Source of the DNA: Arcobacter aquimarinus
GTDB lineage: Bacteria; Campylobacterota; Campylobacteria; Campylobacterales; Arcobacteraceae
Length of the DNA: 64,000 nucleotides
Assembly (NCBI RefSeq): GCF_013177635.1
Contig: NZ_CP030944.1
Coordinates: forward strand, 1,984,001 to 2,048,000
Direction: 5' to 3'
In this document: piece by piece, positions 1 through 64,000 of the stretch
Numbering within the stretch: the first letter of the stretch is position 1
How the letters are laid out: every line of letters begins with the position of its first letter
Made by a program: the position numbers and the translations under genes
Notes under the pieces: model-generated
What the model was told of the DNA's origin: nothing
What the model saw: the letters and a program-made list of their open reading frames with translations, nothing else
The model's database searches: none

Positions 1-801
1 ATTTAATATATCTTTTAGTTGTGTATTATTTGTATTTCCAAGTTTTATACAAGCATTTTGGTCTAAACAACAAGGAATTACATCACCATTTGCTAAAATA
101 CCAAAATGAGAATCCAAACCATAACAAAATCCAGTCTTTGAAACTATCTCATTTTTTAAAGATGGCCAAGAGAAATACTCGTCAAAATTAAAAAATATTT
201 TTCTAGCAATTCTTATATTTTTAGGTTTTTCTTTATAAACTTCATCAATATTTATATTTATTTCAAAAGTTTCATTTATTTTGTCAAAAACTTTTTTATT
301 AAACTCTTTTGCACTTTTTTCTTCATCTAAATTCCAAATTCTAAAGTTTATAAAATATTCATGGTTTTGTTTTTGAGCAAATTTTACAAAATTTAAAATA
401 GGATTTAAATACTCATCAAGTGATTTTTTATGACTATTTGCATTATAAGAGTTGATTGAAAAATTTATTTGTTTGATTGTTAGATTCATAAGTGATAAAT
501 AGTGTTTTTCATTTATATTATTCGCAGTTGTTGTAATATTAACTTTTAAATCATATTTTAAACTAATATTCAAATACTCATTTAAATTTGTCAGCACTAA
601 TGGATCGCCAACAATATGATAAGCCAACTCTTTTGTATATGGTTTAAGTTGAGCATTTAAACTCTCAAATTTTTCTAAACTCATAGTTGCACTAGGAGAT
701 ATTTTGGGAGGGCAAAATGTACATTTTAGATTACAAATATTGGTTATTTCAATATGTACTTTTTTAAATTTTTTTATAATACTTCCTTTAAAAATTTTCA
801 A
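1..801 (-). CDS. Radical SAM/SPASM-domain protein, 3' end cut by window edge
   Basis: The minus strand is open from the left edge to about 801 and the frame is still coding at base 1, so the C-terminus is missing. Near the N-terminus it encodes EITNICNLKCTFCPPK, the CxxxCxxC [4Fe-4S] motif of radical SAM enzymes. Near the visible C-terminus, GILANGDVIPCCLDQ resembles the SPASM-type auxiliary cluster segment, known from peptide- and sulfatase-modifying enzymes. No ATG precedes the motif in frame. The frame is closed by TAG at 838-840, so I place the start at TTG 801, though this is uncertain. The gene is divergent from the 886 gene. The substrate cannot be told from sequence. Confidence 0.8.
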   Translation of the reverse strand, partial: MKIFKGSIIKKFKKVHIEITNICNLKCTFCPPKISPSATMSLEKFESLNAQLKPYTKELAYHIVGDPLVLTNLNEYLNISLKYDLKVNITTTANNINEKHYLSLMNLTIKQINFSINSYNANSHKKSLDEYLNPILNFVKFAQKQNHEYFINFRIWNLDEEKSAKEFNKKVFDKINETFEININIDEVYKEKPKNIRIARKIFFNFDEYFSWPSLKNEIVSKTGFCYGLDSHFGILANGDVIPCCLDQNACIKLGNTNNTQLKDILN

Positions 802-853
802 AATTGTATCTAATAGTTCATAAAAACTAATCTTTTGCTAACTTCTGTTTGAC

Positions 854-859
854 TATAAT
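854..859 (+). promoter_or_regulatory. Probable -10 box for the 886 gene
   Basis: TATAAT lies 26 bases upstream of the ATG at 886. No clear -35 hexamer is visible, which is common in Campylobacterota promoters. An AAGGGC ribosome binding site at about 875-880 follows. Confidence 0.5.
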
Positions 860-885
860 CCAAAAAGCAAATATAAGGGCAAAAT

Positions 886-1209
886 ATGGAAATGATTTTA
901 AATGAAAATGATTTAGTTGTAGGTGCTAGATTTGAAAATGGAACTATTCAAGACTATGTTGATGAGAAAAAAACTTATGGACTTATAAGAATTGAAGATT
1001 CTACGGCAAATTGGTTTTTATTCAACAAAGATGAAAGTGATGATGATTTACAAGAACTATATAAAAAAGTTTTAAAACAAGAACATCTTATTCAAAATGA
1101 TTTTGGTGAAGAGATTGTTGTTTTTAATAAAACAGGTTCTAAATCTTTTGAAGTATTCATCAAAAAAATTGATGAATACTTAGGAGATGAAATGGGAAGT
1201 TTTATCTAA
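886..1209 (+). CDS. Hypothetical protein, 107 aa
   Basis: A short acidic soluble protein with no signal peptide or membrane segment, and not recognised. It has an ATG start with AAGGGC upstream and a good -10 box. Its stop overlaps the end of the convergent gene at 1206-1934 by 4 bases. A second in-frame ATG two codons in could also be used. The run DESDDDLQELYKK is acidic and probably helical. No function is assigned. Confidence 0.65.
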   Translation: MEMILNENDLVVGARFENGTIQDYVDEKKTYGLIRIEDSTANWFLFNKDESDDDLQELYKKVLKQEHLIQNDFGEEIVVFNKTGSKSFEVFIKKIDEYLGDEMGSFI

Positions 1210-1934
1210 TTATCTATTAAAACTTTTTTATAAATAAAATCAAAATTCTGAATAGCAGGAAGATTAAAATCTTCCTCTTTTTGAGGATTCCAATATAAGT
1301 ATCTATTTCTAAATTTATCATTACTTGTTACAAAAAAGATATTAAAAGCTGTTGCTAAAACTATATTTGTCTGTTTATCAACAAATTTATATTCATATTT
1401 TCCGTAAATCTTTGGTAAAAATGTCTCAACTAATTTTTTTGTAACTTCAAATCTTGCTGTTTCTTCTTTTGGAGATGGAAAATTACCATTTAAATATACT
1501 CGTTCATTATTTAAAATATATCTATTAAATTTATAAGAGTAAGTTGAAATATCTATGAATTTTTCTACATAATGCTCATGTAATTCTTTTATATCTTCTA
1601 TTTCTGTTTCAGTTAAATTTGTAGCATATTTCAAAGGATGAATATAAACTCCTATCATTGATAGACTATCTATTTTAAACTCAGAATTTTTTGGAGTTTT
1701 TGCATAAATTTGCGAATCCATTTTTACAAAAGAGTAATAGTTTCTAATTGTATATTTCACAAAAATATCATAATAAGCAATACTCAATAAAGATATCAAA
1801 AGTACAAAAAACACTATATTACTTTTAAGTATTCTTGATAATAAAAAACTTATAAAAAAACAAAAAGAGATAAATGATAAATTTGCAGGAATAAATAAAA
1901 AACTCTCAGGAACGACTAATTCAAAACTTGGCAT
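1206..1934 (-). CDS. Hypothetical membrane protein, 242 aa
   Basis: Two hydrophobic segments fill roughly residues 10-35 and 40-62. A hydrophilic domain of about 180 residues follows, with several Tyr/Phe-rich stretches (for example RNRYLYWNPQKEEDF). This suggests an inner-membrane protein with one large soluble domain. The family is not recognised. It is transcribed with the 1943-2479 gene upstream (8-base gap), so the two probably form an operon. It converges on the 886 gene. Confidence 0.65.
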   Translation of the reverse strand: MPSFELVVPESFLFIPANLSFISFCFFISFLLSRILKSNIVFFVLLISLLSIAYYDIFVKYTIRNYYSFVKMDSQIYAKTPKNSEFKIDSLSMIGVYIHPLKYATNLTETEIEDIKELHEHYVEKFIDISTYSYKFNRYILNNERVYLNGNFPSPKEETARFEVTKKLVETFLPKIYGKYEYKFVDKQTNIVLATAFNIFFVTSNDKFRNRYLYWNPQKEEDFNLPAIQNFDFIYKKVLIDN

Positions 1935-1942
1935 CTAAACTC

Positions 1943-2479
1943 TTAGTTTAATAAATAAGGCAAATCTCTTTTTAGAGATTCTAATAAATCTTTATTCAAG
2001 AAAAACTCTGAATATTTTGTGTTTTGATTTTTATAACAATGAGCACAAATATATCTATTTCTTTTTATAATTTCTACACCTTTTTCTAAAAACTCTTGTA
2101 AAGAAGAATCACTATGAAAATATTCATACATTTTTTCTAAATTATTAGAAATATCACTATCTTTTATAAAAACAATACTCTCTTCCATAAACTCTATGAC
2201 ATTTAATTCTTTTGATTTGATATTTAAAAATGCTGCCTTTACATCTTCAAATCTTATATCAAATTTAGCACCTGCTAAAAGTAACTCTTTTAGATTTTTC
2301 AAGTCATTATTTTGAAAATAATACTGTAATAAAAGATTTAAATAATGTTTTTTTACATCTGTTGGATAATTTTTCAAAACTTGGAAAACTTCATTTGAAT
2401 TATTTATTTTTCCATTTTCAATTAGTGTATTGTGTAATACACCTATTTCTCCAATAATCTCATGTAATCTATCACTCAT
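1943..2479 (-). CDS. Hypothetical helical protein with CxxC, 178 aa
   Basis: Soluble, Leu/Glu/Lys-rich and predicted mostly helical. The part around residues 50-80 (YFQNNDLKNLKELLLAGA) resembles a single ankyrin-like helix pair. A C-terminal CAHC could bind metal. The start has AAAGGA at good spacing before the ATG. It is the first gene of a likely two-gene operon with the membrane protein at 1206-1934. Function unknown. Confidence 0.65.
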   Translation of the reverse strand: MSDRLHEIIGEIGVLHNTLIENGKINNSNEVFQVLKNYPTDVKKHYLNLLLQYYFQNNDLKNLKELLLAGAKFDIRFEDVKAAFLNIKSKELNVIEFMEESIVFIKDSDISNNLEKMYEYFHSDSSLQEFLEKGVEIIKRNRYICAHCYKNQNTKYSEFFLNKDLLESLKRDLPYLLN

Positions 2480-2591
2480 GAAATTCCTTTGTTAAATTTG
2501 TTGTATTCTATCCAAAATAGTTTTTAATATTATTATGAAATTATGTTATGATATTATAAAAAAGTAAATTTACTTAATTTTGAGAAACATA

Positions 2592-5500
2592 ATGAAAAAA
2601 ACTCTATTAAAATTTTTAATATTATGCACTATTTTATGTCAATCTATTTTAGCCAATACTCAAAAAGTAACCCTACAACTAGAATGGAAACATCAGTTTG
2701 AATTTGCTGGTTTTTATACTGCTATTGAAAAAGGTTATTATGAAGACATTGGTATTGACCTTGAAATCAAAGAGTTTCATGATGGCATTAACATTTCTCA
2801 AGACGTCTTAAATGGCAAATCTACTTTTGGTATCTCTTCTTCTGCTTTAATTTTAGAAAGGCTCAACAACAAACCTATTGTTTTAATCGCTTCTTATTTC
2901 AAGCAAAATGCTCTTGCTTTAGTTACCAAACCTGAAATTAAATCTCCAAATGATTTAAAAAACAAAAAAATTATGGCTTTAGATTGGGAAATGGGTCATA
3001 CTAGTTTAGGAGTTATGTTAAAAGATTTTGGCATTAACAAGAACGATTATGATTTAGTTTTACACGATTATCAAATTGAAAAGTTCATAAATGGAGAAGT
3101 TGATGCTATGAGCATATTTACTACTTCTCAACCTTACGAGCTAGACAAGCTTGGAGTTAATTACAATATTTTAAATCCTGCTAATTTTGGAATATACTCT
3201 TATGATGTTGAGTTATTTACAAGCGAGGACACAATAAACAAACATCCAAAGATGGTAGAGGATTTTGTAAATGCTACAAATAAAGGTTGGGAGTATGCCT
3301 TTAACAATAAAGAAGAGATAGTAGATTTAATATATAACAAATATTCAAAAAGAAAAACAAAAGAAGCTTTATTATATGAAGCAAATCAAACAGAGCAGAT
3401 ATTCAAAACAAACATATTTAAAATAGGAGCAATAGCTCCTGAGTTAATAAAACTAAATGCTGACATGTATACAAATCTTGGTTTAGTTGACAAAAACTTA
3501 AAAATTACTGATTTATTGAATGGGTATTATCAAAAAAAGGGTTATCATTCTATAGTTGAATTAAATAAAAATGAAAAAGAGTATCTAAAAAACAATCCAA
3601 AAATAAAAGTTCACAATGAATCAAATTGGCCACCATACAACTACAATACAAATCAAACACCAAAGGGTTTTTCTATTGATTATATGAATCTTTTAGCCTC
3701 AAAACTTGGAATACAAGTAGAATATATTTCAGGTTTTAGCTGGGATGAGTATATAGAAAAACTAAAAAACAATGAAATTGATGTGATGTTAAATATTGCT
3801 AAAACACCTCAAAGGGAAGAATTCTTTAATTTTACAACAAATTATACAAAATCAATAGATACAGTTTTTACAAAAAAAAATTCAAATCTTAAAAATTTAG
3901 ATGATTTTGATGGAAAAACAGTAGCTGTAATAAAAGCTTTTTATGAAGAAGAATTATTAAAAAAATACTATCCTAACATAAAACTATTGGTTGCTGAAGA
4001 TAGTATTGAAGCTTTAAAAAAAGTAGCATTTGATGAAGCAGATGGAGCTATTGATAATTTTGCTGTTGGAAGTTATTATATTCAAAACAATTTAATTTCA
4101 AATCTAAAACCAGCTTTTGAGATAAAAGATAAAAGATTCAATTTAGAGATGCATTTAGCAACAAATAAAAACAATGAAATTTTAAGGGATATCCTAGAAA
4201 AAGCAAAAGCAAAGGTAACAGAAGAAGAACTATTTAAGCTAAAAAAGAAATGGATGGATGAAAAGGTTTACCTAAATAGTTCGAACATCTATCTAACACA
4301 GATAGAACAAAGCTATTTAAATAATAAAAAAGAGATTACTATGTGCGTTGACCCAGACTGGGAGCCTTTTGAAAAAATAAATGAAAATAAAGAACATGAA
4401 GGAATTGCTGCTGATTTAATCGCTATTATTTCAAAAAAACTAAATATTGATATAAAACTTATCCCTACAAAAACTTGGGAAGAGAGTCTTGAATTCTCAA
4501 AAAATAAAAAATGTGATATTTTAAGTTTTTTAAATGAAACTCCAAAAAGAAAAAAATGGTTAAATTTCACTAATACTATCTTTAAAGATCCAAATGTAAT
4601 AGTAGGAAGAATAGAAACAAATGAAATAAAAGATTTATCAAAAGTAAAAGCCTCTATAGCTTTACCAAAAGGTACAGCTATGTATGAAAGATTTGAAAAA
4701 GATTTTCCAAATATGATGATAATTCCTGTAAATTCTGAAGAAGAAGCTTTTACTTTAGTTGAACAAAAAAAAGCTGATTTAACACTTCGTTCTTTGATTA
4801 TCACAGCTTACACCATAAAAGAACAAGGTCTATTTAATCTAAAAATTTTACATCAACCCAAAAATTATGAAAATTTTTTGAGAATTGGTGTTATAAAAGA
4901 TGAAGAAATTTTAGTTGAAATATTAAATAAAGCAATTGAGCAAATAACTTCGAATGAAATCCAAACTATTGTAAATAAATGGGTATCAATAAAATATCAA
5001 GAGGCTGCTGATTATACATATTTTTGGGTATTTTTTGTTCTAACTTCTATATTGATTTTTTTCTTTTTATATAGACAATATTTACTTAAACACTCAAACA
5101 ATCATCTTCAAAAAGAAGTTATAAAAAGAACTAGACAACTGGAAAGTTCAAATCAAAGTTTAAAACGAAAAAGAGATGAATTACATAACTTAAATAAAAA
5201 TCTTGAACTTAAAATCAAAGAAGAAGTTGAAAAGAATAGATTGATTCAAGAAAAACTATTTAAAACTGATAAACTAGCCTCTATGGGTGAAATGATAAGT
5301 AATATCGCTCACCAATGGAGACAACCACTATCTGTTATATCAACCCTTGCAACTGGCGTAAAACTTCAAAAAGAGTTTGATACATTAAGTGATAAAGAAC
5401 TTATCTTAAATATGGATTTGATAAATAAAAATGCTCAATATCTATCAGAAACAATAAATGATTTCAAAAACTTTATAAAAGGTGATAGAAATTTACAAAA

Positions 5501-5969
5501 CTATAATCTAAGTTCAACAATAACCAATTTTATCCACTTAATAGAGTCCTCTATAAAAAACTCAAATATAAGAATGATTTTGGATTTAGATGATGATATT
5601 TTTATTGATGGTTATCCAAATGAATTAATTCAATGTTTTATAAATATTTTTAATAACTCAAAAGATGCTTATGAAGAGACAAATCAAGAAAATCCACTAT
5701 TTTTCATAAAAACTCAAAAACAAAATAATCAAGTAATTATAAAAATAAAAGATAATGCACAAGGGATTCCACAAAACATAATCTCAAAAATATATGAACC
5801 ATACTTTACAACAAAACATAAATCACAAGGCACAGGACTTGGACTTCATATGACTTATAAACTAATAACAGATGGAATAAATGGAAAAATTGATGCTAAA
5901 AATGTATCATTTGAATTTGAGAATCAAACTGAAATAGGTGTTGAATTTAAAATAGTTATAGATTTATAA
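2592..5969 (+). CDS. Membrane sensor histidine kinase with THI5-like and two SBP3 sensor domains
   Basis: A signal peptide (residues 1-22) is followed by an NMT1/THI5-like ligand-binding domain (about 25-325). Two bacterial solute-binding family 3 domains follow (about 335-565 and 580-800), then one membrane helix (about 808-832) and a coiled coil. The kinase core has the H-box NIAHQWRQPL with phospho-acceptor His near 907. The ATPase carries CFINIFNNSKDA (N), DNAQGIP (G1), YEPYFTTK (F) and GTGLGLHM (G2, about 1080). The protein should bind small ligands in the periplasm and autophosphorylate in the cytoplasm. No receiver domain or adjacent response regulator is seen. A longer frame begins at TTG 2580. 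I chose ATG 2592 because GAGA precedes it and the signal peptide then starts cleanly. Confidence 0.9.
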   Translation: MKKTLLKFLILCTILCQSILANTQKVTLQLEWKHQFEFAGFYTAIEKGYYEDIGIDLEIKEFHDGINISQDVLNGKSTFGISSSALILERLNNKPIVLIASYFKQNALALVTKPEIKSPNDLKNKKIMALDWEMGHTSLGVMLKDFGINKNDYDLVLHDYQIEKFINGEVDAMSIFTTSQPYELDKLGVNYNILNPANFGIYSYDVELFTSEDTINKHPKMVEDFVNATNKGWEYAFNNKEEIVDLIYNKYSKRKTKEALLYEANQTEQIFKTNIFKIGAIAPELIKLNADMYTNLGLVDKNLKITDLLNGYYQKKGYHSIVELNKNEKEYLKNNPKIKVHNESNWPPYNYNTNQTPKGFSIDYMNLLASKLGIQVEYISGFSWDEYIEKLKNNEIDVMLNIAKTPQREEFFNFTTNYTKSIDTVFTKKNSNLKNLDDFDGKTVAVIKAFYEEELLKKYYPNIKLLVAEDSIEALKKVAFDEADGAIDNFAVGSYYIQNNLISNLKPAFEIKDKRFNLEMHLATNKNNEILRDILEKAKAKVTEEELFKLKKKWMDEKVYLNSSNIYLTQIEQSYLNNKKEITMCVDPDWEPFEKINENKEHEGIAADLIAIISKKLNIDIKLIPTKTWEESLEFSKNKKCDILSFLNETPKRKKWLNFTNTIFKDPNVIVGRIETNEIKDLSKVKASIALPKGTAMYERFEKDFPNMMIIPVNSEEEAFTLVEQKKADLTLRSLIITAYTIKEQGLFNLKILHQPKNYENFLRIGVIKDEEILVEILNKAIEQITSNEIQTIVNKWVSIKYQEAADYTYFWVFFVLTSILIFFFLYRQYLLKHSNNHLQKEVIKRTRQLESSNQSLKRKRDELHNLNKNLELKIKEEVEKNRLIQEKLFKTDKLASMGEMISNIAHQWRQPLSVISTLATGVKLQKEFDTLSDKELILNMDLINKNAQYLSETINDFKNFIKGDRNLQNYNLSSTITNFIHLIESSIKNSNIRMILDLDDDIFIDGYPNELIQCFINIFNNSKDAYEETNQENPLFFIKTQKQNNQVIIKIKDNAQGIPQNIISKIYEPYFTTKHKSQGTGLGLHMTYKLITDGINGKIDAKNVSFEFENQTEIGVEFKIVIDL

Positions 5970-5973
5970 TTTG

Positions 5974-6048
5974 TGGATGGGGTAGAAGGATTCGAACCTT
6001 CGAATGACGGTACCAAAAACCGTTGCCTTACCACTTGGCGATACCCCA
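5974..6048 (-). tRNA. tRNA-Gln (TTG)
   Basis: Cloverleaf with a TGGGGTA/TACCCCA acceptor stem, anticodon stem ACGGT/ACCGT, anticodon TTG and T loop TTCGAAT. CCA is encoded. It is the last of a five-tRNA minus-strand cluster. Confidence 0.95.
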
Positions 6049-6070
6049 AGAAAATAAAGTTATGAAAAAA

Positions 6071-6147
6071 TGGAGCTGGTGAAGGGAGTCGAACCCCCGA
6101 CCTGCTGATTACAAATCAGCTGCTCTAGCCAACTGAGCTACACCAGC
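6071..6147 (-). tRNA. tRNA-Thr (TGT)
   Basis: Acceptor GCTGGTG/CACCAGC, anticodon stem CTGAT/ATCAG with loop reading TGT, T loop TTCGACT, CCA encoded. It lies in the same cluster as the Gln, Met, fMet and Gly tRNAs. Confidence 0.95.
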
Positions 6148-6165
6148 GCCATACTCCTATCGAAG

Positions 6166-6242
6166 TGGTGTCAAGAGAGGGACTCGAACCCTCGACCTCC
6201 GGCTTATGAGACCAGCGCTCTAACCAGCTGAGCTACCTTGAC
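6166..6242 (-). tRNA. tRNA with CAT anticodon (elongator Met or Ile2)
   Basis: Acceptor GTCAAGG with TCTTGAC, anticodon loop CTCATAA, CCA encoded. It lacks the initiator features, which the neighbour at 6253-6329 has. A second CAT tRNA lies at 36012-36088. One of the two is probably tRNA-Ile2, whose C34 is changed to lysidine by TilS. Primary sequence alone does not settle which. Confidence 0.9.
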
Positions 6243-6252
6243 ACTTAGAAAT

Positions 6253-6329
<77 letters not shown>

Positions 6330-6364
6330 ATATATAAAAAAGAACTTTACTAACAAAAAGTTAG

Positions 6365-6441
6365 TGGAGCGGGAGACGAGACTCGAACTCGCGACAGTCT
6401 GCTTGGAAGGCAGAAGCTCTAGCCAACTGAGCTACTCCCGC
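6365..6441 (-). tRNA. tRNA-Gly (TCC)
   Basis: Acceptor GCGGGAG, anticodon stem TCTGC/GCAGA with loop CTTCCAA giving TCC, and CCA encoded. It is the first tRNA behind the promoter at 6476-6481. Confidence 0.95.
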
Positions 6442-6475
6442 ATACTTTAGAAGTCTTAACTTTTAAAGGACTGGA

Positions 6476-6481
6476 ATTATA
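6476..6481 (-). promoter_or_regulatory. -10 box of the tRNA cluster promoter
   Basis: The minus strand reads TATTATAATTCCAGTCC. This is one base different from the -10/discriminator of the rRNA promoter (61213-61218) and of the tRNA-Ser promoter (35868-35873). It lies 35 bases before tRNA-Gly. The -35 position is only T-rich. Confidence 0.65.
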
Positions 6482-6495
6482 ATAGAAAGTTTATT

Positions 6496-6520
6496 AAAAA
6501 AACCTTAATTAAGTTTTTTT
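6496..6520 (-). terminator. Terminator-like inverted repeat after wzz
   Basis: An A7-CC-TTAATTAA-G-T7 palindrome overlaps the wzz stop codon. Paired arms end in a T run on either strand, which would close the polysaccharide operon ahead of the tRNA promoter. The stem is AT-rich and therefore weak. Confidence 0.4.
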
Positions 6521-7469
6521 AATTTTCTTCTTTTCTTATATTATTTATAAACTGCATGATAAATACTAAAAAAATTGATATTATAAATCCTGTCACAAAT
6601 CCAACTATTACAATAAGTGCTTTTTTAGGTTTTTCAGGATCTTCATCTACTAAAATATTTCCTACTATTTCTGTGTTTTTAAGATTATGTTCTAAAGTTA
6701 AAGATTCAAGTAATTTTTTTCTTTCAAGTAATTTATTTATATCAACATTCATCAAACTTTCTTTTGCTTCTATCAAATCATACAAGTCAGACTTATTTTC
6801 CACTATTGCATTTGATATATCTCTTTTTTCCATAAGCTTAAGAGCTGAAATTGAAGGGTCTAATTTGTTAATGTTTTTTAATGTTTCTGTTACAAAACTC
6901 ATTTGTTCTTCTAAATTCGATATATTTTGATTTAATAAATCTATTTTTTTATTGATACTTGTGATTTTATCTTCTTCAATATTTTTAATAGATATATCAA
7001 TATTTTTGATTTCTATAATATTTTTTTCTCTTACATCTGCTAAAAGTTTAGAGTGTTCTTCTTTTACATAATCTAATATTTCTTTTATACCATTTATTGC
7101 TTCATCATTTGAAGTTGATTCACTTGTAATTTCAATAAAATTTTTCATCCCTTTAGGAATAGAAATATTTACAATTTCATATTTTTTATCCTCTATATTT
7201 TCTCTTAAATCTATAAAAATCATAGATAATTTCTTCGATAAAGAATCTGCATCATCTACATAAGTATTTTTATCGTTATCTGTTTTAAAAGTACCTATTT
7301 CAACTAAAGCTTTCACGCTATAAATTGGTGTTTTTATATAAGCGAAAGCTATTGCTAAACCTGTAACAACTGCTGTAAAAACTAAAATAAAAACTCTTTT
7401 ATTCCAAATTGTTTTAAATAACTCTTTTAAATCTATTTCATCTTCTACTATGTATTCTTTATTTTGCAA
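6519..7469 (-). CDS. wzz: Wzz-type chain-length determinant protein
   Basis: Inner-membrane polysaccharide co-polymerase that sets O-antigen chain length. An N-terminal membrane helix (about residues 27-47) precedes a long periplasmic coiled-coil region. A second helix lies near the C-terminus (about 285-308, with the family's P/G-rich approach EDPEKPKKALIVIVGF). Length 316 fits the family. The start is a TTG (7469) with AGGAA six bases upstream, as no ATG is available. The gene has its own promoter in the 49-bp repeat at 7504-7552, a copy of which also precedes wbpA. Confidence 0.88.
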   Translation of the reverse strand: MQNKEYIVEDEIDLKELFKTIWNKRVFILVFTAVVTGLAIAFAYIKTPIYSVKALVEIGTFKTDNDKNTYVDDADSLSKKLSMIFIDLRENIEDKKYEIVNISIPKGMKNFIEITSESTSNDEAINGIKEILDYVKEEHSKLLADVREKNIIEIKNIDISIKNIEEDKITSINKKIDLLNQNISNLEEQMSFVTETLKNINKLDPSISALKLMEKRDISNAIVENKSDLYDLIEAKESLMNVDINKLLERKKLLESLTLEHNLKNTEIVGNILVDEDPEKPKKALIVIVGFVTGFIISIFLVFIMQFINNIRKEEN

Positions 7470-7503
7470 GTTTCATTCCTATGTTTAAATTTTTAAGGGG
7501 GTA

Positions 7504-7552
7504 AAATTATACCAAAATACTTTACTCTTTTTCTACTCTTTTTTGAGTAAAT
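7504..7552 (-). promoter_or_regulatory. 49-bp repeat, copy A: probable promoter/operator of wzz
   Basis: 47 of 49 bases match copy B (34029-34077) in the same orientation. On the minus strand the repeat holds spaced GAGTA motifs, an ACTC-A6-GAGT inverted repeat and an extended -10 box TGGTATAAT (core 7506-7511). A start near 7499 would leave a leader of about 30 bases before wzz. Confidence 0.65.
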
Positions 7553-7558
7553 ATGAAA

Positions 7559-9304
7559 TTATTGTAAATTCAATTGGTGATTGAATTCAGGTACAATCTC
7601 TTTTAATTTTGCTATTTTATCTTCGCAAACCAATAACTCTTCTATTTTTTGATTTAGTTCATTTATATCAAAAATAGTTGGGCTTGCTACGGTTATTGAT
7701 TCATATTTTGTTTTTTGGTCACTATCATTTATAAGCAACTCTTCATATAGTTTTTCACCAGGTCTTAGTCCACAAAACTCTATTTTTATCTCACTTCTAC
7801 CACTTAGCTCTATCATTTTTTTTGCTAAATCTACTATACGTATTGGTTCTCCCATATCAAGGATAAATATTTCTCCACCTTTTCCAATACTTGCAGCTTG
7901 TAGTACTAACTCACAGGCTTCTGGAATTAACATAAAATATCTTGTAATATCAGGGTGAGTTACTGTAATATTTTTGCCTTGTTCAATTTGTGATTTGAAT
8001 TTTGGAATTACACTTCCACTACTTCCTAAAACATTTCCAAATCGAACAGCAACTATTTCAGTTTTTTCACTTTTTACATTTTGGGCATAAAGTTCACAAA
8101 TTCTTTTAGTTGTTCCCATTACATTTGTAGGTCGAACTGCTTTATCAGTAGAAATTAAAACAAATTTTTCAACACCATATTTTATAGAGATATCAATACA
8201 GTTTTTTGTACCTATTATATTATTTGAAATACCTTCTAAAATATTATCTTCTACCAGTGGTACATGTTTGTATGCAGCTGCATGAATAACTATTTGAGGT
8301 CTGTATTTTTCAAAAGTTTTTTCTAAAAACTCCATTTTTCTAACTGTTTGCATAACAGATACTATATTTGAATTTTTTAACTCTTCTGTAATAGTATAAA
8401 GATTAAACTCACTATGATCTAGTAAGATAAGTTGTTTTGCTCCAAAAAGTGCACACTGTCTGCTTATCTCACTTCCTATACTTCCACCTGCTCCTGTAAT
8501 TAAAACTACTTTATTCTTTATAAAATTTTCTATTTGTTTTTTATCCAAATCTTTTGGATGTCTTGCAAGTAAATCTTCAACTCCTATATCTTTTAACTGT
8601 TTAGAGAACTCTTCTTTTTTTAATATTTTTTCAATAGTAGGTAAAATTTTTATAGTAATAAAATAGTTTTGCATATTTTCATAAACTATTTTTATTTTCT
8701 CTTTTGAAGCTGAAGGCATAGCTACAATCATCAAATCAAATTTCTGATTTTCATATAAATTACAATATTTTTCTTTAGAATAAATAGAAATACCATCGAT
8801 ACTTCTTTGATGTAAAATTTCATCATCATCTATAAAACAAACCAGTTTATATTCACTATTCAAAAACTCTCTTTGAAGTTGAAGCCCTGCTTTCCCAGCA
8901 CCATAAATCACCAAAGTTTTTGTTTTACGATTTTTCCCAACGCTCAAATAATATTTATAAACATAAACCAAAATATTTATACTAAAAGTATAAAAGATTA
9001 AATCAATAAATATAAGATTAAAAGGTACCTTCAAATAATAATATAAAATGGGAGCATAAATAACAAAACTTATCACAGCTAATAAAATTTTCATCAAACC
9101 TGTTTTTGTAGAAGCTTTTGACCAAGAAAGTTTATAATCATCAAAAAATAAGAAAGAAGTTACAACTCTTACTGCTATTATAATTGCTAAAATAATAAAT
9201 GAAAAACTTTTAGTTAATAAAAAACTAACTAAAAATAAAGAGAATGAAGATACGACTAAAATAGCTAAAATACCCAAAAATCTCTTGTCTCTTAAATAAT
9301 TCAT
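7559..9304 (-). CDS. UDP-GlcNAc 4,6-dehydratase, membrane WbpM/PglF type
   Basis: Makes UDP-4-keto-6-deoxy-N-acetylhexosamine, the precursor of QuiNAc, FucNAc or bacillosamine. About four N-terminal membrane helices (residues 7-125) and a cytoplasmic Rossmann-like domain with GAGKAG (about 145) are followed by the extended SDR catalytic domain. That domain has GAGGSIGSE near 270 and the Met-Lys pair of NVMGTTKR near 390, typical of this family. A longer frame opens at 9334, but ATG 9304 has a perfect AAGGAG five to six bases upstream and avoids overlap with rfbC. The gene order reductase - WbpL type - this gene resembles the end of Pseudomonas O-antigen loci. Confidence 0.9.
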   Translation of the reverse strand: MNYLRDKRFLGILAILVVSSFSLFLVSFLLTKSFSFIILAIIIAVRVVTSFLFFDDYKLSWSKASTKTGLMKILLAVISFVIYAPILYYYLKVPFNLIFIDLIFYTFSINILVYVYKYYLSVGKNRKTKTLVIYGAGKAGLQLQREFLNSEYKLVCFIDDDEILHQRSIDGISIYSKEKYCNLYENQKFDLMIVAMPSASKEKIKIVYENMQNYFITIKILPTIEKILKKEEFSKQLKDIGVEDLLARHPKDLDKKQIENFIKNKVVLITGAGGSIGSEISRQCALFGAKQLILLDHSEFNLYTITEELKNSNIVSVMQTVRKMEFLEKTFEKYRPQIVIHAAAYKHVPLVEDNILEGISNNIIGTKNCIDISIKYGVEKFVLISTDKAVRPTNVMGTTKRICELYAQNVKSEKTEIVAVRFGNVLGSSGSVIPKFKSQIEQGKNITVTHPDITRYFMLIPEACELVLQAASIGKGGEIFILDMGEPIRIVDLAKKMIELSGRSEIKIEFCGLRPGEKLYEELLINDSDQKTKYESITVASPTIFDINELNQKIEELLVCEDKIAKLKEIVPEFNHQLNLQ

Positions 9305-9314
9305 CAAACTCCTT

Positions 9315-9887
9315 TTAATAGTAATTTTTTTCATAAAAAAATGGTGATGTTGTTTCTATAAATTTTGGCAATTTTTCATCTGCATTTGATAGTATCTGTA
9401 ACTCTTTGGGTATTTTCCAATCAATATTTAGATATTCATCATCAAATTTAACACCTATACTTTGTCCTGCTGCAAAATATCTATCTATTTTTATATTTAC
9501 AATAGCATCTTGGCTTAAAACAGAAAAACCATGTAAAAATCCTCTTGGAATAAATAACTGTTTATTTTCTACACTATCAAGTTCCATACAAATAACTTTT
9601 CCAAAGCTAGGACTTCCAACTCTAAAATCAACTGCAACATCTAAAATCTTTCCTTGTAATACACTTACAAGTTTTGATTGAGCAAAATCAACAGTATTTG
9701 TATGAAGTCCTCTAATGACTCCATATTTACTATAAGAGATATTATCTTGACAAAAATCTACTTTAAATCCGACAAATGAATTAAAACTCTCTTTTTTAAA
9801 AGCTTCAAATACAAATCCACGATTATCTTCATGAAGCTTAGGTTCACAAAGAATAAGTTCTGGTATTTCTAATCTTTTATAATTCAT
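9315..9887 (-). CDS. rfbC: RfbC-type sugar-nucleotide 3,5-epimerase
   Basis: Cupin-fold epimerase of the RmlC family, 190 aa. It keeps GVIRGLH (catalytic His), DVAVDFR and IPRGFLHGF. The normal RGLHYQ motif is RGLHTN here. No rmlA, rmlB or rmlD lies in the window, so the usual dTDP-rhamnose role is not supported locally. It could act on the CDP-4-keto sugar made by the rfbFGH genes, as the related epimerase does in ascarylose synthesis, or complement a rhamnose pathway elsewhere. The start overlaps the preceding stop as TAATG. Confidence 0.82.
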   Translation of the reverse strand: MNYKRLEIPELILCEPKLHEDNRGFVFEAFKKESFNSFVGFKVDFCQDNISYSKYGVIRGLHTNTVDFAQSKLVSVLQGKILDVAVDFRVGSPSFGKVICMELDSVENKQLFIPRGFLHGFSVLSQDAIVNIKIDRYFAAGQSIGVKFDDEYLNIDWKIPKELQILSNADEKLPKFIETTSPFFYEKNYY

Positions 9888-10849
9888 TACTCAAAAGCCT
9901 TTTTATTATCTACAAACTTCATACTTAAAACTAGAACTATCAAAGCAAGTATAAAAGCTACAAAAATATTTGATACAAAATAAACTATAGAAAATAAAAT
10001 TAGATTTAATCCTATAGAATAATTTGTTACTTTATAGTGACTCCAACCTGATTGGGTTAGTCTTTGATATGCGTGTTTTTTATGAGCTTGAGATAATTTT
10101 TCTTTATTTAATTTTCTTCTTATCAAAGTTAAAGTAGCATCAAACCAATAAACACCAAATAATATAATCCATATCCAAAAATTTGTTGATTCTTGATTTG
10201 CATAATAGATTGTAAAAATTGCTATGTTATATCCTAAAAGCGTACTTCCCACATCTCCCATAAATATCTTAGCTTTGTTCCAGTTCCAATATAAAAATCC
10301 TAAAACAGCTACAGCTAGAACTAAAAAATGATTTCCACTAAATAGTACAAATCCAGCAAGTGCTAAAAATACTGCTTGACTTCCTGCATAGCCATTTATT
10401 CCATCTAAAAAATTGTAAAGATTGATGAACCAAATTATCATAAAAAATGCAAAAATATTTGTAAAAATTGGATTTTGTATATCAAAAACACCAAAAGTCA
10501 AAGTATCAAATCCACCTAAAAAGTACAATCCACCAACAGCAACTAATGATTGAACCATAAGTCTTAGTTTTGGGCTTAATTCATAAATATCATCAAAAAA
10601 ACTTACTATTGATATAACAGCACCAAATAGCAAAGCATAAAAAAGATTTGATGAGATTTCACCTATAAAATATAAATAAATCAAACCTATAAACCAAGTA
10701 ATAGCAAGAGCAATTCCTCCACCATGAGGTGTTGGTACTGTATGAGAACTTCTTTCATTTACACTTGCAACAAATGATTTTTTTATCATATAGTTTTTTA
10801 TAAAATATGTAAGTAAAAAAGAGATTAAAAATAATATAATATAAATCAT
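9887..10849 (-). CDS. wbpL: WbpL/WecA-type undecaprenyl-phosphate sugar-phosphate transferase
   Basis: Polytopic membrane enzyme of the MraY/WecA family (320 aa, about ten helices) that starts the repeat unit on undecaprenyl phosphate. Visible motifs are SSHTVPTPHGGGIA near residue 37, SFFDDIYEL, NLYNFLDGINGYAG and KIFMGDVGSTLLG (Asp residues of the active site). The context beside a 4,6-dehydratase and a reductase suggests UDP-QuiNAc or UDP-FucNAc as substrate. It starts 2 bases after the toxin gene stop, so it is co-transcribed with the toxin-antitoxin pair. Confidence 0.9.
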   Translation of the reverse strand: MIYIILFLISFLLTYFIKNYMIKKSFVASVNERSSHTVPTPHGGGIALAITWFIGLIYLYFIGEISSNLFYALLFGAVISIVSFFDDIYELSPKLRLMVQSLVAVGGLYFLGGFDTLTFGVFDIQNPIFTNIFAFFMIIWFINLYNFLDGINGYAGSQAVFLALAGFVLFSGNHFLVLAVAVLGFLYWNWNKAKIFMGDVGSTLLGYNIAIFTIYYANQESTNFWIWIILFGVYWFDATLTLIRRKLNKEKLSQAHKKHAYQRLTQSGWSHYKVTNYSIGLNLILFSIVYFVSNIFVAFILALIVLVLSMKFVDNKKAFE

Positions 10850-10851
10850 AA

Positions 10852-11166
10852 TTAGTTACATCCTATCTTTTCACAAAATATTTTAAATATTTTTTTTTGT
10901 TTTTCTGCATTTATAGTTCCTAAATATTTAAATAATATTGATTTATGAAGAGTGAAATTTTTAGGAACAATTATCAAAAAATCTTTTTTCAATTTTCCAT
11001 CTATCAAATCATAATTTGAAATTATCATGTTATCATCATAATATTGTGTTGTTAGTTGTAAACATATACAATCATCATCTAAGTTTTTGATAACTAAAAC
11101 TGGTCGTATTTTATATTCACTTAAATCCATAAAATAAATCTTTGCTAGATGTATCTGTCCTACCAT
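10852..11166 (-). CDS. Type II toxin of PemK/MazF-like fold
   Basis: A 104-aa basic protein starting GQIHLAKIYFMDLSEYKIRPVLVI, which matches the opening G-x-I and RPVLVI strands of PemK/MazF endoribonucleases. It also has KDFLIIVPK and a C-terminal helix. Its start overlaps the antitoxin stop by 7 bases, typical of a toxin-antitoxin operon. The N-terminal pattern is good, but catalytic residues were not verified. The gene sits inside the polysaccharide locus between the reductase gene and wbpL. Confidence 0.7.
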   Translation of the reverse strand: MVGQIHLAKIYFMDLSEYKIRPVLVIKNLDDDCICLQLTTQYYDDNMIISNYDLIDGKLKKDFLIIVPKNFTLHKSILFKYLGTINAEKQKKIFKIFCEKIGCN

Positions 11167-11423
11167 TTAGAATAATCCTCACTATCTTCTACAAAACTTT
11201 TAGAGTTTAAACCTATCTTTCCAATATTTTCAAGCTCTTTTTTATGCCAGCTCATATAATCATGACTAAATGCTTTTTTTAATATATCATACTCTTCAAA
11301 AGGAATAACAACCACATTTTCACGACCTTTTCTATGAATAATTACCTCATCATTGTTATTGTAAACAGCATCAAATATTGCTTTAAAATTATTTCTAGCT
11401 TCTGTCATACTAACTACTTGCAT
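11160..11423 (-). CDS. Phd/YefM-family antitoxin
   Basis: An 87-aa protein whose N-terminus MQVVSMTEARNNFKAIFDAV and following VIIHRKGRENVVVIPFEEYD are characteristic of Phd/YefM antitoxins. These bind their own operator and neutralise the toxin through the C-terminus. It has AAGGA before the ATG and a nearby -10 box (11449-11454). It normally partners RelE/YoeB or Doc toxins. Here the partner looks MazF-like. Confidence 0.82.
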   Translation of the reverse strand: MQVVSMTEARNNFKAIFDAVYNNNDEVIIHRKGRENVVVIPFEEYDILKKAFSHDYMSWHKKELENIGKIGLNSKSFVEDSEDYSKW

Positions 11424-11448
11424 AATTTATCCTTACGTTTTTTTGTAC

Positions 11449-11454
11449 ATTATA
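11449..11454 (-). promoter_or_regulatory. -10 box for the toxin-antitoxin operon
   Basis: TATAAT on the minus strand, 25 bases before the antitoxin ATG, within an imperfect palindrome (TGTACATTATAACA) that could be an autoregulatory operator. The 60-base gap upstream is one of the few larger spaces in the locus. Confidence 0.5.
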
Positions 11455-11483
11455 ACATGAAATTTTATAAAGTGTTTAAGTTT

Positions 11484-12344
11484 CTAGATATATTCACCTT
11501 TTATCATCAATTTTATAGCCTCTTCCACACTATATGGATTTTTTAGGTTTAATTTATCTTTTGTGATACTGTTATCTACTTCCAAACTTCCATAAAGTCG
11601 CTTGTGAAATGATGGTTTTAGTATCTTCAATAAACTTTCAAAAAATGGTACTTTTATTAGATATATTTTTTTATCAAGATTTTTTGCTATTAACTCTATC
11701 AATCTTGAAGTGCTAAGAGATTCATCATCACTTACCAGAAATATTCCTGCTTTTTGTTGAGTTATTACCTCATCTACGATGAAACAAAGATTTTGAATAG
11801 ATATAAAACTTCTTTTATTCTCAATTTTATCTAGAGGTATAATAGGTATTTTTTTTACAAGTTTTATCAAACTATCTATATTTCCAGGAGCATTCTTACC
11901 ATAAATCATAGGTGGTCTGATAATACTCACTACAAAATTATCATCAATTAATTTCAAAAGTTCTTTTTCTGCTTCTAGCTTACTTTTTCCATAAGGTGTA
12001 ATTGGATTGCAAATATTATTTTCATCTAATTTTTCTTCCTCTTCACCATAAACTGCAATAGTGCTTATAAATACAAACTGTTTTACGCCATTTTGTTTTG
12101 CTAGCTTTGCAAGTTTTACTGGATACTCAACATTTATATCATGATATTTTTCATAAGAATGTTCTACTTTTTGATGTACAAGTGCGGCACAATGTAAAAT
12201 AATATCTATTCTATCAAAATTAATATCTTCTATTTTTTGATTTAATAATGAAAATTTTTCAAACAAATATTTATTTTTATGTTGGTTTATAAAACTACTC
12301 CCTAAATAGCCGGTTGAACCAGTAATTAAAAGATTTTTAATCAT
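11484..12344 (-). CDS. NAD-dependent sugar-nucleotide reductase/epimerase, WbpK/WbpV-like
   Basis: Extended SDR enzyme, 286 aa: GSTGYLGSSF nucleotide-binding loop at residues 8-17, FISTIAVYG and YGKSKLEAEK with the catalytic Tyr and Lys, and RPPMIYG. Its position next to wbpL and the 4,6-dehydratase suggests it reduces UDP-4-keto-6-deoxy-GlcNAc to UDP-QuiNAc or UDP-FucNAc, as WbpV/WbpK do in Pseudomonas. This specificity is inferred. It overlaps the upstream glycosyltransferase gene by 8 bases. Confidence 0.8.
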   Translation of the reverse strand: MIKNLLITGSTGYLGSSFINQHKNKYLFEKFSLLNQKIEDINFDRIDIILHCAALVHQKVEHSYEKYHDINVEYPVKLAKLAKQNGVKQFVFISTIAVYGEEEEKLDENNICNPITPYGKSKLEAEKELLKLIDDNFVVSIIRPPMIYGKNAPGNIDSLIKLVKKIPIIPLDKIENKRSFISIQNLCFIVDEVITQQKAGIFLVSDDESLSTSRLIELIAKNLDKKIYLIKVPFFESLLKILKPSFHKRLYGSLEVDNSITKDKLNLKNPYSVEEAIKLMIKGEYI

Positions 12345-13374
12345 TTGATATATCTTTATAATAATTAATATAACTATTTCTATTTAATTCTAAATTATAA
12401 CTATTGTTAAATAATTTTAGTGATTTTTCTGAGAATTTATTATTATTTGAAATAGTATTAATTATTGCATTTTTTATTTCATCAATATTATTTTTAACCA
12501 AAATTCCATTTTCATCAATAAGTTCAAAACATCCTCCAACATCACTTAAAATAATTGGTAATTTTGAACTCATAGCTTCTAAAGCAGATAATGGTAAACC
12601 TTCACTATCTGAAATCAAAGCAAAAATATCATAATTTTTAAAATCATTAAATCCATCTATTTCTCCATAAAAAATTACATTTTTATGTTTTATAGATTCT
12701 AAATAATTTCTTTGAGAACCATCCCCCACTATATGTAGTTCAACATCGTTCAAATCTTTAGTTGCTTCAATTAATAAATCAACTCTTTTAGGAATTTCTA
12801 ATCTAGCAACAGTTAATAACTTTATTTTTTCATCTTGTTTTTTTAAAATTTCTCTATTTTTTATAGGATATATTTTATTCGTAATCCACTTTAATTTATT
12901 ATCATTGATTTTTATAATATCTTTTGCGTTCTGAAAATCTTTTTTTGAGATACAAAGAATTGAATCACTAATTTTTGAAAGTTGTCTTTCAATAAAAGTA
13001 TATAAAAAAGCTAATTTCCCTCCATTATAAATAGAAGACCAACCATGACTTACATATATAACTTTTATTTTTTCATTAAATAATTTAATTAATCTTGAAT
13101 AAATTCCTGCATTTGCAGAACTTGCAATTATTAAATTTATATTATTATATTTTATAAATTTGTTTAATAGCAATAAATAAGAAAAAGAAAGTCTTCTATA
13201 TATTAATTTATTTAAAAATTTATCTTGAACTTGCACATTTTGAGAAAGCCATCCATCTTCATCAGTTGCTAAAAAACAATTAAAATTATTTGAACAGATT
13301 TCAATTTGTTCTTTTGTCCATTTTTGAGCCCCACCATTTTGGGATTTCGTCACCATAAATAAAATATTTTTCAT
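12337..13374 (-). CDS. Glycosyltransferase family 4-like
   Basis: A two-domain GT-B enzyme of 345 aa. The C-terminal half has LLTVARLEIPKRVDLLIEA and the E-x7-E motif in EGLPLSALEAMSSKLP (about residue 256), which binds the nucleotide sugar in GT4 retaining transferases. The N-terminus KSQNGGAQKWTKE is the usual acceptor-loop region. It would add one sugar of the repeat unit on the cytoplasmic face. The linkage cannot be predicted. Confidence 0.85.
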   Translation of the reverse strand: MKNILFMVTKSQNGGAQKWTKEQIEICSNNFNCFLATDEDGWLSQNVQVQDKFLNKLIYRRLSFSYLLLLNKFIKYNNINLIIASSANAGIYSRLIKLFNEKIKVIYVSHGWSSIYNGGKLAFLYTFIERQLSKISDSILCISKKDFQNAKDIIKINDNKLKWITNKIYPIKNREILKKQDEKIKLLTVARLEIPKRVDLLIEATKDLNDVELHIVGDGSQRNYLESIKHKNVIFYGEIDGFNDFKNYDIFALISDSEGLPLSALEAMSSKLPIILSDVGGCFELIDENGILVKNNIDEIKNAIINTISNNNKFSEKSLKLFNNSYNLELNRNSYINYYKDISND

Positions 13375-14306
13375 AACTTCTTAATTCCTTGATTGAATTC
13401 AACAAATTCATTTATTTCTAAATATTTTTTTATTTTTTTATTATCACAAATAGATTCTTTTATATCTCCATTTCTAGGCTGTAAATAATTTATTTTAATA
13501 TTTTTAGAATATTTATGATTTAATACACTTACTAAATTATTTATTGATATTTTTTTAGATGTTCCTACACAAAAAACTTCCCCTGAAACATTTGAATTAT
13601 TCATAGCTTTTATATTTGCTTTTGCTACATCTTTTACATATACAAAATCTCTATACTGTTCACCATTTCCATAAATGTTTGGTATTTCATCGTTTTTAAA
13701 CTTTTTTTCAAAAATTGAAATTACACCACTATAATCACTTGTAGCACTTTGTCTTTCTCCATAAACATTAAAATATCGTAAGCATACAGTCTCTACTCCA
13801 TAAAGTTCACTATATAGTTTCATATATTGTTCACCAATAAGTTTTTCATATCCATAAGGGGAAATAGGTTTAGTAATAGAGTTTTCATTTTTAGGTTGAG
13901 TTGGTTCATCTCCATAAACAGCAGCAGAACTAGAAAAAACAACTCTTTTTACACTATTTAACTTTGCTGACTCCAAAATATTTAAAGTACCTTTTACATT
14001 TACTTCATTTGATAAAAGAGGATTTAATATTGACTCCTGAACTGATACGATAGCAGCTAGGTGATAAATATATTCTATTTTTTTATCTCTTATAATTTTA
14101 TTTATTTCCTCGAAATTTCTAATATCTACTTCTATAAATTGAAATCTATTTTCTTTATCTATAGATTTTATAAACTCTAAATTTTCTTTTGTTCCACTAT
14201 AGAAATTATCTATACCAATAATACAATTATTTTGATCTTTTAAAAGTTCTTCTATTAAATGTGAAGCTATAAATCCAGCACTTCCTGTTAGTAAAATATT
14301 TTTCAT
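13371..14306 (-). CDS. NAD-dependent sugar-nucleotide 4-epimerase
   Basis: Extended SDR family, 311 aa: GSAGFIASHL at 8-17, HLAAIVSVQES, FSSSAAVYGDEP and YGYEKLIGEQ (catalytic Tyr/Lys), then LRYFNVYGERQ. The pattern is that of GalE/WbpP-type UDP-hexose or UDP-HexNAc 4-epimerases. It has a 4-base overlap with the downstream glycosyltransferase gene. It probably supplies a galacto-configured donor. Substrate inferred only from family. Confidence 0.8.
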   Translation of the reverse strand: MKNILLTGSAGFIASHLIEELLKDQNNCIIGIDNFYSGTKENLEFIKSIDKENRFQFIEVDIRNFEEINKIIRDKKIEYIYHLAAIVSVQESILNPLLSNEVNVKGTLNILESAKLNSVKRVVFSSSAAVYGDEPTQPKNENSITKPISPYGYEKLIGEQYMKLYSELYGVETVCLRYFNVYGERQSATSDYSGVISIFEKKFKNDEIPNIYGNGEQYRDFVYVKDVAKANIKAMNNSNVSGEVFCVGTSKKISINNLVSVLNHKYSKNIKINYLQPRNGDIKESICDNKKIKKYLEINEFVEFNQGIKKL

Positions 14307-14309
14307 TAA

Positions 14310-15647
14310 TTAATACATTTCCCTTCTTAAATTAATTTTCTTCAAAAAAATAATGATTTTATATATAAACCAAACAAAACTTATTAAAATAATATTCAAT
14401 ATTAAACCTTTAAAAAATGGGAAAGAAGAAAAGCCACCAGTTATTGACGATGATGTTATATACATTGGTAAAGAAAATATAACTGCTATATTTCTATTAA
14501 AAAATAACTTCATATAGATAAACATAACTTTAATTCCTAAAACATAACTTAATCCCATTATAAAAGGAGATAAAACTAAAAGGCTCCAACCGCCTATGCC
14601 ATATGCTTCAGAAATAAACATAGAATTTTTAACTCCCATTTGCTCAAAATTATAACTTTCTGTAAATAGCATCAGTGCTTTATCATATGGTATATAATTA
14701 TTAAATAAACTCGCAAATGGTATACAGTGTAAATAAAATTCTCCTTCTAATTTAGGTATACTCAAAGTTTCAAAAACTCCAGCCATTTGACCTACTCCTA
14801 ACCTTTCTACTAAAAATATATTTAATTTTTCAATAGTCAATTCAGAAATTTGTAAAGATACTATAAAAAATAAAAGCATATAAATAATGGGTAAATATAC
14901 TAATAATGTAAAAAATACTTTACTAAAAGAAATATTTATTCCTTTAATATAAGTATATGAAATAAAAAATAACATTATAGAAAATATTAAAGGTGCTTTA
15001 TCACCTGCAGCAGAAGCTAAAAGCAATGAAATACTTAAATATATTATTAATTTTAAATACTTTTTCAGAACAAGAAGTATTCCAGAGTATATCGAAGCAA
15101 CTACATATGACATAACTATTAAATACTGTATTTGTGAAGGTAAATAAGAATTATGAGTATTACTTAATCTAATCTGTAAAATACTTGAATCTGAAATTAT
15201 TGATTCAATTAATGCATGTTTATAATTTAAAAAAAATATAGAAAAAACTAATAAAAATAATCCTAAAAAAACAAATGTATTAACAAAAATAACTAATTCC
15301 CTATTTTTAATTGCACTTTGTTTATATTCTAAATCTATACTTGGTAACAAAACTTTTGAAAAAATAGCTAAAGTCAATAAAAATAAAAATATTGATACTA
15401 AACTTACTAATGATATCCAAAATATATCTTTATCTTTTGCAAATAAAATAATTTCTGAAAATTTAGATATACCATAATAATTAAGTAATAAAAGTGGCAA
15501 ATATATAAATAACAACTCCCTATATATAAGCAAACTCCAAACTGATCCATTTTTAAAATTTATTTCTAATACTGTTTTTTTTGTAAAATAATAAAAAATA
15601 AATATACTAGTTAATAAACCTATTAAAATAACAAAAGTTTCAATCAT
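14310..15647 (-). CDS. wzy: Wzy-like O-antigen polymerase
   Basis: An integral membrane protein of 445 aa with about 10-12 hydrophobic segments and a larger loop (about residues 265-330), the usual architecture of Wzy. Sequence motifs are poorly conserved in this family. The call rests on topology, on context between wzx and wzz, and on the absence of any other candidate in the locus. The coding sequence is richer in A and T than the wbp genes, as is usual for wzx/wzy. Confidence 0.7.
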   Translation of the reverse strand: MIETFVILIGLLTSIFIFYYFTKKTVLEINFKNGSVWSLLIYRELLFIYLPLLLLNYYGISKFSEIILFAKDKDIFWISLVSLVSIFLFLLTLAIFSKVLLPSIDLEYKQSAIKNRELVIFVNTFVFLGLFLLVFSIFFLNYKHALIESIISDSSILQIRLSNTHNSYLPSQIQYLIVMSYVVASIYSGILLVLKKYLKLIIYLSISLLLASAAGDKAPLIFSIMLFFISYTYIKGINISFSKVFFTLLVYLPIIYMLLFFIVSLQISELTIEKLNIFLVERLGVGQMAGVFETLSIPKLEGEFYLHCIPFASLFNNYIPYDKALMLFTESYNFEQMGVKNSMFISEAYGIGGWSLLVLSPFIMGLSYVLGIKVMFIYMKLFFNRNIAVIFSLPMYITSSSITGGFSSFPFFKGLILNIILISFVWFIYKIIIFLKKINLRREMY

Positions 15648-15650
15648 TTA

Positions 15651-16754
15651 TTATCTTTTAATTAACTGTTTATAATTATTAATATCTGTATACAATTTAT
15701 TTAATAATCCAGTTTTTGATATAAAATCTATACTACTAATTCTTATTTTTTCTCTTGAAATTTTTTTTAAATTAACTGCAAAAGTATACATCTCTTTTAC
15801 ATCAACCTCCCCTACTTTATAATATTCAAATTTAGGAGGAATAGCTGAATCTTGAAATCCAGAATATACAGGTAACCCATATGCTAAATATTCTCTTACT
15901 TTCAAGGCTGAACCTTCTTTTAATCCTTCTCTAAATAAAGCTAATGAGTCTAATCCAATATCACATTTTTCAAGAACTTTATTATAATCATCTTCTGTTA
16001 AATGACCATATGTTACTATATTATTAATGTTGTTAATATTTGCAATACTTATCAAATCTTTTTTTAATATATTTCCAATAAGGTGGAATTTTATATTATT
16101 ATTTTTAATAAAATCTTCATTTTGCTTTATATTATCCAAAAGTAAGTCTAATCCATGCCATTCTGAAAATATACTACAAACAAATGCTATATTAACTTCA
16201 CTATCAATTCTGCAATCATTTAATAATGAAACAATTTCAGTATTAATGCCATTAGGATACAAAAAAGTTTTTACTCCAGCCCTTTTATTTTGATATTCAG
16301 CTATATCATTTGTTACACAAATAGCACCTCTAACTTGTTTTAAACTTATAAATCCTGTAATTTTTTCAACTAAGGAAGCTACTTTACCCTTCCAATTTTT
16401 TCTAACTACTCTTAAACCTTCTACTTCTTTTCCATGATGAACACTAAATCTATTTTTTACAAACCATCCAAATAAAATTACGAATATATCAAAAGTAATA
16501 TGTCTATTTATAACAATATCATAATTTTTTTGATTTTTAATTATATATATCCATGTATAAAGATTTCTAAAAAGCAAATTTCTAAATATTTTAGGAGGAT
16601 TAACTTCATGCATACTATCTTCAATTTTTCCATCATGAATAACTACTATATTCCAATCTATTTTTAAGTCCTGAGATGATTCTATTTCCCATTTCAGTTG
16701 TTTTTTTGCTCCACTAAAAAAATCTCTCATACTACTAACATATAAAACTTTCAT
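15651..16754 (-). CDS. Glycosyltransferase, GT4-like
   Basis: 367 aa. The opening KVLYVSSMRDFFSGAKKQL is like the N-terminal strand and acceptor loop of GT-B enzymes. The C-terminal EGSALKVREYLAYGLPVYSG matches the donor-binding region, with E-x7-E. It is tightly packed (3-base gaps) between the polymerase and the amidotransferase. It may transfer the amidated uronic acid, but that is a guess from position. Confidence 0.75.
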   Translation of the reverse strand: MKVLYVSSMRDFFSGAKKQLKWEIESSQDLKIDWNIVVIHDGKIEDSMHEVNPPKIFRNLLFRNLYTWIYIIKNQKNYDIVINRHITFDIFVILFGWFVKNRFSVHHGKEVEGLRVVRKNWKGKVASLVEKITGFISLKQVRGAICVTNDIAEYQNKRAGVKTFLYPNGINTEIVSLLNDCRIDSEVNIAFVCSIFSEWHGLDLLLDNIKQNEDFIKNNNIKFHLIGNILKKDLISIANINNINNIVTYGHLTEDDYNKVLEKCDIGLDSLALFREGLKEGSALKVREYLAYGLPVYSGFQDSAIPPKFEYYKVGEVDVKEMYTFAVNLKKISREKIRISSIDFISKTGLLNKLYTDINNYKQLIKR

Positions 16755-16757
16755 TAA

Positions 16758-18596
16758 TTAAAATTCCTTATAAAGTTTTGGTATTGAATTTACCACTTTT
16801 ATAACTTCATTAAAATCTAGTCCCAGCGTATCTAAATACCATCTTATATTTTGATATCTTGGTTGATTTTCATCTTCTATTAACTGTAAAGCTTTTTCTC
16901 TACTCAATTGACCTTCTCTTATTTGGTTACTTCTAAAAGTATCATGTTCTGTAAATCCAGCAACTGTATAATAAACATAATTATAAAAACCTGCTGTTCC
17001 ATCTCCAATACGCCAAGTTGTACTAGTATCAATTGCTGTTTCCCAATTATATTGATTTATTAAAGTATCATTTAATATATCTTCTTCCCATGTCCAATAA
17101 TCAAAAATGTGATAATAATCCTCTTTTTGCATAAAGCTTCTATAGTACTCACCAGACAATGTATCCCATAAAGAACTATTAAAATAACCTGGACTCTCAA
17201 GCATAGCTTTAAATCTTTTACTATGGTATCTTAGTTGTTTCATTACTCCATTAGTATAAACTTTATCTTCTTCAAAATCAGGTTTTATACCTAAAAATCC
17301 TGTTTTAAAATGAGTTTGTTCTAATGGATTAACTCCCCAAAGATTAAGATTTATTCCAGTTTGTTTTTTAATCTCTTCTACATATCTAAAAAAATGTTTA
17401 TCTCCAGCTGTTAACATCGCCATCATTCCAAGATGTGGCGATTTAAGCCATGCTTGTAAATTCATCTTAATATTTTTTCTTTTTTGTGAAATATCCGCAG
17501 CTACAATAATATTTTCTACTCCCATATCTCCACACATTTGACTTATATTTCTTCTTCCTAGGTCTGTTACCATTCCCCAATCATAAGTATAAGTTACAGG
17601 TTTCATTCCAAGTTCATTAACTATTAGATGCAACCCATAACAGCTATCTCTGCCTCCAGAAAAAGGAACTATACAATCTAGCTCTTTTCCTGGTCTTCTA
17701 TAAGGTTCTACTAATTTAAATAATTCTTCTTTAGGCTTTGGTTTATTTCTTTTTTTATAATTATTACAGTAATTACAAACACCTTTATCATCAAACTTTA
17801 TAAAAGGCATAGTTTCTGGTAATATACATTTAGTACATCTTTTTAAATTTAATTCTTTTAAAGTTTTAAACTCTAATAATTTTTCTTCATTTTGATTAAA
17901 TTTAAACTCAGGAATAAGATTTTCCGTTCTACTATTATCATCTATTACTAATAAATTTTGTTCTGAAAAAGGAATATCCAAAATTAAAGCTTCATCTCTT
18001 ATTTGTTTTATACTTTCACAATTAATTTGATCCAATGCATATCTCTCTGAAGCAAAATAAATGTCATCCTTTAAATATCCTACGTACAAACTTCCATTGT
18101 TAGAAAACAAAAGAAGCTTACCACGTTTTGGTAATAATAATGCACATGCGACTACTCCTCTACATTTACTTAATATTTGATTTACTAATTTATTTTCATC
18201 TGAATTATTTTTTAAATATTCTTCAGCAATTGCAACTATAACTTCTGAATCTATTTGATATTTTCTTTGAACTGTCAACTTTTCCCAAATTTCTTTTTCA
18301 TTTACAATTATTCCATTGTGTATAGCACAAATATCATCTCTTATAACTGGTTGGTTATCCCCTAAACCGTTTGTTATAAGTCTACTATGCCCAAGTACAA
18401 TATTGCTATTATATGGTTTTATTTTCTTTAAAAGTTTTTCTATATTATAATCAGCCCTATTTATCTTATATATTCCACCATCAAAATGAATTAATCCACT
18501 AGAATCAACACCTCTTTGCTCCGAATGCTTTACTAGTTTCTCAAATTTTTCTTGGTTAATTTTATATTTAGATATTTGTCCAAATATTCCACACAT
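16758..18596 (-). CDS. N-acetyl sugar amidotransferase with fused class II glutaminase
   Basis: Residues 1 to about 230 form an Ntn-type class II glutaminase: Met1-Cys2 (MCGIFG), RGVDSSG, HSRLITNG and HNGIIVN. From about 250 follows a WbpG/PseA-type domain with paired CxxC motifs (CTKC, CNYC) and a PP-loop SGGRDS near 313. The known role of this family is to turn an N-acetyl or carboxyl group of a sugar nucleotide into an acetamidino or amide group using glutamine-derived ammonia and ATP. In Pseudomonas, WbpG uses separate HisH/HisF-like partners, whereas here the ammonia donor is built in. The likely substrate is the diacetamido-uronic acid made by wbpABED. Confidence 0.85.
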   Translation of the reverse strand: MCGIFGQISKYKINQEKFEKLVKHSEQRGVDSSGLIHFDGGIYKINRADYNIEKLLKKIKPYNSNIVLGHSRLITNGLGDNQPVIRDDICAIHNGIIVNEKEIWEKLTVQRKYQIDSEVIVAIAEEYLKNNSDENKLVNQILSKCRGVVACALLLPKRGKLLLFSNNGSLYVGYLKDDIYFASERYALDQINCESIKQIRDEALILDIPFSEQNLLVIDDNSRTENLIPEFKFNQNEEKLLEFKTLKELNLKRCTKCILPETMPFIKFDDKGVCNYCNNYKKRNKPKPKEELFKLVEPYRRPGKELDCIVPFSGGRDSCYGLHLIVNELGMKPVTYTYDWGMVTDLGRRNISQMCGDMGVENIIVAADISQKRKNIKMNLQAWLKSPHLGMMAMLTAGDKHFFRYVEEIKKQTGINLNLWGVNPLEQTHFKTGFLGIKPDFEEDKVYTNGVMKQLRYHSKRFKAMLESPGYFNSSLWDTLSGEYYRSFMQKEDYYHIFDYWTWEEDILNDTLINQYNWETAIDTSTTWRIGDGTAGFYNYVYYTVAGFTEHDTFRSNQIREGQLSREKALQLIEDENQPRYQNIRWYLDTLGLDFNEVIKVVNSIPKLYKEF

Positions 18597-18650
18597 TTTA
18601 CTTCCTTATTCTTAAATTTAAAATCTTTAACTTACCTTTTATTTTACTAA

Positions 18651-19928
18651 TTACGAAATACTTTCATCCATTTTATATACTACTAAAAATATTATGAAAA
18701 AATATATTAAATATAATACAACTTGGTGTAAAACATAATATTCCAAAAATATATTAAATTCTAATTCTAAATAATATACTAAAAAGAAAAAAACAATACT
18801 ACTAAATAAATAAAGATACTGCCAAATAGCTAGAAACTTAAGTTTATTATAACTTACCAAAGTGATACTTAACGTAGATACAATAAACGTAAAAAAAAAT
18901 ATAATTGCCAAATACTGACTTATTTCTCCAGATATTCTCCATTCTTTTCCAAAAATAATTTCAAATATTGTTGGTGAAAATAAATATATAAATATTGACA
19001 TAGGCAAAGATAACATTAGCAATTTTTTCAATATATTTAAAAATATAGGCATATTCTTAATATTGTTTTTATTATTTTCAGAAATTTTTTCAAAAAATAC
19101 TTGTGATATAGAATTAGCTATTAAAAGACTTGGTATAGAAATCATTTTCTGTGCAAAAAAGAAATATCCAGAAACAGTAATATTAAATACCTTAGGTATA
19201 ACAAAAAATGGAATTTGTAGAGTTAAAGTATTTGACAAATCTGAAATCAAATTATATTTTGGAAAATCTTTATATTTTTTAGCAAGAATAATTATTTTTA
19301 CTAGTTTTATTTTTAATATCAGCCTTTTATTCTTTAAAATATTTTTAGCTAACTTAATATTTGCAAATCCATTTGAAATTATATTTCCTAATATTAATCC
19401 ACTCACTCCAGATTTTATGAATCCTAGAGAAAGTTGAGCTATAGCTAAAACTATAGATTTTAAAATAGTTGCATTTTTTATATCTTTATAGTTTTTTTTT
19501 CTAGTGTTAAAATAATTCAAAATATTAAATAAACCTACTATAAACACTGTGATAGGTACAAAATACAACCAAAAACTTATTTCGTTATTTCCTAATAATT
19601 TTGTAAAATAATTATTAAATATTACAACCAAAATTAAAAGTAATAGAGAGATGAAACAATTTATTATAAATCCTAAAGCAAAAATATTTATAGCATCCTC
19701 ATCTTTTTTAGGAAGCATGATAGCTAATTCGTATCTTCCATTTGCAATACTAGCAAAGATGGAAGTTATAGCCAAAAACAATGCAAGAACACCAAAATCA
19801 TTCGGTGTATATATTCTTGTGAGTATTGGACTAATAGCTATAGGTATTGCTTGTGCTATTGTAGTTCCTGACATAAGAGTGAGGATATTTCTATTAAATT
19901 CTGATTTTGGCTTTAGTTTATTTATCAT
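18651..19928 (-). CDS. wzx: Wzx O-antigen flippase
   Basis: Polytopic membrane protein of about 425 aa with 12 hydrophobic segments. The N-terminal signature (ILTLMSGTTIAQAIPIAISP, then RIYTPNDFG) is typical of Wzx/polysaccharide exporters that move lipid-linked repeat units across the inner membrane. A longer frame begins at 19967. I chose ATG 19928, which overlaps the upstream stop by 11 bases, because the family's N-terminus begins there. Confidence 0.85.
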   Translation of the reverse strand: MINKLKPKSEFNRNILTLMSGTTIAQAIPIAISPILTRIYTPNDFGVLALFLAITSIFASIANGRYELAIMLPKKDEDAINIFALGFIINCFISLLLLILVVIFNNYFTKLLGNNEISFWLYFVPITVFIVGLFNILNYFNTRKKNYKDIKNATILKSIVLAIAQLSLGFIKSGVSGLILGNIISNGFANIKLAKNILKNKRLILKIKLVKIIILAKKYKDFPKYNLISDLSNTLTLQIPFFVIPKVFNITVSGYFFFAQKMISIPSLLIANSISQVFFEKISENNKNNIKNMPIFLNILKKLLMLSLPMSIFIYLFSPTIFEIIFGKEWRISGEISQYLAIIFFFTFIVSTLSITLVSYNKLKFLAIWQYLYLFSSIVFFFLVYYLELEFNIFLEYYVLHQVVLYLIYFFIIFLVVYKMDESIS

Positions 19929-21726
19929 TAAACGTTTCTTTAGGTTTCCATAATTCTTGTATTTCATTTCTTGACTTTAGAAACAAATCCGATACTTTAT
20001 CATAATTTTCTGGAAAGTTCAAACCTAATTTATTAAGTAAATTTAAGTCTAAACTTCTTATTCCTCCTGGAGCAGTTAATATCCAAGCATTTTTAAGTTT
20101 ATAATCAGAAATACTACTTAAAACTCTATAAGCAAATTCATTACTTCCTGAATATCCACCTCCAAGCCATGCAAATTGAAAAAACTTTGCTTCCAATATT
20201 ATATTTGCACCTGGTGTTGCTCCTGTAGTATCAATTAGATATGTCTGTCTATAATTATTTTTAATACTACTTAACTGATTTATGTAATTCTTCTGTTCAT
20301 CATCTACTTTTAGTCCTCCAAGTATATCTATTTTATGTATTTGTTCTTTAATTGAAGTATTAAGTCTATAAGGATTTTCATAAGCGTTATCTATAATTAT
20401 ATAAATAGATAAAGATATTACAATTCCTACAATAATTTTTAAATTTTTAATCATGTTATGATACTTATCAAGTATAAAAACTAAACTTATTATACCTGCC
20501 ACAGGAAATATATATGATAGATTAGAATGAAACCAAATATTATTATTTGTTCCAAAAGATACCGCTATACTTAAATATGATAAAAAAATAAATATTGAAA
20601 AACTTTGAAAAAATATATTAAATTTTTCTTTTATATTATTTTCATTAAAAATATATATTAAAAAAATATATATTGAAAAAAATAATATTGTAATATAAAA
20701 TTTACTAGGCACATCAAAAGGAATAATTACAGGTAAATATAAAATATAAGCAAAATAACTTATAAAAACAAAACTTAAAACTACTAAAAATAAATTACTT
20801 GAATAAAAATATCTAGTGATCAATAATGAAAACAATAAATAAATAAATAAATAACATTTATTTATTTGAAAATATATATTTTTTGCATTTTCATAAATAG
20901 ATATAAAGATATCTTTAAAAGTGTGACCTCCTCCAAGTAGAGAAAGTCTTTCAATTGATTCTTTCAAATTAATTATATAATTAGATAATCCTCCATCAAA
21001 AAATATTATATGTAAAATGATAATAAAAATAAAAACAAAAGATATAGAAACAATAGCTTTAAAGAAATCTATTTTTTTATAATTAAATATAATAAAAAAT
21101 AAAAATGCAGGTAATAATCCTAACAAAGATGTTGGCTTAGCAATAAAAAGTAAAGATAACGAAACTCCTACATAAAAATATTCTAAACTAAATAATTTTC
21201 CTCTAATTATATTAATACTATTTATACATCGAAACATTGAAGCTAATATTAATATCATTGCAACTAATGAAAACCAATTATAAGAAGGGGTTAATAACCA
21301 CCACATATAATAAGCAAGAGAGGATAGAGATATTATTAAAACAAAATACACCTTATTATAAATATCATAATTTAATTGATATTTTTTTTCTATATATTTA
21401 TAAAGTTCTACGGCAAACCAAAAACTAGCTAACACTAAAATAATGATTCCAAATATTCTAAAAATAGATAAAGTGTAACCTGTTAAATAAAAAAGTAATC
21501 CTGTATAATAATTTTCATGAGTAATAACAGAAAATACATCAAAAGGATATATTGCATTTAAAATATAATAACTATCATCAGTTAAATCAAACCCTCTATC
21601 TGCATTTAAAATTAAAATTCCAATAAGATATATAAATAATCCAAATACAAATAATATATGAAAATTTGATAATCTTAATAAATTTATAATTATTTTTTTA
21701 TTCAAAATTAACTCTTTCTTTTTCAA
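19918..21726 (-). CDS. Large membrane protein, probable GtrC-type glucosyl/glycosyltransferase
   Basis: 602 aa, 10 or more membrane helices, with an early periplasmic loop carrying acidic residues (NADRGFDLTDDSYY, about residues 42-55) similar in placement to lipid-phosphate-sugar-dependent (GT-C fold) transferases. It lies directly downstream of gtrA- and gtrB-like genes and overlaps gtrB by 29 bases. It would therefore be the serotype-specific transferase of a gtr cluster, decorating the chain in the periplasm. Sequence motifs alone would not identify it. Confidence 0.6.
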   Translation of the reverse strand: MKKKELILNKKIIINLLRLSNFHILFVFGLFIYLIGILILNADRGFDLTDDSYYILNAIYPFDVFSVITHENYYTGLLFYLTGYTLSIFRIFGIIILVLASFWFAVELYKYIEKKYQLNYDIYNKVYFVLIISLSSLAYYMWWLLTPSYNWFSLVAMILILASMFRCINSINIIRGKLFSLEYFYVGVSLSLLFIAKPTSLLGLLPAFLFFIIFNYKKIDFFKAIVSISFVFIFIIILHIIFFDGGLSNYIINLKESIERLSLLGGGHTFKDIFISIYENAKNIYFQINKCYLFIYLLFSLLITRYFYSSNLFLVVLSFVFISYFAYILYLPVIIPFDVPSKFYITILFFSIYIFLIYIFNENNIKEKFNIFFQSFSIFIFLSYLSIAVSFGTNNNIWFHSNLSYIFPVAGIISLVFILDKYHNMIKNLKIIVGIVISLSIYIIIDNAYENPYRLNTSIKEQIHKIDILGGLKVDDEQKNYINQLSSIKNNYRQTYLIDTTGATPGANIILEAKFFQFAWLGGGYSGSNEFAYRVLSSISDYKLKNAWILTAPGGIRSLDLNLLNKLGLNFPENYDKVSDLFLKSRNEIQELWKPKETFNDK

Positions 21727-22630
21727 TCACTAATGGTCTTTTTTTGCTATATGCATGAATAGAACCAATATATTCTCCAATAATACCTATAAAAAAAAGC
21801 TGAACAGATGAAAAAAAGAATAGTCCAATTACAATTGGTGCAACTCCCATACTAAAAGTATCCCAAAATATTATTTTTAGTATAAAATAAACAAATGCAA
21901 CAACTAGACTTAGTATTGAAATAGAAAACCCTAACATCGTCGCAAGCCTCAAAGGAACTAAAGAGTGACTTGTAATTCCCAACATAGCAACATCATATAA
22001 AGTAAAAAAATTACTTTTTGTTATACCTTTAAATCTCAAAGGTTGAGAATATTCTATAAAAAATATTTCCAAACCTATTTCAGATATCAATCCTCTAAAA
22101 TAAGGATATGGCTCATCCATTTCTCGTAATATTTCAATAATCTTTTTATCATATAACCCATATCCTGTAAAATTATCTATTAAGTCTATATTTGATAATT
22201 TATTTACAAACCTATAATACAATTTTCTTACATTAAACATAAATTTATTTTCTTCTGAATTCTTTTTAATTCCTACTATACTCTTATATCCTTCTTCCCA
22301 TTTTTTAATAAAATCTGGAATAAGAGAGGCTGGATCTTGCATATCTGCTACAAATAATATAACAGCATCTCCATTTGCTTGTAATAAACCATAATATGGG
22401 GATTTTATCCAACCAAAATTTCTACTATTTACTATTATTTTTATATTTTTATTTTCTTTTGCCAATTCCTTTAATTTTTCAACTGTTGAATCAGTTGATG
22501 CATTATCTATAAAAATATGTTCATATGAATAATTGCTATAGTTTGAAAAAACTTCTTTAATAACTTTTACACATTCATAAATATTATCTTCTTCATTATA
22601 ACAAGGTGTTACAACACTAATTTTTTTCAT
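21698..22630 (-). CDS. GtrB-type undecaprenyl-phosphate glycosyltransferase (GT2)
   Basis: 310 aa. The N-terminal GT-A domain has VVTPCYNEEDNIYEC, IDNASTDSTVEKL and VILFVADMQDP (DxD-like). Two C-terminal membrane helices (about 228-250 and 262-290) follow. This is the architecture of GtrB/DPM1-like enzymes, which move a sugar from UDP-sugar to undecaprenyl phosphate. It is paired with GtrA and a large membrane transferase. Confidence 0.85.
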   Translation of the reverse strand: MKKISVVTPCYNEEDNIYECVKVIKEVFSNYSNYSYEHIFIDNASTDSTVEKLKELAKENKNIKIIVNSRNFGWIKSPYYGLLQANGDAVILFVADMQDPASLIPDFIKKWEEGYKSIVGIKKNSEENKFMFNVRKLYYRFVNKLSNIDLIDNFTGYGLYDKKIIEILREMDEPYPYFRGLISEIGLEIFFIEYSQPLRFKGITKSNFFTLYDVAMLGITSHSLVPLRLATMLGFSISILSLVVAFVYFILKIIFWDTFSMGVAPIVIGLFFFSSVQLFFIGIIGEYIGSIHAYSKKRPLVIEKERVNFE

Positions 22631-22639
22631 TAATTTTCC

Positions 22640-23002
22640 TCACTTTTTATATACAAAAAATTTATTAAGTAAAAAAGATAGAATAGCAACTGGTATTATT
22701 GCCAAAAAACCAGCAAAATATTCATCTATATTAAATAATTTAAAAAATTTAATTAATAAGATATTTGTAATAAACAATACAAAATAAACAACTATAAATT
22801 TAAAAATTAAGTTTTTAGCATTTGATTTAAATACATACCTACTTATGGTTTTAAAATTAAATAAAATCCCTAAAATTGTAGCAAACAAAACAGCTACAAT
22901 ATAACTAAACCCAAAAAATATAAATAATGCATAAATAGAGTATCCAAATATAGTATTTATTATTCCTACTAAAATAAAATTAATGATTTGTTTTTTTAAC
23001 AC
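22640..23002 (-). CDS. GtrA-family membrane protein
   Basis: 120 aa with four membrane helices, opening FILVGIINTIFGYSIYALFIF, then a central ATILGILFNFKTISRYVF. Both are typical of the GtrA family, proposed to flip undecaprenyl-phosphate-linked sugar. It starts with GTG and overlaps the rfbH end by 23 bases, with GAGAG as ribosome binding site. Confidence 0.85.
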   Translation of the reverse strand: MLKKQIINFILVGIINTIFGYSIYALFIFFGFSYIVAVLFATILGILFNFKTISRYVFKSNAKNLIFKFIVVYFVLFITNILLIKFFKLFNIDEYFAGFLAIIPVAILSFLLNKFFVYKK

Positions 23003-24320
23003 AAAACTCTCTAATTTTCTTCATCATATAATTAATCGCATCATCACTCATACCAGGATATAATCCTATCCAAAAACTATCATTCATGATTTTATCTGTT
23101 ACTTTTAAGTCACCAACAATTCTATAATCTTGATCTAAAACCATATGGTCAAACATAGGATGTCTCGTCATATTTCCAGCAAATAAATTTCTTGTTTGTA
23201 TTTTATTTGCTTCAAGATACTCTACAAGGTCATTTCTCGTAAAGTTTACACCATCTTTTAAAGTCATCATAAATCCAAACCAACTTGGATCAGAGTTTGG
23301 TTGTGTCTCTACTAAATGTAATTGTTCTAAATCTTTTAATCCATCATATAGTTTTTTTCGATTCTCTTTTCTTTTTTCAACAAATGTTGGGAATTTTTCA
23401 AGTTGAGCACATCCAATTGCAGCTTGCATATCTGAAACTTTTAAATTAAATCCAAAATGAGAATAAACATATTTATGATCATAACCTTTTGGAAGTGTAC
23501 CAAAGCTTTGAGAGAATCTACATCCACAAGTATTGTCAATTCCACTTTCACACCAACAATCTCTTCCCCAGTCTCTCATTGAAAGCATAATTTTTTTAAG
23601 AAGTAAATTATCTGTATAAGTAGCTCCTCCCTCACCCATAGTCATATGATGTGGTGGATAAAATGAACTAGTACCTATATCTCCCCAAGTTCCAGTTGGT
23701 TTTCCTTCATAAGTAGAACCTAAAGCATCACAATTATCTTCTATTAACCAAAGATTATGTTTATCACAAAATTCTTTTACAGCTCTTAAATTAAATGGAT
23801 TCCCTAAACTATGAGCTATCATAATAGCTTTTGTTTTAGGACTAAGTGCTAGTTCAAGTTGTGTTACATCGACATTTGCATGAGTTAAATCCATATCTAC
23901 AAATACAGGAACTGCACCATATTGAACAATAGGAGCTACTGTTGTTGGGAATCCAGCAGCAACAGTAATAACTTCATCACCTCTTTTTACCTGCCTATCT
24001 TTAAGTAGTGGAGAAGTTAAAGCATAAAAGGCAAGAAGATTTGCACTACTTCCTGAATTAACTAAAAAAGCCCATCTAACACCAAGATATTTTGACAATT
24101 GTTTCTCAAATTTTTTAGAATAATCACCATATGTAAGCCAAAAATCAAGTGAACTATCAACTAAATATTGCATTTCTATTTCATCAAATACTCGACCTGC
24201 ATAATTTACTCTACTTTCACCATCTACAAATTTTTTTTCTTGAGCTGGTTTATGAATTAATTCATAATATTCTTTTGTTTTTTGTAAAATCTCTTGTTTT
24301 AACTGTTCTTGTTTAGTCAT
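22980..24320 (-). CDS. rfbH: CDP-4-keto-6-deoxyglucose-3-dehydrase (E1, RfbH/DdhC type)
   Basis: 446 aa, the usual family length. A DegT-like fold in which the PLP lysine is replaced by His: FYPPHHMTMGEGGA, His near residue 222. It carries the cysteine-rich [2Fe-2S] segment RDCWC...NTCGCRF near 257. Both are hallmarks of E1, which removes the C3 hydroxyl of CDP-4-keto-6-deoxy-D-glucose with an iron-sulfur reductase (E3). No E3 gene is seen in the window, so electrons must come from elsewhere. Works with rfbF and rfbG. Confidence 0.92.
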   Translation of the reverse strand: MTKQEQLKQEILQKTKEYYELIHKPAQEKKFVDGESRVNYAGRVFDEIEMQYLVDSSLDFWLTYGDYSKKFEKQLSKYLGVRWAFLVNSGSSANLLAFYALTSPLLKDRQVKRGDEVITVAAGFPTTVAPIVQYGAVPVFVDMDLTHANVDVTQLELALSPKTKAIMIAHSLGNPFNLRAVKEFCDKHNLWLIEDNCDALGSTYEGKPTGTWGDIGTSSFYPPHHMTMGEGGATYTDNLLLKKIMLSMRDWGRDCWCESGIDNTCGCRFSQSFGTLPKGYDHKYVYSHFGFNLKVSDMQAAIGCAQLEKFPTFVEKRKENRKKLYDGLKDLEQLHLVETQPNSDPSWFGFMMTLKDGVNFTRNDLVEYLEANKIQTRNLFAGNMTRHPMFDHMVLDQDYRIVGDLKVTDKIMNDSFWIGLYPGMSDDAINYMMKKIREFCVKKTNH

Positions 24321-25242
24321 TTAATAATTCCTTGATCTTATTTAAATGCTTTTGATTATGTAAAAAGAAAAAATTTGTTTCAATAGTTTCATCTGTCATA
24401 ACTTTTATCTCTTTTAATTTATCACCAATAACTAAATAACATCTATAACCCATATCTTTAAATAATTCAATAATTTCATTTGGATGATAGTTAAACTTTG
24501 CAGACCATTTTCTAAGCATTTCAGTAAATACTATAGGCTTATAATTACTTATTGTTTCAACACCACCTTTAAAAGTTAATAATTCAGCACCTTCAACATC
24601 ACACTTAATAAAATCAATTTTTGTTAATTTATTTTCTTTAAAATAATTATCTATAGTATCAACGTGGCATTTTACTTCAATATTTTCCTTTTCTTCATTC
24701 ATAATAGCTGCTGATGCATTAACTGAACCTTCTTTGTGGAAATAAAAAGTTAAATCTTGTTTTTTATCTGATAACCCAAAATTATTTATTTTTATCTTTG
24801 CACCATTTATCTTTACATTTCCTACTAGACTTTCATAGGTTGAAGGAATTGGTTCAAATGTATGTATATCAATATTTTTTTTAGCCTTATAAAGTCCTAT
24901 AGAATACCATCCCATATTTCCCCCAATATCAAATACTGTATCATTATCATTTATAAGATTAAAAATCATATTCGAATCTTCTTTTTCATAATTTTTAAAA
25001 TTTAAAATCTCAATAGGTGCTATTCTTTCATCAAACCTATTACAAACTATTTTTATACCTAGTTCTCTAGAAGTCATTATTACACTATTATCTGTTATCT
25101 CTATTTTTTGGATGTCTCTACTTTTTATAAACTCTGCATATTCAAATAACCTATCATGATTTTCTTTATACATTCTTGAAATAAAATCAGCTTTATCAAC
25201 TTTACCATTTAAATACTCTTTTTCTAGTTTTTCTATACCCAT
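24313..25242 (-). CDS. FkbM-family methyltransferase
   Basis: 309 aa. SAM-binding sequence DTVFDIGGNMGWYSIGL near residue 95, HTFEPIPSTYESL, and FIKCDVEGAELLTFKGG in the C-terminal half. All are characteristic of FkbM-type O-methyltransferases, which often methylate sugar hydroxyls. The gene overlaps rfbH by 8 bases and the upstream SDR gene by 10, so it is part of the dideoxyhexose module. It may methylate the branched sugar. Target inferred. Confidence 0.82.
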   Translation of the reverse strand: MGIEKLEKEYLNGKVDKADFISRMYKENHDRLFEYAEFIKSRDIQKIEITDNSVIMTSRELGIKIVCNRFDERIAPIEILNFKNYEKEDSNMIFNLINDNDTVFDIGGNMGWYSIGLYKAKKNIDIHTFEPIPSTYESLVGNVKINGAKIKINNFGLSDKKQDLTFYFHKEGSVNASAAIMNEEKENIEVKCHVDTIDNYFKENKLTKIDFIKCDVEGAELLTFKGGVETISNYKPIVFTEMLRKWSAKFNYHPNEIIELFKDMGYRCYLVIGDKLKEIKVMTDETIETNFFFLHNQKHLNKIKELLND

Positions 25243-26270
25243 AAATAACTCCTTATTGTTTTTCTAAATCCATCTATTATAGAAATACTCGGTTTCCAAC
25301 CTAATTTCTCAAGTTTATCTATATTAATATTATTTCCTTTTACTGGACTTTCCAAATAATTTTTACTTTGTTCAACAAATACAGCTTTTAACTTTTTTTC
25401 TGGAAACATATTTATGAGTACTAGTGCTAATTCTCTAATAGATATTATAGATTTAGAATTAGCCATGTTATAAGCATTATTTTTTTCACCATTTAAAAGT
25501 ATCATAAAGAAAGCTACTGTAGCATCAGATAAATAGCAAAATGCCCTTTTAACACTTCCATCACTTTTCATCTCAATATTTTCATTATGAATAATATTTT
25601 TTACAAAATCAGCAAAAACTCTTCCATCATCTAATTTCATTCCTGGACCATAAGTATGAAATGGTCTTACAATTTTTATAGGAATATTATACTGATGTCC
25701 ATAACTTACACAAAGATTTTCTCCCATTCTTTTACTTTCACCATAACAAGCTCTAACTGTTGTTGGATCTAAATAACCATATTTATCTTCATTTATAACT
25801 TCCCCATCATTTAATTGCCCATAAACTTCACCACTACTAAAGTAAAGATATCCTTCAACTTTATTTTCTATAGCTAAATCTAAAGTGTTTTTTGTACCTA
25901 AAATATTTGGCATTATTACCCCTACTGGATCAATATTATAATACTTTGGAGAAGCTGGACTTGCAGCATGAACAATATAATCAATTTTTTCAATTAAATT
26001 TATTTCATTAGATACATCTTGAACTATTATTTTAAAATTCTCATCACTTAAATAGTTTGAAAATCTTTCTTTTGTATGCTTTTCATTCCTAACTAAAGAT
26101 ATTACTTTGCAAGGAGAATGCTTTAAAATGTCATTATTTAAAAGTAATAATGTTTCTACCATATAAGCAGGTAAAAAACCATTTGCACCAGTTACTAAAA
26201 CTGTTTTATTTGCAAATCGTTCCCAATCAATCGATGAATTTATAATTTTATTAAAATCTTCTAATATCAT
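25233..26270 (-). CDS. NAD(P)-dependent extended SDR, candidate CDP-sugar ketoreductase
   Basis: 345 aa: GANGFLPAYM nucleotide-binding loop near residue 28, HAASPASPKYY, FSSGEVYG and YGESKRMGE with catalytic Tyr/Lys, RPFHTYGPGM. The motifs resemble UDP-glucuronate decarboxylase/4,6-dehydratase-like SDRs. Lying between the TPP enzyme and fkbM-rfbH, it is the best candidate for the last reduction in a dideoxyhexose or yersiniose-type pathway (YerF role). The family alone does not show substrate. AGGA is present six bases before ATG. Confidence 0.72.
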   Translation of the reverse strand: MILEDFNKIINSSIDWERFANKTVLVTGANGFLPAYMVETLLLLNNDILKHSPCKVISLVRNEKHTKERFSNYLSDENFKIIVQDVSNEINLIEKIDYIVHAASPASPKYYNIDPVGVIMPNILGTKNTLDLAIENKVEGYLYFSSGEVYGQLNDGEVINEDKYGYLDPTTVRACYGESKRMGENLCVSYGHQYNIPIKIVRPFHTYGPGMKLDDGRVFADFVKNIIHNENIEMKSDGSVKRAFCYLSDATVAFFMILLNGEKNNAYNMANSKSIISIRELALVLINMFPEKKLKAVFVEQSKNYLESPVKGNNINIDKLEKLGWKPSISIIDGFRKTIRSYLWV

Positions 26271-26349
26271 TTTTGTCCTATAATTTTATTGAAATACTTT
26301 TTTTATAAACTTAGTAAAACTTGAACATCTGTTATAAATATCTTTATAT

Positions 26350-28101
26350 TTAATTTTCTAAAGGTTTTATGATCATAAGCAAAGCTAATTCATCTTTTGG
26401 GATAAATGGATGCATGTCTTCAATGGGTTTATTTACTATTAATTTTGGTTCTACAGTTGTCATTTTAATTGGTAATTCAATATTTATTAACTCTGGCTCA
26501 TTATTTGACAATATATCTTTTAGTTCAATTTCTAGTTTAGTTATATCGTCAATTTTTCTAGCTTTAAGACCATATGCTTTTGTAATTTCAACTAAATCTG
26601 GAACACTATAATCATCAATAGTTCCTAGATATTTTTTATCAAAATAAAGTTCCTGAAATTGTCTTACCATTCCTAAATTTTTATTATTTAAAACAAATAT
26701 TTTTATAGGTAATTTTCTTCTTTTTATTACTTCTAGTTCTTGAATATTCATCTGAATACCTCCATCACCTGCAATAACAATAGTTCTTTTATTTGAACCT
26801 ATACAAGCACCAATGGCTGAAGGAAGAGCAAATCCCATTGCACCCATACCACCAGAAAATAAAACTCTTTGAGAATTTTTAGTATTTAGTGATTGAGCAG
26901 TCCACATTTGATGCTGTCCAACATCTACACATATATTTTCATCTATTAAATAACTAGAAATGACAGAAATCACATGATTAGGTATTTTTAAATTATTATC
27001 TATATCTACAATAGAAGAAAATTGATTTTTATATTCTTCTAATTTTTTTAACCATTTTGTTATATCAATATCTATTTGGTATTGACTTAAATTATTTATA
27101 AAATCTTTAATATTACAGTTTATTTCTACATCAACTTTTATTTTAGAACCTAATTCATTTTTATCAATATCAACTTGAATTATTTTTGCTTCTCTTGCAA
27201 ATGTATCTAAGCTTGTTCCAGTCTGTCTAGTATCTAATCTAGAACCTAATACAAGTATTAAATCACTGTTTGCTAAAGCTAAATTTCCATATCTATTTCC
27301 ATATGAACCAATCAATCCTAAATTATATTTAAAATCTTCACTTATTGCATCTTTACCCATTAAAGAGTAAACAACTGGAATATTATACTTATTAACATAA
27401 TTTAACAATTCATCATTAGCATTTGAAAGCCTAACTCCTCCACCAGCTAAAATAATTGGTCTTTCAGATGTTTTTAATAAATTTACAACTTTTTCAATAT
27501 CATTTTGTTCTTTTTTATTATTTTTTAATTTAAAATATTCTTTACTGTCAAAAAAAGATTCTAAAGAATTTATATCAACTTGGCTTCTTTGAATATTCAT
27601 AGGAATATCTACAAGAACAGGACCTTTTCTTCCTTCCTGTGATAAATAATAAGCTTTCTCAAGTTCATATTTTATATTATTCACATCATCTATCATTACT
27701 GCATATTTTACAATTGGTTTTATTATACTTACAATGTCTGTTTCTTGAAATCCAATTTGGCGTACAGTCTTATCATATTTATACTCATAAGTATTAACTT
27801 GACCTGTAATAAACATTGTTGGAACTGAATCAAAATAACAACTTCCAATAGGGGTTATCAAATTTGTTGCTCCTGGTCCACTTGTAGCGAATCCAACTCC
27901 AGACTTTCCCGTTATTCTTGCATACCCTTCTGCTGCAAATCCTACACCTTGTTCATGAATACAATTTATTACTTCCATATCTTCATATTTGTCAATTGAA
28001 TGATAAATATGAGCTATCGCTCCTCCAATATATCCAAATGTTTTATTAATATTTTTATTTAATAAAAATTCTATTATATAATCTGAAATTTTTATATTCA
28101 T
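26350..28101 (-). CDS. TPP-dependent acetolactate synthase-like enzyme, candidate YerE-type
   Basis: 583 aa with the three domains of the acetohydroxyacid synthase family. The N-terminal Pyr domain has the catalytic Glu in CIHEQGVGFAAEGYAR (near residue 50). A middle domain may bind FAD. The C-terminal PP domain has GDGGIQMNIQE (near 442) and NNKNLGMVRQ for thiamine diphosphate/Mg. A true branched-chain amino acid enzyme would be expected near ilvH, and none is present. Placed right behind rfbG, it matches YerE, which adds a two-carbon unit from pyruvate to the 4-keto group of CDP-3,6-dideoxyhexose. The ATG at 28101 overlaps the rfbG stop as ATGA. Confidence 0.75.
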   Translation of the reverse strand: MNIKISDYIIEFLLNKNINKTFGYIGGAIAHIYHSIDKYEDMEVINCIHEQGVGFAAEGYARITGKSGVGFATSGPGATNLITPIGSCYFDSVPTMFITGQVNTYEYKYDKTVRQIGFQETDIVSIIKPIVKYAVMIDDVNNIKYELEKAYYLSQEGRKGPVLVDIPMNIQRSQVDINSLESFFDSKEYFKLKNNKKEQNDIEKVVNLLKTSERPIILAGGGVRLSNANDELLNYVNKYNIPVVYSLMGKDAISEDFKYNLGLIGSYGNRYGNLALANSDLILVLGSRLDTRQTGTSLDTFAREAKIIQVDIDKNELGSKIKVDVEINCNIKDFINNLSQYQIDIDITKWLKKLEEYKNQFSSIVDIDNNLKIPNHVISVISSYLIDENICVDVGQHQMWTAQSLNTKNSQRVLFSGGMGAMGFALPSAIGACIGSNKRTIVIAGDGGIQMNIQELEVIKRRKLPIKIFVLNNKNLGMVRQFQELYFDKKYLGTIDDYSVPDLVEITKAYGLKARKIDDITKLEIELKDILSNNEPELINIELPIKMTTVEPKLIVNKPIEDMHPFIPKDELALLMIIKPLEN

Positions 28102-29195
28102 ACTGCCCATTCTATATTTTTTGATTTTGCATCTGCAATATAACTTTCTAAATCACTTTTAGTTAATATTTTTTTGTTATTTTCATAATAAGCCTTATAC
28201 CAATTTACAGTTTTTTTAAATGTAGTTTGACTATCCCAAACATTTTTCCATTTTAAAAGAATATGAGCCTTTGAACAATCAAGTTTTAATAAATTTGCCT
28301 CATGAAATTGAGTTGAATCTTGATTTATTTCATAATCTATTTTATTCCAATATTTTTTTACATTTTGAACAACTTCTTCTACGGTAATACTTCCTTCATC
28401 ACTAGATCCAAAATTCCAAGCTTCTGAAAATTGTATTTTTTCTTCAAGAAGTTTTTGCCCTATAGCTAAATATCCACTTAGAGGTTCAAGTACATGTTCC
28501 CAAGGTCTTGTTGCTTTAGGATTTCTAATACTTACTTTTTTACCTTGAGATACAGAAACCATAATATCTGTGATGAGTCTATTTTTAGCCCAATCTCCAC
28601 CACCTATTACATTTCCAGCTCGGCAAGTTGAAAGTAAAGTATTATGAGTTTTTTTATACTCTTTAATATTAAAATATGAATTTCTATATGAAGAAGCTAA
28701 GATATCAGCACATCCTTTAGATGAACTATAGGGATCATATCCACCCATAGGGTCATTTTCTCTATATCCCCAAATCCATTCTTTATTTTCATAAGCTTTA
28801 TCACTTGTAATATTTACAATAGCTTTTACATTATTATATTTACAAGCTTCAAACACTTTTAAAGTTCCTATTACATTTATTTCATAAGTTTCTATTGGAT
28901 TTTCATAAGATAATCTTACTAACGGTTGAGCTGCAAGATGAAATACAATATCTGGTTTATACTCTTCAAAAGTTTGATTTAATTTATCCAAATCTCGTAT
29001 ATCTCCAATAATTGAAATAATATCTAAATTTAAGAGTTCTATATGATTTGGATTTGTAGGAGCTTCAAGTGAATATCCAACTACTTTTGCTCCCATTTGA
29101 TTTAACCAATAAACAAGCCATGAACCTTTGAATCCAGTATGTCCTGTAACTAATACAGTTTGATTTTTATAAATACCAGAAAAAAGATTTTCCAT
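28098..29195 (-). CDS. rfbG: CDP-glucose 4,6-dehydratase (RfbG/DdhB)
   Basis: 365 aa extended SDR: VLVTGHTGFKGSWLVYWL near the N-terminus, HLAAQPLVRLSYENP, NITSDKAYENKEW and DPYSSSKGCADI with catalytic Tyr/Lys. These are diagnostic of CDP-glucose 4,6-dehydratases. It makes CDP-4-keto-6-deoxy-D-glucose. A frame start exists at 29210, but ATG 29195 overlaps the rfbF stop as TAATG and gives the family's normal N-terminus. Confidence 0.93.
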   Translation of the reverse strand: MENLFSGIYKNQTVLVTGHTGFKGSWLVYWLNQMGAKVVGYSLEAPTNPNHIELLNLDIISIIGDIRDLDKLNQTFEEYKPDIVFHLAAQPLVRLSYENPIETYEINVIGTLKVFEACKYNNVKAIVNITSDKAYENKEWIWGYRENDPMGGYDPYSSSKGCADILASSYRNSYFNIKEYKKTHNTLLSTCRAGNVIGGGDWAKNRLITDIMVSVSQGKKVSIRNPKATRPWEHVLEPLSGYLAIGQKLLEEKIQFSEAWNFGSSDEGSITVEEVVQNVKKYWNKIDYEINQDSTQFHEANLLKLDCSKAHILLKWKNVWDSQTTFKKTVNWYKAYYENNKKILTKSDLESYIADAKSKNIEWAV

Positions 29196-29968
29196 TACCA
29201 AATTTTCCATGGAGCTTTGCCACTATCCCAAAGTTTATTTAAATCATTTTTATCCTTTAAGCTATCCATTGGGGACCAAAATCCAATATGTTTATATGTA
29301 AACATTTCTCCATCTTTTGCTAAATCTTTAAGTGGTGCTTGCTCAAATATTGTCTTATCACCTTCAGTTATATAATCAAACACTTTTGGTTCACAAACAA
29401 AATATCCTGCATTTATAAAATGTCCATCACCCTTTGGTTTCTCTTGAAAACTTACTACTTTGCTATTTATGGTTATTTCTATAGCTCCAAATCTTCCATC
29501 TGGTTGATGAGAAGTCATGGTTATTGCTTTTCCATGTGATTTATGGAATTTAACAAGCTCTTCTATGTTTATATCAGCTACACCATCTCCATAAGTAAGC
29601 ATAAAAGTCTCATTTCCAATAAAATTTTGGGCTCTTTTTATTCTTCCACCTGTCATACTATTTAGTCCTGTATCAAGAAGTGTTATTTTCCATGGTTCAC
29701 TAGAGTTATTTAAAACTTCCATTTTTCCTGTTTTCATATCAATAGTAACATCACTTTGATGTAAAAAATAGTTTGCAAAATATTCTTTTATATAATAACC
29801 TTTGTATCCAAGAAGAATAACAAAATCATTAAATCCATATTTTGAATAAATTTTCATAATATGCCAAAGTATTGGTTTCCCACCAACTTCTACCATTGGT
29901 TTTGGTCTAATATCAGTTTCTTCTGATAGTCTTGTTCCATAACCACCAGCTAACAATACTACTTTCAT
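29195..29968 (-). CDS. rfbF: Glucose-1-phosphate cytidylyltransferase (RfbF/DdhA)
   Basis: 257 aa, the family length. GGYGTRLSEETDIRPKPMVEVGG at the N-terminus is the nucleotidyltransferase signature, with TYGDGVADI in the active site. It activates glucose-1-phosphate with CTP, the first step to CDP-dideoxyhexoses. It begins a sub-operon after a 90-base gap behind wbpE and has AAGGA upstream of its ATG. Confidence 0.93.
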   Translation of the reverse strand: MKVVLLAGGYGTRLSEETDIRPKPMVEVGGKPILWHIMKIYSKYGFNDFVILLGYKGYYIKEYFANYFLHQSDVTIDMKTGKMEVLNNSSEPWKITLLDTGLNSMTGGRIKRAQNFIGNETFMLTYGDGVADINIEELVKFHKSHGKAITMTSHQPDGRFGAIEITINSKVVSFQEKPKGDGHFINAGYFVCEPKVFDYITEGDKTIFEQAPLKDLAKDGEMFTYKHIGFWSPMDSLKDKNDLNKLWDSGKAPWKIW

Positions 29969-30058
29969 TTAAAATTTTTCCTTTTTTATTAAAGTGATAT
30001 ATTAATACTCGTCTCTAATTAATCAAATCTGCAAACTTAATATTTACTACGATAACTT

Positions 30059-31150
30059 TTAGCCCAAATTTTCACAAATATATTCAATCTCTTCATCCGT
30101 AACATAAGGATTCATAGGTAAACTCATGATTTCTTCTGATACTATTTCTGATATTGGGAAATCACCTTTTTTATATCCAAGATATATAAAACACTCTTGT
30201 AAATGTAAAGGCATAGGATAATGTACTGCAGTTGGTATTCCAGCAAGTTTTAGTTTTTCTTGTAATTCATCTCTATTTTTTACTCTTATTGAGTATTGTG
30301 CCCAAGCTGATGTAGTTTTTTTATCTACATAAGGTAAAACTATATTTGATTTATTTTCTAAAGCTTTTGTATATTTAGAAGCTACTTCTGCCCTTTTTGC
30401 CAAATCTTTTGGATAATATTTTAGTTTTACATTTAAAATAGCTGATTGCATAGTATCAAGTCTTCCACCCATACCTATATATTTATGATGATACCTTTTC
30501 GATTGACCATGAAGTCTTAAGCTTTTCATCTTATTTGCTAAATTTTCATCATTTGTAAATACAGCTCCACCATCTCCATAACATCCAAGTGGTTTAGCTG
30601 GGAAAAATGATGTAGTTGAGATATCTGCAAGTGCAGAATCGGTAATACCATTATATGTACTTCCAAAACTTTGAGCACCATCAATGATTACTTTAAGATT
30701 ATGTTTTTTAGCTATTTCACTTATTTTATCCATATCTGCTGGTTGCCCATAAATTGATACAGGAATAATAGCTTTTGTTTTTGGTGTAATCTTTTCCTCT
30801 ATTTTATTTGGATCAATATTATAAGTTTTTTCATCGATATCAACAAATACAGGAGTTGCTCCTAAAAAAGCTATTGTTTCAGCTGTTGCTATAAAAGTAA
30901 AAGGAGTAGTTATTACTTCATCACCTGGTTTTATATCAAGTGCCATCATAGCAAGTAACAAAGCATCTGTTCCATTACTACAAGATACTGCATATTTTGC
31001 ACTTGTAAATTCTTCTAGTGATTTTTCTAGTTCTTGTACTTCATTTCCCATAATAAAGTTACAATTTCTTGCCACTTGTAATATAGCATTTTCTATCTCT
31101 TCTTTATAAAGTTCATGTTGATATTGTAAGTTTGCGAAATCTATCTTCAT
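30059..31150 (-). CDS. wbpE: WbpE-type sugar-nucleotide aminotransferase (DegT/DnrJ/EryC1)
   Basis: 363 aa PLP enzyme: GNEVQELEKSLEEF, CSNGTDALLLAMMAL, TPFTFIATAET, IIDGAQSFG and the PLP Lys in FFPAKPLGCYGDGGA. It converts the 3-keto product of WbpB to UDP-2-acetamido-3-amino-2,3-dideoxy-glucuronic acid. The neighbours wbpA, wbpB and wbpD supply the rest of the pathway, which strengthens the name. Confidence 0.92.
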   Translation of the reverse strand: MKIDFANLQYQHELYKEEIENAILQVARNCNFIMGNEVQELEKSLEEFTSAKYAVSCSNGTDALLLAMMALDIKPGDEVITTPFTFIATAETIAFLGATPVFVDIDEKTYNIDPNKIEEKITPKTKAIIPVSIYGQPADMDKISEIAKKHNLKVIIDGAQSFGSTYNGITDSALADISTTSFFPAKPLGCYGDGGAVFTNDENLANKMKSLRLHGQSKRYHHKYIGMGGRLDTMQSAILNVKLKYYPKDLAKRAEVASKYTKALENKSNIVLPYVDKKTTSAWAQYSIRVKNRDELQEKLKLAGIPTAVHYPMPLHLQECFIYLGYKKGDFPISEIVSEEIMSLPMNPYVTDEEIEYICENLG

Positions 31151-31152
31151 TT

Positions 31153-31731
31153 TTACTCTTCTATTAAAATTAAATTATCATTTTCTATTTTATATTTGCT
31201 ATTATCAAAATTATCAATAGCAATACTATTTTCATCAAATTTTAGTGTATTTCCAGCTTTTGAAACCCATCCAATTTGACGAGCAGGAACTCCAACCATC
31301 AAAGAATATGGTTTTACATCTTTATTTACAACTGTTCCACTACCAATAAGTGCATATTCACCTATTGTTACACCACAAACGATAGTTGCATTTGCACCAA
31401 TAGAACAACCCTTTTTAAGAAGAGTTCTCTTAAACTCTTCTCGTCTAACTATAAATGCTCTAGGATTTGTAACATTCGTAAAAACCATAGAAGGTCCTAA
31501 AAAAACATCATCTTCTACTTCTACACCCTCATAAATTGAGATATTGTTTTGAACTTTAACACCATTTCCAATATTTACTTTTGGACCAACTACACAATTT
31601 TGTCCAAAAGAACAATTATTACCAATATTTGAGCCACTTAAAATATGTGAAAAATGCCATATTTTTGTATCATCACCAATAATTACATTATCGTCCACAT
31701 ACGATGATTTATGAGCAAAATAAGAAGCCAT
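31153..31731 (-). CDS. wbpD: WbpD-type UDP-3-amino-sugar N-acetyltransferase
   Basis: 192 aa left-handed beta-helix protein with hexapeptide repeats ([57 protein letters not shown]). It acetylates the 3-amino group to give UDP-2,3-diacetamido-2,3-dideoxy-glucuronic acid. It is packed 2-3 bases from wbpE and wbpB. Confidence 0.92.
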
Positions 31732-31734
31732 AAT

Positions 31735-32703
31735 TTATCCTAAAACTTTTTTACAAAAGGGATGATATTCACCCTGAAGTCCAAGAGCAGGAAGGTTTCT
31801 AATAACAGAAACTATATTTATAGAATTTCTAGCCTCATCAAGTCCAAATCCTCCACCATTTAAAATATGTTCATAAGATCTAGTATGTAAATCTGTAAAT
31901 CCTTCGCTAAATTCAAATTCTTCACCATCTACAGTTATACTTCTAAAAGTAGTTTTACCTGTTGCTTTTATTTCTTCTGGAATATAGTCATAATTTACAG
32001 ATAAGAACCATCTAACATTTGCATTTTTTAACTTCATAAATCCAGCATTTGCATCTGCTTGCTTTAAATGCACTAAGTTTTCTTCAATAGGGCCAAATAT
32101 CCAAGATAACATATCAAAAAAATGAACACCTATATTTGAAGCAATTCCACCTGATTTATTTTCATCCCCTTTCCAAGAAACAAAATACCATTTACCTCTA
32201 CTTGTAAGATATGTCAAATCAATGTCATATATTTTATTTGGGTTTTTTTCTAACTCTTTTGCTATTTTATTTTTTAAAGCTATAATAGAATCATGAAGTC
32301 TTAATTGTAAAATATTATAAACTTTTTTTCCAGTTTCTTCTTCTATTATTTTTAATTGGTCTATATTATGAGGATTTAAAACTAATGGTTTCTCACAAAT
32401 AGCATGAGCACCATTTTTAAGTGCAAATCTTATATGAGAATCATGTAAATAGTTTGGTGTTGTAATTCCAATATATTCTATTTTTTTATTTCCATCTCTA
32501 TGCCATTTATCTACAAATCTATCAAACCTTTCAAATTCAGTAAAAAAATGAGCTTGAGGGAAATTACTATCCATTATACCTATTCCATCATAAGGATCTA
32601 GTGCAGCTACAAGTTCATTTCCTGTCTCTTTTATAGCTTTCATATGTCTTGGTGCTATATATCCACTAGCACCTATTAGTGCAAAATTTTTTTTGTTTGG
32701 CAT
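31735..32703 (-). CDS. wbpB: WbpB-type UDP-GlcNAcA 3-dehydrogenase (Gfo/Idh/MocA)
   Basis: 322 aa: GASGYIAPRHMKAI Rossmann start, ITTPNYLHDSHI, CEKPLVLNPHN and GGIASNIGVHFFDML, all typical of Gfo/Idh/MocA oxidoreductases of the WbpB/WlbA type. It oxidises C3 of UDP-N-acetylglucosaminuronic acid, often with 2-oxoglutarate-driven NAD recycling. Second gene of the wbpA operon. Confidence 0.92.
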   Translation of the reverse strand: MPNKKNFALIGASGYIAPRHMKAIKETGNELVAALDPYDGIGIMDSNFPQAHFFTEFERFDRFVDKWHRDGNKKIEYIGITTPNYLHDSHIRFALKNGAHAICEKPLVLNPHNIDQLKIIEEETGKKVYNILQLRLHDSIIALKNKIAKELEKNPNKIYDIDLTYLTSRGKWYFVSWKGDENKSGGIASNIGVHFFDMLSWIFGPIEENLVHLKQADANAGFMKLKNANVRWFLSVNYDYIPEEIKATGKTTFRSITVDGEEFEFSEGFTDLHTRSYEHILNGGGFGLDEARNSINIVSVIRNLPALGLQGEYHPFCKKVLG

Positions 32704-32706
32704 TTT

Positions 32707-33975
32707 TTATAATCTCCATGTTGGATTTTCAACGATGCCTTTAACATCGATGATAATTGATTTACCATTTGACATATTTTCATAGTCTGCAGTTGTGATT
32801 TCCTTAAATTTATCATGTCCAACTGCAACTATAATAGAATCATATTTTTTACTATTTAATGGTAATTCATCAATAAAGTTAAGTTTTTTTGTCTCTTTAT
32901 CACTTCTATCTACCCAATAATCATAAACTTCTACATTACACTCATACTCTTCAAGTTCTTTGATTATATCAAGTACTTTTGAATTTCTCATATCAGGACA
33001 ATTTTCTTTAAAAGTTACACCCAATACCAACACATTTGCATTTTTAAGTTTTTTATCAAATTTAACCATTTTTTTAATAGCCTTATCTGCTATAAGCTTA
33101 CTCATACCGTTATTTATTTGTCTTGCTCCCAGAATAAGATTTGGTATGTATCCTAAACTTTGAGCTTTATGAGTTAAATAATATGGATCAACACCTATAC
33201 AGTGTCCACCAACTAGTCCAGGTGTAAGTTTAATAAAATTCCATTTTGTAGCTGCTGCTTCTATAACATCATGAGTATTGATATTCATAAGATCAAAAAT
33301 CATTGCAAGTTCATTTATAAGTGCAATATTTACATCTCTTTGAGTATTTTCTATAACTTTTGCAGCTTCTGCTACTTTTATAGTAGGAGCTAAGTGTGTA
33401 CCTGCGATGATAATTGATTTATATAAATCATCTACTTTTTTAGCTATTTTGGGAGTTGAACCTGAAGTGATTTTAAGTATTTTTGTAACTGTATGTTCTT
33501 TATCTCCCGGATTAATTCTTTCAGGAGAATATCCACAGAAAAATGTTTCATTAAACTTTAATCCACTAAATCTTTCTAAAATAGGCACACACACTTCTTC
33601 TGTAACACCTGGATATACCGTACTCTCATAAATCACAATATCATCTTTTTTTAAAATTCTTCCAACTGTTTCTGTTGATTTTACAATAGGGGTTAAATCA
33701 GGTTCGTTATTATCATCAATAGGTGTAGGAACGGTAACTATATAAATATTACAATCCTTAATATCATCTACATTTAATGTAAACTTCATTCCATTTTTTA
33801 TAGACTCTCTTACTTGTTTTTCATTTAATTCCAAGGTTCTATCAAAACCACTATTTAGTTCTTCTATTCTTGGTTTATTAATATCAAATCCAACTACTTC
33901 ATATTTTTCACTAAAAGCATGAGCTAAAGGAAGCCCTACATACCCTAGACCTATAACGCATATCTTATCTTTCAA
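32707..33975 (-). CDS. wbpA: UDP-GlcNAc 6-dehydrogenase (WbpA)
   Basis: 422 aa nucleotide-sugar dehydrogenase: GLGYVGLPLA at residues 9-18, YESTVYPGVTEE, catalytic Cys in LVGGHCIGVDPYYL (near 259), and a C-terminal UDP-binding domain starting NVLVLGVTFKENCPDMRNS. It oxidises UDP-GlcNAc to the uronic acid, the entry step to the diacetamido-uronic acid. First gene of the locus, behind promoter repeat copy B. It is preceded by AAGGGGAAG. Confidence 0.93.
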   Translation of the reverse strand: MKDKICVIGLGYVGLPLAHAFSEKYEVVGFDINKPRIEELNSGFDRTLELNEKQVRESIKNGMKFTLNVDDIKDCNIYIVTVPTPIDDNNEPDLTPIVKSTETVGRILKKDDIVIYESTVYPGVTEEVCVPILERFSGLKFNETFFCGYSPERINPGDKEHTVTKILKITSGSTPKIAKKVDDLYKSIIIAGTHLAPTIKVAEAAKVIENTQRDVNIALINELAMIFDLMNINTHDVIEAAATKWNFIKLTPGLVGGHCIGVDPYYLTHKAQSLGYIPNLILGARQINNGMSKLIADKAIKKMVKFDKKLKNANVLVLGVTFKENCPDMRNSKVLDIIKELEEYECNVEVYDYWVDRSDKETKKLNFIDELPLNSKKYDSIIVAVGHDKFKEITTADYENMSNGKSIIIDVKGIVENPTWRL

Positions 33976-34028
33976 ATTCTTCCCCTTGATGTGTAATATC
34001 TAAAATTTGTTTTCTATGTTTATGGATT

Positions 34029-34077
34029 AAATTATACCAAACTACTTTACTCTTTTTGTACTCTTTTTTGAGTAAAT
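34029..34077 (-). promoter_or_regulatory. 49-bp repeat, copy B: probable promoter/operator of the wbpA operon
   Basis: Same orientation and 47/49 identity to copy A at 7504-7552. Extended -10 box TGGTATAAT on the minus strand (core 34031-34036) with upstream GAGTA motifs. A start near 34024 leaves a leader of about 50 bases before wbpA. No other promoter candidate is obvious between 33976 and 34028. Confidence 0.65.
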
Positions 34078-34214
34078 TTCAAAATTTGACATTTTTTAAG
34101 GCGCGAATTGTAGCTTATTTACTCTTTAAAGGTGTTTAATAATATTTTCTAAAATTTTATTTCAAAATCTCTTTTAACAAAACATAAGTTTCTATTTTTA
34201 AAGAACATTTAGGA

Positions 34215-34220
34215 TATAAT
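34215..34220 (+). promoter_or_regulatory. -10 box for ribH-nusB-pyrF
   Basis: TATAAT 33 bases before the ribH ATG. The leader would be only about 25 bases, too short for an FMN riboswitch. The rest of the 33976-34252 gap holds the divergent wbpA promoter and no further gene. Confidence 0.6.
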
Positions 34221-34252
34221 CTAGCTTAAAACTACAAATTTTGGAGAAACAA

Positions 34253-34723
34253 ATGAAAGTAATTGAAGGTAATTTAAGATTAAAAGGTAATGAAAAGATT
34301 GCTATTATCAATGGAAGATTTAATCATATCATTACAGATAGATTAGTAGAAGGTGCACGTGATGCTTTCAAAAGACATGGTGGAAATGAAGAAAATTTAG
34401 AACTAATATTAGTGCCTGGTGCTTTTGAAATTCCTTTTGCTCTTGAAAAAGCACTATCGAGTGGAAAATATGATGCTGTTTGTTGTGTAGGTGCAGTTAT
34501 TAGAGGAGCAACTCCACATTTTGACTATATTTCAGCAGAAGCTACAAAAGGTATCGCAACAGTTGGAATAAAACATGGAAAACCTGTATCAAATGGTGTT
34601 TTAACAACTGATACAATAGAACAAGCAATTGAGAGAGCTGGTTCAAAAGTAGGAAATAAAGGTGCTGAAGCTATGATTACAATCATTGAAATGTTAGATT
34701 TATACTCTGAAATGGAGAAATAA
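34253..34723 (+). CDS. ribH: 6,7-dimethyl-8-ribityllumazine synthase
   Basis: 156 aa, normal length: [35 protein letters not shown]-like [15 protein letters not shown] and [20 protein letters not shown]. It is the penultimate enzyme of riboflavin synthesis. A TTG at 34241 extends the frame, but ATG 34253 has GGAGAAAC at ideal spacing. First gene of a ribH-nusB-pyrF operon, an arrangement seen in Campylobacterota. Confidence 0.95.
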
Positions 34724-34725
34724 TT

Positions 34726-35121
34726 TTGGCAACAAGAACACAAGCAAGGGAGTCAGTAATAGGACTACTTTATGCCTATGATTTAGGAAATGAAGGTATT
34801 GTAAAATTTGTAGATGAGATCTTAGAAGAAAAAAAAATTAGAAATCAACAAAAAGAGTTCGCACTAAAACTTTTCAACGGTACAGTTACAAATATCGAAA
34901 AAATTGACAATGAAATTGTAACTCACCTAAATCAAAGAACTTTAGATGATTTGGGTTCAGTTGAAAAATCTATTTTAAGACTTGCTATTTATGAGATTTT
35001 ATTTGAAGATTTACCAAAAGCTATCATAATAAATGAAGCAATTGAATTATCAAAAAGATTAGCAAGTGATGGTGCTCCAAAGTTTGTAAATGGTCTACTT
35101 GATAAAGTAATAAAGGCTTAG
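34726..35121 (+). CDS. nusB: Transcription antitermination factor NusB
   Basis: 131 aa all-helical protein, starting ATRTQARESVIGLLYAYD, with AIYEILFEDLPKAIIINEAIELS near the C-terminus, both typical of NusB. It acts with NusE in rRNA antitermination. The start is TTG (34726) with GGAG eight bases upstream inside the ribH end, and there is no alternative ATG. Confidence 0.95.
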   Translation: MATRTQARESVIGLLYAYDLGNEGIVKFVDEILEEKKIRNQQKEFALKLFNGTVTNIEKIDNEIVTHLNQRTLDDLGSVEKSILRLAIYEILFEDLPKAIIINEAIELSKRLASDGAPKFVNGLLDKVIKA

Positions 35122-35124
35122 ATT

Positions 35125-35823
35125 ATGAATAATGCTATGAAATTATGTATCTCTTTGGATTTACCAACAGTAAAAGAAAACCTTGAATTAGTAGAACAAA
35201 TCAAAGATTTTGATGTATGGCTAAAAGTTGGTTTTAGAAGTTTTATAAGAGATGGAAAAAAGTTTTTAGAAGATTTAAAAGCTATAAATCCAAACTTTAA
35301 AATATTTTTGGATTTAAAACTTTATGATATTCCAAATACCATGGCAGATGCTGCTCAAGAAATAGCAAATTTTGGAATAGTTGATATGTTCAACGTTCAT
35401 GCAAGTTCAGGTGTAGAAGCCATGAAAACAGTGATGGATAGAATCAAAGATATTCCAAATAAACCTTTAGTTCTAGCAGTTACTGCTCTTACCTCTTTTG
35501 ATAATGATAGTTTTAAAGCTATCTATAATGAAGATATAAATACAAAAGCAACACAATTTGCAATAGATACTTTTGAATCAGGAGTTGATGGAGTTGTTTG
35601 TTCTGCGTATGAAAGTTTTGATATAAAAAATAACACTTCAAAAGAGTTTATCACTTTATGCCCTGGTATTAGACCTTTTGGTGAAGAAAGTGGTGATCAA
35701 AAAAGAGTTGCAAATATTCCATTTTCGAAAGAAAATTTAGTTGATTTTATAGTTGTTGGAAGACCTATATATAAATCTGAAAATCCAAAAAAAGTAGTAG
35801 AAGAGATATTAAAAAATATTTAA
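35125..35823 (+). CDS. pyrF: Orotidine 5'-phosphate decarboxylase
   Basis: 232 aa TIM-barrel enzyme of pyrimidine synthesis: LDLKLYDIPNTMADA (catalytic Lys and Asp), FNVHASSG, LAVTALTS and CPGIRPFG, then VVGRPIY. Start at ATG 35125, three bases after nusB. A second ATG four codons later is also possible. Confidence 0.95.
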   Translation: MNNAMKLCISLDLPTVKENLELVEQIKDFDVWLKVGFRSFIRDGKKFLEDLKAINPNFKIFLDLKLYDIPNTMADAAQEIANFGIVDMFNVHASSGVEAMKTVMDRIKDIPNKPLVLAVTALTSFDNDSFKAIYNEDINTKATQFAIDTFESGVDGVVCSAYESFDIKNNTSKEFITLCPGIRPFGEESGDQKRVANIPFSKENLVDFIVVGRPIYKSENPKKVVEEILKNI

Positions 35824-35844
35824 TATCTCTTTTTTATATTTTAA

Positions 35845-35873
35845 GTGATATTTAAGAGATATGATATTATAAT
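35845..35873 (+). promoter_or_regulatory. Promoter of the tRNA-Ser/tRNA-CAT pair
   Basis: GTGATA (35845-35850), 17 bases, TATAAT (35868-35873), then TCCCGTCC. From TATTATAAT onward the 17 bases equal those of the rRNA promoter. A 9-bp inverted repeat (ATATCTCTT 35823-35831 with AAGAGATAT 35854-35862) overlaps the spacer. Confidence 0.7.
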
Positions 35874-35916
35874 TCCCGTCCTGATTTTATAGTATTAAAA
35901 TCAAACAGCTGAATAT

Positions 35917-36007
35917 GGACAGTTGGGTGAGCTGGCTGAAACCACCTCCCTGCTAAGGAGACGTACTGGCAACGGTACCGAGGGTTCAAATCCCTCACTG
36001 TCCGCCA
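35917..36007 (+). tRNA. tRNA-Ser (GCT)
   Basis: 91 bases with the long variable arm of class II tRNAs (ACGTACTGGCAACGGTACC region). Anticodon stem CTCC/GGAG with loop reading GCT, CCA encoded. Confidence 0.95.
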
Positions 36008-36011
36008 TCGT

Positions 36012-36088
36012 GGGTCATTAGCTCAGCTGGTTAGAGCACTCGGCTCATAACCGAGTGGTCGAAGGTTCGAGTCCTTCATGACCCACCA
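36012..36088 (+). tRNA. tRNA with CAT anticodon (elongator Met or Ile2)
   Basis: Acceptor GGGTCAT/ATGACCC, anticodon stem CTCGG/CCGAG, loop CTCATAA, CCA encoded. It is one of two non-initiator CAT tRNAs here (the other at 6166-6242). One is probably the lysidine-modified tRNA-Ile2. Confidence 0.92.
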
Positions 36089-36093
36089 CTTAC

Positions 36094-36141
36094 AAAGCCT
36101 AATTTATGAACTCTTTGGAGTTTTTAAATCGGGCTTTTTTT
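36094..36141 (+). terminator. Rho-independent terminator after the tRNA pair
   Basis: A nested stem AAAGCC...GGGCTTT, with inner ATTTA/TAAAT and AACTC-TTTG-GAGTT, ends in seven T. It lies 6 bases after the tRNA CCA end and before the convergent kdsA. Confidence 0.8.
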
Positions 36142-36147
36142 GTTTGA

Positions 36148-36957
36148 TTATAAACTGCTACTATATCCCAAAGCTTCTCGTATTGCAAAAATCTCTTCAA
36201 CAGTTTTATACATAGTTTCAATATTTAGCATATTTGGTCCATCACTTTTTGCTACACTTGGGTCTATGTGTGTTTCAAAGAAAAAGCCATCCACACCAAC
36301 AGCAGCAGCAGCTTTTGCCATAGCTGGAACAAAAGATGAATTTCCTCCTGTTGTTCCTCCTGTGCTTGGAATTTGAACTGAATGTGTAGCATCAAAAATC
36401 ACAGGAGCATACTGTTTTAATAAAATTAGATTTCTCATATCCACAACTAAAGCACCATATCCAAAAGTATTTCCTCTTTCACAAAGCCAAACACCTGCTT
36501 TTTGAGCATTTTCATAATTTACTTCAAAAATCCCTCTTGTATTTAAAATCTTTTCAACTGGGTGTTTCATCGCATCTGCTGCTAAAAATTGCCCTTTTTT
36601 GATATTTATAATTGCAGGTGTTTTAGCAGCTGCTACTAGTAAATCCGTCTGTCTACATAAAAATGCAGGAATTTGTAAAATATCCATTATTTCACCAGCT
36701 GGTGCTGCTTGATAAGATTCATGAATATCTGTTATTACTTTATATCCAAACTGCTCTTTTATCTCTTGAAATAGTTTTAATCCTTCATCAAGTCCAGGAC
36801 CTCTAAATGAACTAATACTTGTTCTATTCGCTTTATCAAAACTAGCTTTAAAATAAAAATCCACTCTTTTATCTTCACTTAGTGGTTTTAGCTTTTCAGC
36901 TATTCTCATAACTGTATCTCTATCTTCAAGTACACATGGTCCTGTCAATATTTTCAT
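36148..36957 (-). CDS. kdsA: 3-deoxy-8-phosphooctulonate (KDO-8-P) synthase
   Basis: 269 aa: GPCVLEDRDT at the N-terminus, FKASFDKANRTS (PEP-binding), FRGPGLDEGL, TDIHE, QIPAFLCRQTDL and DATHSVQIP. It condenses PEP with arabinose-5-phosphate for the lipopolysaccharide inner core. The ATG overlaps the potassium channel gene by 4 bases. In related genomes kdsA is near ribH. Here it is convergent, separated by the tRNA pair. Confidence 0.95.
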   Translation of the reverse strand: MKILTGPCVLEDRDTVMRIAEKLKPLSEDKRVDFYFKASFDKANRTSISSFRGPGLDEGLKLFQEIKEQFGYKVITDIHESYQAAPAGEIMDILQIPAFLCRQTDLLVAAAKTPAIINIKKGQFLAADAMKHPVEKILNTRGIFEVNYENAQKAGVWLCERGNTFGYGALVVDMRNLILLKQYAPVIFDATHSVQIPSTGGTTGGNSSFVPAMAKAAAAVGVDGFFFETHIDPSVAKSDGPNMLNIETMYKTVEEIFAIREALGYSSSL

Positions 36958-38642
36958 AAAAATCCTTTTAAAATTGTTTGTTTTTCTTTGCCTGTTAATG
37001 CATAATAAAATTCATAAATATTTTGGCAAATATACTCTATATCATTTTTAGCATGACTATCACATGCTAACAAAATTTTATCGCCTATTTTTAGTTCTTC
37101 TTCCCATAAAGGAAGTAATATTGTATCATTTTCTCTTTGAAGTAACAATGGAACAACATTGTTTTTTAACTCTTTATTATACAAAGAAGTTCCTAGTAAA
37201 TTTAAAGTTAATTTTTCTTTTGAAAGTAAATATTTATAGAGTTGTGGTGCTTTATTTTCACTTATTTCAAGTTCCAATAATAAAGGTTTTTCATTTATTT
37301 CTTTCAACAACCTAGCTACCAATTTTGAAGCCCAAATATTGTCTTTTTTGATAATAAGCTTCAAAAATTTATCACTAAGAGGCATAAGTAAAGCATTTGT
37401 AACCTTATTTACAAGAATTTTTGATGGAGTAAAAATATGATTTATATTTGCATTTTTAAATAAAAAATCATCAGCTATATCATTTTCTCTTACTATTGTT
37501 ACTATATTTGGATTTAATTTTTTTGCCGTTGCTAAAATAGATAAATTTGTAGTGTCATTATCTGTAATTACAGCAATTGCAACCGCTTCTTTTATTCCAA
37601 CTTCTAATAATAACTCCCTATCATCTGCATTTCCAAAAACTAAATGTGAAATCTCATCTTTTGTTAATTCCATATTTTTGTTTTTATCTATTTCTATTAG
37701 TTTTACATCTATATCATGCTCATTTAATTTTTCAAAAACTTTTTTACCCATTCTTCCATAGCCACAAATAATATATAAACCTTTTGGAAAAATTGGTAGA
37801 GTGGCATTTAAATTATCAATTCCATAAAGCCACTTTTCAATCTTAAATAAATTAGCAGACCATAAAGCCAAACTTATCTCTGATGAAATTATAGAAAAAG
37901 GATTTACAATTACCTCAGCATCTAAATCTTTTAGATTTTCTGTATGATTTGAAGTTGTTGATTTTACTGCAACTTTTACATTTGGATTTAAAGCTTTTGC
38001 AATTAGTGTTATTTTTAAATTTAAATCATCATTTTCAAAAAGCGAAACTATGGCTTTGCAATTTCTTTTTTTTAGACCAGCTGCTTCTAAAACTTTTACA
38101 GAATAAGTTTCAGTATGTAAAATAGGAACAACTGGGGTAAAGTTTTCTAACTTTAAATTATTTATCTTTGACTTATCTCTTTCTATTACAACTGCTCGTA
38201 AACCTTGCTCCATTGCTTTTAAGATTATCTTTTTTGTGATTTGATTATAATCTAAAACCACAATAAATCTTTCATTTAGATTTTTTATCTGTCTTAAAAA
38301 CTTTGCTTTTTCAAGTTCACTAATAAAAAGCTTATCTTGAAATAAAGAGATTAAAGAACCAATACTATAAAACCAACCAAGAACCGTAAGATAAATACAA
38401 AAAGTAACCCATATTCTTTGAGAATATGTAAAAGCATAAGGAGTTTCACCAAAACCAATAGTTGTTGCTGTATAAGAAATAAAATAAAAAGCATCAAAAA
38501 TGCTCATATTATATACATTTCCTTCAGAATCAACCCCATCTATCAAAGTCAATCCTAAAATAGCAATAGCATAAGTTATTAATATTACTAAAAATGGTTT
38601 TCTCATTTTTTGTAATATTATAAATAATGAATTATTTTTCAA
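36954..38642 (-). CDS. Potassium channel protein with two RCK/TrkA domains
   Basis: 562 aa. An N-terminal two-helix pore domain has selectivity filter TTIGFGETP (about residues 56-64). It is followed by two TrkA-N-like Rossmann regions (FIVVLDYNQITKK near 130; IICGYGRMGKKVFEKL near 283) and a TrkA-C-like end (ENDTILLPLWEEELKIGDKI). Inner-membrane ligand-gated K+ channel or related. It is co-transcribed with kdsA and the DUF6394-like gene. Confidence 0.85.
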   Translation of the reverse strand: MKNNSLFIILQKMRKPFLVILITYAIAILGLTLIDGVDSEGNVYNMSIFDAFYFISYTATTIGFGETPYAFTYSQRIWVTFCIYLTVLGWFYSIGSLISLFQDKLFISELEKAKFLRQIKNLNERFIVVLDYNQITKKIILKAMEQGLRAVVIERDKSKINNLKLENFTPVVPILHTETYSVKVLEAAGLKKRNCKAIVSLFENDDLNLKITLIAKALNPNVKVAVKSTTSNHTENLKDLDAEVIVNPFSIISSEISLALWSANLFKIEKWLYGIDNLNATLPIFPKGLYIICGYGRMGKKVFEKLNEHDIDVKLIEIDKNKNMELTKDEISHLVFGNADDRELLLEVGIKEAVAIAVITDNDTTNLSILATAKKLNPNIVTIVRENDIADDFLFKNANINHIFTPSKILVNKVTNALLMPLSDKFLKLIIKKDNIWASKLVARLLKEINEKPLLLELEISENKAPQLYKYLLSKEKLTLNLLGTSLYNKELKNNVVPLLLQRENDTILLPLWEEELKIGDKILLACDSHAKNDIEYICQNIYEFYYALTGKEKQTILKGFL

Positions 38643-38651
38643 AATCTTACT

Positions 38652-39029
38652 CTATCTTTTTGATTTTAATGTATCACCAACATACAATATAACAGAAGTT
38701 AAATTTGCAAGTAATGCCCCACCTGATAAAGATACAATAACAGCCATAATTTCACTATTCATTCCAGAGCCATAAACAGCGATAGTCCAAACAATAGCTG
38801 CTGCTATTAATTGAATATCTGCAACCAATGAAGTTGCTAATAAAACAGAACCAACTTGTGTTTTATCACCTAATTTTAGAATAGTAGCTATTAAATTTAC
38901 AACTATGGCCGCAAATAATTCATATTTACTATGACTTTCAATAGTATGCATATCACCATAAAAAAAACCAAAATTTAGAGTCATTGCTAAAATGATAAAA
39001 AAACCTGAAATTACCTTATCTAAATTCAT
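38652..39029 (-). CDS. Small membrane protein, DUF6394-like
   Basis: 125 aa with four hydrophobic helices (VISGFFIILAMTLNFGFFYG, LFAAIVVNLIATIL and two more). It resembles a small protein conserved in Campylobacterota beside K+ channel genes. The name is from memory of the family and is not certain. Its start lies 14 bases inside the upstream glutamate-synthase-like gene. Confidence 0.65.
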   Translation of the reverse strand: MNLDKVISGFFIILAMTLNFGFFYGDMHTIESHSKYELFAAIVVNLIATILKLGDKTQVGSVLLATSLVADIQLIAAAIVWTIAVYGSGMNSEIMAVIVSLSGGALLANLTSVILYVGDTLKSKR

Positions 39030-40749
39030 TTTGTTCTCCTTTATCTTTTCCTAAATCTAATTTTCTTCTAAATACCTCATCAAGATTATCATGTACTCTT
39101 GAGTTTTTATCTACAAAAAGTAATTTCTTTTGGTCTAATTGTTTTATATTTTTAAGCCCCATAATAGCTAATAAACCTTTTACATTTTTCAAAAGGTTTT
39201 TATGATAATTTGCCACATAATTTGCGTGTTTAAACACAAAATATTTTTTTCTTTTGCTTTTATCTTGAGTTGCAAGTCCAACAGGACATTGTCTTCCTGT
39301 TGTTCCTGAACAATATCTTGCTCTAATACAACCTGCACTCATCATAAATCCTCTTGCTATTTGCAAGAAGTCTGCTCCTAAACTCATTACAATTATAATA
39401 TCATCAGGAGTTAATATTTTTCCACTTGCAACAATTCTAACTTTATCTCTAATTCCATAATCTTTTAAAATTTTATCTACTAAATAAACAGAATCTCTAA
39501 CATCTAAACCAACTCTTTCCATCATTTCAAGTGGTGCTGTTGCGCTTCCACCACTTCCTGCATCAAGAGTAATATAATCAGGATAAGCATCAATTCCAGC
39601 ATCTACTCTTCTTTTTATCTCTTTAGCATAAGGTTCAATGTTTTCCATATCTGAAATTACTATTTTTATACCTACTGGTTTCCCTGATAACTCTTGAAGT
39701 TTTCCAACAAAATCAAATAACTCCTCAATAGTATTAGCATAAGGAAATCTATTTGGAGAAAAAACATCTTTATAGGCTTCAACATTTCTATAATATGCAA
39801 TTGCTGGAGTTACTTTTGCACCTGAAAGTTTTCCACCTGTTTGTTTTGCTCCTTGAGCAATTTTGATTTCTGTCATTTGACAAAAGCTCATCACTTTTTG
39901 ATATCTATCTTCATCAAATTTTCCTGTTTTATCTCTAGCTCCATAAAGTCCTGAACTAATTTGAAATACAATATCTGGCATATCAGAGGGAACTTCTTTA
40001 GGAAAAACTTCTAAAGGTGCATCCCAATTTGGTCTATAAAATCGTTTTGTTTTTAAATCCAAAATATATGTTTCTGCTTCTGGGTCATTTTTAAAAACCA
40101 ATTTTCTATAAACATCAGCTGCAAGTGAGCCATTGAAAAAGAATTTAAAAAATCTTTTTATAGATTTATTTAAATGTGTACTATCAACTATTTTCATATA
40201 TGATTCATCATAATTTTCATGGGTTACAAAAAAGTTTGATGTAACTCCACCTTCACCTGAATTTATTGGAAATCCTCCAAGATAAGAGCCTTGAACAAAA
40301 GCTCTTGTTCCTTCTGGAGAGATAGAACCATCACTCATAGCAGACCTTGCTATTATACTTTTTGAGATATAAGGTTTTCTTCTTCTCTCTCCAAAAACTA
40401 CTTTAAAATCATTTTCTACCTCATCATCATTTAAAACAATATTTGCATGTCTTATCATAAATTTAGGCTTAGCTAAAGGTTGAGATGGAGAAAAAGATGC
40501 ATAATTTGGTTTATCTCTTGCTGCTTTATAAACCCAATCTAATTTGTCCTTTGATTCGTAGAACTTTTCATCACCAAAATATTGTCTAAAAGGTTCACTA
40601 ACTTCTTCAAATAAATATCTTAATCTTCCAATAATTGGATAATTTACAAGTAATTGATGTTCTCTTTGTACATATTTATCATGAATATACCAAGCAACAA
40701 TTACAACAACAAATACAATCCAAAAAACATCAACAAAACTTAACTCCAT
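39016..40749 (-). CDS. Membrane-anchored FMN-binding glutamate synthase-family protein
   Basis: 577 aa. One N-terminal membrane helix (about residues 5-22) is followed by a GltB central-like barrel. KTGGKLSGAKV-like segment AKQTGGKLSGAKVTPAI, LDAGSGGSATAPLEMM and a cluster Cys segment GCIRARYCSGTTGRQCPVG match the FMN/[3Fe-4S] region. It lacks the amidotransferase domain of true GltB, so a glutamate-synthase function is not assured. It is in an operon with a DMT transporter upstream (1-base gap). Confidence 0.82.
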   Translation of the reverse strand: MELSFVDVFWIVFVVVIVAWYIHDKYVQREHQLLVNYPIIGRLRYLFEEVSEPFRQYFGDEKFYESKDKLDWVYKAARDKPNYASFSPSQPLAKPKFMIRHANIVLNDDEVENDFKVVFGERRRKPYISKSIIARSAMSDGSISPEGTRAFVQGSYLGGFPINSGEGGVTSNFFVTHENYDESYMKIVDSTHLNKSIKRFFKFFFNGSLAADVYRKLVFKNDPEAETYILDLKTKRFYRPNWDAPLEVFPKEVPSDMPDIVFQISSGLYGARDKTGKFDEDRYQKVMSFCQMTEIKIAQGAKQTGGKLSGAKVTPAIAYYRNVEAYKDVFSPNRFPYANTIEELFDFVGKLQELSGKPVGIKIVISDMENIEPYAKEIKRRVDAGIDAYPDYITLDAGSGGSATAPLEMMERVGLDVRDSVYLVDKILKDYGIRDKVRIVASGKILTPDDIIIVMSLGADFLQIARGFMMSAGCIRARYCSGTTGRQCPVGLATQDKSKRKKYFVFKHANYVANYHKNLLKNVKGLLAIMGLKNIKQLDQKKLLFVDKNSRVHDNLDEVFRRKLDLGKDKGEQNEFR

Positions 40750-40750
40750 A

Positions 40751-41635
40751 TTATTCCTTTTTACTTGAAACTAAAACTCCACTAAAAACTATCAAAATTA
40801 TACCTAAAACTATCAAAACAGAAGGAAAACTATCACCTAAAATAAGTCCTAAAATTATCGAAAAAGCAATATTACTATATGAAATAGTTCCTATAATTCC
40901 AGCTTTAGCAAATGAATAAGCTTTTGTCATATATATTTGTGCAAATGTGGCAAAAACTCCTAAAAGAATAATATAAATCCAATCACTAGCTTTTGGCATA
41001 ACAAATGTTCCTAACATAAAATCCAAATTTGGATTTGAATAAAAACTTCCTATAATCATCAAAATAAGTGGTCCAATAGTTCCAATTGTCATAAAAGATA
41101 AAACAATAGCTCTTGAATCATAATAACTTCTAAGTTCCCTAACAGATGTATAAGCAAGAGCAGCACCTACTCCTGATAATATTCCTAAATAATCTGTTTT
41201 TTCTAGACTACTTCCATCAAACTCTGTAATAAATACAATTCCAATAAAACCTACAAAAACTCCTAACCAACCTTTAAATCCTAATTTCTCTTTTAAAAAT
41301 AAATAAGCAAAAATAGCTGTAAAAATAGTAGAAGTTTTAGAAAAAGTCATAGCTTCTCCAAGTGGAATTTGCGAAATATTATAAAAGAAAAATAAAAGAG
41401 CTACAAATCCAGCAACACCTCTAAAAGTAAGTAACCAAAACTTTCCACCAATCTGTTTTAAGGGAGAGTTATATATTGAAATTAATATTAAAAGAACTCC
41501 AAAAACATTTCTGAAAAATACAACTTCAACTGAACTCATAGAATCGCTTAATTCTTTAGCAACAGCACCCATAAATGCAAATAATAGTGAAGCAATCAAC
41601 ATATATTTTATGCCCTTGCTAACTTGATCTTCCAT
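40751..41635 (-). CDS. DMT/EamA-family transporter
   Basis: 294 aa, ten hydrophobic helices arranged as two EamA repeats (for example YMLIASLLFAFMGAVAKEL at the start and FAKAGIIGTISYSNIAFSIILG in the second half). A metabolite or drug exporter of the inner membrane with unknown substrate. First gene of the minus-strand run that ends with kdsA, divergent from murA. Confidence 0.85.
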   Translation of the reverse strand: MEDQVSKGIKYMLIASLLFAFMGAVAKELSDSMSSVEVVFFRNVFGVLLILISIYNSPLKQIGGKFWLLTFRGVAGFVALLFFFYNISQIPLGEAMTFSKTSTIFTAIFAYLFLKEKLGFKGWLGVFVGFIGIVFITEFDGSSLEKTDYLGILSGVGAALAYTSVRELRSYYDSRAIVLSFMTIGTIGPLILMIIGSFYSNPNLDFMLGTFVMPKASDWIYIILLGVFATFAQIYMTKAYSFAKAGIIGTISYSNIAFSIILGLILGDSFPSVLIVLGIILIVFSGVLVSSKKE

Positions 41636-41701
41636 AAGCTTCCTTTTTTTGAAGGGAAAATTGTATTTATAATAGCTTTAAATAAAGATTATTTTGGATA
41701 A

Positions 41702-41707
41702 TATAAT
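41702..41707 (+). promoter_or_regulatory. -10 box for murA
   Basis: TATAAT 30 bases before the murA ATG, followed by AGGGGAAAT as ribosome binding site. Confidence 0.55.
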
Positions 41708-41736
41708 CACTTTATATAAAGATTTGTAGGGGAAAT

Positions 41737-43002
41737 ATGGAATATTTAAAAATTGTTGGAGGAAATGATATTTCAGGAAGTGTAGAAATATCAGGTGCTA
41801 AAAATGCAGCTCTTCCTTTGATTGCTTGTACAATTTTAGGAAAAAATGAAATCACTATTGGAAACTTACCAAATGTTGTCGATATTAATACATTTTTAAA
41901 ATTAATCAAAAAGCTAGGTGGAAGTTTTGAAAAAGATGGAAATAGTGTAAAAATAAACACTTCAACAATAAACAACACAACAGCTACTTATGATATTGTA
42001 AAAACAATGAGAGCTTCTATTTTGGTTTTAGGACCTATTTTAGCTAGATTTGGAACTTGTGAAGTTTCACTTCCAGGGGGTTGTGCAATTGGTCAAAGAC
42101 CTGTTGATTTACATCTAAAAGCACTAGAACAAATGGGTGCAAAAATAGAGATTTTACATGGTTATATAAAAGCAACTGCTCCTAATGGTTTAAAAGGTGC
42201 AAAGATTGTATTTGATAAAGTAACTGTTGGTGGAACTGAAAATACAGTTATGGCAGCAGCACTTGCCCATGGAACTACAACTATAATAAACGCAGCAAAA
42301 GAACCTGAAATTGTTCAGCTTTGTGAAGTAATTAAAGAAGCAGGTGTTAAAATAGAAGGTATTGGAACTTCAAAAATCATAATCGAAGGAACAGCACAAA
42401 AACTTCTTGATATAAAACCATTTGATGTAATTCCAGATAGAATTGAAGCTGGAACTTATATGTGTGCAGCTGCTATTAAAAATCAAAAATTAAAAATAGA
42501 AAAAGTAATTCCTTTACATTTAGAAGCGATTATTTCAAAACTTGAAGAGATGAATTTTGAAGTATTACAAGATGAAAATAGTGTTACAATTCTACCTACA
42601 AAAGAGATAAAGCCAGTAAATATAATAACAACAGAATATCCAGGATTCCCAACTGATATGCAAGCTCAGTTTATGGCACTTGCAACTCAAGCAAATGGAA
42701 CAAGTACAATTGATGAAAGATTGTTTGAAAATAGATTTATGCATGTTAGTGAACTTTTAAGACTTGGCGCTGATATTCACCTAAATGGAAACACAGCAAC
42801 AATAAACGGAAAAGCTGGAACTTTAAATGGTACAGATGTTATGGCTACAGATTTAAGAGCTTCATCAGCATTGGTTTTAGCAGCACTTGTTGCAACTGGT
42901 GAAACAAATATTCATAGAATCTACCATCTTGACAGAGGTTATGAAAACCTAGAAGGAAAACTTTCAAAAATAGGTGCAAATGTAAAAAGGTTTACAGAAT
43001 AG
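41737..43002 (+). CDS. murA: UDP-N-acetylglucosamine 1-carboxyvinyltransferase
   Basis: 421 aa: [12 protein letters not shown] near residue 19, the catalytic Cys loop [15 protein letters not shown] near 114, and [13 protein letters not shown] and [11 protein letters not shown]. First committed step of peptidoglycan synthesis and the fosfomycin target. The Cys is present, so fosfomycin sensitivity of the enzyme is expected. A strong hairpin follows. Confidence 0.96.
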
Positions 43003-43012
43003 CACACTTTTT

Positions 43013-43051
43013 AATGATAAGTGATAAAATCATTCACTTATCATTTCTTTT
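43013..43051 (+). terminator. Terminator after murA
   Basis: 12-bp perfect stem AATGATAAGTGA / TCACTTATCATT with a 9-base loop, then TCTTTT. Confidence 0.7.
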
Positions 43052-43099
43052 AAGTATAAATTAAATAAAATCCTATCAATTACAAAAAAGGTATTATTT

Positions 43100-44194
43100 A
43101 TGAAACTAGAAATTTCTTTATTTAAATTTGATAAAAACTCTGATTATTTACCATACTACACAAAACACTTTTTTAAAGTGGAAAATGAAAAAAATCTTTT
43201 GGATATTTTAAAAACTATAAACAAAAATGAAAAATTAGGCTTTGAAAATAGTGATAATTTTGATTTAGTAGTAAATGAAGTTTTTACTAAAGCATCTATT
43301 TCTATAAAAGAATTAGTTGATAACTTTGGAAAAGAACTTACAATTGAACCTATTTCAATTAGAAGAGCCTATAATGATTTATTGATTGATGATAAAGATT
43401 TTAAAGAAAGAATTGATATTTTAAAAGATTTTATAAAAGAAGAAGATAAAAGTAATTATCTAAGTTTAAAACCTTACTATTATGCTTCTAATACTTTAAA
43501 TTACAGAAGTGATTATATTGGTGATGCTATTTTAATTTTAGCTCATGATTTAATCCAAAAAAATCCACAAGTTCAAAATCATATATTAGATAGTTTAAAA
43601 CAACAAGAAATAGGTGCATCTTTTCATACAAGTTTAAAAGATAGAATCTATAATTTTGATAATAATATTGAAGATAAAATCATAGAAATTCAAAAAAAAT
43701 TAAATCTATTTGAAGAACTTGATAAACAAAACTTTAGAATAAACAAAACTTTGATTATTGATTTTGGAACATTCGATGAAAATTATGAAATAAAACATGA
43801 TTTTAAAGATTTTAATATTGCATATTATCCATCAAATGATTCAAAACAGACTTTTGATTTATTAAATAAATTAGATGCAAATATTCTAAAATTAAACTCT
43901 ACAAAACTTGATTTAGCTAAAAATACTTTTAATAAAAATCCATTAATTACTTATCATGTAGCAATTACTATTTTACTTGATGCTTTTGATAATAATGCTG
44001 ATTTTTTAGTTGTTGATACAAATGAAGATTTTTATATTTTTGATTATAATAGAAAAGAATTAGAAAAAATTTGTGGAAGAGATGTAATTTTACCAATTAT
44101 TCACAAAAATGAACTTCAGAAATTAGCTTGTGGAAATCACAAAGAGGCTAAAAAAACACTTGAACTTCATCAAGTAAACCCTGAAATAATATAA
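43100..44194 (+). CDS. Hypothetical protein, DUF5644-like
   Basis: 364 aa, soluble and rich in Asp, Asn and Lys. The N-terminus (KLEISLFKFDKNSDYLPYYTKHF) recalls ferredoxin/succinate-dehydrogenase-B-like folds annotated as DUF5644 in Arcobacter relatives. Two Cys (CGRD and CGNH) lie near the C-terminus. In this lineage such proteins seem to be conserved near murA. No activity can be assigned. Confidence 0.7.
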   Translation: MKLEISLFKFDKNSDYLPYYTKHFFKVENEKNLLDILKTINKNEKLGFENSDNFDLVVNEVFTKASISIKELVDNFGKELTIEPISIRRAYNDLLIDDKDFKERIDILKDFIKEEDKSNYLSLKPYYYASNTLNYRSDYIGDAILILAHDLIQKNPQVQNHILDSLKQQEIGASFHTSLKDRIYNFDNNIEDKIIEIQKKLNLFEELDKQNFRINKTLIIDFGTFDENYEIKHDFKDFNIAYYPSNDSKQTFDLLNKLDANILKLNSTKLDLAKNTFNKNPLITYHVAITILLDAFDNNADFLVVDTNEDFYIFDYNRKELEKICGRDVILPIIHKNELQKLACGNHKEAKKTLELHQVNPEII

Positions 44195-44204
44195 AGGCAA
44201 GATA

Positions 44205-44828
44205 TTGATACTAGATATAGAGTTTGTAATATATTCATGCCTTTTATTATCTAGTATCTTACCTCTTTATGTTTATAGAAAAACTATATTTAAAAAGTAT
44301 TATTCAACAAGCTCTGATAATTTTGATTTATTCTTAAAAGATATAAAAATTTATATGGAAAAAAATTATCCTAAAATCAAAATTGATTATTCAATTGTTC
44401 AAAAAACAAAAAATGAGCAAAATATAGAACTTAGAAAATCTTTGTTGATAGAAAACTTAATAGAACAGTTCTATAATTTTAACTACAAAAAAGAGACTCA
44501 AAAATCAATATCAAAAGATAAACTTTGGGTTGGATATGATGAAAAATCAAAATCTAATCCAAAACCTCCTAGTGATTGGATTCAAAGAAAAGATATGGCT
44601 CATAGAAGAGACAACAGAGTTTGTGATAGATGTGGGCATATGTTGTTAACAACTTCTGATGTATATATAAATTTTGTAAAAGATATAGAAAATGGTGGTG
44701 GGTATAACTTTGAAAATCTTATTTGTTTATGTGTAGATTGTAACAAAATTTTAAATTCAAAAAATCCAAAAGGAACTATCTCTTCGTTGAGTATAAATGA
44801 TAAGCTATATAACATTGCAAAATATTAA
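44205..44828 (+). CDS. Membrane-anchored HNH-like zinc-finger protein
   Basis: 207 aa. An N-terminal membrane helix (about residues 4-22) and a linker are followed by a C-terminal HNH-type fold: RRDNRVCDRCG, GGGYNFENLICLCVDCN. The paired CxxC zinc ligands and the central N-L are kept, but the catalytic His-His of the motif reads Asn-Phe (VYINFVKD) and the last His is Asn. It may not cut DNA. Start TTG 44205 with AAGG upstream. There is no ATG until well inside. Confidence 0.7.
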   Translation: MILDIEFVIYSCLLLSSILPLYVYRKTIFKKYYSTSSDNFDLFLKDIKIYMEKNYPKIKIDYSIVQKTKNEQNIELRKSLLIENLIEQFYNFNYKKETQKSISKDKLWVGYDEKSKSNPKPPSDWIQRKDMAHRRDNRVCDRCGHMLLTTSDVYINFVKDIENGGGYNFENLICLCVDCNKILNSKNPKGTISSLSINDKLYNIAKY

Positions 44829-46264
44829 TAGCCCAAAATATCTTTTACTCTTTTTTTATGTTCATCTGTCATAATTTCTTTATTTTTTGGCTCATTTGGT
44901 TCTTGAATTAACCTTTTTTTATCTTGTTCCTCTTTTAATTTTAAAAGTGATTTTTCCAAATACTTATCCTCTAACTCTTTTAATTCACTAAGTTTATTTC
45001 TAATAAAAGTTATATCTTTTGCTTTTGGTATTAAATAAGGAGTTACAATTACAACTAAATTATTTTTTTTACTATTTTCAACACTATTTTTAAACAACTC
45101 TCCAAATAAAGGAACATCTCCTAAAACTGGAACTTTTTGTTGGGTTTTTTCTGATTTATTTTCAATCAAACCTCCAATTATTACACTTTCACCATTGTTT
45201 AAAATAGCCGTTGTTTCTATTCTTTTTTTTGAAGTATCAGCATTTCCACTTATAGTTTGAGTTGTTTTAACACCTTCTAAAATAGTCTCTATTTCTAAGG
45301 TAACTTTTGTATCATTTGAAATTCTAGGTTTTACTTTCAAAGTTAAACCCACATCTTCTCTTTCATAGTTTTCTCTTGTAGTTCCTCCATCACTAATACT
45401 ACTTGAAACTTTTATAGATATTGTTTCTCCAACATAAATAGAACTCTCTTTGTTATTTACAGCTAAAATTGATGGTTCAGATACTATATCTAAAGCACCT
45501 TTTTGTCGAAGCAAATTTAAACTAGCTCCAAGAGCTAATCCAGAAACCATATCAGGTATTTTTAATCCTTCAATAGAAAAAGATGGAATAGAGCCCTTAT
45601 TTAAACTTGAAGAGAAACTAGCCAATACATTTCCATTACTTTTTGCTCCGAAAATTCCATAAGAAAGACCTATTTGATTAACTAATTCATCATTTACTTC
45701 AATGATTCTAGCTTGTACATAAACTTGTGTTTTTTCTTTATCAAGTTCATTTATAAGTTCTGTTATATAAGAAATCTCCTCTTTTATTCCCATTAAAATG
45801 ATAGAGTTTGATTCACTTTCTAAAGATACTAAAGGTTTTTTATATGTTTTTTCGTACTCTTTTTTATTTATAATCTCTTCTAATATTTTTATTATATTTG
45901 TTGCATCAATATTTTTTAAAGGTATTACCTTTACCTCTTTTCTTTCTTGAGGAATATTTTCATCATCTTTTTTTATTTCAATCAATGGCACAACTCTTAA
46001 AATATTTTTTTCTTCAACTAAAGAAAAACCTTTATCTTGAAGAACCATATGTAAAATATTTAATAAATCACTCTTTTTTAAATTTCCTTTTGGAATAAAA
46101 TCCACATTGCCTTCTATATTTTGACTTATTAGTATGTTTTTATCTAAAATTTTAGAACTTACTTTTAGTAATTCACTAATTTTTAAATCTTTAAAATTAA
46201 TATTTATAAACTCATTTGAAAATAGATTGATTGTAAAAAAGATAGAAATAAAAATAAGTTTCAT
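44825..46264 (-). CDS. Secretin (GspD/PulD/MshL type)
   Basis: 479 aa outer-membrane pore of a type II secretion or type IV pilus system. Signal peptide 1-16. N0-like domain (INFKDLKISELLKVSS, about 22-95), N1 domain (KVIPLKNIDATNIIKILEE, about 105-180), then the secretin core with VGETISIKVSSS, EREDVGLTLKVKPRIS and the end signature GESVIIGGLIENKSEKTQQKVP. Shorter than full GspD (about 650 aa), with only one N1-type repeat. No other secretion or pilus gene is adjacent. Confidence 0.88.
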   Translation of the reverse strand: MKLIFISIFFTINLFSNEFININFKDLKISELLKVSSKILDKNILISQNIEGNVDFIPKGNLKKSDLLNILHMVLQDKGFSLVEEKNILRVVPLIEIKKDDENIPQERKEVKVIPLKNIDATNIIKILEEIINKKEYEKTYKKPLVSLESESNSIILMGIKEEISYITELINELDKEKTQVYVQARIIEVNDELVNQIGLSYGIFGAKSNGNVLASFSSSLNKGSIPSFSIEGLKIPDMVSGLALGASLNLLRQKGALDIVSEPSILAVNNKESSIYVGETISIKVSSSISDGGTTRENYEREDVGLTLKVKPRISNDTKVTLEIETILEGVKTTQTISGNADTSKKRIETTAILNNGESVIIGGLIENKSEKTQQKVPVLGDVPLFGELFKNSVENSKKNNLVVIVTPYLIPKAKDITFIRNKLSELKELEDKYLEKSLLKLKEEQDKKRLIQEPNEPKNKEIMTDEHKKRVKDILGY

Positions 46265-46296
46265 AAAAATACTCCAATAAATAATAATTAAGATTA

Positions 46297-46869
46297 TTAT
46301 AATACTTTAATATTTCTTGAAAGTAAAGTGTTTAAATGTTCAAATTGTTCATTTGTTAATTCTATTGTTAGTTTTACATTTGTAGAAAAATCTTTTGATT
46401 TTATGTTTATTTCTTCTTGATTTAAAAGATATTCAAGAAGTGAGAGTTCACTATATTCGCATTCTAAAGTTTTTATTATTAGTTTTTGATACTCTTTAAA
46501 AGTTGCTATTTTTATAACTTCATTTACACTATCCCCATAAGCTCGAACTAAGCCACCAGTTCCAAGTTTTATTCCGCCAAAATATCGCACTATTATTACT
46601 GCACTATTTATTATTTGGGCTCCTGCCATTACAGCAAGGCTTGGTTTTCCACTTGTTCCTTTTGGTTCTCCATCATCGCTACTATTTTCAACAATTTGAC
46701 CAAATTCATTTAAATATCTATATGCATAAACAAAATGTCTAGCTTTTGGATGTTCAATTCTTAATTTAGCCATTATTTCATCAAACATAGAATAAGGAAA
46801 TAAAAAAGCTATAAATTTTGATTTTTTCTCTTCAAAAGTAAAACTAAACTCTTTTTGAACAAATTTCAA
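46297..46869 (-). CDS. YigZ/IMPACT-family protein
   Basis: 190 aa: KKSKFIAFLFP, HPKARHFVYAYRY, SSDDGEPKGTSGKP and IVRYFGGIKLGTGGLVRAYG, the signature of the UPF0029/IMPACT N-terminal domain, with a C-terminal ferredoxin-like DUF1949 region. Possible role in translation control. Precise function is unknown. It diverges from tlyA with only 14 bases between the two starts. Confidence 0.9.
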   Translation of the reverse strand: MKFVQKEFSFTFEEKKSKFIAFLFPYSMFDEIMAKLRIEHPKARHFVYAYRYLNEFGQIVENSSDDGEPKGTSGKPSLAVMAGAQIINSAVIIVRYFGGIKLGTGGLVRAYGDSVNEVIKIATFKEYQKLIIKTLECEYSELSLLEYLLNQEEINIKSKDFSTNVKLTIELTNEQFEHLNTLLSRNIKVL

Positions 46870-46883
46870 CTATAATTGCCCCC

Positions 46884-47594
46884 ATGAGATTGGATTTATA
46901 TTTAACACAAACCTTTAATATTCAAAGCAGAAACAAAGCTCTTGAATTAATAAAATCAGATAAAGTTAAAATTGATGGAGAGATTATATCAAAACCCTCT
47001 TTTAATGTTGAGCAAACTCATAAAGTTGAGATTTTAGAAGATGATTTTTATGTATCAAGAGCTGCTTATAAATTAAAATATTTTTTACAAGAATTAAAAT
47101 ATTTTGATTTAAAAAATAAAAATACTCTTGATATTGGAAGTAGTACAGGTGGATTTACTCAAGTTTTACTTGAAAATGAAGTATCAAGTGTAACTTGTGT
47201 TGATGTTGGTTCAAATCAACTTCACGAAAGAATCAAACACCATCCTAAGATCACTTTTTTTGAAAACACTGATATAAGAAATTTTCAAAGTGAAGATATA
47301 TTTGAAATTGTAACTTGTGATGTTTCTTTTATCTCTATTTTAAATATCTTAAATGACATAAATCGCCTAGCTTCAAAAGATATAATTATTTTATTTAAAC
47401 CCCAATTTGAAGTTGGAACAAATGTAAAAAGAGATAAAAAAGGTGTGGTAAAAGATAAAAATGCCATTATTAAAGCTAGACAAAAATTTGTAGATTCTAC
47501 ACTTGCATTAAATTGGAATTTAAAATACTCAAGTCTTAGTAAACTACAAGGAAAAGATGGAAATGAAGAAGAGCTCTTCTATTTTAGTAAATAA
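46884..47594 (+). CDS. tlyA: TlyA-family rRNA 2'-O-methyltransferase / hemolysin-like
   Basis: 236 aa. An N-terminal S4 RNA-binding domain (about 1-60) and a FtsJ-like methyltransferase with SAM loop LDIGSSTGGFTQVLLE near 75, CDVSFISI and LFKPQFEVG. Known members methylate 16S/23S rRNA cytidines and affect capreomycin sensitivity. The ribF start lies inside its 3' end. Confidence 0.92.
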   Translation: MRLDLYLTQTFNIQSRNKALELIKSDKVKIDGEIISKPSFNVEQTHKVEILEDDFYVSRAAYKLKYFLQELKYFDLKNKNTLDIGSSTGGFTQVLLENEVSSVTCVDVGSNQLHERIKHHPKITFFENTDIRNFQSEDIFEIVTCDVSFISILNILNDINRLASKDIIILFKPQFEVGTNVKRDKKGVVKDKNAIIKARQKFVDSTLALNWNLKYSSLSKLQGKDGNEEELFYFSK

Positions 47595-48408
47595 AAATAC
47601 AATAACTTCTATAGCTATTGGTGGATTTGATGGAATGCATGTTGCACATCAAGAACTTTTTAAAAATTTAGATGAAAATGGAGCAATTGTTTCAATTGAA
47701 TCTGGATATGCAAATTTGACACCCAAAAGATATAGACAAGAGTATAGTATCTATCCTATTTATTATTATGTCCTTGATAGTATAAAACATTTAGAAGGTG
47801 ATTTATTTGTAAAACTTTTAAATGAAGAGTTTCCAAAATTAAAAAAAATAGTTGTAGGTTATGATTTTTGTTTTGGAAAAAACAGAAGATATTGTACTGA
47901 AAAATTAAAGGAACTTTTTGATGGAGTTGTTGTAGTTATTGATGAAATAAAAGTCGAAAATATACCTGTTCATTCAAGAGTTATAAGAGAATACCTAAAA
48001 GATGGTGATATTCAAATGGCAAATAAACTTTTAGGAAAAGAGTACAAAATCTATGGACAACAAATAACAGGACAAGGATTAGGCGCTAAAAATTTTGTAC
48101 CAACAATAAATCTAAAAGTAAAAGAGTTTTTACTTCCAAAAGAAGGAGTTTATATTACGAAAACTATTTTAGACAATAAAGAATATAACTCTATTACTTT
48201 TTTAGGACATAGAGTAACAACAGATGGAAGTTATGCTGTGGAAACTCACATTTTAGATGAAGAGATAAAAGAGAATAACTATACAACTCAAATAAAATTT
48301 ATAAAAAAAATAAGAGATAATCAAAAATTTGAAAGCTTTGAAGAACTAAAAAATCAGATTTTAAAGGATATTAATCTAACTAAAGATTACTTTATTAATA
48401 TTTATTAA
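47557..48408 (+). CDS. ribF: Bifunctional riboflavin kinase/FAD synthetase
   Basis: 283 aa: an N-terminal nucleotidyltransferase (AIGGFDGMHVAHQEL; YDFCFGKNR) and a C-terminal riboflavin kinase domain (GAKNFVPTINLKV; PKEGVYITKT). Makes FMN and FAD. It overlaps tlyA by 38 bases. ATG 47557 has AAGGA upstream. A second ATG two codons on is possible. Confidence 0.93.
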   Translation: MEMKKSSSILVNKNTITSIAIGGFDGMHVAHQELFKNLDENGAIVSIESGYANLTPKRYRQEYSIYPIYYYVLDSIKHLEGDLFVKLLNEEFPKLKKIVVGYDFCFGKNRRYCTEKLKELFDGVVVVIDEIKVENIPVHSRVIREYLKDGDIQMANKLLGKEYKIYGQQITGQGLGAKNFVPTINLKVKEFLLPKEGVYITKTILDNKEYNSITFLGHRVTTDGSYAVETHILDEEIKENNYTTQIKFIKKIRDNQKFESFEELKNQILKDINLTKDYFINIY

Positions 48409-48432
48409 TATGCATTTAGATAAAATATTAAG

Positions 48433-49143
48433 ATGATAGATAAAGTATTTAATAAATCAATTACAAAACAATTCGAATTTGATGAAGAAGTAGCATCAGT
48501 ATTTGATGATATGTTAAACCGTTCTGTTCCTTTTTATAAAGAGATGCAAAGATTATCAATAAATTTTGCTTGCAATTTTTTAAATGAAAATGACAAAGTT
48601 TATGATTTAGGTTGTTCAACTGCTTCAACGCTAATAGAACTAAGTCACCATTGTAAAAATAATCTAAAACTAATAGGAATTGATAACTCTGTTGCTATGT
48701 TAAATAGAGCAGCAAAAAAAGCAAAAGCTTTTGGAGTTGACATAGAGTTTATAAATGCTGATTTACATGATGTTTCTTATGATGAAGCAAAACTTATTCT
48801 TTCAAACTACACTTTACAATTCATTAGACCTCTACAAAGAGAAAAATTAGTAAAAAAAATATATGATTCACTACAAGATAAAGGTATATTTATTTTTAGT
48901 GAAAAAGTGATATCTTCAAATTCAACTTTAAATAAACAATCTATTGATGAATATTATGAATTCAAAAAAACTCAAGGTTACAGTGAATTTGAAATAGCTC
49001 AAAAAAGAGAAGCTTTAGAAAATGTACTTATACCTTATACTGAAGAAGAAAATAAAAAAATGATTTTAGATGCTGGATTTAGTCATTGTGAAACAATTTT
49101 CAAATGGGTAAATTTTGCAACATTTATAGCAATAAAAAAATAG
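48433..49143 (+). CDS. cmoA: Carboxy-S-adenosylmethionine synthase
   Basis: 236 aa SAM-fold protein: [20 protein letters not shown] at the N-terminus is the CmoA signature, with [16 protein letters not shown] and LSNYTLQFI. Uses SAM and prephenate to make carboxy-SAM for wobble-uridine modification. cmoB is not adjacent. A small terminator follows. Confidence 0.93.
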
Positions 49144-49148
49144 CAAAG

Positions 49149-49168
49149 GCTTTATTTTAAAGCTTTTT
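49149..49168 (+). terminator. Weak terminator after cmoA
   Basis: GCTTTA-TTT-TAAAGC stem followed by five T. Confidence 0.5.
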
Positions 49169-49185
49169 CAAATTAAAAAATAATG

Positions 49186-49219
49186 GTTCCCTTTCAAATT
49201 GGGAACTAATTTGAAAGGA
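49186..49219 (+). promoter_or_regulatory. Two mutually exclusive hairpins over the peroxiredoxin ribosome binding site
   Basis: Hairpin 1: GTTCCC (49186-49191) with GGGAAC (49201-49206). Hairpin 2: CCTTTCAAATT (49190-49200) with AATTTGAAAGG (49208-49218), 11 bp and a 7-base loop. Hairpin 2 pairs most of the AAGGA Shine-Dalgarno (49215-49219), and hairpin 1 frees it. They share bases and cannot both form. It could instead be a double DNA operator. Confidence 0.6.
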
Positions 49220-49225
49220 AATATG

Positions 49226-49732
49226 ATGTTAAAAGTTGGAGACATAGCACCTAGTTTTTGTGCACCAAATCAAGATGATGTAGAGATTTGTTCAAGAGAT
49301 TTAGCAGGGAAATGGATAGTTTTATACTTTTATCCAAAAGATTTAACACCAGGATGTACAACTCAAGCTTGTGATTTTACAGATAAACACTCTTTTTTTG
49401 ATGATTTAGATGCAGTAATTTTAGGTGTTAGTGCGGATGATACTGAAAAACATAGAAAATTTATTGATAAATATGATTTAACAATAACTCTTCTGTCTGA
49501 TACAAATAAAAAAATGTGTGAAGATTATGGAGTTTGGCAGTTAAAACAATTTATGGGTAAAGAGTTTATGGGAGTTGTTAGAAGTACATTTATTATTAAT
49601 CCTGAAGGAAAAATTGCAGCTATTTGGGATAAAGTAAGTGTTAGAAAGAAAAAGAGTGTAAAAGGTGAAAAGATAGAAGTTTTACATGTGGATGAAGTTA
49701 GAGAAAAACTTCAAGAATTACAATCAAATTAA
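49226..49732 (+). CDS. bcp: Thiol peroxidase, Bcp-type peroxiredoxin
   Basis: About 168 aa: LKVGDIAPSFCAPNQDD, YFYPKDLTPGCTTQACDF with peroxidatic Cys in PGCT and the resolving Cys five residues later, GVVRSTFIINPEGKI. Reduces peroxides in the cytoplasm. The frame extends to TTG 49199. ATG 49223 and 49226 follow AAGGA, and 49226 has the better spacing (6 bases). The leader contains paired inverted repeats. Confidence 0.93.
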   Translation: MLKVGDIAPSFCAPNQDDVEICSRDLAGKWIVLYFYPKDLTPGCTTQACDFTDKHSFFDDLDAVILGVSADDTEKHRKFIDKYDLTITLLSDTNKKMCEDYGVWQLKQFMGKEFMGVVRSTFIINPEGKIAAIWDKVSVRKKKSVKGEKIEVLHVDEVREKLQELQSN

Positions 49733-49744
49733 TTAGGAATAAGT

Positions 49745-50752
49745 ATGAAAAAAATGTTCAATAAAGTTTTATTTTTAAGTGCAGCTGTTTTACTATCAAA
49801 CAATCTATTAGCACAAGAGACTATTTGTTTTAAAAATGGACTAGAAAAACCTTCATTAATCGAAACAACTCCTTTAGATGGAGAAGTTTGTAAAGGAATA
49901 CAAACTTTAGAAGATATGAAAAATAGTGGATGGCAAGTTTTAGATATAAAATTACAACCTGTTGGAAATAAATTTAATTATTCATACTATTTTTATAAAG
50001 ATGATAATAAAAAGTCATCTGTAACTTCACAAAAAAATGTTAATCAACAATTGAGTTTATCAAAAGGTGAATTTTCTATAAAACCAATTGGTGCAAAAGT
50101 AACAAATATTAATAACAATAAAAGCAATATTGATATTGGAAATTTAATAGTTGGACAATCAGGGATTGTAGTTCATATTTATGATAATGATAAAAGATTA
50201 ATAGTTTCAAATGCAAAAGTTATTAGTTCAAATGAAAATTCTTCTGTTGTTGAATTTTTTCCTTTTAATGATTTAACTCAAGATGCTATTCCTACTTCAA
50301 ATAGAAGTGTTACAGAAAATGATATATTAATTTTAAATTATATGTATAACTCATCACTTTTAATTGCTCCAACACTAGACTCTTTTCAAGCAGTAAGAGA
50401 AAACTTCAAACTAAATAATTTTATGCATTCTGATATTTTTGCAGCAAAATTAAAAGTAGAAAACAAACCTTATCCAACAAAAGAAGATATTCAAAAATTT
50501 GCAATTGAACAAAATTTAGGCACAATATTTTTTGTTTTAGATAATAAAGTTTATGTACTTGATACAAAAACTTTTACAATTTTAGAAAGCTACGCTTTTG
50601 CTTATGAAAGTGCTGAAAAGCAAATGCCATTTTACACAAGAGTTGAAGATATTGAAGAATCAATTTTTAACTCATCATTCTTTGATTTCTTCAGTGAAGA
50701 TAAAAAATCAAACTATGATGAATATTACAAAAGAATTTTAGGATTAAAATAA
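49745..50752 (+). CDS. PgbA N-terminal-domain protein
   Basis: 335 aa. Signal peptide (about 1-23, ending NLLAQ), then ICFKNGLEKPSLIETTPLDG and TLEDMKNSGWQVLDIK, which match the N-terminal domain of the Helicobacter plasminogen-binding protein PgbA. The C-terminal lysine-rich tail seen in Helicobacter is not present, so plasminogen binding is not implied. Periplasmic or surface-exposed. It shares a TAATG junction with glcD. Confidence 0.82.
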   Translation: MKKMFNKVLFLSAAVLLSNNLLAQETICFKNGLEKPSLIETTPLDGEVCKGIQTLEDMKNSGWQVLDIKLQPVGNKFNYSYYFYKDDNKKSSVTSQKNVNQQLSLSKGEFSIKPIGAKVTNINNNKSNIDIGNLIVGQSGIVVHIYDNDKRLIVSNAKVISSNENSSVVEFFPFNDLTQDAIPTSNRSVTENDILILNYMYNSSLLIAPTLDSFQAVRENFKLNNFMHSDIFAAKLKVENKPYPTKEDIQKFAIEQNLGTIFFVLDNKVYVLDTKTFTILESYAFAYESAEKQMPFYTRVEDIEESIFNSSFFDFFSEDKKSNYDEYYKRILGLK

Positions 50753-52140
50753 TGATTGATAAAAAACATTTAGATTATATAACTTCTATTGTTGGTCTTG
50801 AAAATATAAAAAGTGATAAAGCTCATTTAATAGCTTTTTGTTATGATGCAACAAGAACAAGATTTGAACCAGATGCAGTTGTATTTCCACGACATGAGCA
50901 AGATATAAGCGATATTTTAAAGTATTGTAATGAACACAAAATAATAATTGTACCAAGAGGTGCTGGTTCTGGATTTACAGGTGGGGCACTACCAGCAAAT
51001 GGAGGAATTATTCTTTCATTAGAGCGACATATGAATAAGCTTTTAGAAATTGATATGGAAAATATGGTTGGAGTTGTTCAACCAGGACTTATAAATATGG
51101 AGTTCCAAAAAGCAGTTGAAGCTGTTGGATTATTTTATCCGCCAGATCCAGCAAGTGAAGAGTACTCAACACTTGGAGGAAATGTAAGTGAAAATGCAGG
51201 TGGAATGAGAGCTGCTAAATATGGAATTACAAAAGATTATGTAATGGCATTAAGAGCTGTTTTACCAAATGGAGATATTATTGTTGCTGGTAAAAAAACA
51301 ATAAAAGATGTTGCCGGATATAACACTGCTGGTATTTTGATAGCGAGTGAAGGAACATTAGCTATTATTACTGAAATCACTTTAAAATTGATTCCAAAAC
51401 CAAAGTTTAAACAAACATATATGGGTGTTTTCCCTTCTGTTGATACGGCAATGACTGCTGTATTTAAATCTCTAGCAGCTGGTGCAAATCCTGTTGCTAT
51501 GGAATTTTTAGATGCACTTGTTATAAAAGCTTTAAGACAAAAATTTCCTCAAATAAGCCTACCAGAACATGCAGGTGGAATTTTAGTAGGAGATGTGGAT
51601 GCAAGTAGCCAAGCAGAGATTGATTCACAACTTCAAACTTTAAAAGAATCATTTGCTGCAAATGGTTCTATTGATTTTATTGTTGCACAAAATGAAGAAG
51701 AAGGTAAAAAATTATGGTTTGCTAGACGTAATGCAAGTCCAGCAACGATGATTTATGGAACTAAAAAATTAAATGAAGATATTTCTGTTCCAAGAAGTAA
51801 ACTTCCAGTTGCATTGGATGGAATATACAAAATTGGTGAAAAATATGGTTTCCAAGTTCCATGTTTTGGACATGCAGGAGATGGAAATATTCACGTAAAT
51901 GTAATGGTAAAAGATAAAACAAATCCAAAAGAGATGGAAGATGGACATAAAGCCATTGAAGAAATTTTCCAATATGTTGTTGATTTAGGTGGAACTTTAA
52001 GTGGTGAGCATGGAATTGGAACATCTAAAGCTCCATTTATGCATATTGCGTTTAGTGAAGCTGAAATGAACTTATTCAGAAGTATCAAAAAAGCATTTGA
52101 CCCAAATAATATTTTAAATCCATTTAAAATGGGACTTTAA
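50752..52140 (+). CDS. glcD: FAD-linked glycolate/D-lactate oxidase subunit
   Basis: 462 aa: VPRGAGSGFTGGALPANGG (FAD/PCMH fold, near residue 65), PPDPASEEYSTLGGNVSENAGG, and the C-terminal GHAGDGNIHVN and GTLSGEHGIGTSK with FAD/metal contacts. GlcD/DLD-family oxidase feeding electrons to the respiratory chain. No GlcE/GlcF genes follow, so D-lactate or another 2-hydroxyacid may be the substrate. Confidence 0.92.
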   Translation: MIDKKHLDYITSIVGLENIKSDKAHLIAFCYDATRTRFEPDAVVFPRHEQDISDILKYCNEHKIIIVPRGAGSGFTGGALPANGGIILSLERHMNKLLEIDMENMVGVVQPGLINMEFQKAVEAVGLFYPPDPASEEYSTLGGNVSENAGGMRAAKYGITKDYVMALRAVLPNGDIIVAGKKTIKDVAGYNTAGILIASEGTLAIITEITLKLIPKPKFKQTYMGVFPSVDTAMTAVFKSLAAGANPVAMEFLDALVIKALRQKFPQISLPEHAGGILVGDVDASSQAEIDSQLQTLKESFAANGSIDFIVAQNEEEGKKLWFARRNASPATMIYGTKKLNEDISVPRSKLPVALDGIYKIGEKYGFQVPCFGHAGDGNIHVNVMVKDKTNPKEMEDGHKAIEEIFQYVVDLGGTLSGEHGIGTSKAPFMHIAFSEAEMNLFRSIKKAFDPNNILNPFKMGL

Positions 52141-52155
52141 TGATAAGAGAATAAT

Positions 52156-52941
52156 ATGGAAGAAAAAAGCATCTTAAGAAAGTTAATTGATGGGTTAGAT
52201 TCATTTTTCAATGATGATACAACTTATTATGCAGCTTCTTTAAGCTTTTTTACCATTTTCTCTATCTTACCAATAATTGCCCTTGTTATTGCAATAATCT
52301 CAAATTTTTCTGAATTTGACAACTATATTGATATCTTTACAAACTATATTTTTAACCTTATAAATCCAACTCACTCAACAGAAATAGTTGAAACTTTAAA
52401 AAAATATATATCGAACTCCAACCAATTAGGATTATTAGGTTTAATTTATATGACATTTGTTTTTATAATGTTCTTTAAAGATTATGAATACATAGTAAAT
52501 AAAATTCATAAAACAAAAAGAAAATCTATTCAATTTTCTTTTATCTTTTATACTTTATATTTAATAGTAGTTGCATTACTTTTTGTTGCTTCAAATATAA
52601 TAATGTCTATTTATAATAATATTTTTATAGAAATAGTTTTATCTTATATCTTTGGATGGTTAATATTTTTTACTCTATTTAAATTAAGCGTAAATAGAAA
52701 GATAAACAATAAAGCAGCTATTATTTCCTCTTTGCTAACGTTTATTGTTATTACTGTTACAAAGAATTTATTTGTTTATTATGTAATTTATAATAAAACT
52801 TATGCAACCATTTATGGTTCCCTTGCAACTTTATTATTTACTTTTTTTTGGATTTATATCTCATGGATTATTTATTTATATGGAATTAAAATGTGTCATA
52901 GATTAAATATTCAAGAACAGTTGAGAAAAGATAATTTATAA
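52156..52941 (+). CDS. YihY/RbnBN-family inner-membrane protein
   Basis: 261 aa, six hydrophobic helices. Opening TTYYAASLSFFTIFSILPIIALVIA and late YGSLATLLFTFFWIYISWIIYLYG fit the YihY/virulence-factor BrkB family. Function in the family is unsettled; the old RNase BN label is wrong. The IS21 element begins 26 bases after its stop. Confidence 0.88.
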   Translation: MEEKSILRKLIDGLDSFFNDDTTYYAASLSFFTIFSILPIIALVIAIISNFSEFDNYIDIFTNYIFNLINPTHSTEIVETLKKYISNSNQLGLLGLIYMTFVFIMFFKDYEYIVNKIHKTKRKSIQFSFIFYTLYLIVVALLFVASNIIMSIYNNIFIEIVLSYIFGWLIFFTLFKLSVNRKINNKAAIISSLLTFIVITVTKNLFVYYVIYNKTYATIYGSLATLLFTFFWIYISWIIYLYGIKMCHRLNIQEQLRKDNL

Positions 52942-52967
52942 ATTTTAAATTGTAAAGTTATATCTAT

Positions 52968-52995
52968 TGTCAAACGAACTGCTAAAATCGCCAGT
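52968..52995. repeat. Left terminal inverted repeat of the IS21 element
   Basis: TGTCAAACGAACTGCTAAAA then TCGCCAGT. Pairs with the right end at 55070-55097, differing at one base (T versus C at position 16). Confidence 0.9.
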
Positions 52996-53025
52996 TAAAA
53001 CTAAAAAAAAGTTACATTCTGAAAC

Positions 53026-53844
53026 TTAAACCAACTCTGTTTTTTCTACCATTTTATCTGAAGATTTAGCTCCAAACTTATAAACATCTGAATTGATAAT
53101 TCCATTCTCTTTTTTCTCTTTTAACCTATAACTATCTCCTTGTATATTGATTATATGTGAATGATGTAATACTCTATCTAGTATCGCTGTTGTAACAATT
53201 TTATCTCCTGCAAACACTTGTGTCCATTTACTAAACACTAAATTTGATGTTAAAATTGTTGAACCTTTTTCATAGCGTTTTGAAATAATTTGGAAAAAAT
53301 GATTAGCTTCTTCTTTATTCATATTAAAATAGCCTATCTCATCAATAACAAGTATTGACGGATTTGTAATTGATTTTAAAAAAGAATCATATTTCTTCTC
53401 TTTTTTTGCATTATTTGCTAAAGATAAAAGTTCAGATATAGTTGTAAATCTGGCTTTATATCTATGTTGTACAGCTTTAAATGCTAATGCAATTGCAAGA
53501 TGAGTTTTACCAACACCACATTGTCCTAATAGAATAATATTCTCATTTCTTTTTATAAATGTAAGTGTTGCTAATTCTTCAATTTGTTTTCTATTAACTC
53601 CGACAGAGAAACTATAATCAAATTGTTCTAATGTTTTTATAGCTGGAAATCCAGCTAATTTTGTTAATATATTTTTACTTCTATCCATCCTATTTTCTAC
53701 TTCAATTTTAAGCATTTCATGTAAAAATTGAGTATATTGCCAATTTTCTTTTGCTGCCGTTGTTGCTATTGTATGGTATTCATTTTCAATAGTTGAGAGT
53801 TTTAATTCTCTGCATAATTCGATAATTTCATTATTTAATTCCAT
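53026..53844 (-). CDS. istB: IS21 helper ATPase IstB
   Basis: 272 aa AAA+ protein related to DnaC: LLGQCGVGKTHLAIALAFKA (Walker A, near residue 110), ILVIDEIGYF (Walker B), STILTSNLVFSKWTQVF. It directs IstA to target DNA. The reading frame is complete, although its partner is broken. Confidence 0.93.
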   Translation of the reverse strand: MELNNEIIELCRELKLSTIENEYHTIATTAAKENWQYTQFLHEMLKIEVENRMDRSKNILTKLAGFPAIKTLEQFDYSFSVGVNRKQIEELATLTFIKRNENIILLGQCGVGKTHLAIALAFKAVQHRYKARFTTISELLSLANNAKKEKKYDSFLKSITNPSILVIDEIGYFNMNKEEANHFFQIISKRYEKGSTILTSNLVFSKWTQVFAGDKIVTTAILDRVLHHSHIINIQGDSYRLKEKKENGIINSDVYKFGAKSSDKMVEKTELV

Positions 53845-53854
53845 AACGTATTTC

Positions 53855-54978
<1,124 letters not shown>

Positions 54979-55069
54979 TTTACTCCTTTCATAGATTTAA
55001 AAGGAGTCTAGCAAAAATTAATTTATTTTTTTAAGGTTTAGTATAAAAATGTAGCTTCTAACATTTCTG

Positions 55070-55097
55070 ACTGGCGATTTTGGCAGTTCGTTTGACA
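55070..55097. repeat. Right terminal inverted repeat of the IS21 element
   Basis: Read on the minus strand it starts TGTCAAACGAACTGCCAAAA. The 54979-55069 stretch before it holds the istA leader and no gene. 55098-55215 shows nothing recognisable. Confidence 0.9.
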
Positions 55098-55215
55098 AAT
55101 TTTTTCTAGCTATTATAATTGTTTGTTGAAGTCTTTATTATATACACTAATCCAAGCAAAAATTAGACTAGTTTTGTGTATCATTTTTATTATGAAAGTT
55201 AGAAAGCCCATAAAG

Positions 55216-55291
55216 TGGTGCTCGCAATCGGAGTTGAACCGATAACCTCTTCCTTACCATGGAATTGCTCTACCATTGGAGCTATGCAAGC
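55216..55291 (-). tRNA. tRNA-Thr (GGT)
   Basis: Acceptor GCTTGCA, anticodon stem TTCC/GGAA with loop ATGGTAA giving GGT, CCA encoded. It lies downstream of the rRNA terminator. No separate consensus promoter is visible in 55292-55401, so read-through may supply it. Confidence 0.93.
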
Positions 55292-55401
55292 AAATTAAGT
55301 AAGACATACTAACAAAAAAAGAGTAAAAAAGCCTTTAGAAGAAAAGAGATAGAAAACAAGAACTAAAGAGGAAATAACAAACAAGGGTAAAAAGGGTAGG
55401 T

Positions 55402-55457
55402 AAAAAAAAAGCTTCTTCCAAAGAGAACTAGTAGTAGTTCAAATAGAAAGAAGCTTT
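55402..55457 (-). terminator. Rho-independent terminator of the rRNA operon
   Basis: On the minus strand, AAAGCTTCTT pairs with AAGAAGCTTT, with an inner GAACTA/TAGTTC stem, and is followed by a run of T. It lies 18 bases after 5S. Confidence 0.85.
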
Positions 55458-55474
55458 GTGTGTGTAAAAACTCA

Positions 55475-55593
55475 AAGCTGGCAGCGACCTACGTTTCCAC
55501 CAGGGGACCCGGCAGTATTATCGGCGATGAAATGCTTGACTTCCAGGTTCGGAATGGGACTGGGTATTTCCACTTCTCTGTAGCCACCAGCAA
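55475..55593 (-). rRNA. rrf: 5S ribosomal RNA
   Basis: Conserved CCCATTCCGAACCTGGAAGT and the pairing ends GCTGGTGGC / GCCAGC. About 119 bases. Ends are approximate. Confidence 0.95.
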
Positions 55594-55831
55594 GTTGAGT
55601 ATTAAATAAATTAAGAATAAAAAAGAACTAAAATTCTGTTCACTCATAAAAATCATCACTTAGATAATTTCTCTAAATTTACTTAATACTCAACTCGTTA
55701 AGGAGTTAAGAAAAAATAATGCTAAAGTCTTTGCTTCTTAAAAAAATTGACATTTTTTCAAGGTAACATTAAACACAATATATATTAAATATAAAAACAT
55801 ATATTTAATAAGATAGTAAACCAAAGAATTG

Positions 55832-58747
<2,916 letters not shown>

Positions 58748-59110
58748 ATAAATAGAGTTAAACTCTATCGCATTTTTGATAATATTCTTTGGCTACTATC
58801 TTATTAAACATATTACTTAAAATATATCTAATAAAACATGTTGTGTTCTATCTATAGTTTTATTTCTAAAATTTAGATATGAAATTTTTTTTGTTTTAAA
58901 TTATTTAACATTGCTGTTATATAATTCTTACGAAAAAATTAAAGACTTTAACATTATATTTTTAAATATCATTTTCAAATCTCTTTGAAAAACTTTGATT
59001 CGAAAATCAAATATAAATTCAATCTCTTTGAACTTATATTTAACTTTCTATCATCTTTTTTTATCTTAATTGAACTATTTCTATTTAAAACTCTCATTTT
59101 AAATAATAGG
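58748..59110 (-). other. 23S-tRNA-Ala internal transcribed spacer
   Basis: 363 AT-rich bases between tRNA-Ala and 23S. No gene seen. It contains processing-stem-like complementarity to the far side of 23S (TGCCTT-free, mostly A/T), not resolved here. Confidence 0.5.
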
Positions 59111-59186
59111 TGGTGGAGAATAGCGGGATCGAACCGCTGACCTCCTGCGTGCAAAGCAGGCGCTCTCCCAGCTGAGCTAATTCCCC
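59111..59186 (-). tRNA. tRNA-Ala (TGC)
   Basis: In the rRNA spacer. Acceptor GGGGAAT, anticodon stem CCTGC/GCAGG with TGC, CCA encoded. Confidence 0.95.
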
Positions 59187-59217
59187 AACCTAAATTAATC
59201 TTTACTAGATTATTTAA

Positions 59218-59294
59218 TGGTGGGCCTATCAGGACTTGAACCTGAGACCTCACGATTATCAGTCGAGCGCTCTAGCCAGCTGAGCTATAGGCCC
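59218..59294 (-). tRNA. tRNA-Ile (GAT)
   Basis: In the rRNA spacer before tRNA-Ala. Acceptor GGGCCTA/TAGGCCC, anticodon loop CTGATAA giving GAT, CCA encoded. Confidence 0.95.
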
Positions 59295-59392
59295 CTTTTA
59301 CTACCTATTTAAATAATCTTTATAAACCGAATATAAAATCATATATTTTTTTAAGTTTTTAAGTTAAGAAACAAATCTTAACTTAATTCTCT

Positions 59393-60910
<1,518 letters not shown>

Positions 60911-61212
60911 ATTATAGATTATTTGAAACTGACATTTTTGTATTATTTTACTAATTACAAAATTATCACTCATTATCATAGACAAGTTTTCAATGTTTTA
61001 CCATCTCATCTTGTTTTATATATTTTTTATATTAACATTATTTCTTATTTTATTTCTGTAAACAATGAAACAGATTTTTATAAGATTTATATATTCGGTT
61101 TATAAAGATTACTTCATAAACTTCAATTAAATTATTTTAAAGATCATCCTAATAAACTAAAACCTTTCTCATCTCTCTTTCGTTTGATGCGCTTCAGTCA
61201 ATTTGGACGGGA
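60911..61212 (-). other. rRNA leader
   Basis: About 300 AT-rich bases between the promoter start region and 16S. No credible gene. It should hold the 16S processing stem and antitermination sites, which I cannot delimit by eye. Confidence 0.6.
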
Positions 61213-61241
61213 ATTATAATAGGATTTTTTATCCTTGTCAA
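61213..61241 (-). promoter_or_regulatory. rRNA operon promoter, sigma-70 consensus
   Basis: Minus strand TTGACA (61236-61241), 17-base spacer, TATAAT (61213-61218), then TCCCGTCC. A full-consensus promoter is unusual in this AT-rich genome. Confidence 0.9.
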
Positions 61242-61286
61242 GAGCTTACAGCTTAAATTTAGCTAAAATTTTCAAATTTACTGTTT

Positions 61287-61311
61287 TAGAAAAAGGATTT
61301 CCCTTTTTCTA
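61287..61311. terminator. Inverted repeat after the cytochrome gene
   Basis: TAGAAAAAGG, 5-base loop, CCTTTTTCTA, 14 bases after the gene's stop. The T run lies within the stem, so terminator activity is uncertain. Confidence 0.45.
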
Positions 61312-61324
61312 GCAGTTTTTCGTA

Positions 61325-62032
61325 TTATAAATTTGAAATAAATGTAGCTAAAGCTTCTATTTCTGCATCTGTTTTATTTTCAACTTGAGGTTTCATAATA
61401 TTTTTCATCACTCCACCATAACTTCCATTTTTATATCCATTCATTGCATTTATAATTTTTTCTTTATCCCAACCTGCAATAATTTGTGATTTTCCTAGAG
61501 CTTCTTTTTCTGCTTTTTGTCCATGACATGACGCACAAGTTTTATATAATGCTTCTCCATTTGGTCCTTCAACAACTATTTCAGTTGATTCTTCTGAAGT
61601 AACTTCTGTAATTTTTTCATTTACAGCAATCGTAGCCTCTTCAGCTTTTTCACTTACTGTTTGTGTAGCTGATAATACTTCTTCTTTTAAATTATTTTTA
61701 ATCTCTTCTGTACTATCTTTAACTTCTTCTACTTTTTGTTCAACTATCTCTTTTGTAGATTCTATTACATCTTTTGAATTCTCTTTTATCTCTTCAGCAG
61801 CTTTCTCAATAACCTGAGTTGTAGTTTCTACAACAGAATTAGAAACTTCTTTAGCTTTTTCTTCTACAGTAACCACACTATCTTTTACTTCATTAGAAAC
61901 TGTCTCTTTTGTTTCTACCATTTTTTGTGTAGCAACCTCTGCAGTAGTAGCTTGAGTATCTGTTTTCTTATCCTCTGAACATCCTGCAAGTAATAATACT
62001 GTTACAGCTGAACTTAATAAAATTTTATTCAT
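61325..62032 (-). CDS. Lipoprotein c-type cytochrome with long helical linker
   Basis: 235 aa. A lipobox LLLAGC gives a lipid-anchored Cys near 18. Residues about 25-150 are a Glu/Lys/Val/Thr-rich helical stretch with recurring VxEKAxE- and EIVEQ-like patterns, probably a coiled coil or spacer. The C-terminal cytochrome c domain (about 155-235) has one heme motif CASCH and a late Met (MKPQVENK) as likely ligand. Periplasmic electron carrier held away from the membrane. AAGGATAGGT precedes the ATG. Confidence 0.85.
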   Translation of the reverse strand: MNKILLSSAVTVLLLAGCSEDKKTDTQATTAEVATQKMVETKETVSNEVKDSVVTVEEKAKEVSNSVVETTTQVIEKAAEEIKENSKDVIESTKEIVEQKVEEVKDSTEEIKNNLKEEVLSATQTVSEKAEEATIAVNEKITEVTSEESTEIVVEGPNGEALYKTCASCHGQKAEKEALGKSQIIAGWDKEKIINAMNGYKNGSYGGVMKNIMKPQVENKTDAEIEALATFISNL

Positions 62033-62083
62033 CTTACCTATCCTTTTGAATTTTCTTTTGTTCTTTCAAAAAACAATTTTTGC

Positions 62084-62089
62084 ATTATA
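62084..62089 (-). promoter_or_regulatory. -10 box for the cytochrome lipoprotein gene
   Basis: TATAAT in TTTGGTTATAATGC on the minus strand, 52 bases before the ATG at 62032. No good -35. Confidence 0.5.
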
Positions 62090-62114
62090 ACCAAACTATT
62101 GTATAATAATTGTG

Positions 62115-64000
62115 TTATAAATTTTCATATTTAAATATAAATTCTTCATTAAAATCAATTTTTACAATTCCACCTTTTTTAAGTTTTCCAAATAATATCT
62201 CATCTGTTAAAGGATTTTTGATTTTATCTGAAATAACTCTATTTAATGGTCTTGCACCCATAGCTTTATCATAACCAAGTGTTGCTAACTCTTTTTTAGC
62301 TTTTGCACTAATTTCAATTTTTATTTTTTTATCTACTAATTGTTTTTCTAAATCTTCAATAAATTTACCTGCAACTTTTGCAACTATATCCATACTTAAT
62401 GAATCAAATGTTACAACCGCATCCAGTCTATTTCTAAACTCAGGGGCAAAGAATTTATTTATTGCTTTATTCTCATTTAGTTTTTCATTTTTTGCAAATC
62501 CCATTACATTTGCTTCTGTTGCACCTAGATTTGATGTCATAATTAGAACTACATTTTGGAAATCTGCTTTATTTCCACTGTTATCAGTTAATTCAGCATT
62601 ATCCATAACTTGAAGTAAAATTGACATTAAATCAGGATGAGCTTTTTCAATCTCATCTAATAATAAAACTGTATGAGGATGTTTTCTAATAGCTTCTGTT
62701 AAAAGTCCACCTTGTTCAAATCCAACATATCCTGCAGGTGCTCCAATTAATCTTGAAACAGTATGAGCTTCCATATATTCACTCATATCAAATCTTTCAA
62801 AATGAATTCCTAATTGAGTTGATAACTCTTTTGCTACTTCAGTTTTACCAACTCCTGTTGGTCCACTAAATAAGAAACTTCCAATTGGTTTTTTATCAAG
62901 TCCAAGTCCAGCTTTATTTCTTTTTATTGATTGAACTATAGTAGTAATTGCTTTATCTTGTCCAAATACTCTTTTTTGCATATTTTTTTCTAATGATTTT
63001 AAAAGAGTTAAATCTGATTTTGTTGCACTTCTTTCAGGAATATGTGCCATTTTTGCTATTGTTGTTTCTACATCTTTTGAAGTAATAGTTATATTAGTTT
63101 CAGATTTTGTTTTTAAACTTGTTGATAAACTAATTTTTTTAGAAGCTCCAACCTCATCAATAACATCAATAGCACAATCAGGTAAAAATCTATCTGTAAT
63201 ATATTTTTTACTAAGTTCAACTGCACTAGAAATTGCACTTTTTGAATACTTAACTCCATGATACTCTTCATATTTTGATTTTAAACCTTCTAAAATTAAA
63301 ATAGAATCTTCAATACTTGGTTCATCAACATCTACTTTTGCAAATCTTCTACTTAGAGCCTTATCTTTTGCAAAATCATTTCTAAACTCACTAAAAGTTG
63401 TTGCACCAATACATCTTAATTTTCCATTTGCAAGCATTGGTTTTAAAATATTTGAAGCATCCATCGCACTTCCACCAACACTTCCAGCTCCAACAATTGT
63501 ATGAATTTCATCTATAAATAAAATTGCATTTTTAATTTTTGATACTTCTTTTAAAAAAGTTTTTAATTTTTTCTCAAAATCTCCTCTATATTTAGTTCCA
63601 GCTAACATAGAACCCATATCTAAAGAAAAAACTTTTGATTTTAATAAAAACTCTGGAACTTTCTCTTGAGCAATTTGCAAAGCTAATCCTTCTGCAATTG
63701 CAGTTTTTCCAACTCCAGGTTCTCCAACTAAAATAGGATTATTTTTCTTTCTTCTACTTAATATCTCAATTACTCTACTTATTTCTCTATCTCTTCCAAT
63801 AACTGGGTCAATTTCACCTTTTTTAGCTAAAGCAACTAATTCAACTGAATTTTGCTCTAAAACTTTATTTTCATTGTCATTACTATTTTCATTAATTTCA
63901 TCTTCATCATTTTGTTTATGAGATATCTCTTCTAAAATATCCACTCTTTGAATTCCTAATTTTCTAAGCAAATATGTTGCGTATGATTTTTCATCTTTTA
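62115..64000 (-). CDS. clpA: ATP-dependent Clp protease ATPase subunit ClpA, 5' end beyond window
   Basis: 628 residues are visible and the frame is open at the right edge (first full codon 63998-63996), so the first 100 or so residues are missing. The visible start SYATYLLRKLGIQRVDILEEIS is the end of the Clp N-domain. Two AAA+ modules follow: Walker A GEPGVGKT and GPTGVGKT, Walker B LFIDEIHT and LLLDEIEKAH. The ClpP-loop position reads VMGF where E. coli ClpA has IGL. Unfoldase for ClpP. Confidence 0.95.
   Translation of the reverse strand, partial: KDEKSYATYLLRKLGIQRVDILEEISHKQNDEDEINENSNDNENKVLEQNSVELVALAKKGEIDPVIGRDREISRVIEILSRRKKNNPILVGEPGVGKTAIAEGLALQIAQEKVPEFLLKSKVFSLDMGSMLAGTKYRGDFEKKLKTFLKEVSKIKNAILFIDEIHTIVGAGSVGGSAMDASNILKPMLANGKLRCIGATTFSEFRNDFAKDKALSRRFAKVDVDEPSIEDSILILEGLKSKYEEYHGVKYSKSAISSAVELSKKYITDRFLPDCAIDVIDEVGASKKISLSTSLKTKSETNITITSKDVETTIAKMAHIPERSATKSDLTLLKSLEKNMQKRVFGQDKAITTIVQSIKRNKAGLGLDKKPIGSFLFSGPTGVGKTEVAKELSTQLGIHFERFDMSEYMEAHTVSRLIGAPAGYVGFEQGGLLTEAIRKHPHTVLLLDEIEKAHPDLMSILLQVMDNAELTDNSGNKADFQNVVLIMTSNLGATEANVMGFAKNEKLNENKAINKFFAPEFRNRLDAVVTFDSLSMDIVAKVAGKFIEDLEKQLVDKKIKIEISAKAKKELATLGYDKAMGARPLNRVISDKIKNPLTDEILFGKLKKGGIVKIDFNEEFIFKYENL

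Follow-up and report, generated by a model that had tools for sequence, protein, structure and literature searches.

The Arcobacter aquimarinus O-antigen locus described here, in which rfbF, rfbG, a gene for a TPP enzyme, an SDR gene, an FkbM gene and rfbH are arranged on the minus strand, rather probably directs the synthesis of a CDP-linked C4-branched 3,6-dideoxyhexose of the yersiniose type, probably methylated, with the SDR replacing the reductase c4 of related loci in the reduction of the side chain. The locus lies in the window, that is, the whole stretch of 64,000 nucleotides that was analysed (Table 1). The gene set most likely builds a rare branched sugar of the surface coat; the enzyme that usually completes this sugar has apparently been lost, one from another sugar pathway having taken its place.

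Table 1. Features of the locus in window coordinates, with the basis of each assignment.
Feature	Position	Strand	Basis
rfbF, glucose-1-phosphate cytidylyltransferase	29195..29968	-	TIGR02623 406.6 bits, cut-off 300.25
rfbG, CDP-glucose 4,6-dehydratase	28098..29210	-	TIGR02622 480.2 bits, cut-off 278.45
YerE-like ThDP lyase (TPP enzyme)	26350..28110, likely start 28101	-	PDB and fold matches, tree and AU test, motif residues
Gap of 79 bases, probably holding a degenerate remnant of a c4 reductase gene (5' end)	26271..26349	-	similarity to the starts of relatives' c4 genes
SDR akin to CDP-ketose reductases (HS5.17/Mnp2), proposed to replace c4 as side-chain ketoreductase	25233..26270	-	tree, cofactor and cytosine residues, fold, shared loci
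Methyltransferase of the FkbM family, proposed to O-methylate the branched sugar	24313..25242	-	TIGR01444 89.4 bits, cut-off 37.7
rfbH, PLP/[2Fe-2S] 3-dehydrase (E1)	22980..24320	-	NF011936 718 bits, cut-off 423
GtrA-like flippase, proposed flipping of the Und-P-linked branched sugar	22640..23002	-	PF04138 53.7 bits
GtrB/ArnC-like GT2, proposed to load undecaprenyl phosphate with the branched sugar	21698..22630	-	PF00535
602-aa membrane protein, possible periplasmic transferase	19918..21726	-	position only

All the genes listed in a first-pass annotation of this DNA are present on the minus strand, and family models place rfbF, rfbG, FkbM and rfbH over their cut-offs. These family matches also back the route from RfbF, RfbG and RfbH to CDP-4-keto-3,6-dideoxyglucose that had been assumed there. 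The ATGA coupling proposed between rfbG and the TPP gene agrees with the coordinates, as the second ATG of the latter (28101) overlaps the rfbG stop. Neither Pfam nor NCBIfam models match the 602-aa membrane protein at E 0.001.

By sequence and fold the TPP enzyme is YerE-like, and acyl transfer to CDP-4-keto-3,6-dideoxyglucose is its predicted reaction. Its best sequence match in the PDB is 5ahk from Pseudomonas protegens (385 bits, against 322 bits for plant AHAS), an entry titled acetohydroxy acid synthase Pf5 which we take to be PpYerE, and its best fold match is JanthE (8rph, Z 42.9); identity to 5ahk is only 38% and the substrate is a predicted one. The GDG ThDP motif is as in canonical enzymes: GDGG..N is found at 448-455, together with the catalytic glutamate E53, and both are invariant in A1. 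The phylogeny proposed in the first-pass annotation, YerE against IlvB, places 5ahk and the window enzyme in one group (100/100) and leaves six biosynthetic IlvB/IlvG proteins outside (93/80), 5ahk being the single characterised YerE-like row and standing on a long branch. Where AHAS has its tryptophan, F occurs in 5ahk, in 9 of the 11 phylum rows of clade A and in 68 of the 77 named rows, against W in the genome's own IlvB; the Q of the RQTG motif occurs in 5ahk, in all 11 of these clade A rows and in 76 of the 77 named rows, against V in the own IlvB. Clade B, whose TPP enzymes are 35-40% identical to that of the window, departs at both residues (T in 11/11; A, L, S or V replacing Q), so that they mark clade A and 5ahk and not all the enzymes that possibly act as YerE does.

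The SDR of the first-pass annotation is indeed part of the locus, but it is unlike c4, the usual companion of this TPP clade within the phylum, and is nearer to CDP-ketose reductases. We read it as a putative stand-in for the side-chain ketoreductase of a YerE-type pathway. In the tree it is closest to the SDRs of three other loci (L051, L095 and L115; 49-56%), within a group of 14 rows (99/97) that includes HS5.17 and IspD-linked reductases, identity to HS5.17 itself being only 29%. BLAST gives 145 bits for UDP-xylose synthase (31% identical) and 139 for HS5.17, and Foldseek a tie between UDP-xylose synthase and 8v4h (both 2.2e-25). In VIA, 8v4h is the best match, with Z 40.5 over 326 residues including the N-terminal helix, against Z 37.8 over 304 residues for UDP-xylose synthase. 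The NADP-binding Arg56 and cytosine-binding Asp212 of HS5.17 correspond to R and D in the four TPP-linked SDRs, whereas UDP-xylose synthase has D and N in these columns, its NAD-binding Asp and base-contact Asn. Neither residue is exclusive: the seven dehydrogenase-linked SDRs share the cytosine Asp, in whose place four of the six IspD/TarI-linked ones have Q, and the NADP Arg varies among the dehydrogenase-linked SDRs and gives way to S in L082.

According to PMC10918830, HS5.17 from C. jejuni HS:5 reduces a CDP-linked ketose, CDP-6-fructose, with NADPH. The SDR shares with the CDP-ketose reductases the sequence group, the NADP Arg, the cytosine Asp and the N-terminal helix, and the fold is alike. 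It retains the Glu of dehydratases and decarboxylases; a dehydratase assignment on this ground was dropped, because HS5.17, a reductase, retains the same Glu (PMC10918830). Both HS5.17 and Mnp2 (S. pneumoniae 35A) are NADPH-dependent CDP-6-fructose reductases, the likeness of the SDR resting on HS5.17, whereas a ring sugar bearing a ketone in its side chain is the substrate proposed for the SDR. An IspD/TarI partner is expected of the HS5.17/Mnp2 type, and the plasmid homologues of the SDR have one in all four records viewed of the six found; in the window no IspD/TarI cytidylyltransferase gene adjoins the SDR gene, which is thus classed as related to the CDP-ketose reductases and not as a member of them. 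YerE-like genes are accompanied by an SDR of this type in the three genomes named above; in L095 and L115, which are unrelated loci lacking a c4 over 100 bits, the SDR gene is next to that of the TPP enzyme. Besides, other Campylobacterota genomes have homologues of 33-42% identity in the vicinity of rfbF and of a nucleotide-sugar-dehydrogenase-like gene.

The reductase c4, of about 307 aa, accompanies the TPP gene in most related Campylobacterota loci. In the window locus it probably survives, judging from base similarity, at most as a short degenerate trace in the gap behind the TPP gene, which resembles the c4 gene starts of relatives and is in register with them. The match is strong against some relatives and absent against others: of 1000 shuffles, 5 attained the best local score found over eight relatives, and the individual scores were attained in 2 (L037), 3 (L006), 24 (L043) and 43 (L034) of 1000, whereas L035, L044, L036 and L042 disagree (154, 349, 395 and 577). 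Of 127,967 window positions, 3 attain the summed identity, one of them being the site itself, in a test whose 17-base length was picked after the alignment was seen; L043 was excluded from one summed score. A second trace in L036 (Arcobacter caeni) is unsupported (score 72, background up to 92). For the ORF at 13371-14306, considered as a displaced c4, the highest score is that of an SDR of the GalE/TviC type, and its likeness to c4 amounts to only 24-28%; the search for a copy elsewhere in the genome gave only a weak match of 34 bits. L051 holds c4 and the SDR together, hence the SDR need not replace c4. Among the named loci, 35 of 78 have no reductase of the reference types as immediate neighbour of the TPP gene.

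The cysteines that bind the [2Fe-2S] cluster of E1 have a known spacing in the Yersinia enzyme. RfbH carries four such cysteines (C197-x57-C255-x1-C257-x7-C265) and the His in place of Lys (His224/His225), as had been noticed in the first-pass annotation, and these features are conserved in 18 of the 18 RfbH proteins compared. The same annotation noted that the E3 reductase is missing and that a housekeeping ferredoxin reductase would have to serve. No E3 gene is seen in the locus, in agreement with this, yet it is no special weakness of this locus. E3-type reductases are made up of Fer2, FAD and NAD_binding_1 domains, and the last of these (PF00175) has no match in 14 of the 18 RfbH-bearing genomes of the phylum searched, the other four having matches on other contigs or far away, so that its absence is no local gap. 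The one PF00175 match of the A. aquimarinus genome (C1:991699, outside the window) is a ferredoxin-type reductase, adjoining genes that resemble, by eye, a multicomponent monooxygenase.

The gene order is not a matter of chance: Campylobacterota, Bacillota, Thermodesulfobacteriota and others have the same types of genes grouped together. FkbM homologues occur in loci of the same kind (L051 51%, L054 49%, L095 48%), a GtrA-like gene follows rfbH in several relatives, and the GT2 is 64-69% identical to those of six Paenibacillaceae YerE-like loci. The named set comprises 78 of 80 loci (L103 and L156, having no TPP reading, were excluded; 77 served for the residue counts), and the Campylobacterota set 22 of 23 distinct genomes with a match, the own genome excluded and G156 left out for an E-value and identity equal to those of G300. 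The two sets overlap (L087 = L006 and L088 = L036, for instance), so that their counts are not additive. Among the 78 named loci the TPP gene is linked to rfbF in 48, rfbG in 52 and rfbH in 60. None of the three was found in 15 of them, of which seven exceed 17 kb (L097, L099, L116, L131, L138, L143, L151), nor in five of the 22 Campylobacterota loci (L041, L045, L046, L048 and L006, the last of 3.2 kb); L095 has no rfbG or rfbH within its 17.7 kb.

Several other readings of the locus have been weighed. A role of the TPP enzyme as an additional acetolactate synthase of the biosynthetic kind is scarcely credible, in spite of its fold, of 35% identity to the genome's own IlvB and of the plasmid records, in which 15 of 15 matches are annotated as acetolactate synthase or lack annotation. 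The first-pass annotation had considered a grouping with biosynthetic IlvB and an ilvH partner; a tree forcing that grouping is rejected (AU test, p-AU 1.5e-6), the score with the IlvB family model (491.7) is below its cut-off (538.35), and the ilvB-ilvH pair of the genome, IlvH behind IlvB, sits elsewhere. A donor longer than pyruvate, giving a branch of more than two carbons, is improbable. ErwE (Pectobacterium) and MMAR_2332 (M. marinum), likened to the window enzyme by description, likewise branch deoxy keto sugars and favour hydroxylated longer 2-oxo acids, as stated in PMC12247030, and aldolase or aldehyde dehydrogenase genes, which would make such donors, are found in other Campylobacterota YerE-like loci. 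These genes, however, go with TPP enzymes of clade B, and no aldolase of the reference type was found over 100 bits in the 78 named loci, nor any such aldolase among the window proteins scanned.

The remaining readings concern the SDR. YerE-type branching could leave the side chain as acetyl, the SDR being a dehydratase, decarboxylase or epimerase for another CDP- or UDP-sugar that was inserted together with FkbM. The retained Glu, typical of C5-deprotonating SDRs, the BLAST score with UDP-xylose synthase, the homologues beside rfbF and a dehydrogenase-like gene, which share the cytosine Asp, and the coexistence of c4 and SDR in L051 all give this reading some weight; it is nevertheless unlikely, given the NADP-type Arg in place of the NAD-type Asp, the better VIA match to 8v4h and the position beside the TPP gene in L095 and L115. 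Sugars of the paratose/abequose type usually go with just such a set of rfbF, rfbG, rfbH and an SDR, and the SDR could reduce C4 directly in an ordinary 3,6-dideoxyhexose pathway with an idle TPP gene. That is very improbable, since the intact TPP gene overlaps rfbG and encodes a protein 74-78% conserved in five other genomes of the family, and is thus probably under selection.

In the preferred pathway, that of a yersiniose-type sugar, RfbF would form CDP-glucose, RfbG the 4-keto-6-deoxy sugar, and RfbH would remove the 3-OH with electrons from a reductase not of the E3 type. We infer that the YerE-like enzyme would then decarboxylate pyruvate and transfer the two-carbon unit to C4, and that the SDR would reduce the side-chain ketone with NADPH, in place of the c4 of related loci that would have been lost here. 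FkbM may methylate a hydroxyl of the product, perhaps at this point; the GtrB-like GT2 would transfer the sugar to undecaprenyl phosphate, and GtrA would flip the Und-P-linked sugar, with subsequent addition to the O-antigen outside.

The yersiniose A pathway of Yersinia pseudotuberculosis involves DdhA-D, YerE and YerF. The window locus, likewise one for O-antigen, is alike in its RfbF, RfbG and RfbH types and in its YerE-like ThDP enzyme, but it differs in the lack of a visible E3 and in the presence of FkbM and of the CDP-ketose-reductase-related SDR. The expected substrate of the ThDP enzyme, CDP-4-keto-3,6-dideoxyglucose, is the same (PMC12247030), and a 2016 paper (PMC4753412) describes the ketoreduction step as not characterised at that time. 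More than 200 YerE-like loci are already known according to a review, so the core of the window locus is not new in kind. What looks new is the SDR and FkbM where c4 is usual, and the widespread absence of E3 among the RfbH genomes searched; the literature search gave no paper joining Arcobacter, O-antigen and dideoxy, and, by title, none on such a locus for yersiniose, Campylobacter and O-antigen.

A broader reading is put forward tentatively, as a real possibility. The side-chain ketoreductase may be an exchangeable slot. In the lineage of this locus the older enzyme would have decayed, and its part would have fallen to a reductase recruited from CDP-alditol synthesis, accompanied by an O-methyltransferase; the outcome would be an O-methylated yersiniose, perhaps of the other side-chain configuration. 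At least two further lineages would have made the same recruitment, and RfbH of the phylum would depend on a reductase with no kinship to E3. Closely related YerE-like enzymes thus have beside them two candidate reductases that differ in sequence, c4 and the SDR, and this makes the ketoreduction step and its stereochemistry directly testable in vitro. E1-type dehydrases in much of the phylum must draw electrons from something besides an E3 flavoprotein. These loci also represent a wider source of ketone-accepting ThDP enzymes, which are sought for tertiary alcohol synthesis (PMC12247030).

The window (C1:1984001-2048000) lies in a genome of 2,520,808 bases, and a reading of its genes found that those on the minus strand between 19918 and 29968 form a single run, in which they overlap or are closely spaced. 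RfbF, RfbG, RfbH and the FkbM methyltransferase exceed the curated cut-offs of their families in profile searches. The yersiniose-type pathway proposed in the first-pass annotation is likely; the branched sugar itself we infer from the gene set, which includes a YerE-like TPP enzyme and an E1-type RfbH.

Features of the window, with the genes of the run in order of transcription
Feature	Position	Strand
rfbF	29195-29968	minus
rfbG		minus
TPP enzyme	26350-28110	minus
SDR	25233-26270	minus
FkbM methyltransferase	24313-25242	minus
rfbH	22980-24320	minus
GtrA-like		minus
GT2		minus
602-aa membrane protein	19918-21726	minus
Four genes resembling UDP-2,3-diacetamido uronic acid synthesis genes	30059-33975	
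Class II glutamine amidotransferase domain (PF13537) fused to WbuX/WbpG-like N-acetyl sugar amidotransferase	16758-18596	

The TPP enzyme had to be placed against both YerE-like proteins and IlvB, as the first reading had advised. Against the IlvB model it reaches 491.7 bits, short of the cut-off of 538.35, and the genome carries a separate IlvB of 1032 bits (cut-off 905) followed by IlvH. Its top PDB sequence is 5ahk, a YerE-like lyase of Pseudomonas protegens, with 385 bits versus 322 for the best plant acetohydroxyacid synthase (AHAS). In a tree of 29 proteins it groups with 5ahk and with loci from other phyla (100/100; the 5ahk branch is long and its exact place is not fixed), and six IlvB/IlvG proteins stand apart (93/80). 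Forcing the enzyme to group as an IlvB costs 92 log-likelihood units and is rejected by the AU test (p-AU 1.5e-6). The AHAS tryptophan position holds F in 5ahk, in 9 of 11 rows of clade A (the enzyme's own group in the phylum) and in 68 of 77 public-scan rows, and W in the genome's own IlvB; the Q of the RQTG motif is found in 5ahk, 11/11 and 76/77 rows, respectively; the own IlvB has V there. Modelled with a mean pLDDT of 83.4, the structure best matches the fold of JanthE (Z 42.9 over 566), followed by plant AHAS (40.0) and 5ahk (39.9), which are tied. JanthE and YerE are described in PMC12247030 as characterised enzymes accepting ketones. Judged by sequence and model, the TPP enzyme is thus YerE-like; a review already counts more than 200 YerE-like loci, so one further YerE-like enzyme is not new in kind.

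Matches to this enzyme were found in 10 of 104 genomes of the family (E <= 1e-100), six of which, counting the own genome, show 74-100% identity, and in 17 of 397 of the phylum (E <= 1e-105). Besides the own genome these make up 23 distinct genomes, and the loci of 22 of them were examined: rfbH is present in 17, none of rfbF, rfbG and rfbH in five, and c4, a reductase of about 307 aa with SDR fold, in 16, mostly with the TPP gene on one side and rfbH on the other; a further locus, L006, breaks off within c4. A public scan gave at least 80 loci (the best 80 matches, 44-77% identical), spread over Campylobacterota, Paenibacillus, Geobacter, Elusimicrobia, Omnitrophota, Methanoregula and others. 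In the 78 of these where the TPP gene was read, rfbF occurs in 48, rfbG in 52 and rfbH in 60, and 15 have none of the three, eight of them on stretches shorter than 9 kb. Among the seven long rfb-free loci of the scan and L045 and L046 there is a subgroup (L045, L046, L097, L099, L131, L138, L143) where the YerE-like gene stands beside an aminotransferase or a small WbqC-like gene. This argues against a fixed link of the TPP clade to rfbF-G-H and raises the question whether the YerE-like enzyme there acts on another nucleotide sugar.

Clade B, the second YerE-like group, differs at both the AHAS tryptophan and the RQTG Q positions. Eight of its Campylobacterota loci (L038, L039, L040, L048, L049, L050, L052, L053) have genes for a 4-hydroxy-2-oxovalerate-type aldolase, an HpcH-type aldolase or an acylating aldehyde dehydrogenase near the TPP gene, one type being assigned by a weak NCBIfam match and the others read from sequence. 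In this they resemble loci of ErwE type, and the donor would be a longer hydroxy-2-oxo acid, perhaps leading to ten-carbon sugars like aurantose. In Arcobacter caeni (L036:11183-13669) a split transketolase-like pair and, by eye, a methyltransferase-like gene lie between the YerE-like gene and c4, which raises the question whether two-carbon units are transferred there in a second way.

RfbH carries the E1 features that the first-pass annotation had noted. They are His224/225 at the aminotransferase Lys position and the cluster cysteines C197-x57-C255-x1-C257-x7-C265, a spacing that we take to equal that of the Yersinia E1 motif, and they are kept in 18 of 18 RfbH proteins, of which 17 come from related loci and one from the window. 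The absence of an E3 was also borne out. PF00175, a domain of E3, was searched at E <= 0.001 in 18 genomes, the window's and 17 others with RfbH in such loci, some of them incomplete. Of these, 14 gave no match; in the remaining four it occurs on a different contig or well away from the locus. RfbH of Campylobacterota therefore seems often to work without an E3-type partner. The sole match in the window's genome is a 352-aa ferredoxin-type reductase adjoining genes read by eye as monooxygenase.

The SDR is 56% identical to that of L051, from another family of the phylum (rfbF-rfbG-aminotransferase-TPP-c4-SDR-FkbM-rfbH), and 49% to those of L115 (Geobacter; rfbF-rfbG-rfbH-SDR-TPP) and L095 ("Cyanobacteria" MAG; FkbM-rfbF-TPP-SDR, rfbG and rfbH not in view), which lie on separate branches of the TPP tree; the next relatives reach at most 39% over full length. 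These four SDRs fall in a 14-row group, supported only as a whole (99/97), that also holds HS5.17 of C. jejuni, the SDRs linked to IspD/TarI and three others; outside it stand UDP-xylose synthase and a dehydrogenase-linked group. Six plasmid records carry a homologue of the SDR, and in all four that were viewed an IspD/TarI cytidylyltransferase gene directly precedes it. According to PMC10918830, HS5.17 and Mnp2 both reduce CDP-6-D-fructose with NADPH, and in HS5.17 Arg56 binds the NADP phosphate and Asp212 the cytosine. The TPP-linked SDRs, the window's among them, have R and D at these positions in all four cases, against D and N in UDP-xylose synthase. Neither residue is exclusive. The Asp is shared by the seven dehydrogenase-linked SDRs, four of six IspD/TarI-linked ones carry Q instead, and the Arg position is mixed within the dehydrogenase-linked group. 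The predicted structure (pLDDT 91.9) fits best the CDP-ketose reductase structure 8v4h (Z 40.5, rmsd 2.0, 326 residues including the N-terminal helix), with UDP-xylose synthase at Z 37.8 over 304; Foldseek leaves the two tied. From the tree, the residues, the 8v4h fit and the HS5.17 activity, the best reading, not proven, is a putative reductase that would use NADPH on a ketone of a CDP-sugar, and the balance leans modestly towards its being the ketoreductase of the proposed pathway.

The c4 gene, intact in relatives, is mostly gone from the window's locus, and no clear second copy was found elsewhere in its genome. The gap of 79 bases that separates the SDR start from the TPP stop resembles the c4 start of relatives, where c4 follows the TPP gene. 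Across eight relatives, the best local score was matched in 5 of 1000 dinucleotide shuffles and the sum of the eight in 2 of 1000, single relatives being uneven (from 2 per 1000 for L037 to 577 for L042). Over 17 bases, a length picked after the alignment was seen, summed identity to seven c4 starts is 91/119, matched at 3 of 127,967 window positions on both strands (the site itself and two unrelated). A trace of c4 in this gap is probable from the sequence.

The GT2 behind GtrA is 64-69% identical to GT2s of six Paenibacillaceae loci with a YerE-like gene (five Paenibacillus, one Fontibacillus); with the Campylobacterota GT2s it shares 54-60%. The membrane protein behind both has no Pfam or NCBIfam match, and a search of the proteins encoded in related loci gave no homologue at E 1e-12. 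An undecaprenyl phosphate route has its basis in the GtrABC scheme; because the three genes stand in a row, they suggest by analogy that the sugar would be passed via undecaprenyl phosphate and then added outside the membrane.

Among the four genes at 30059-33975, a nucleotide sugar dehydrogenase (TIGR03026) and a DegT-type aminotransferase (best PseC, below cut-off) were recognised by profile, and an acetyltransferase-like and a dehydrogenase-like gene by eye. Because of their type, the O-unit probably also holds a UDP-2,3-diacetamido uronic acid-type sugar. The fused amidotransferase scores 143.8 bits on TIGR03573, below the cut-off of 203.2. Six other Campylobacterota loci of families f2 and f3 (L073, L075, L076, L077, L079, L081) have rfbF close to an SDR of this superfamily and to a gene that resembles nucleotide sugar dehydrogenases and is 25-28% identical to window 32707-33975; L073 also has rfbH, and rfbG is not among the genes listed there. 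These loci possibly carry out CDP-glucuronate or CDP-pentose chemistry.

Follow-up and report, generated by a model that had tools for sequence, protein, structure and literature searches.

The site described here lies between a cmoA-like methyltransferase gene and a Bcp-like peroxiredoxin gene in a 64,000-nucleotide stretch of Arcobacter aquimarinus DNA (hereafter the window; Table 1). Two perfect inverted repeats precede the peroxiredoxin gene, one of 6 bp formed by segments 1 and 3 and one of 11 bp formed by segment 2 and AATTTGAAAGG at 49208-49218. The arms of the two repeats interleave, and thus the corresponding stems, A and B, are mutually exclusive, confirming the coordinates and the overlap given in the original prediction. 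The longer repeat also sequesters the Shine-Dalgarno sequence, as had been proposed: stem B pairs AAAGG of the AAAGGA at 49214-49219, just 5′ of ATG 49226 and of an in-frame ATG at 49223. The 45-nt RNA covering the site has a predicted folding energy of -14.7 kcal/mol (z -3.9) with the Shine-Dalgarno sequence closed. Two other details of the original prediction needed correction. The intergenic space is not about 55 bases, since the distance from the cmoA stop codon to ATG 49226 is 82 nt, and the hairpin read as a cmoA terminator is actually H1, the first hairpin of the same element.

Table 1. Features at the cmoA-bcp gap, in window coordinates.
Feature	Position	Strand	Description
Upstream methyltransferase gene (cmoA-like)	48433..49143	+	Stop codon directly 5′ of H1
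H1 hairpin	49145..49167	+	AAAGGCTTTATTTTAAAGCTTTT; directly 3′ of cmoA stop; terminator-like; first module; from fold prediction
Linker	49168..49184	+	Short; in full copies CTTTAGRNTTTTG and the long hairpin H2 occupy this place; H2 missing here
Segment 1, stem A 5′ arm	49186..49191	+	GTTCCC; elsewhere GTCCC, GTTCCC or GGTTTCC with matching 3′ arm
Segment 2, stem B 5′ arm, anti-Shine-Dalgarno	49190..49200	+	CCTTTCAAATT; locus-specific, covaries with segment 4
Segment 3, stem A 3′ arm	49201..49206	+	GGGAAC; within the stem B loop
Segment 4, stem B 3′ arm and Shine-Dalgarno	49208..49219	+	AATTTGAAAGGA; predicted paired 10-50 °C
Downstream peroxiredoxin gene (AhpC/TSA, Bcp-like)	49226..49732	+	Pfam AhpC-TSA E 1e-38; start kept in relatives

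The peroxiredoxin gene begins with two in-frame ATG codons (ATGATG, 49223-49228), only the second of which is kept in most relatives. A weak -10-like AATAAT is present at 49179-49184; the RNA start that it implies would fall near 49190, cutting segment 1. A terminator on the minus strand was considered and rejected, as this would simply be the reverse of stem B and there is no notable minus-strand gene at the site.

Over 60 rounds of dinucleotide shuffling, the plus strand of the window yielded 15 perfect 6/11 interleaved repeats (~0.25 per 64-kb strand), and thus the geometry alone is weak evidence, whereas its recurrence elsewhere is strong evidence. The real plus strand contains three separate sites of this kind (1151, 43013 and 49190). 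A chance palindrome at 49186-49226 is ruled out by the recurrence of the site in a family of copies, although the geometry itself is fairly common. Other perfect palindromes with interleaved repeats are found in the window at 1151-1181, 43013-43045 and 35802-35840, the latter two resembling ordinary terminators.

We obtained the same locus from 30 of the 31 genomes of the genus. A complete pair of interleaved stems, which we term the switch, lies between cmoA and the peroxiredoxin gene in six of these 30 loci, one further locus having a broken form and another a remnant of segment 4. The original prediction was to be abandoned if the arms were not conserved in close relatives: the nearest relatives (L002-L004, with 98-99% protein identity) indeed have no element and a gap of just 9-17 nt, but more distant ones keep it. 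The compensatory changes for which it proposed to search in relatives are present, strongly in stem B and more weakly in stem A, both sides of stem A having changed jointly to GGTTTCC/GGAAACC in the bcp orthologue L026. The sister copy L009 has also lost H1 and has one mismatch in stem B. H2 is present at this site in other species, as a short form in L019 and L026-L028 and as a full hairpin in L065 and L160. In other genera (L065, L150 and L160) the same architecture with different arms precedes the peroxiredoxin gene, for example as GGTCCC-TTTTTATTA-GGGAC-TAATAAAAAGGA. Over the whole family, a switch satisfying strict rules is found at 10 of 100 bcp loci (a few genomes possibly being counted twice), the bcp tree requires at least eight changes in its presence, and the gap at empty sites is mostly 9-28 nt. 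Apparent remnants of the switch 5′ of bcp in L147 and L017 (segment 4 with or without segment 3) suggest that it has been lost repeatedly.

The site belongs to a dispersed family. The pattern CCCTTT-GGG-AAAGGA has matches in 63 of 104 Arcobacteraceae genomes, while a reversed control gave zero in most of these. A covariance model built from ten loci (R1) yielded at least about 550 matches (summed from the table of matches) at E up to 0.01 in 79 of the 104 genomes, and up to at least 26 in a single genome; these counts are lower bounds because the number of candidates scored in each genome was limited. Unconfirmed R1 matches occur outside the Arcobacteraceae in two genomes (G400 and G410). A full copy is ~110 nt long and is composed, in order, of H1 after the upstream stop codon, a CTTTAG linker, the long H2, an A-rich linker, the switch, the Shine-Dalgarno sequence and the start codon, often with ~17 nt between the upstream stop codon and CTTTAG. 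At 39 of the 43 loci with enough upstream sequence, the element shares its strand with the gene preceding it, which suggests read-through, and H1 often starts right at the stop codon of that gene.

The genome of A. aquimarinus contains five full copies in addition to the window copy, as judged by R1, and a single occurrence of the full window pattern. The window copy has the interleaved stems, with the Shine-Dalgarno sequence in stem B directly 5′ of the start codon, and H1 after the stop codon of an upstream same-strand gene. It is missing the CTTTAG linker and H2, and so is a truncated copy rather than a full member of the family. When it is aligned to R1, two bases stand against 34 model positions, and this deletion of H2 explains its weak score of 35.1 bits (E 7e-5 for the window and 0.003 for the whole genome). 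A model of the H2 core alone, built without the switch (R2), does not match the window significantly. Having no H2, the window copy may be partly decayed.

R2 provides a test of the association that is independent of the switch. In three Arcobacteraceae genomes it identified 23 sites, every one of them followed by a Shine-Dalgarno sequence and an open reading frame, and 19 by a strict stem B. The proteins encoded downstream of family members fall into 60 groups, representing at least 60 kinds of genes. They include transaldolase, IspH, P-II, HypA, HypB, rubredoxin, threonine synthase (ThrC), GatC and HisA, as well as CysD, CysK, ObgE, MnmA, urease alpha, NifU-like, EngA-like GTPase, thioredoxin and AccD-like proteins. 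The interleaved architecture with different arms is also found 5′ of accD. Orthologous copies persist across genera, and, tandem pairs excepted, the divergence between copies is much the same within a genome as between genomes. We also note that hypA, hypB, ureC and a NiFe hydrogenase gene are among the downstream genes.

Some loci depart from the standard arrangement. Tandem ~110-nt units precede one gene at L240:1389-1600, L327:73-281, L228:1501-1711 and L358:712-860, and in three of these the Shine-Dalgarno end is gone from the outer copy. A recurrent CTCAAAGAGAGTGCAAGCACAAG-like insertion separates the CTTTAG linker from H2 in L204, L376, L378 and L192. Longer insertions that leave the outer pairing intact are present inside H2 in L253/L370 near 1501-1636 (before transaldolase in the A. 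aquimarinus genome itself) and inside the stem A loop in L365 near 1560-1640.

Stem B is maintained by covariation. Across 97 distinct loci, which contain 44 distinct inner arms, 91% of its inner seven pairs are Watson-Crick when each arm is matched with its own partner; exchanging partners among loci at random lowers this to 62% (at most 67% over 2000 shuffles). The observed value is somewhat inflated, since stem B is part of the model used to select the loci, and at least 7 of 11 pairs were required of each, a bias which the R2 test avoids. In the seed alignment the covariation score was reached by none of 500 shuffles, and the pair counts agree with the stem B result. In stem A, GTCCC/GGGAC predominates and the variants are matched; the stem is longer with its own partner (5.33) than with shuffled partners (4.91, maximum 5.11 in 200 shuffles). 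By this sequence comparison the covariation of stem A is real but weaker than that of stem B, and modest, and GTCCC/GGGAC could be kept for a reason other than pairing. The closed state has a median predicted energy across loci of -10.7 kcal/mol and the stem A state of -8.3 kcal/mol, with a median difference of 3.0 kcal/mol in favour of the closed state. The predicted probability that the Shine-Dalgarno sequence is unpaired has a median of 0.27, and at many loci is no more than moderately low.

We consider it probable that the window site represents, in truncated form, a dispersed Arcobacteraceae RNA element whose bistable tail lies over the Shine-Dalgarno sequence and hides or exposes it. Stem A could form first on the emerging RNA, by pairing of segments 1 and 3, leaving the Shine-Dalgarno sequence free. 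Stem B (segments 2 and 4), which at the median locus is predicted to be favoured by ~3 kcal/mol, would then pair the Shine-Dalgarno sequence and shut off initiation. The element would in this way reduce translation of the downstream cistron, set its timing and uncouple it from that of the upstream cistron. From the computed structure and its recurrence, the covariation of stem B and, more weakly, of stem A, and the position over the Shine-Dalgarno sequence, we infer that the two stems exchange in the cell and that this exchange affects protein output.

The choice between stems A and B might be set by a global regulator or metabolite that binds H1-H2, a tentative proposal that refines the translational switch reading rather than opposing it. 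In its favour, the unpaired CTTTAG..TTTG and the H2 bulge are strongly conserved across families, with variable stems. The tail likewise resembles the expression platform of translational riboswitches, which similarly comprises two exclusive stems of close predicted energy, one of them hiding the Shine-Dalgarno sequence. However, these platforms differ from the present element, which has no known ligand or pathway, is intercistronic, has no Rfam match and precedes dozens of unrelated genes. No common pathway, the mark of a metabolite riboswitch, was found among the 60 downstream protein groups, and the window copy keeps its tail though H2 is absent.

H1-H2 has a wider range than the switch. 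Outside the Arcobacteraceae, R2 has matches in two families (f10 and f20), which their gene content suggests are Campylobacteraceae and Sulfurospirillum-like members of the Campylobacterales. The H2 sites in these families include infA and the region flanking mature 16S rRNA on its 5′ side, and none of the 20 loci examined there has a switch; among the R1 and R2 loci examined, the switch is seen only in Arcobacteraceae. In three families, H1-H2 lies directly 5′ of mature 16S rRNA and, in antisense orientation, directly after the 23S 3′ end before 5S (L349:1108 and 8264 on the plus strand, L350:4223 on the minus strand, L356:5597, and L393 near 1500). Two Campylobacteraceae-like genomes contain 9 to 21 dispersed H1-H2 repeats in both orientations. 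In L352, L353, L354, L355 and L357 from the genomes G145 and G158, near-identical H1-H2 copies are accompanied by further repeated hairpins in long non-coding stretches, with some copies forming inverted pairs and, in G145, lying near flagellin genes.

This distribution in other families, beside rRNA genes and in both orientations, suits a mobile repeat no less than a regulator, and implies that H1-H2 may be a repeat or mobile element. Taken further, it raises the possibility that H1-H2 is itself the element, a REP- or MITE-like mobile DNA repeat inserted near gene and rRNA boundaries, the pairing of the tail being a by-product or local adaptation with no role in regulation. The patchy occurrence at the cmoA-bcp gap, with its many state changes and short empty sites, would fit such an explanation, as would the tandem copies. 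We nevertheless regard it as doubtful. The H2 matches tested in Arcobacteraceae are all 5′ of a gene and in one orientation (23 of 23), copies within a genome, tandem pairs aside, differ from each other about as much as copies between genomes, the B arms vary from locus to locus yet remain complementary, and orthologous copies are kept across genera. Furthermore, no transposase was seen in the loci read, and the Arcobacteraceae sampled showed no copies that had dispersed recently. A scenario joining both views, which we put forward as an unlikely speculation, is that a mobile or formerly mobile Campylobacterota H1-H2 hairpin gained the bistable tail in Arcobacteraceae, with the anti-Shine-Dalgarno arm fitted to each target, so giving a portable translational switch that places many operons under one global signal.

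The original prediction had offered a translational switch or a thermosensor. The first part is supported by the exclusive predicted hairpins that hide the Shine-Dalgarno sequence and by the paired changes in relatives. The second, in which heat would melt stem B and free the Shine-Dalgarno sequence, is very improbable: the Shine-Dalgarno sequence does sit in an AT-rich hairpin, but predictions keep it closed at 10 to 50 °C in the window copy, and for the most part also in the majority of the other bcp copies, the downstream genes are mostly housekeeping genes, and a thermosensor has no need of an alternative stem such as A. Because the element precedes gatC, ispH, hisA, thrC, cysK, mnmA and accD, and the window copy is predicted to be stable to 50 °C, neither a thermosensor nor a dedicated peroxide switch is supported, and nothing links the element to peroxide. 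The dyads do lie close to the peroxiredoxin start, but that they form a bipartite DNA operator recognized by a peroxide regulator, PerR or another, is scarcely credible, because the arms vary in sequence from locus to locus with just their complementarity preserved, little sequence being shared besides TCCC/GGGA and the Shine-Dalgarno sequence, spacing varies among bcp orthologues, and the element also precedes genes unrelated to oxidative stress.

Dispersed structured intergenic repeats are familiar from the ERIC/RUP, NEMIS/Correia, BOX and REP sequences, to which the candidate mobile or repeat sequences of PMC11109978 may be added. The present element shares with such repeats a length of ~110 nt, many intergenic copies, strong palindromes, a patchy distribution and tandem copies. 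In contrast to them, it is 5′ of a gene in one orientation (in Arcobacteraceae, where tested), it has locus-specific arms that covary with the Shine-Dalgarno sequence, and its copies within a genome have low identity to each other. An Rfam search of the window region at E up to 1 gave one match, far below the gathering score, and full copies matched nothing in Rfam except rRNA, 5S and tRNA. Stav et al. 2019 (PMC6429828) examined intergenic regions of Arcobacter sp. L and mention unnamed, genus-confined motifs; the relevant passages of their main text describe no motif like the present element, and overlap with the unnamed motifs of the supplement is possible. The core sequences occur in none of the paper texts searched, and the literature searched contains nothing matching on Arcobacter repeats or structured RNAs. 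Both an RNA that hides the Shine-Dalgarno sequence and a dispersed structured intergenic element are thus known kinds, and it is their combination here that appears to be new.

If our interpretation is correct, one RNA element sets the translation of dozens of unrelated operon genes across a bacterial family, forming a post-transcriptional layer that the literature searched does not describe for Arcobacteraceae. The ~550 locus-specific copies with complementary arms (a lower bound) constitute a natural set of matched switches for testing the control of translation by alternative folds over the Shine-Dalgarno sequence.

The 5′ arm of H2 (TTTGCTACTTTAG / TTTGGTTCTTTAG) resembles boxA of the boxB-boxA antitermination sites in rRNA leaders. 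The likeness extends to context, in that the arm follows a hairpin and in one genome occurs just 5′ of 16S rRNA. The H2 arm differs from them in being paired in a covarying hairpin and in occurring also in antisense orientation after 23S rRNA.
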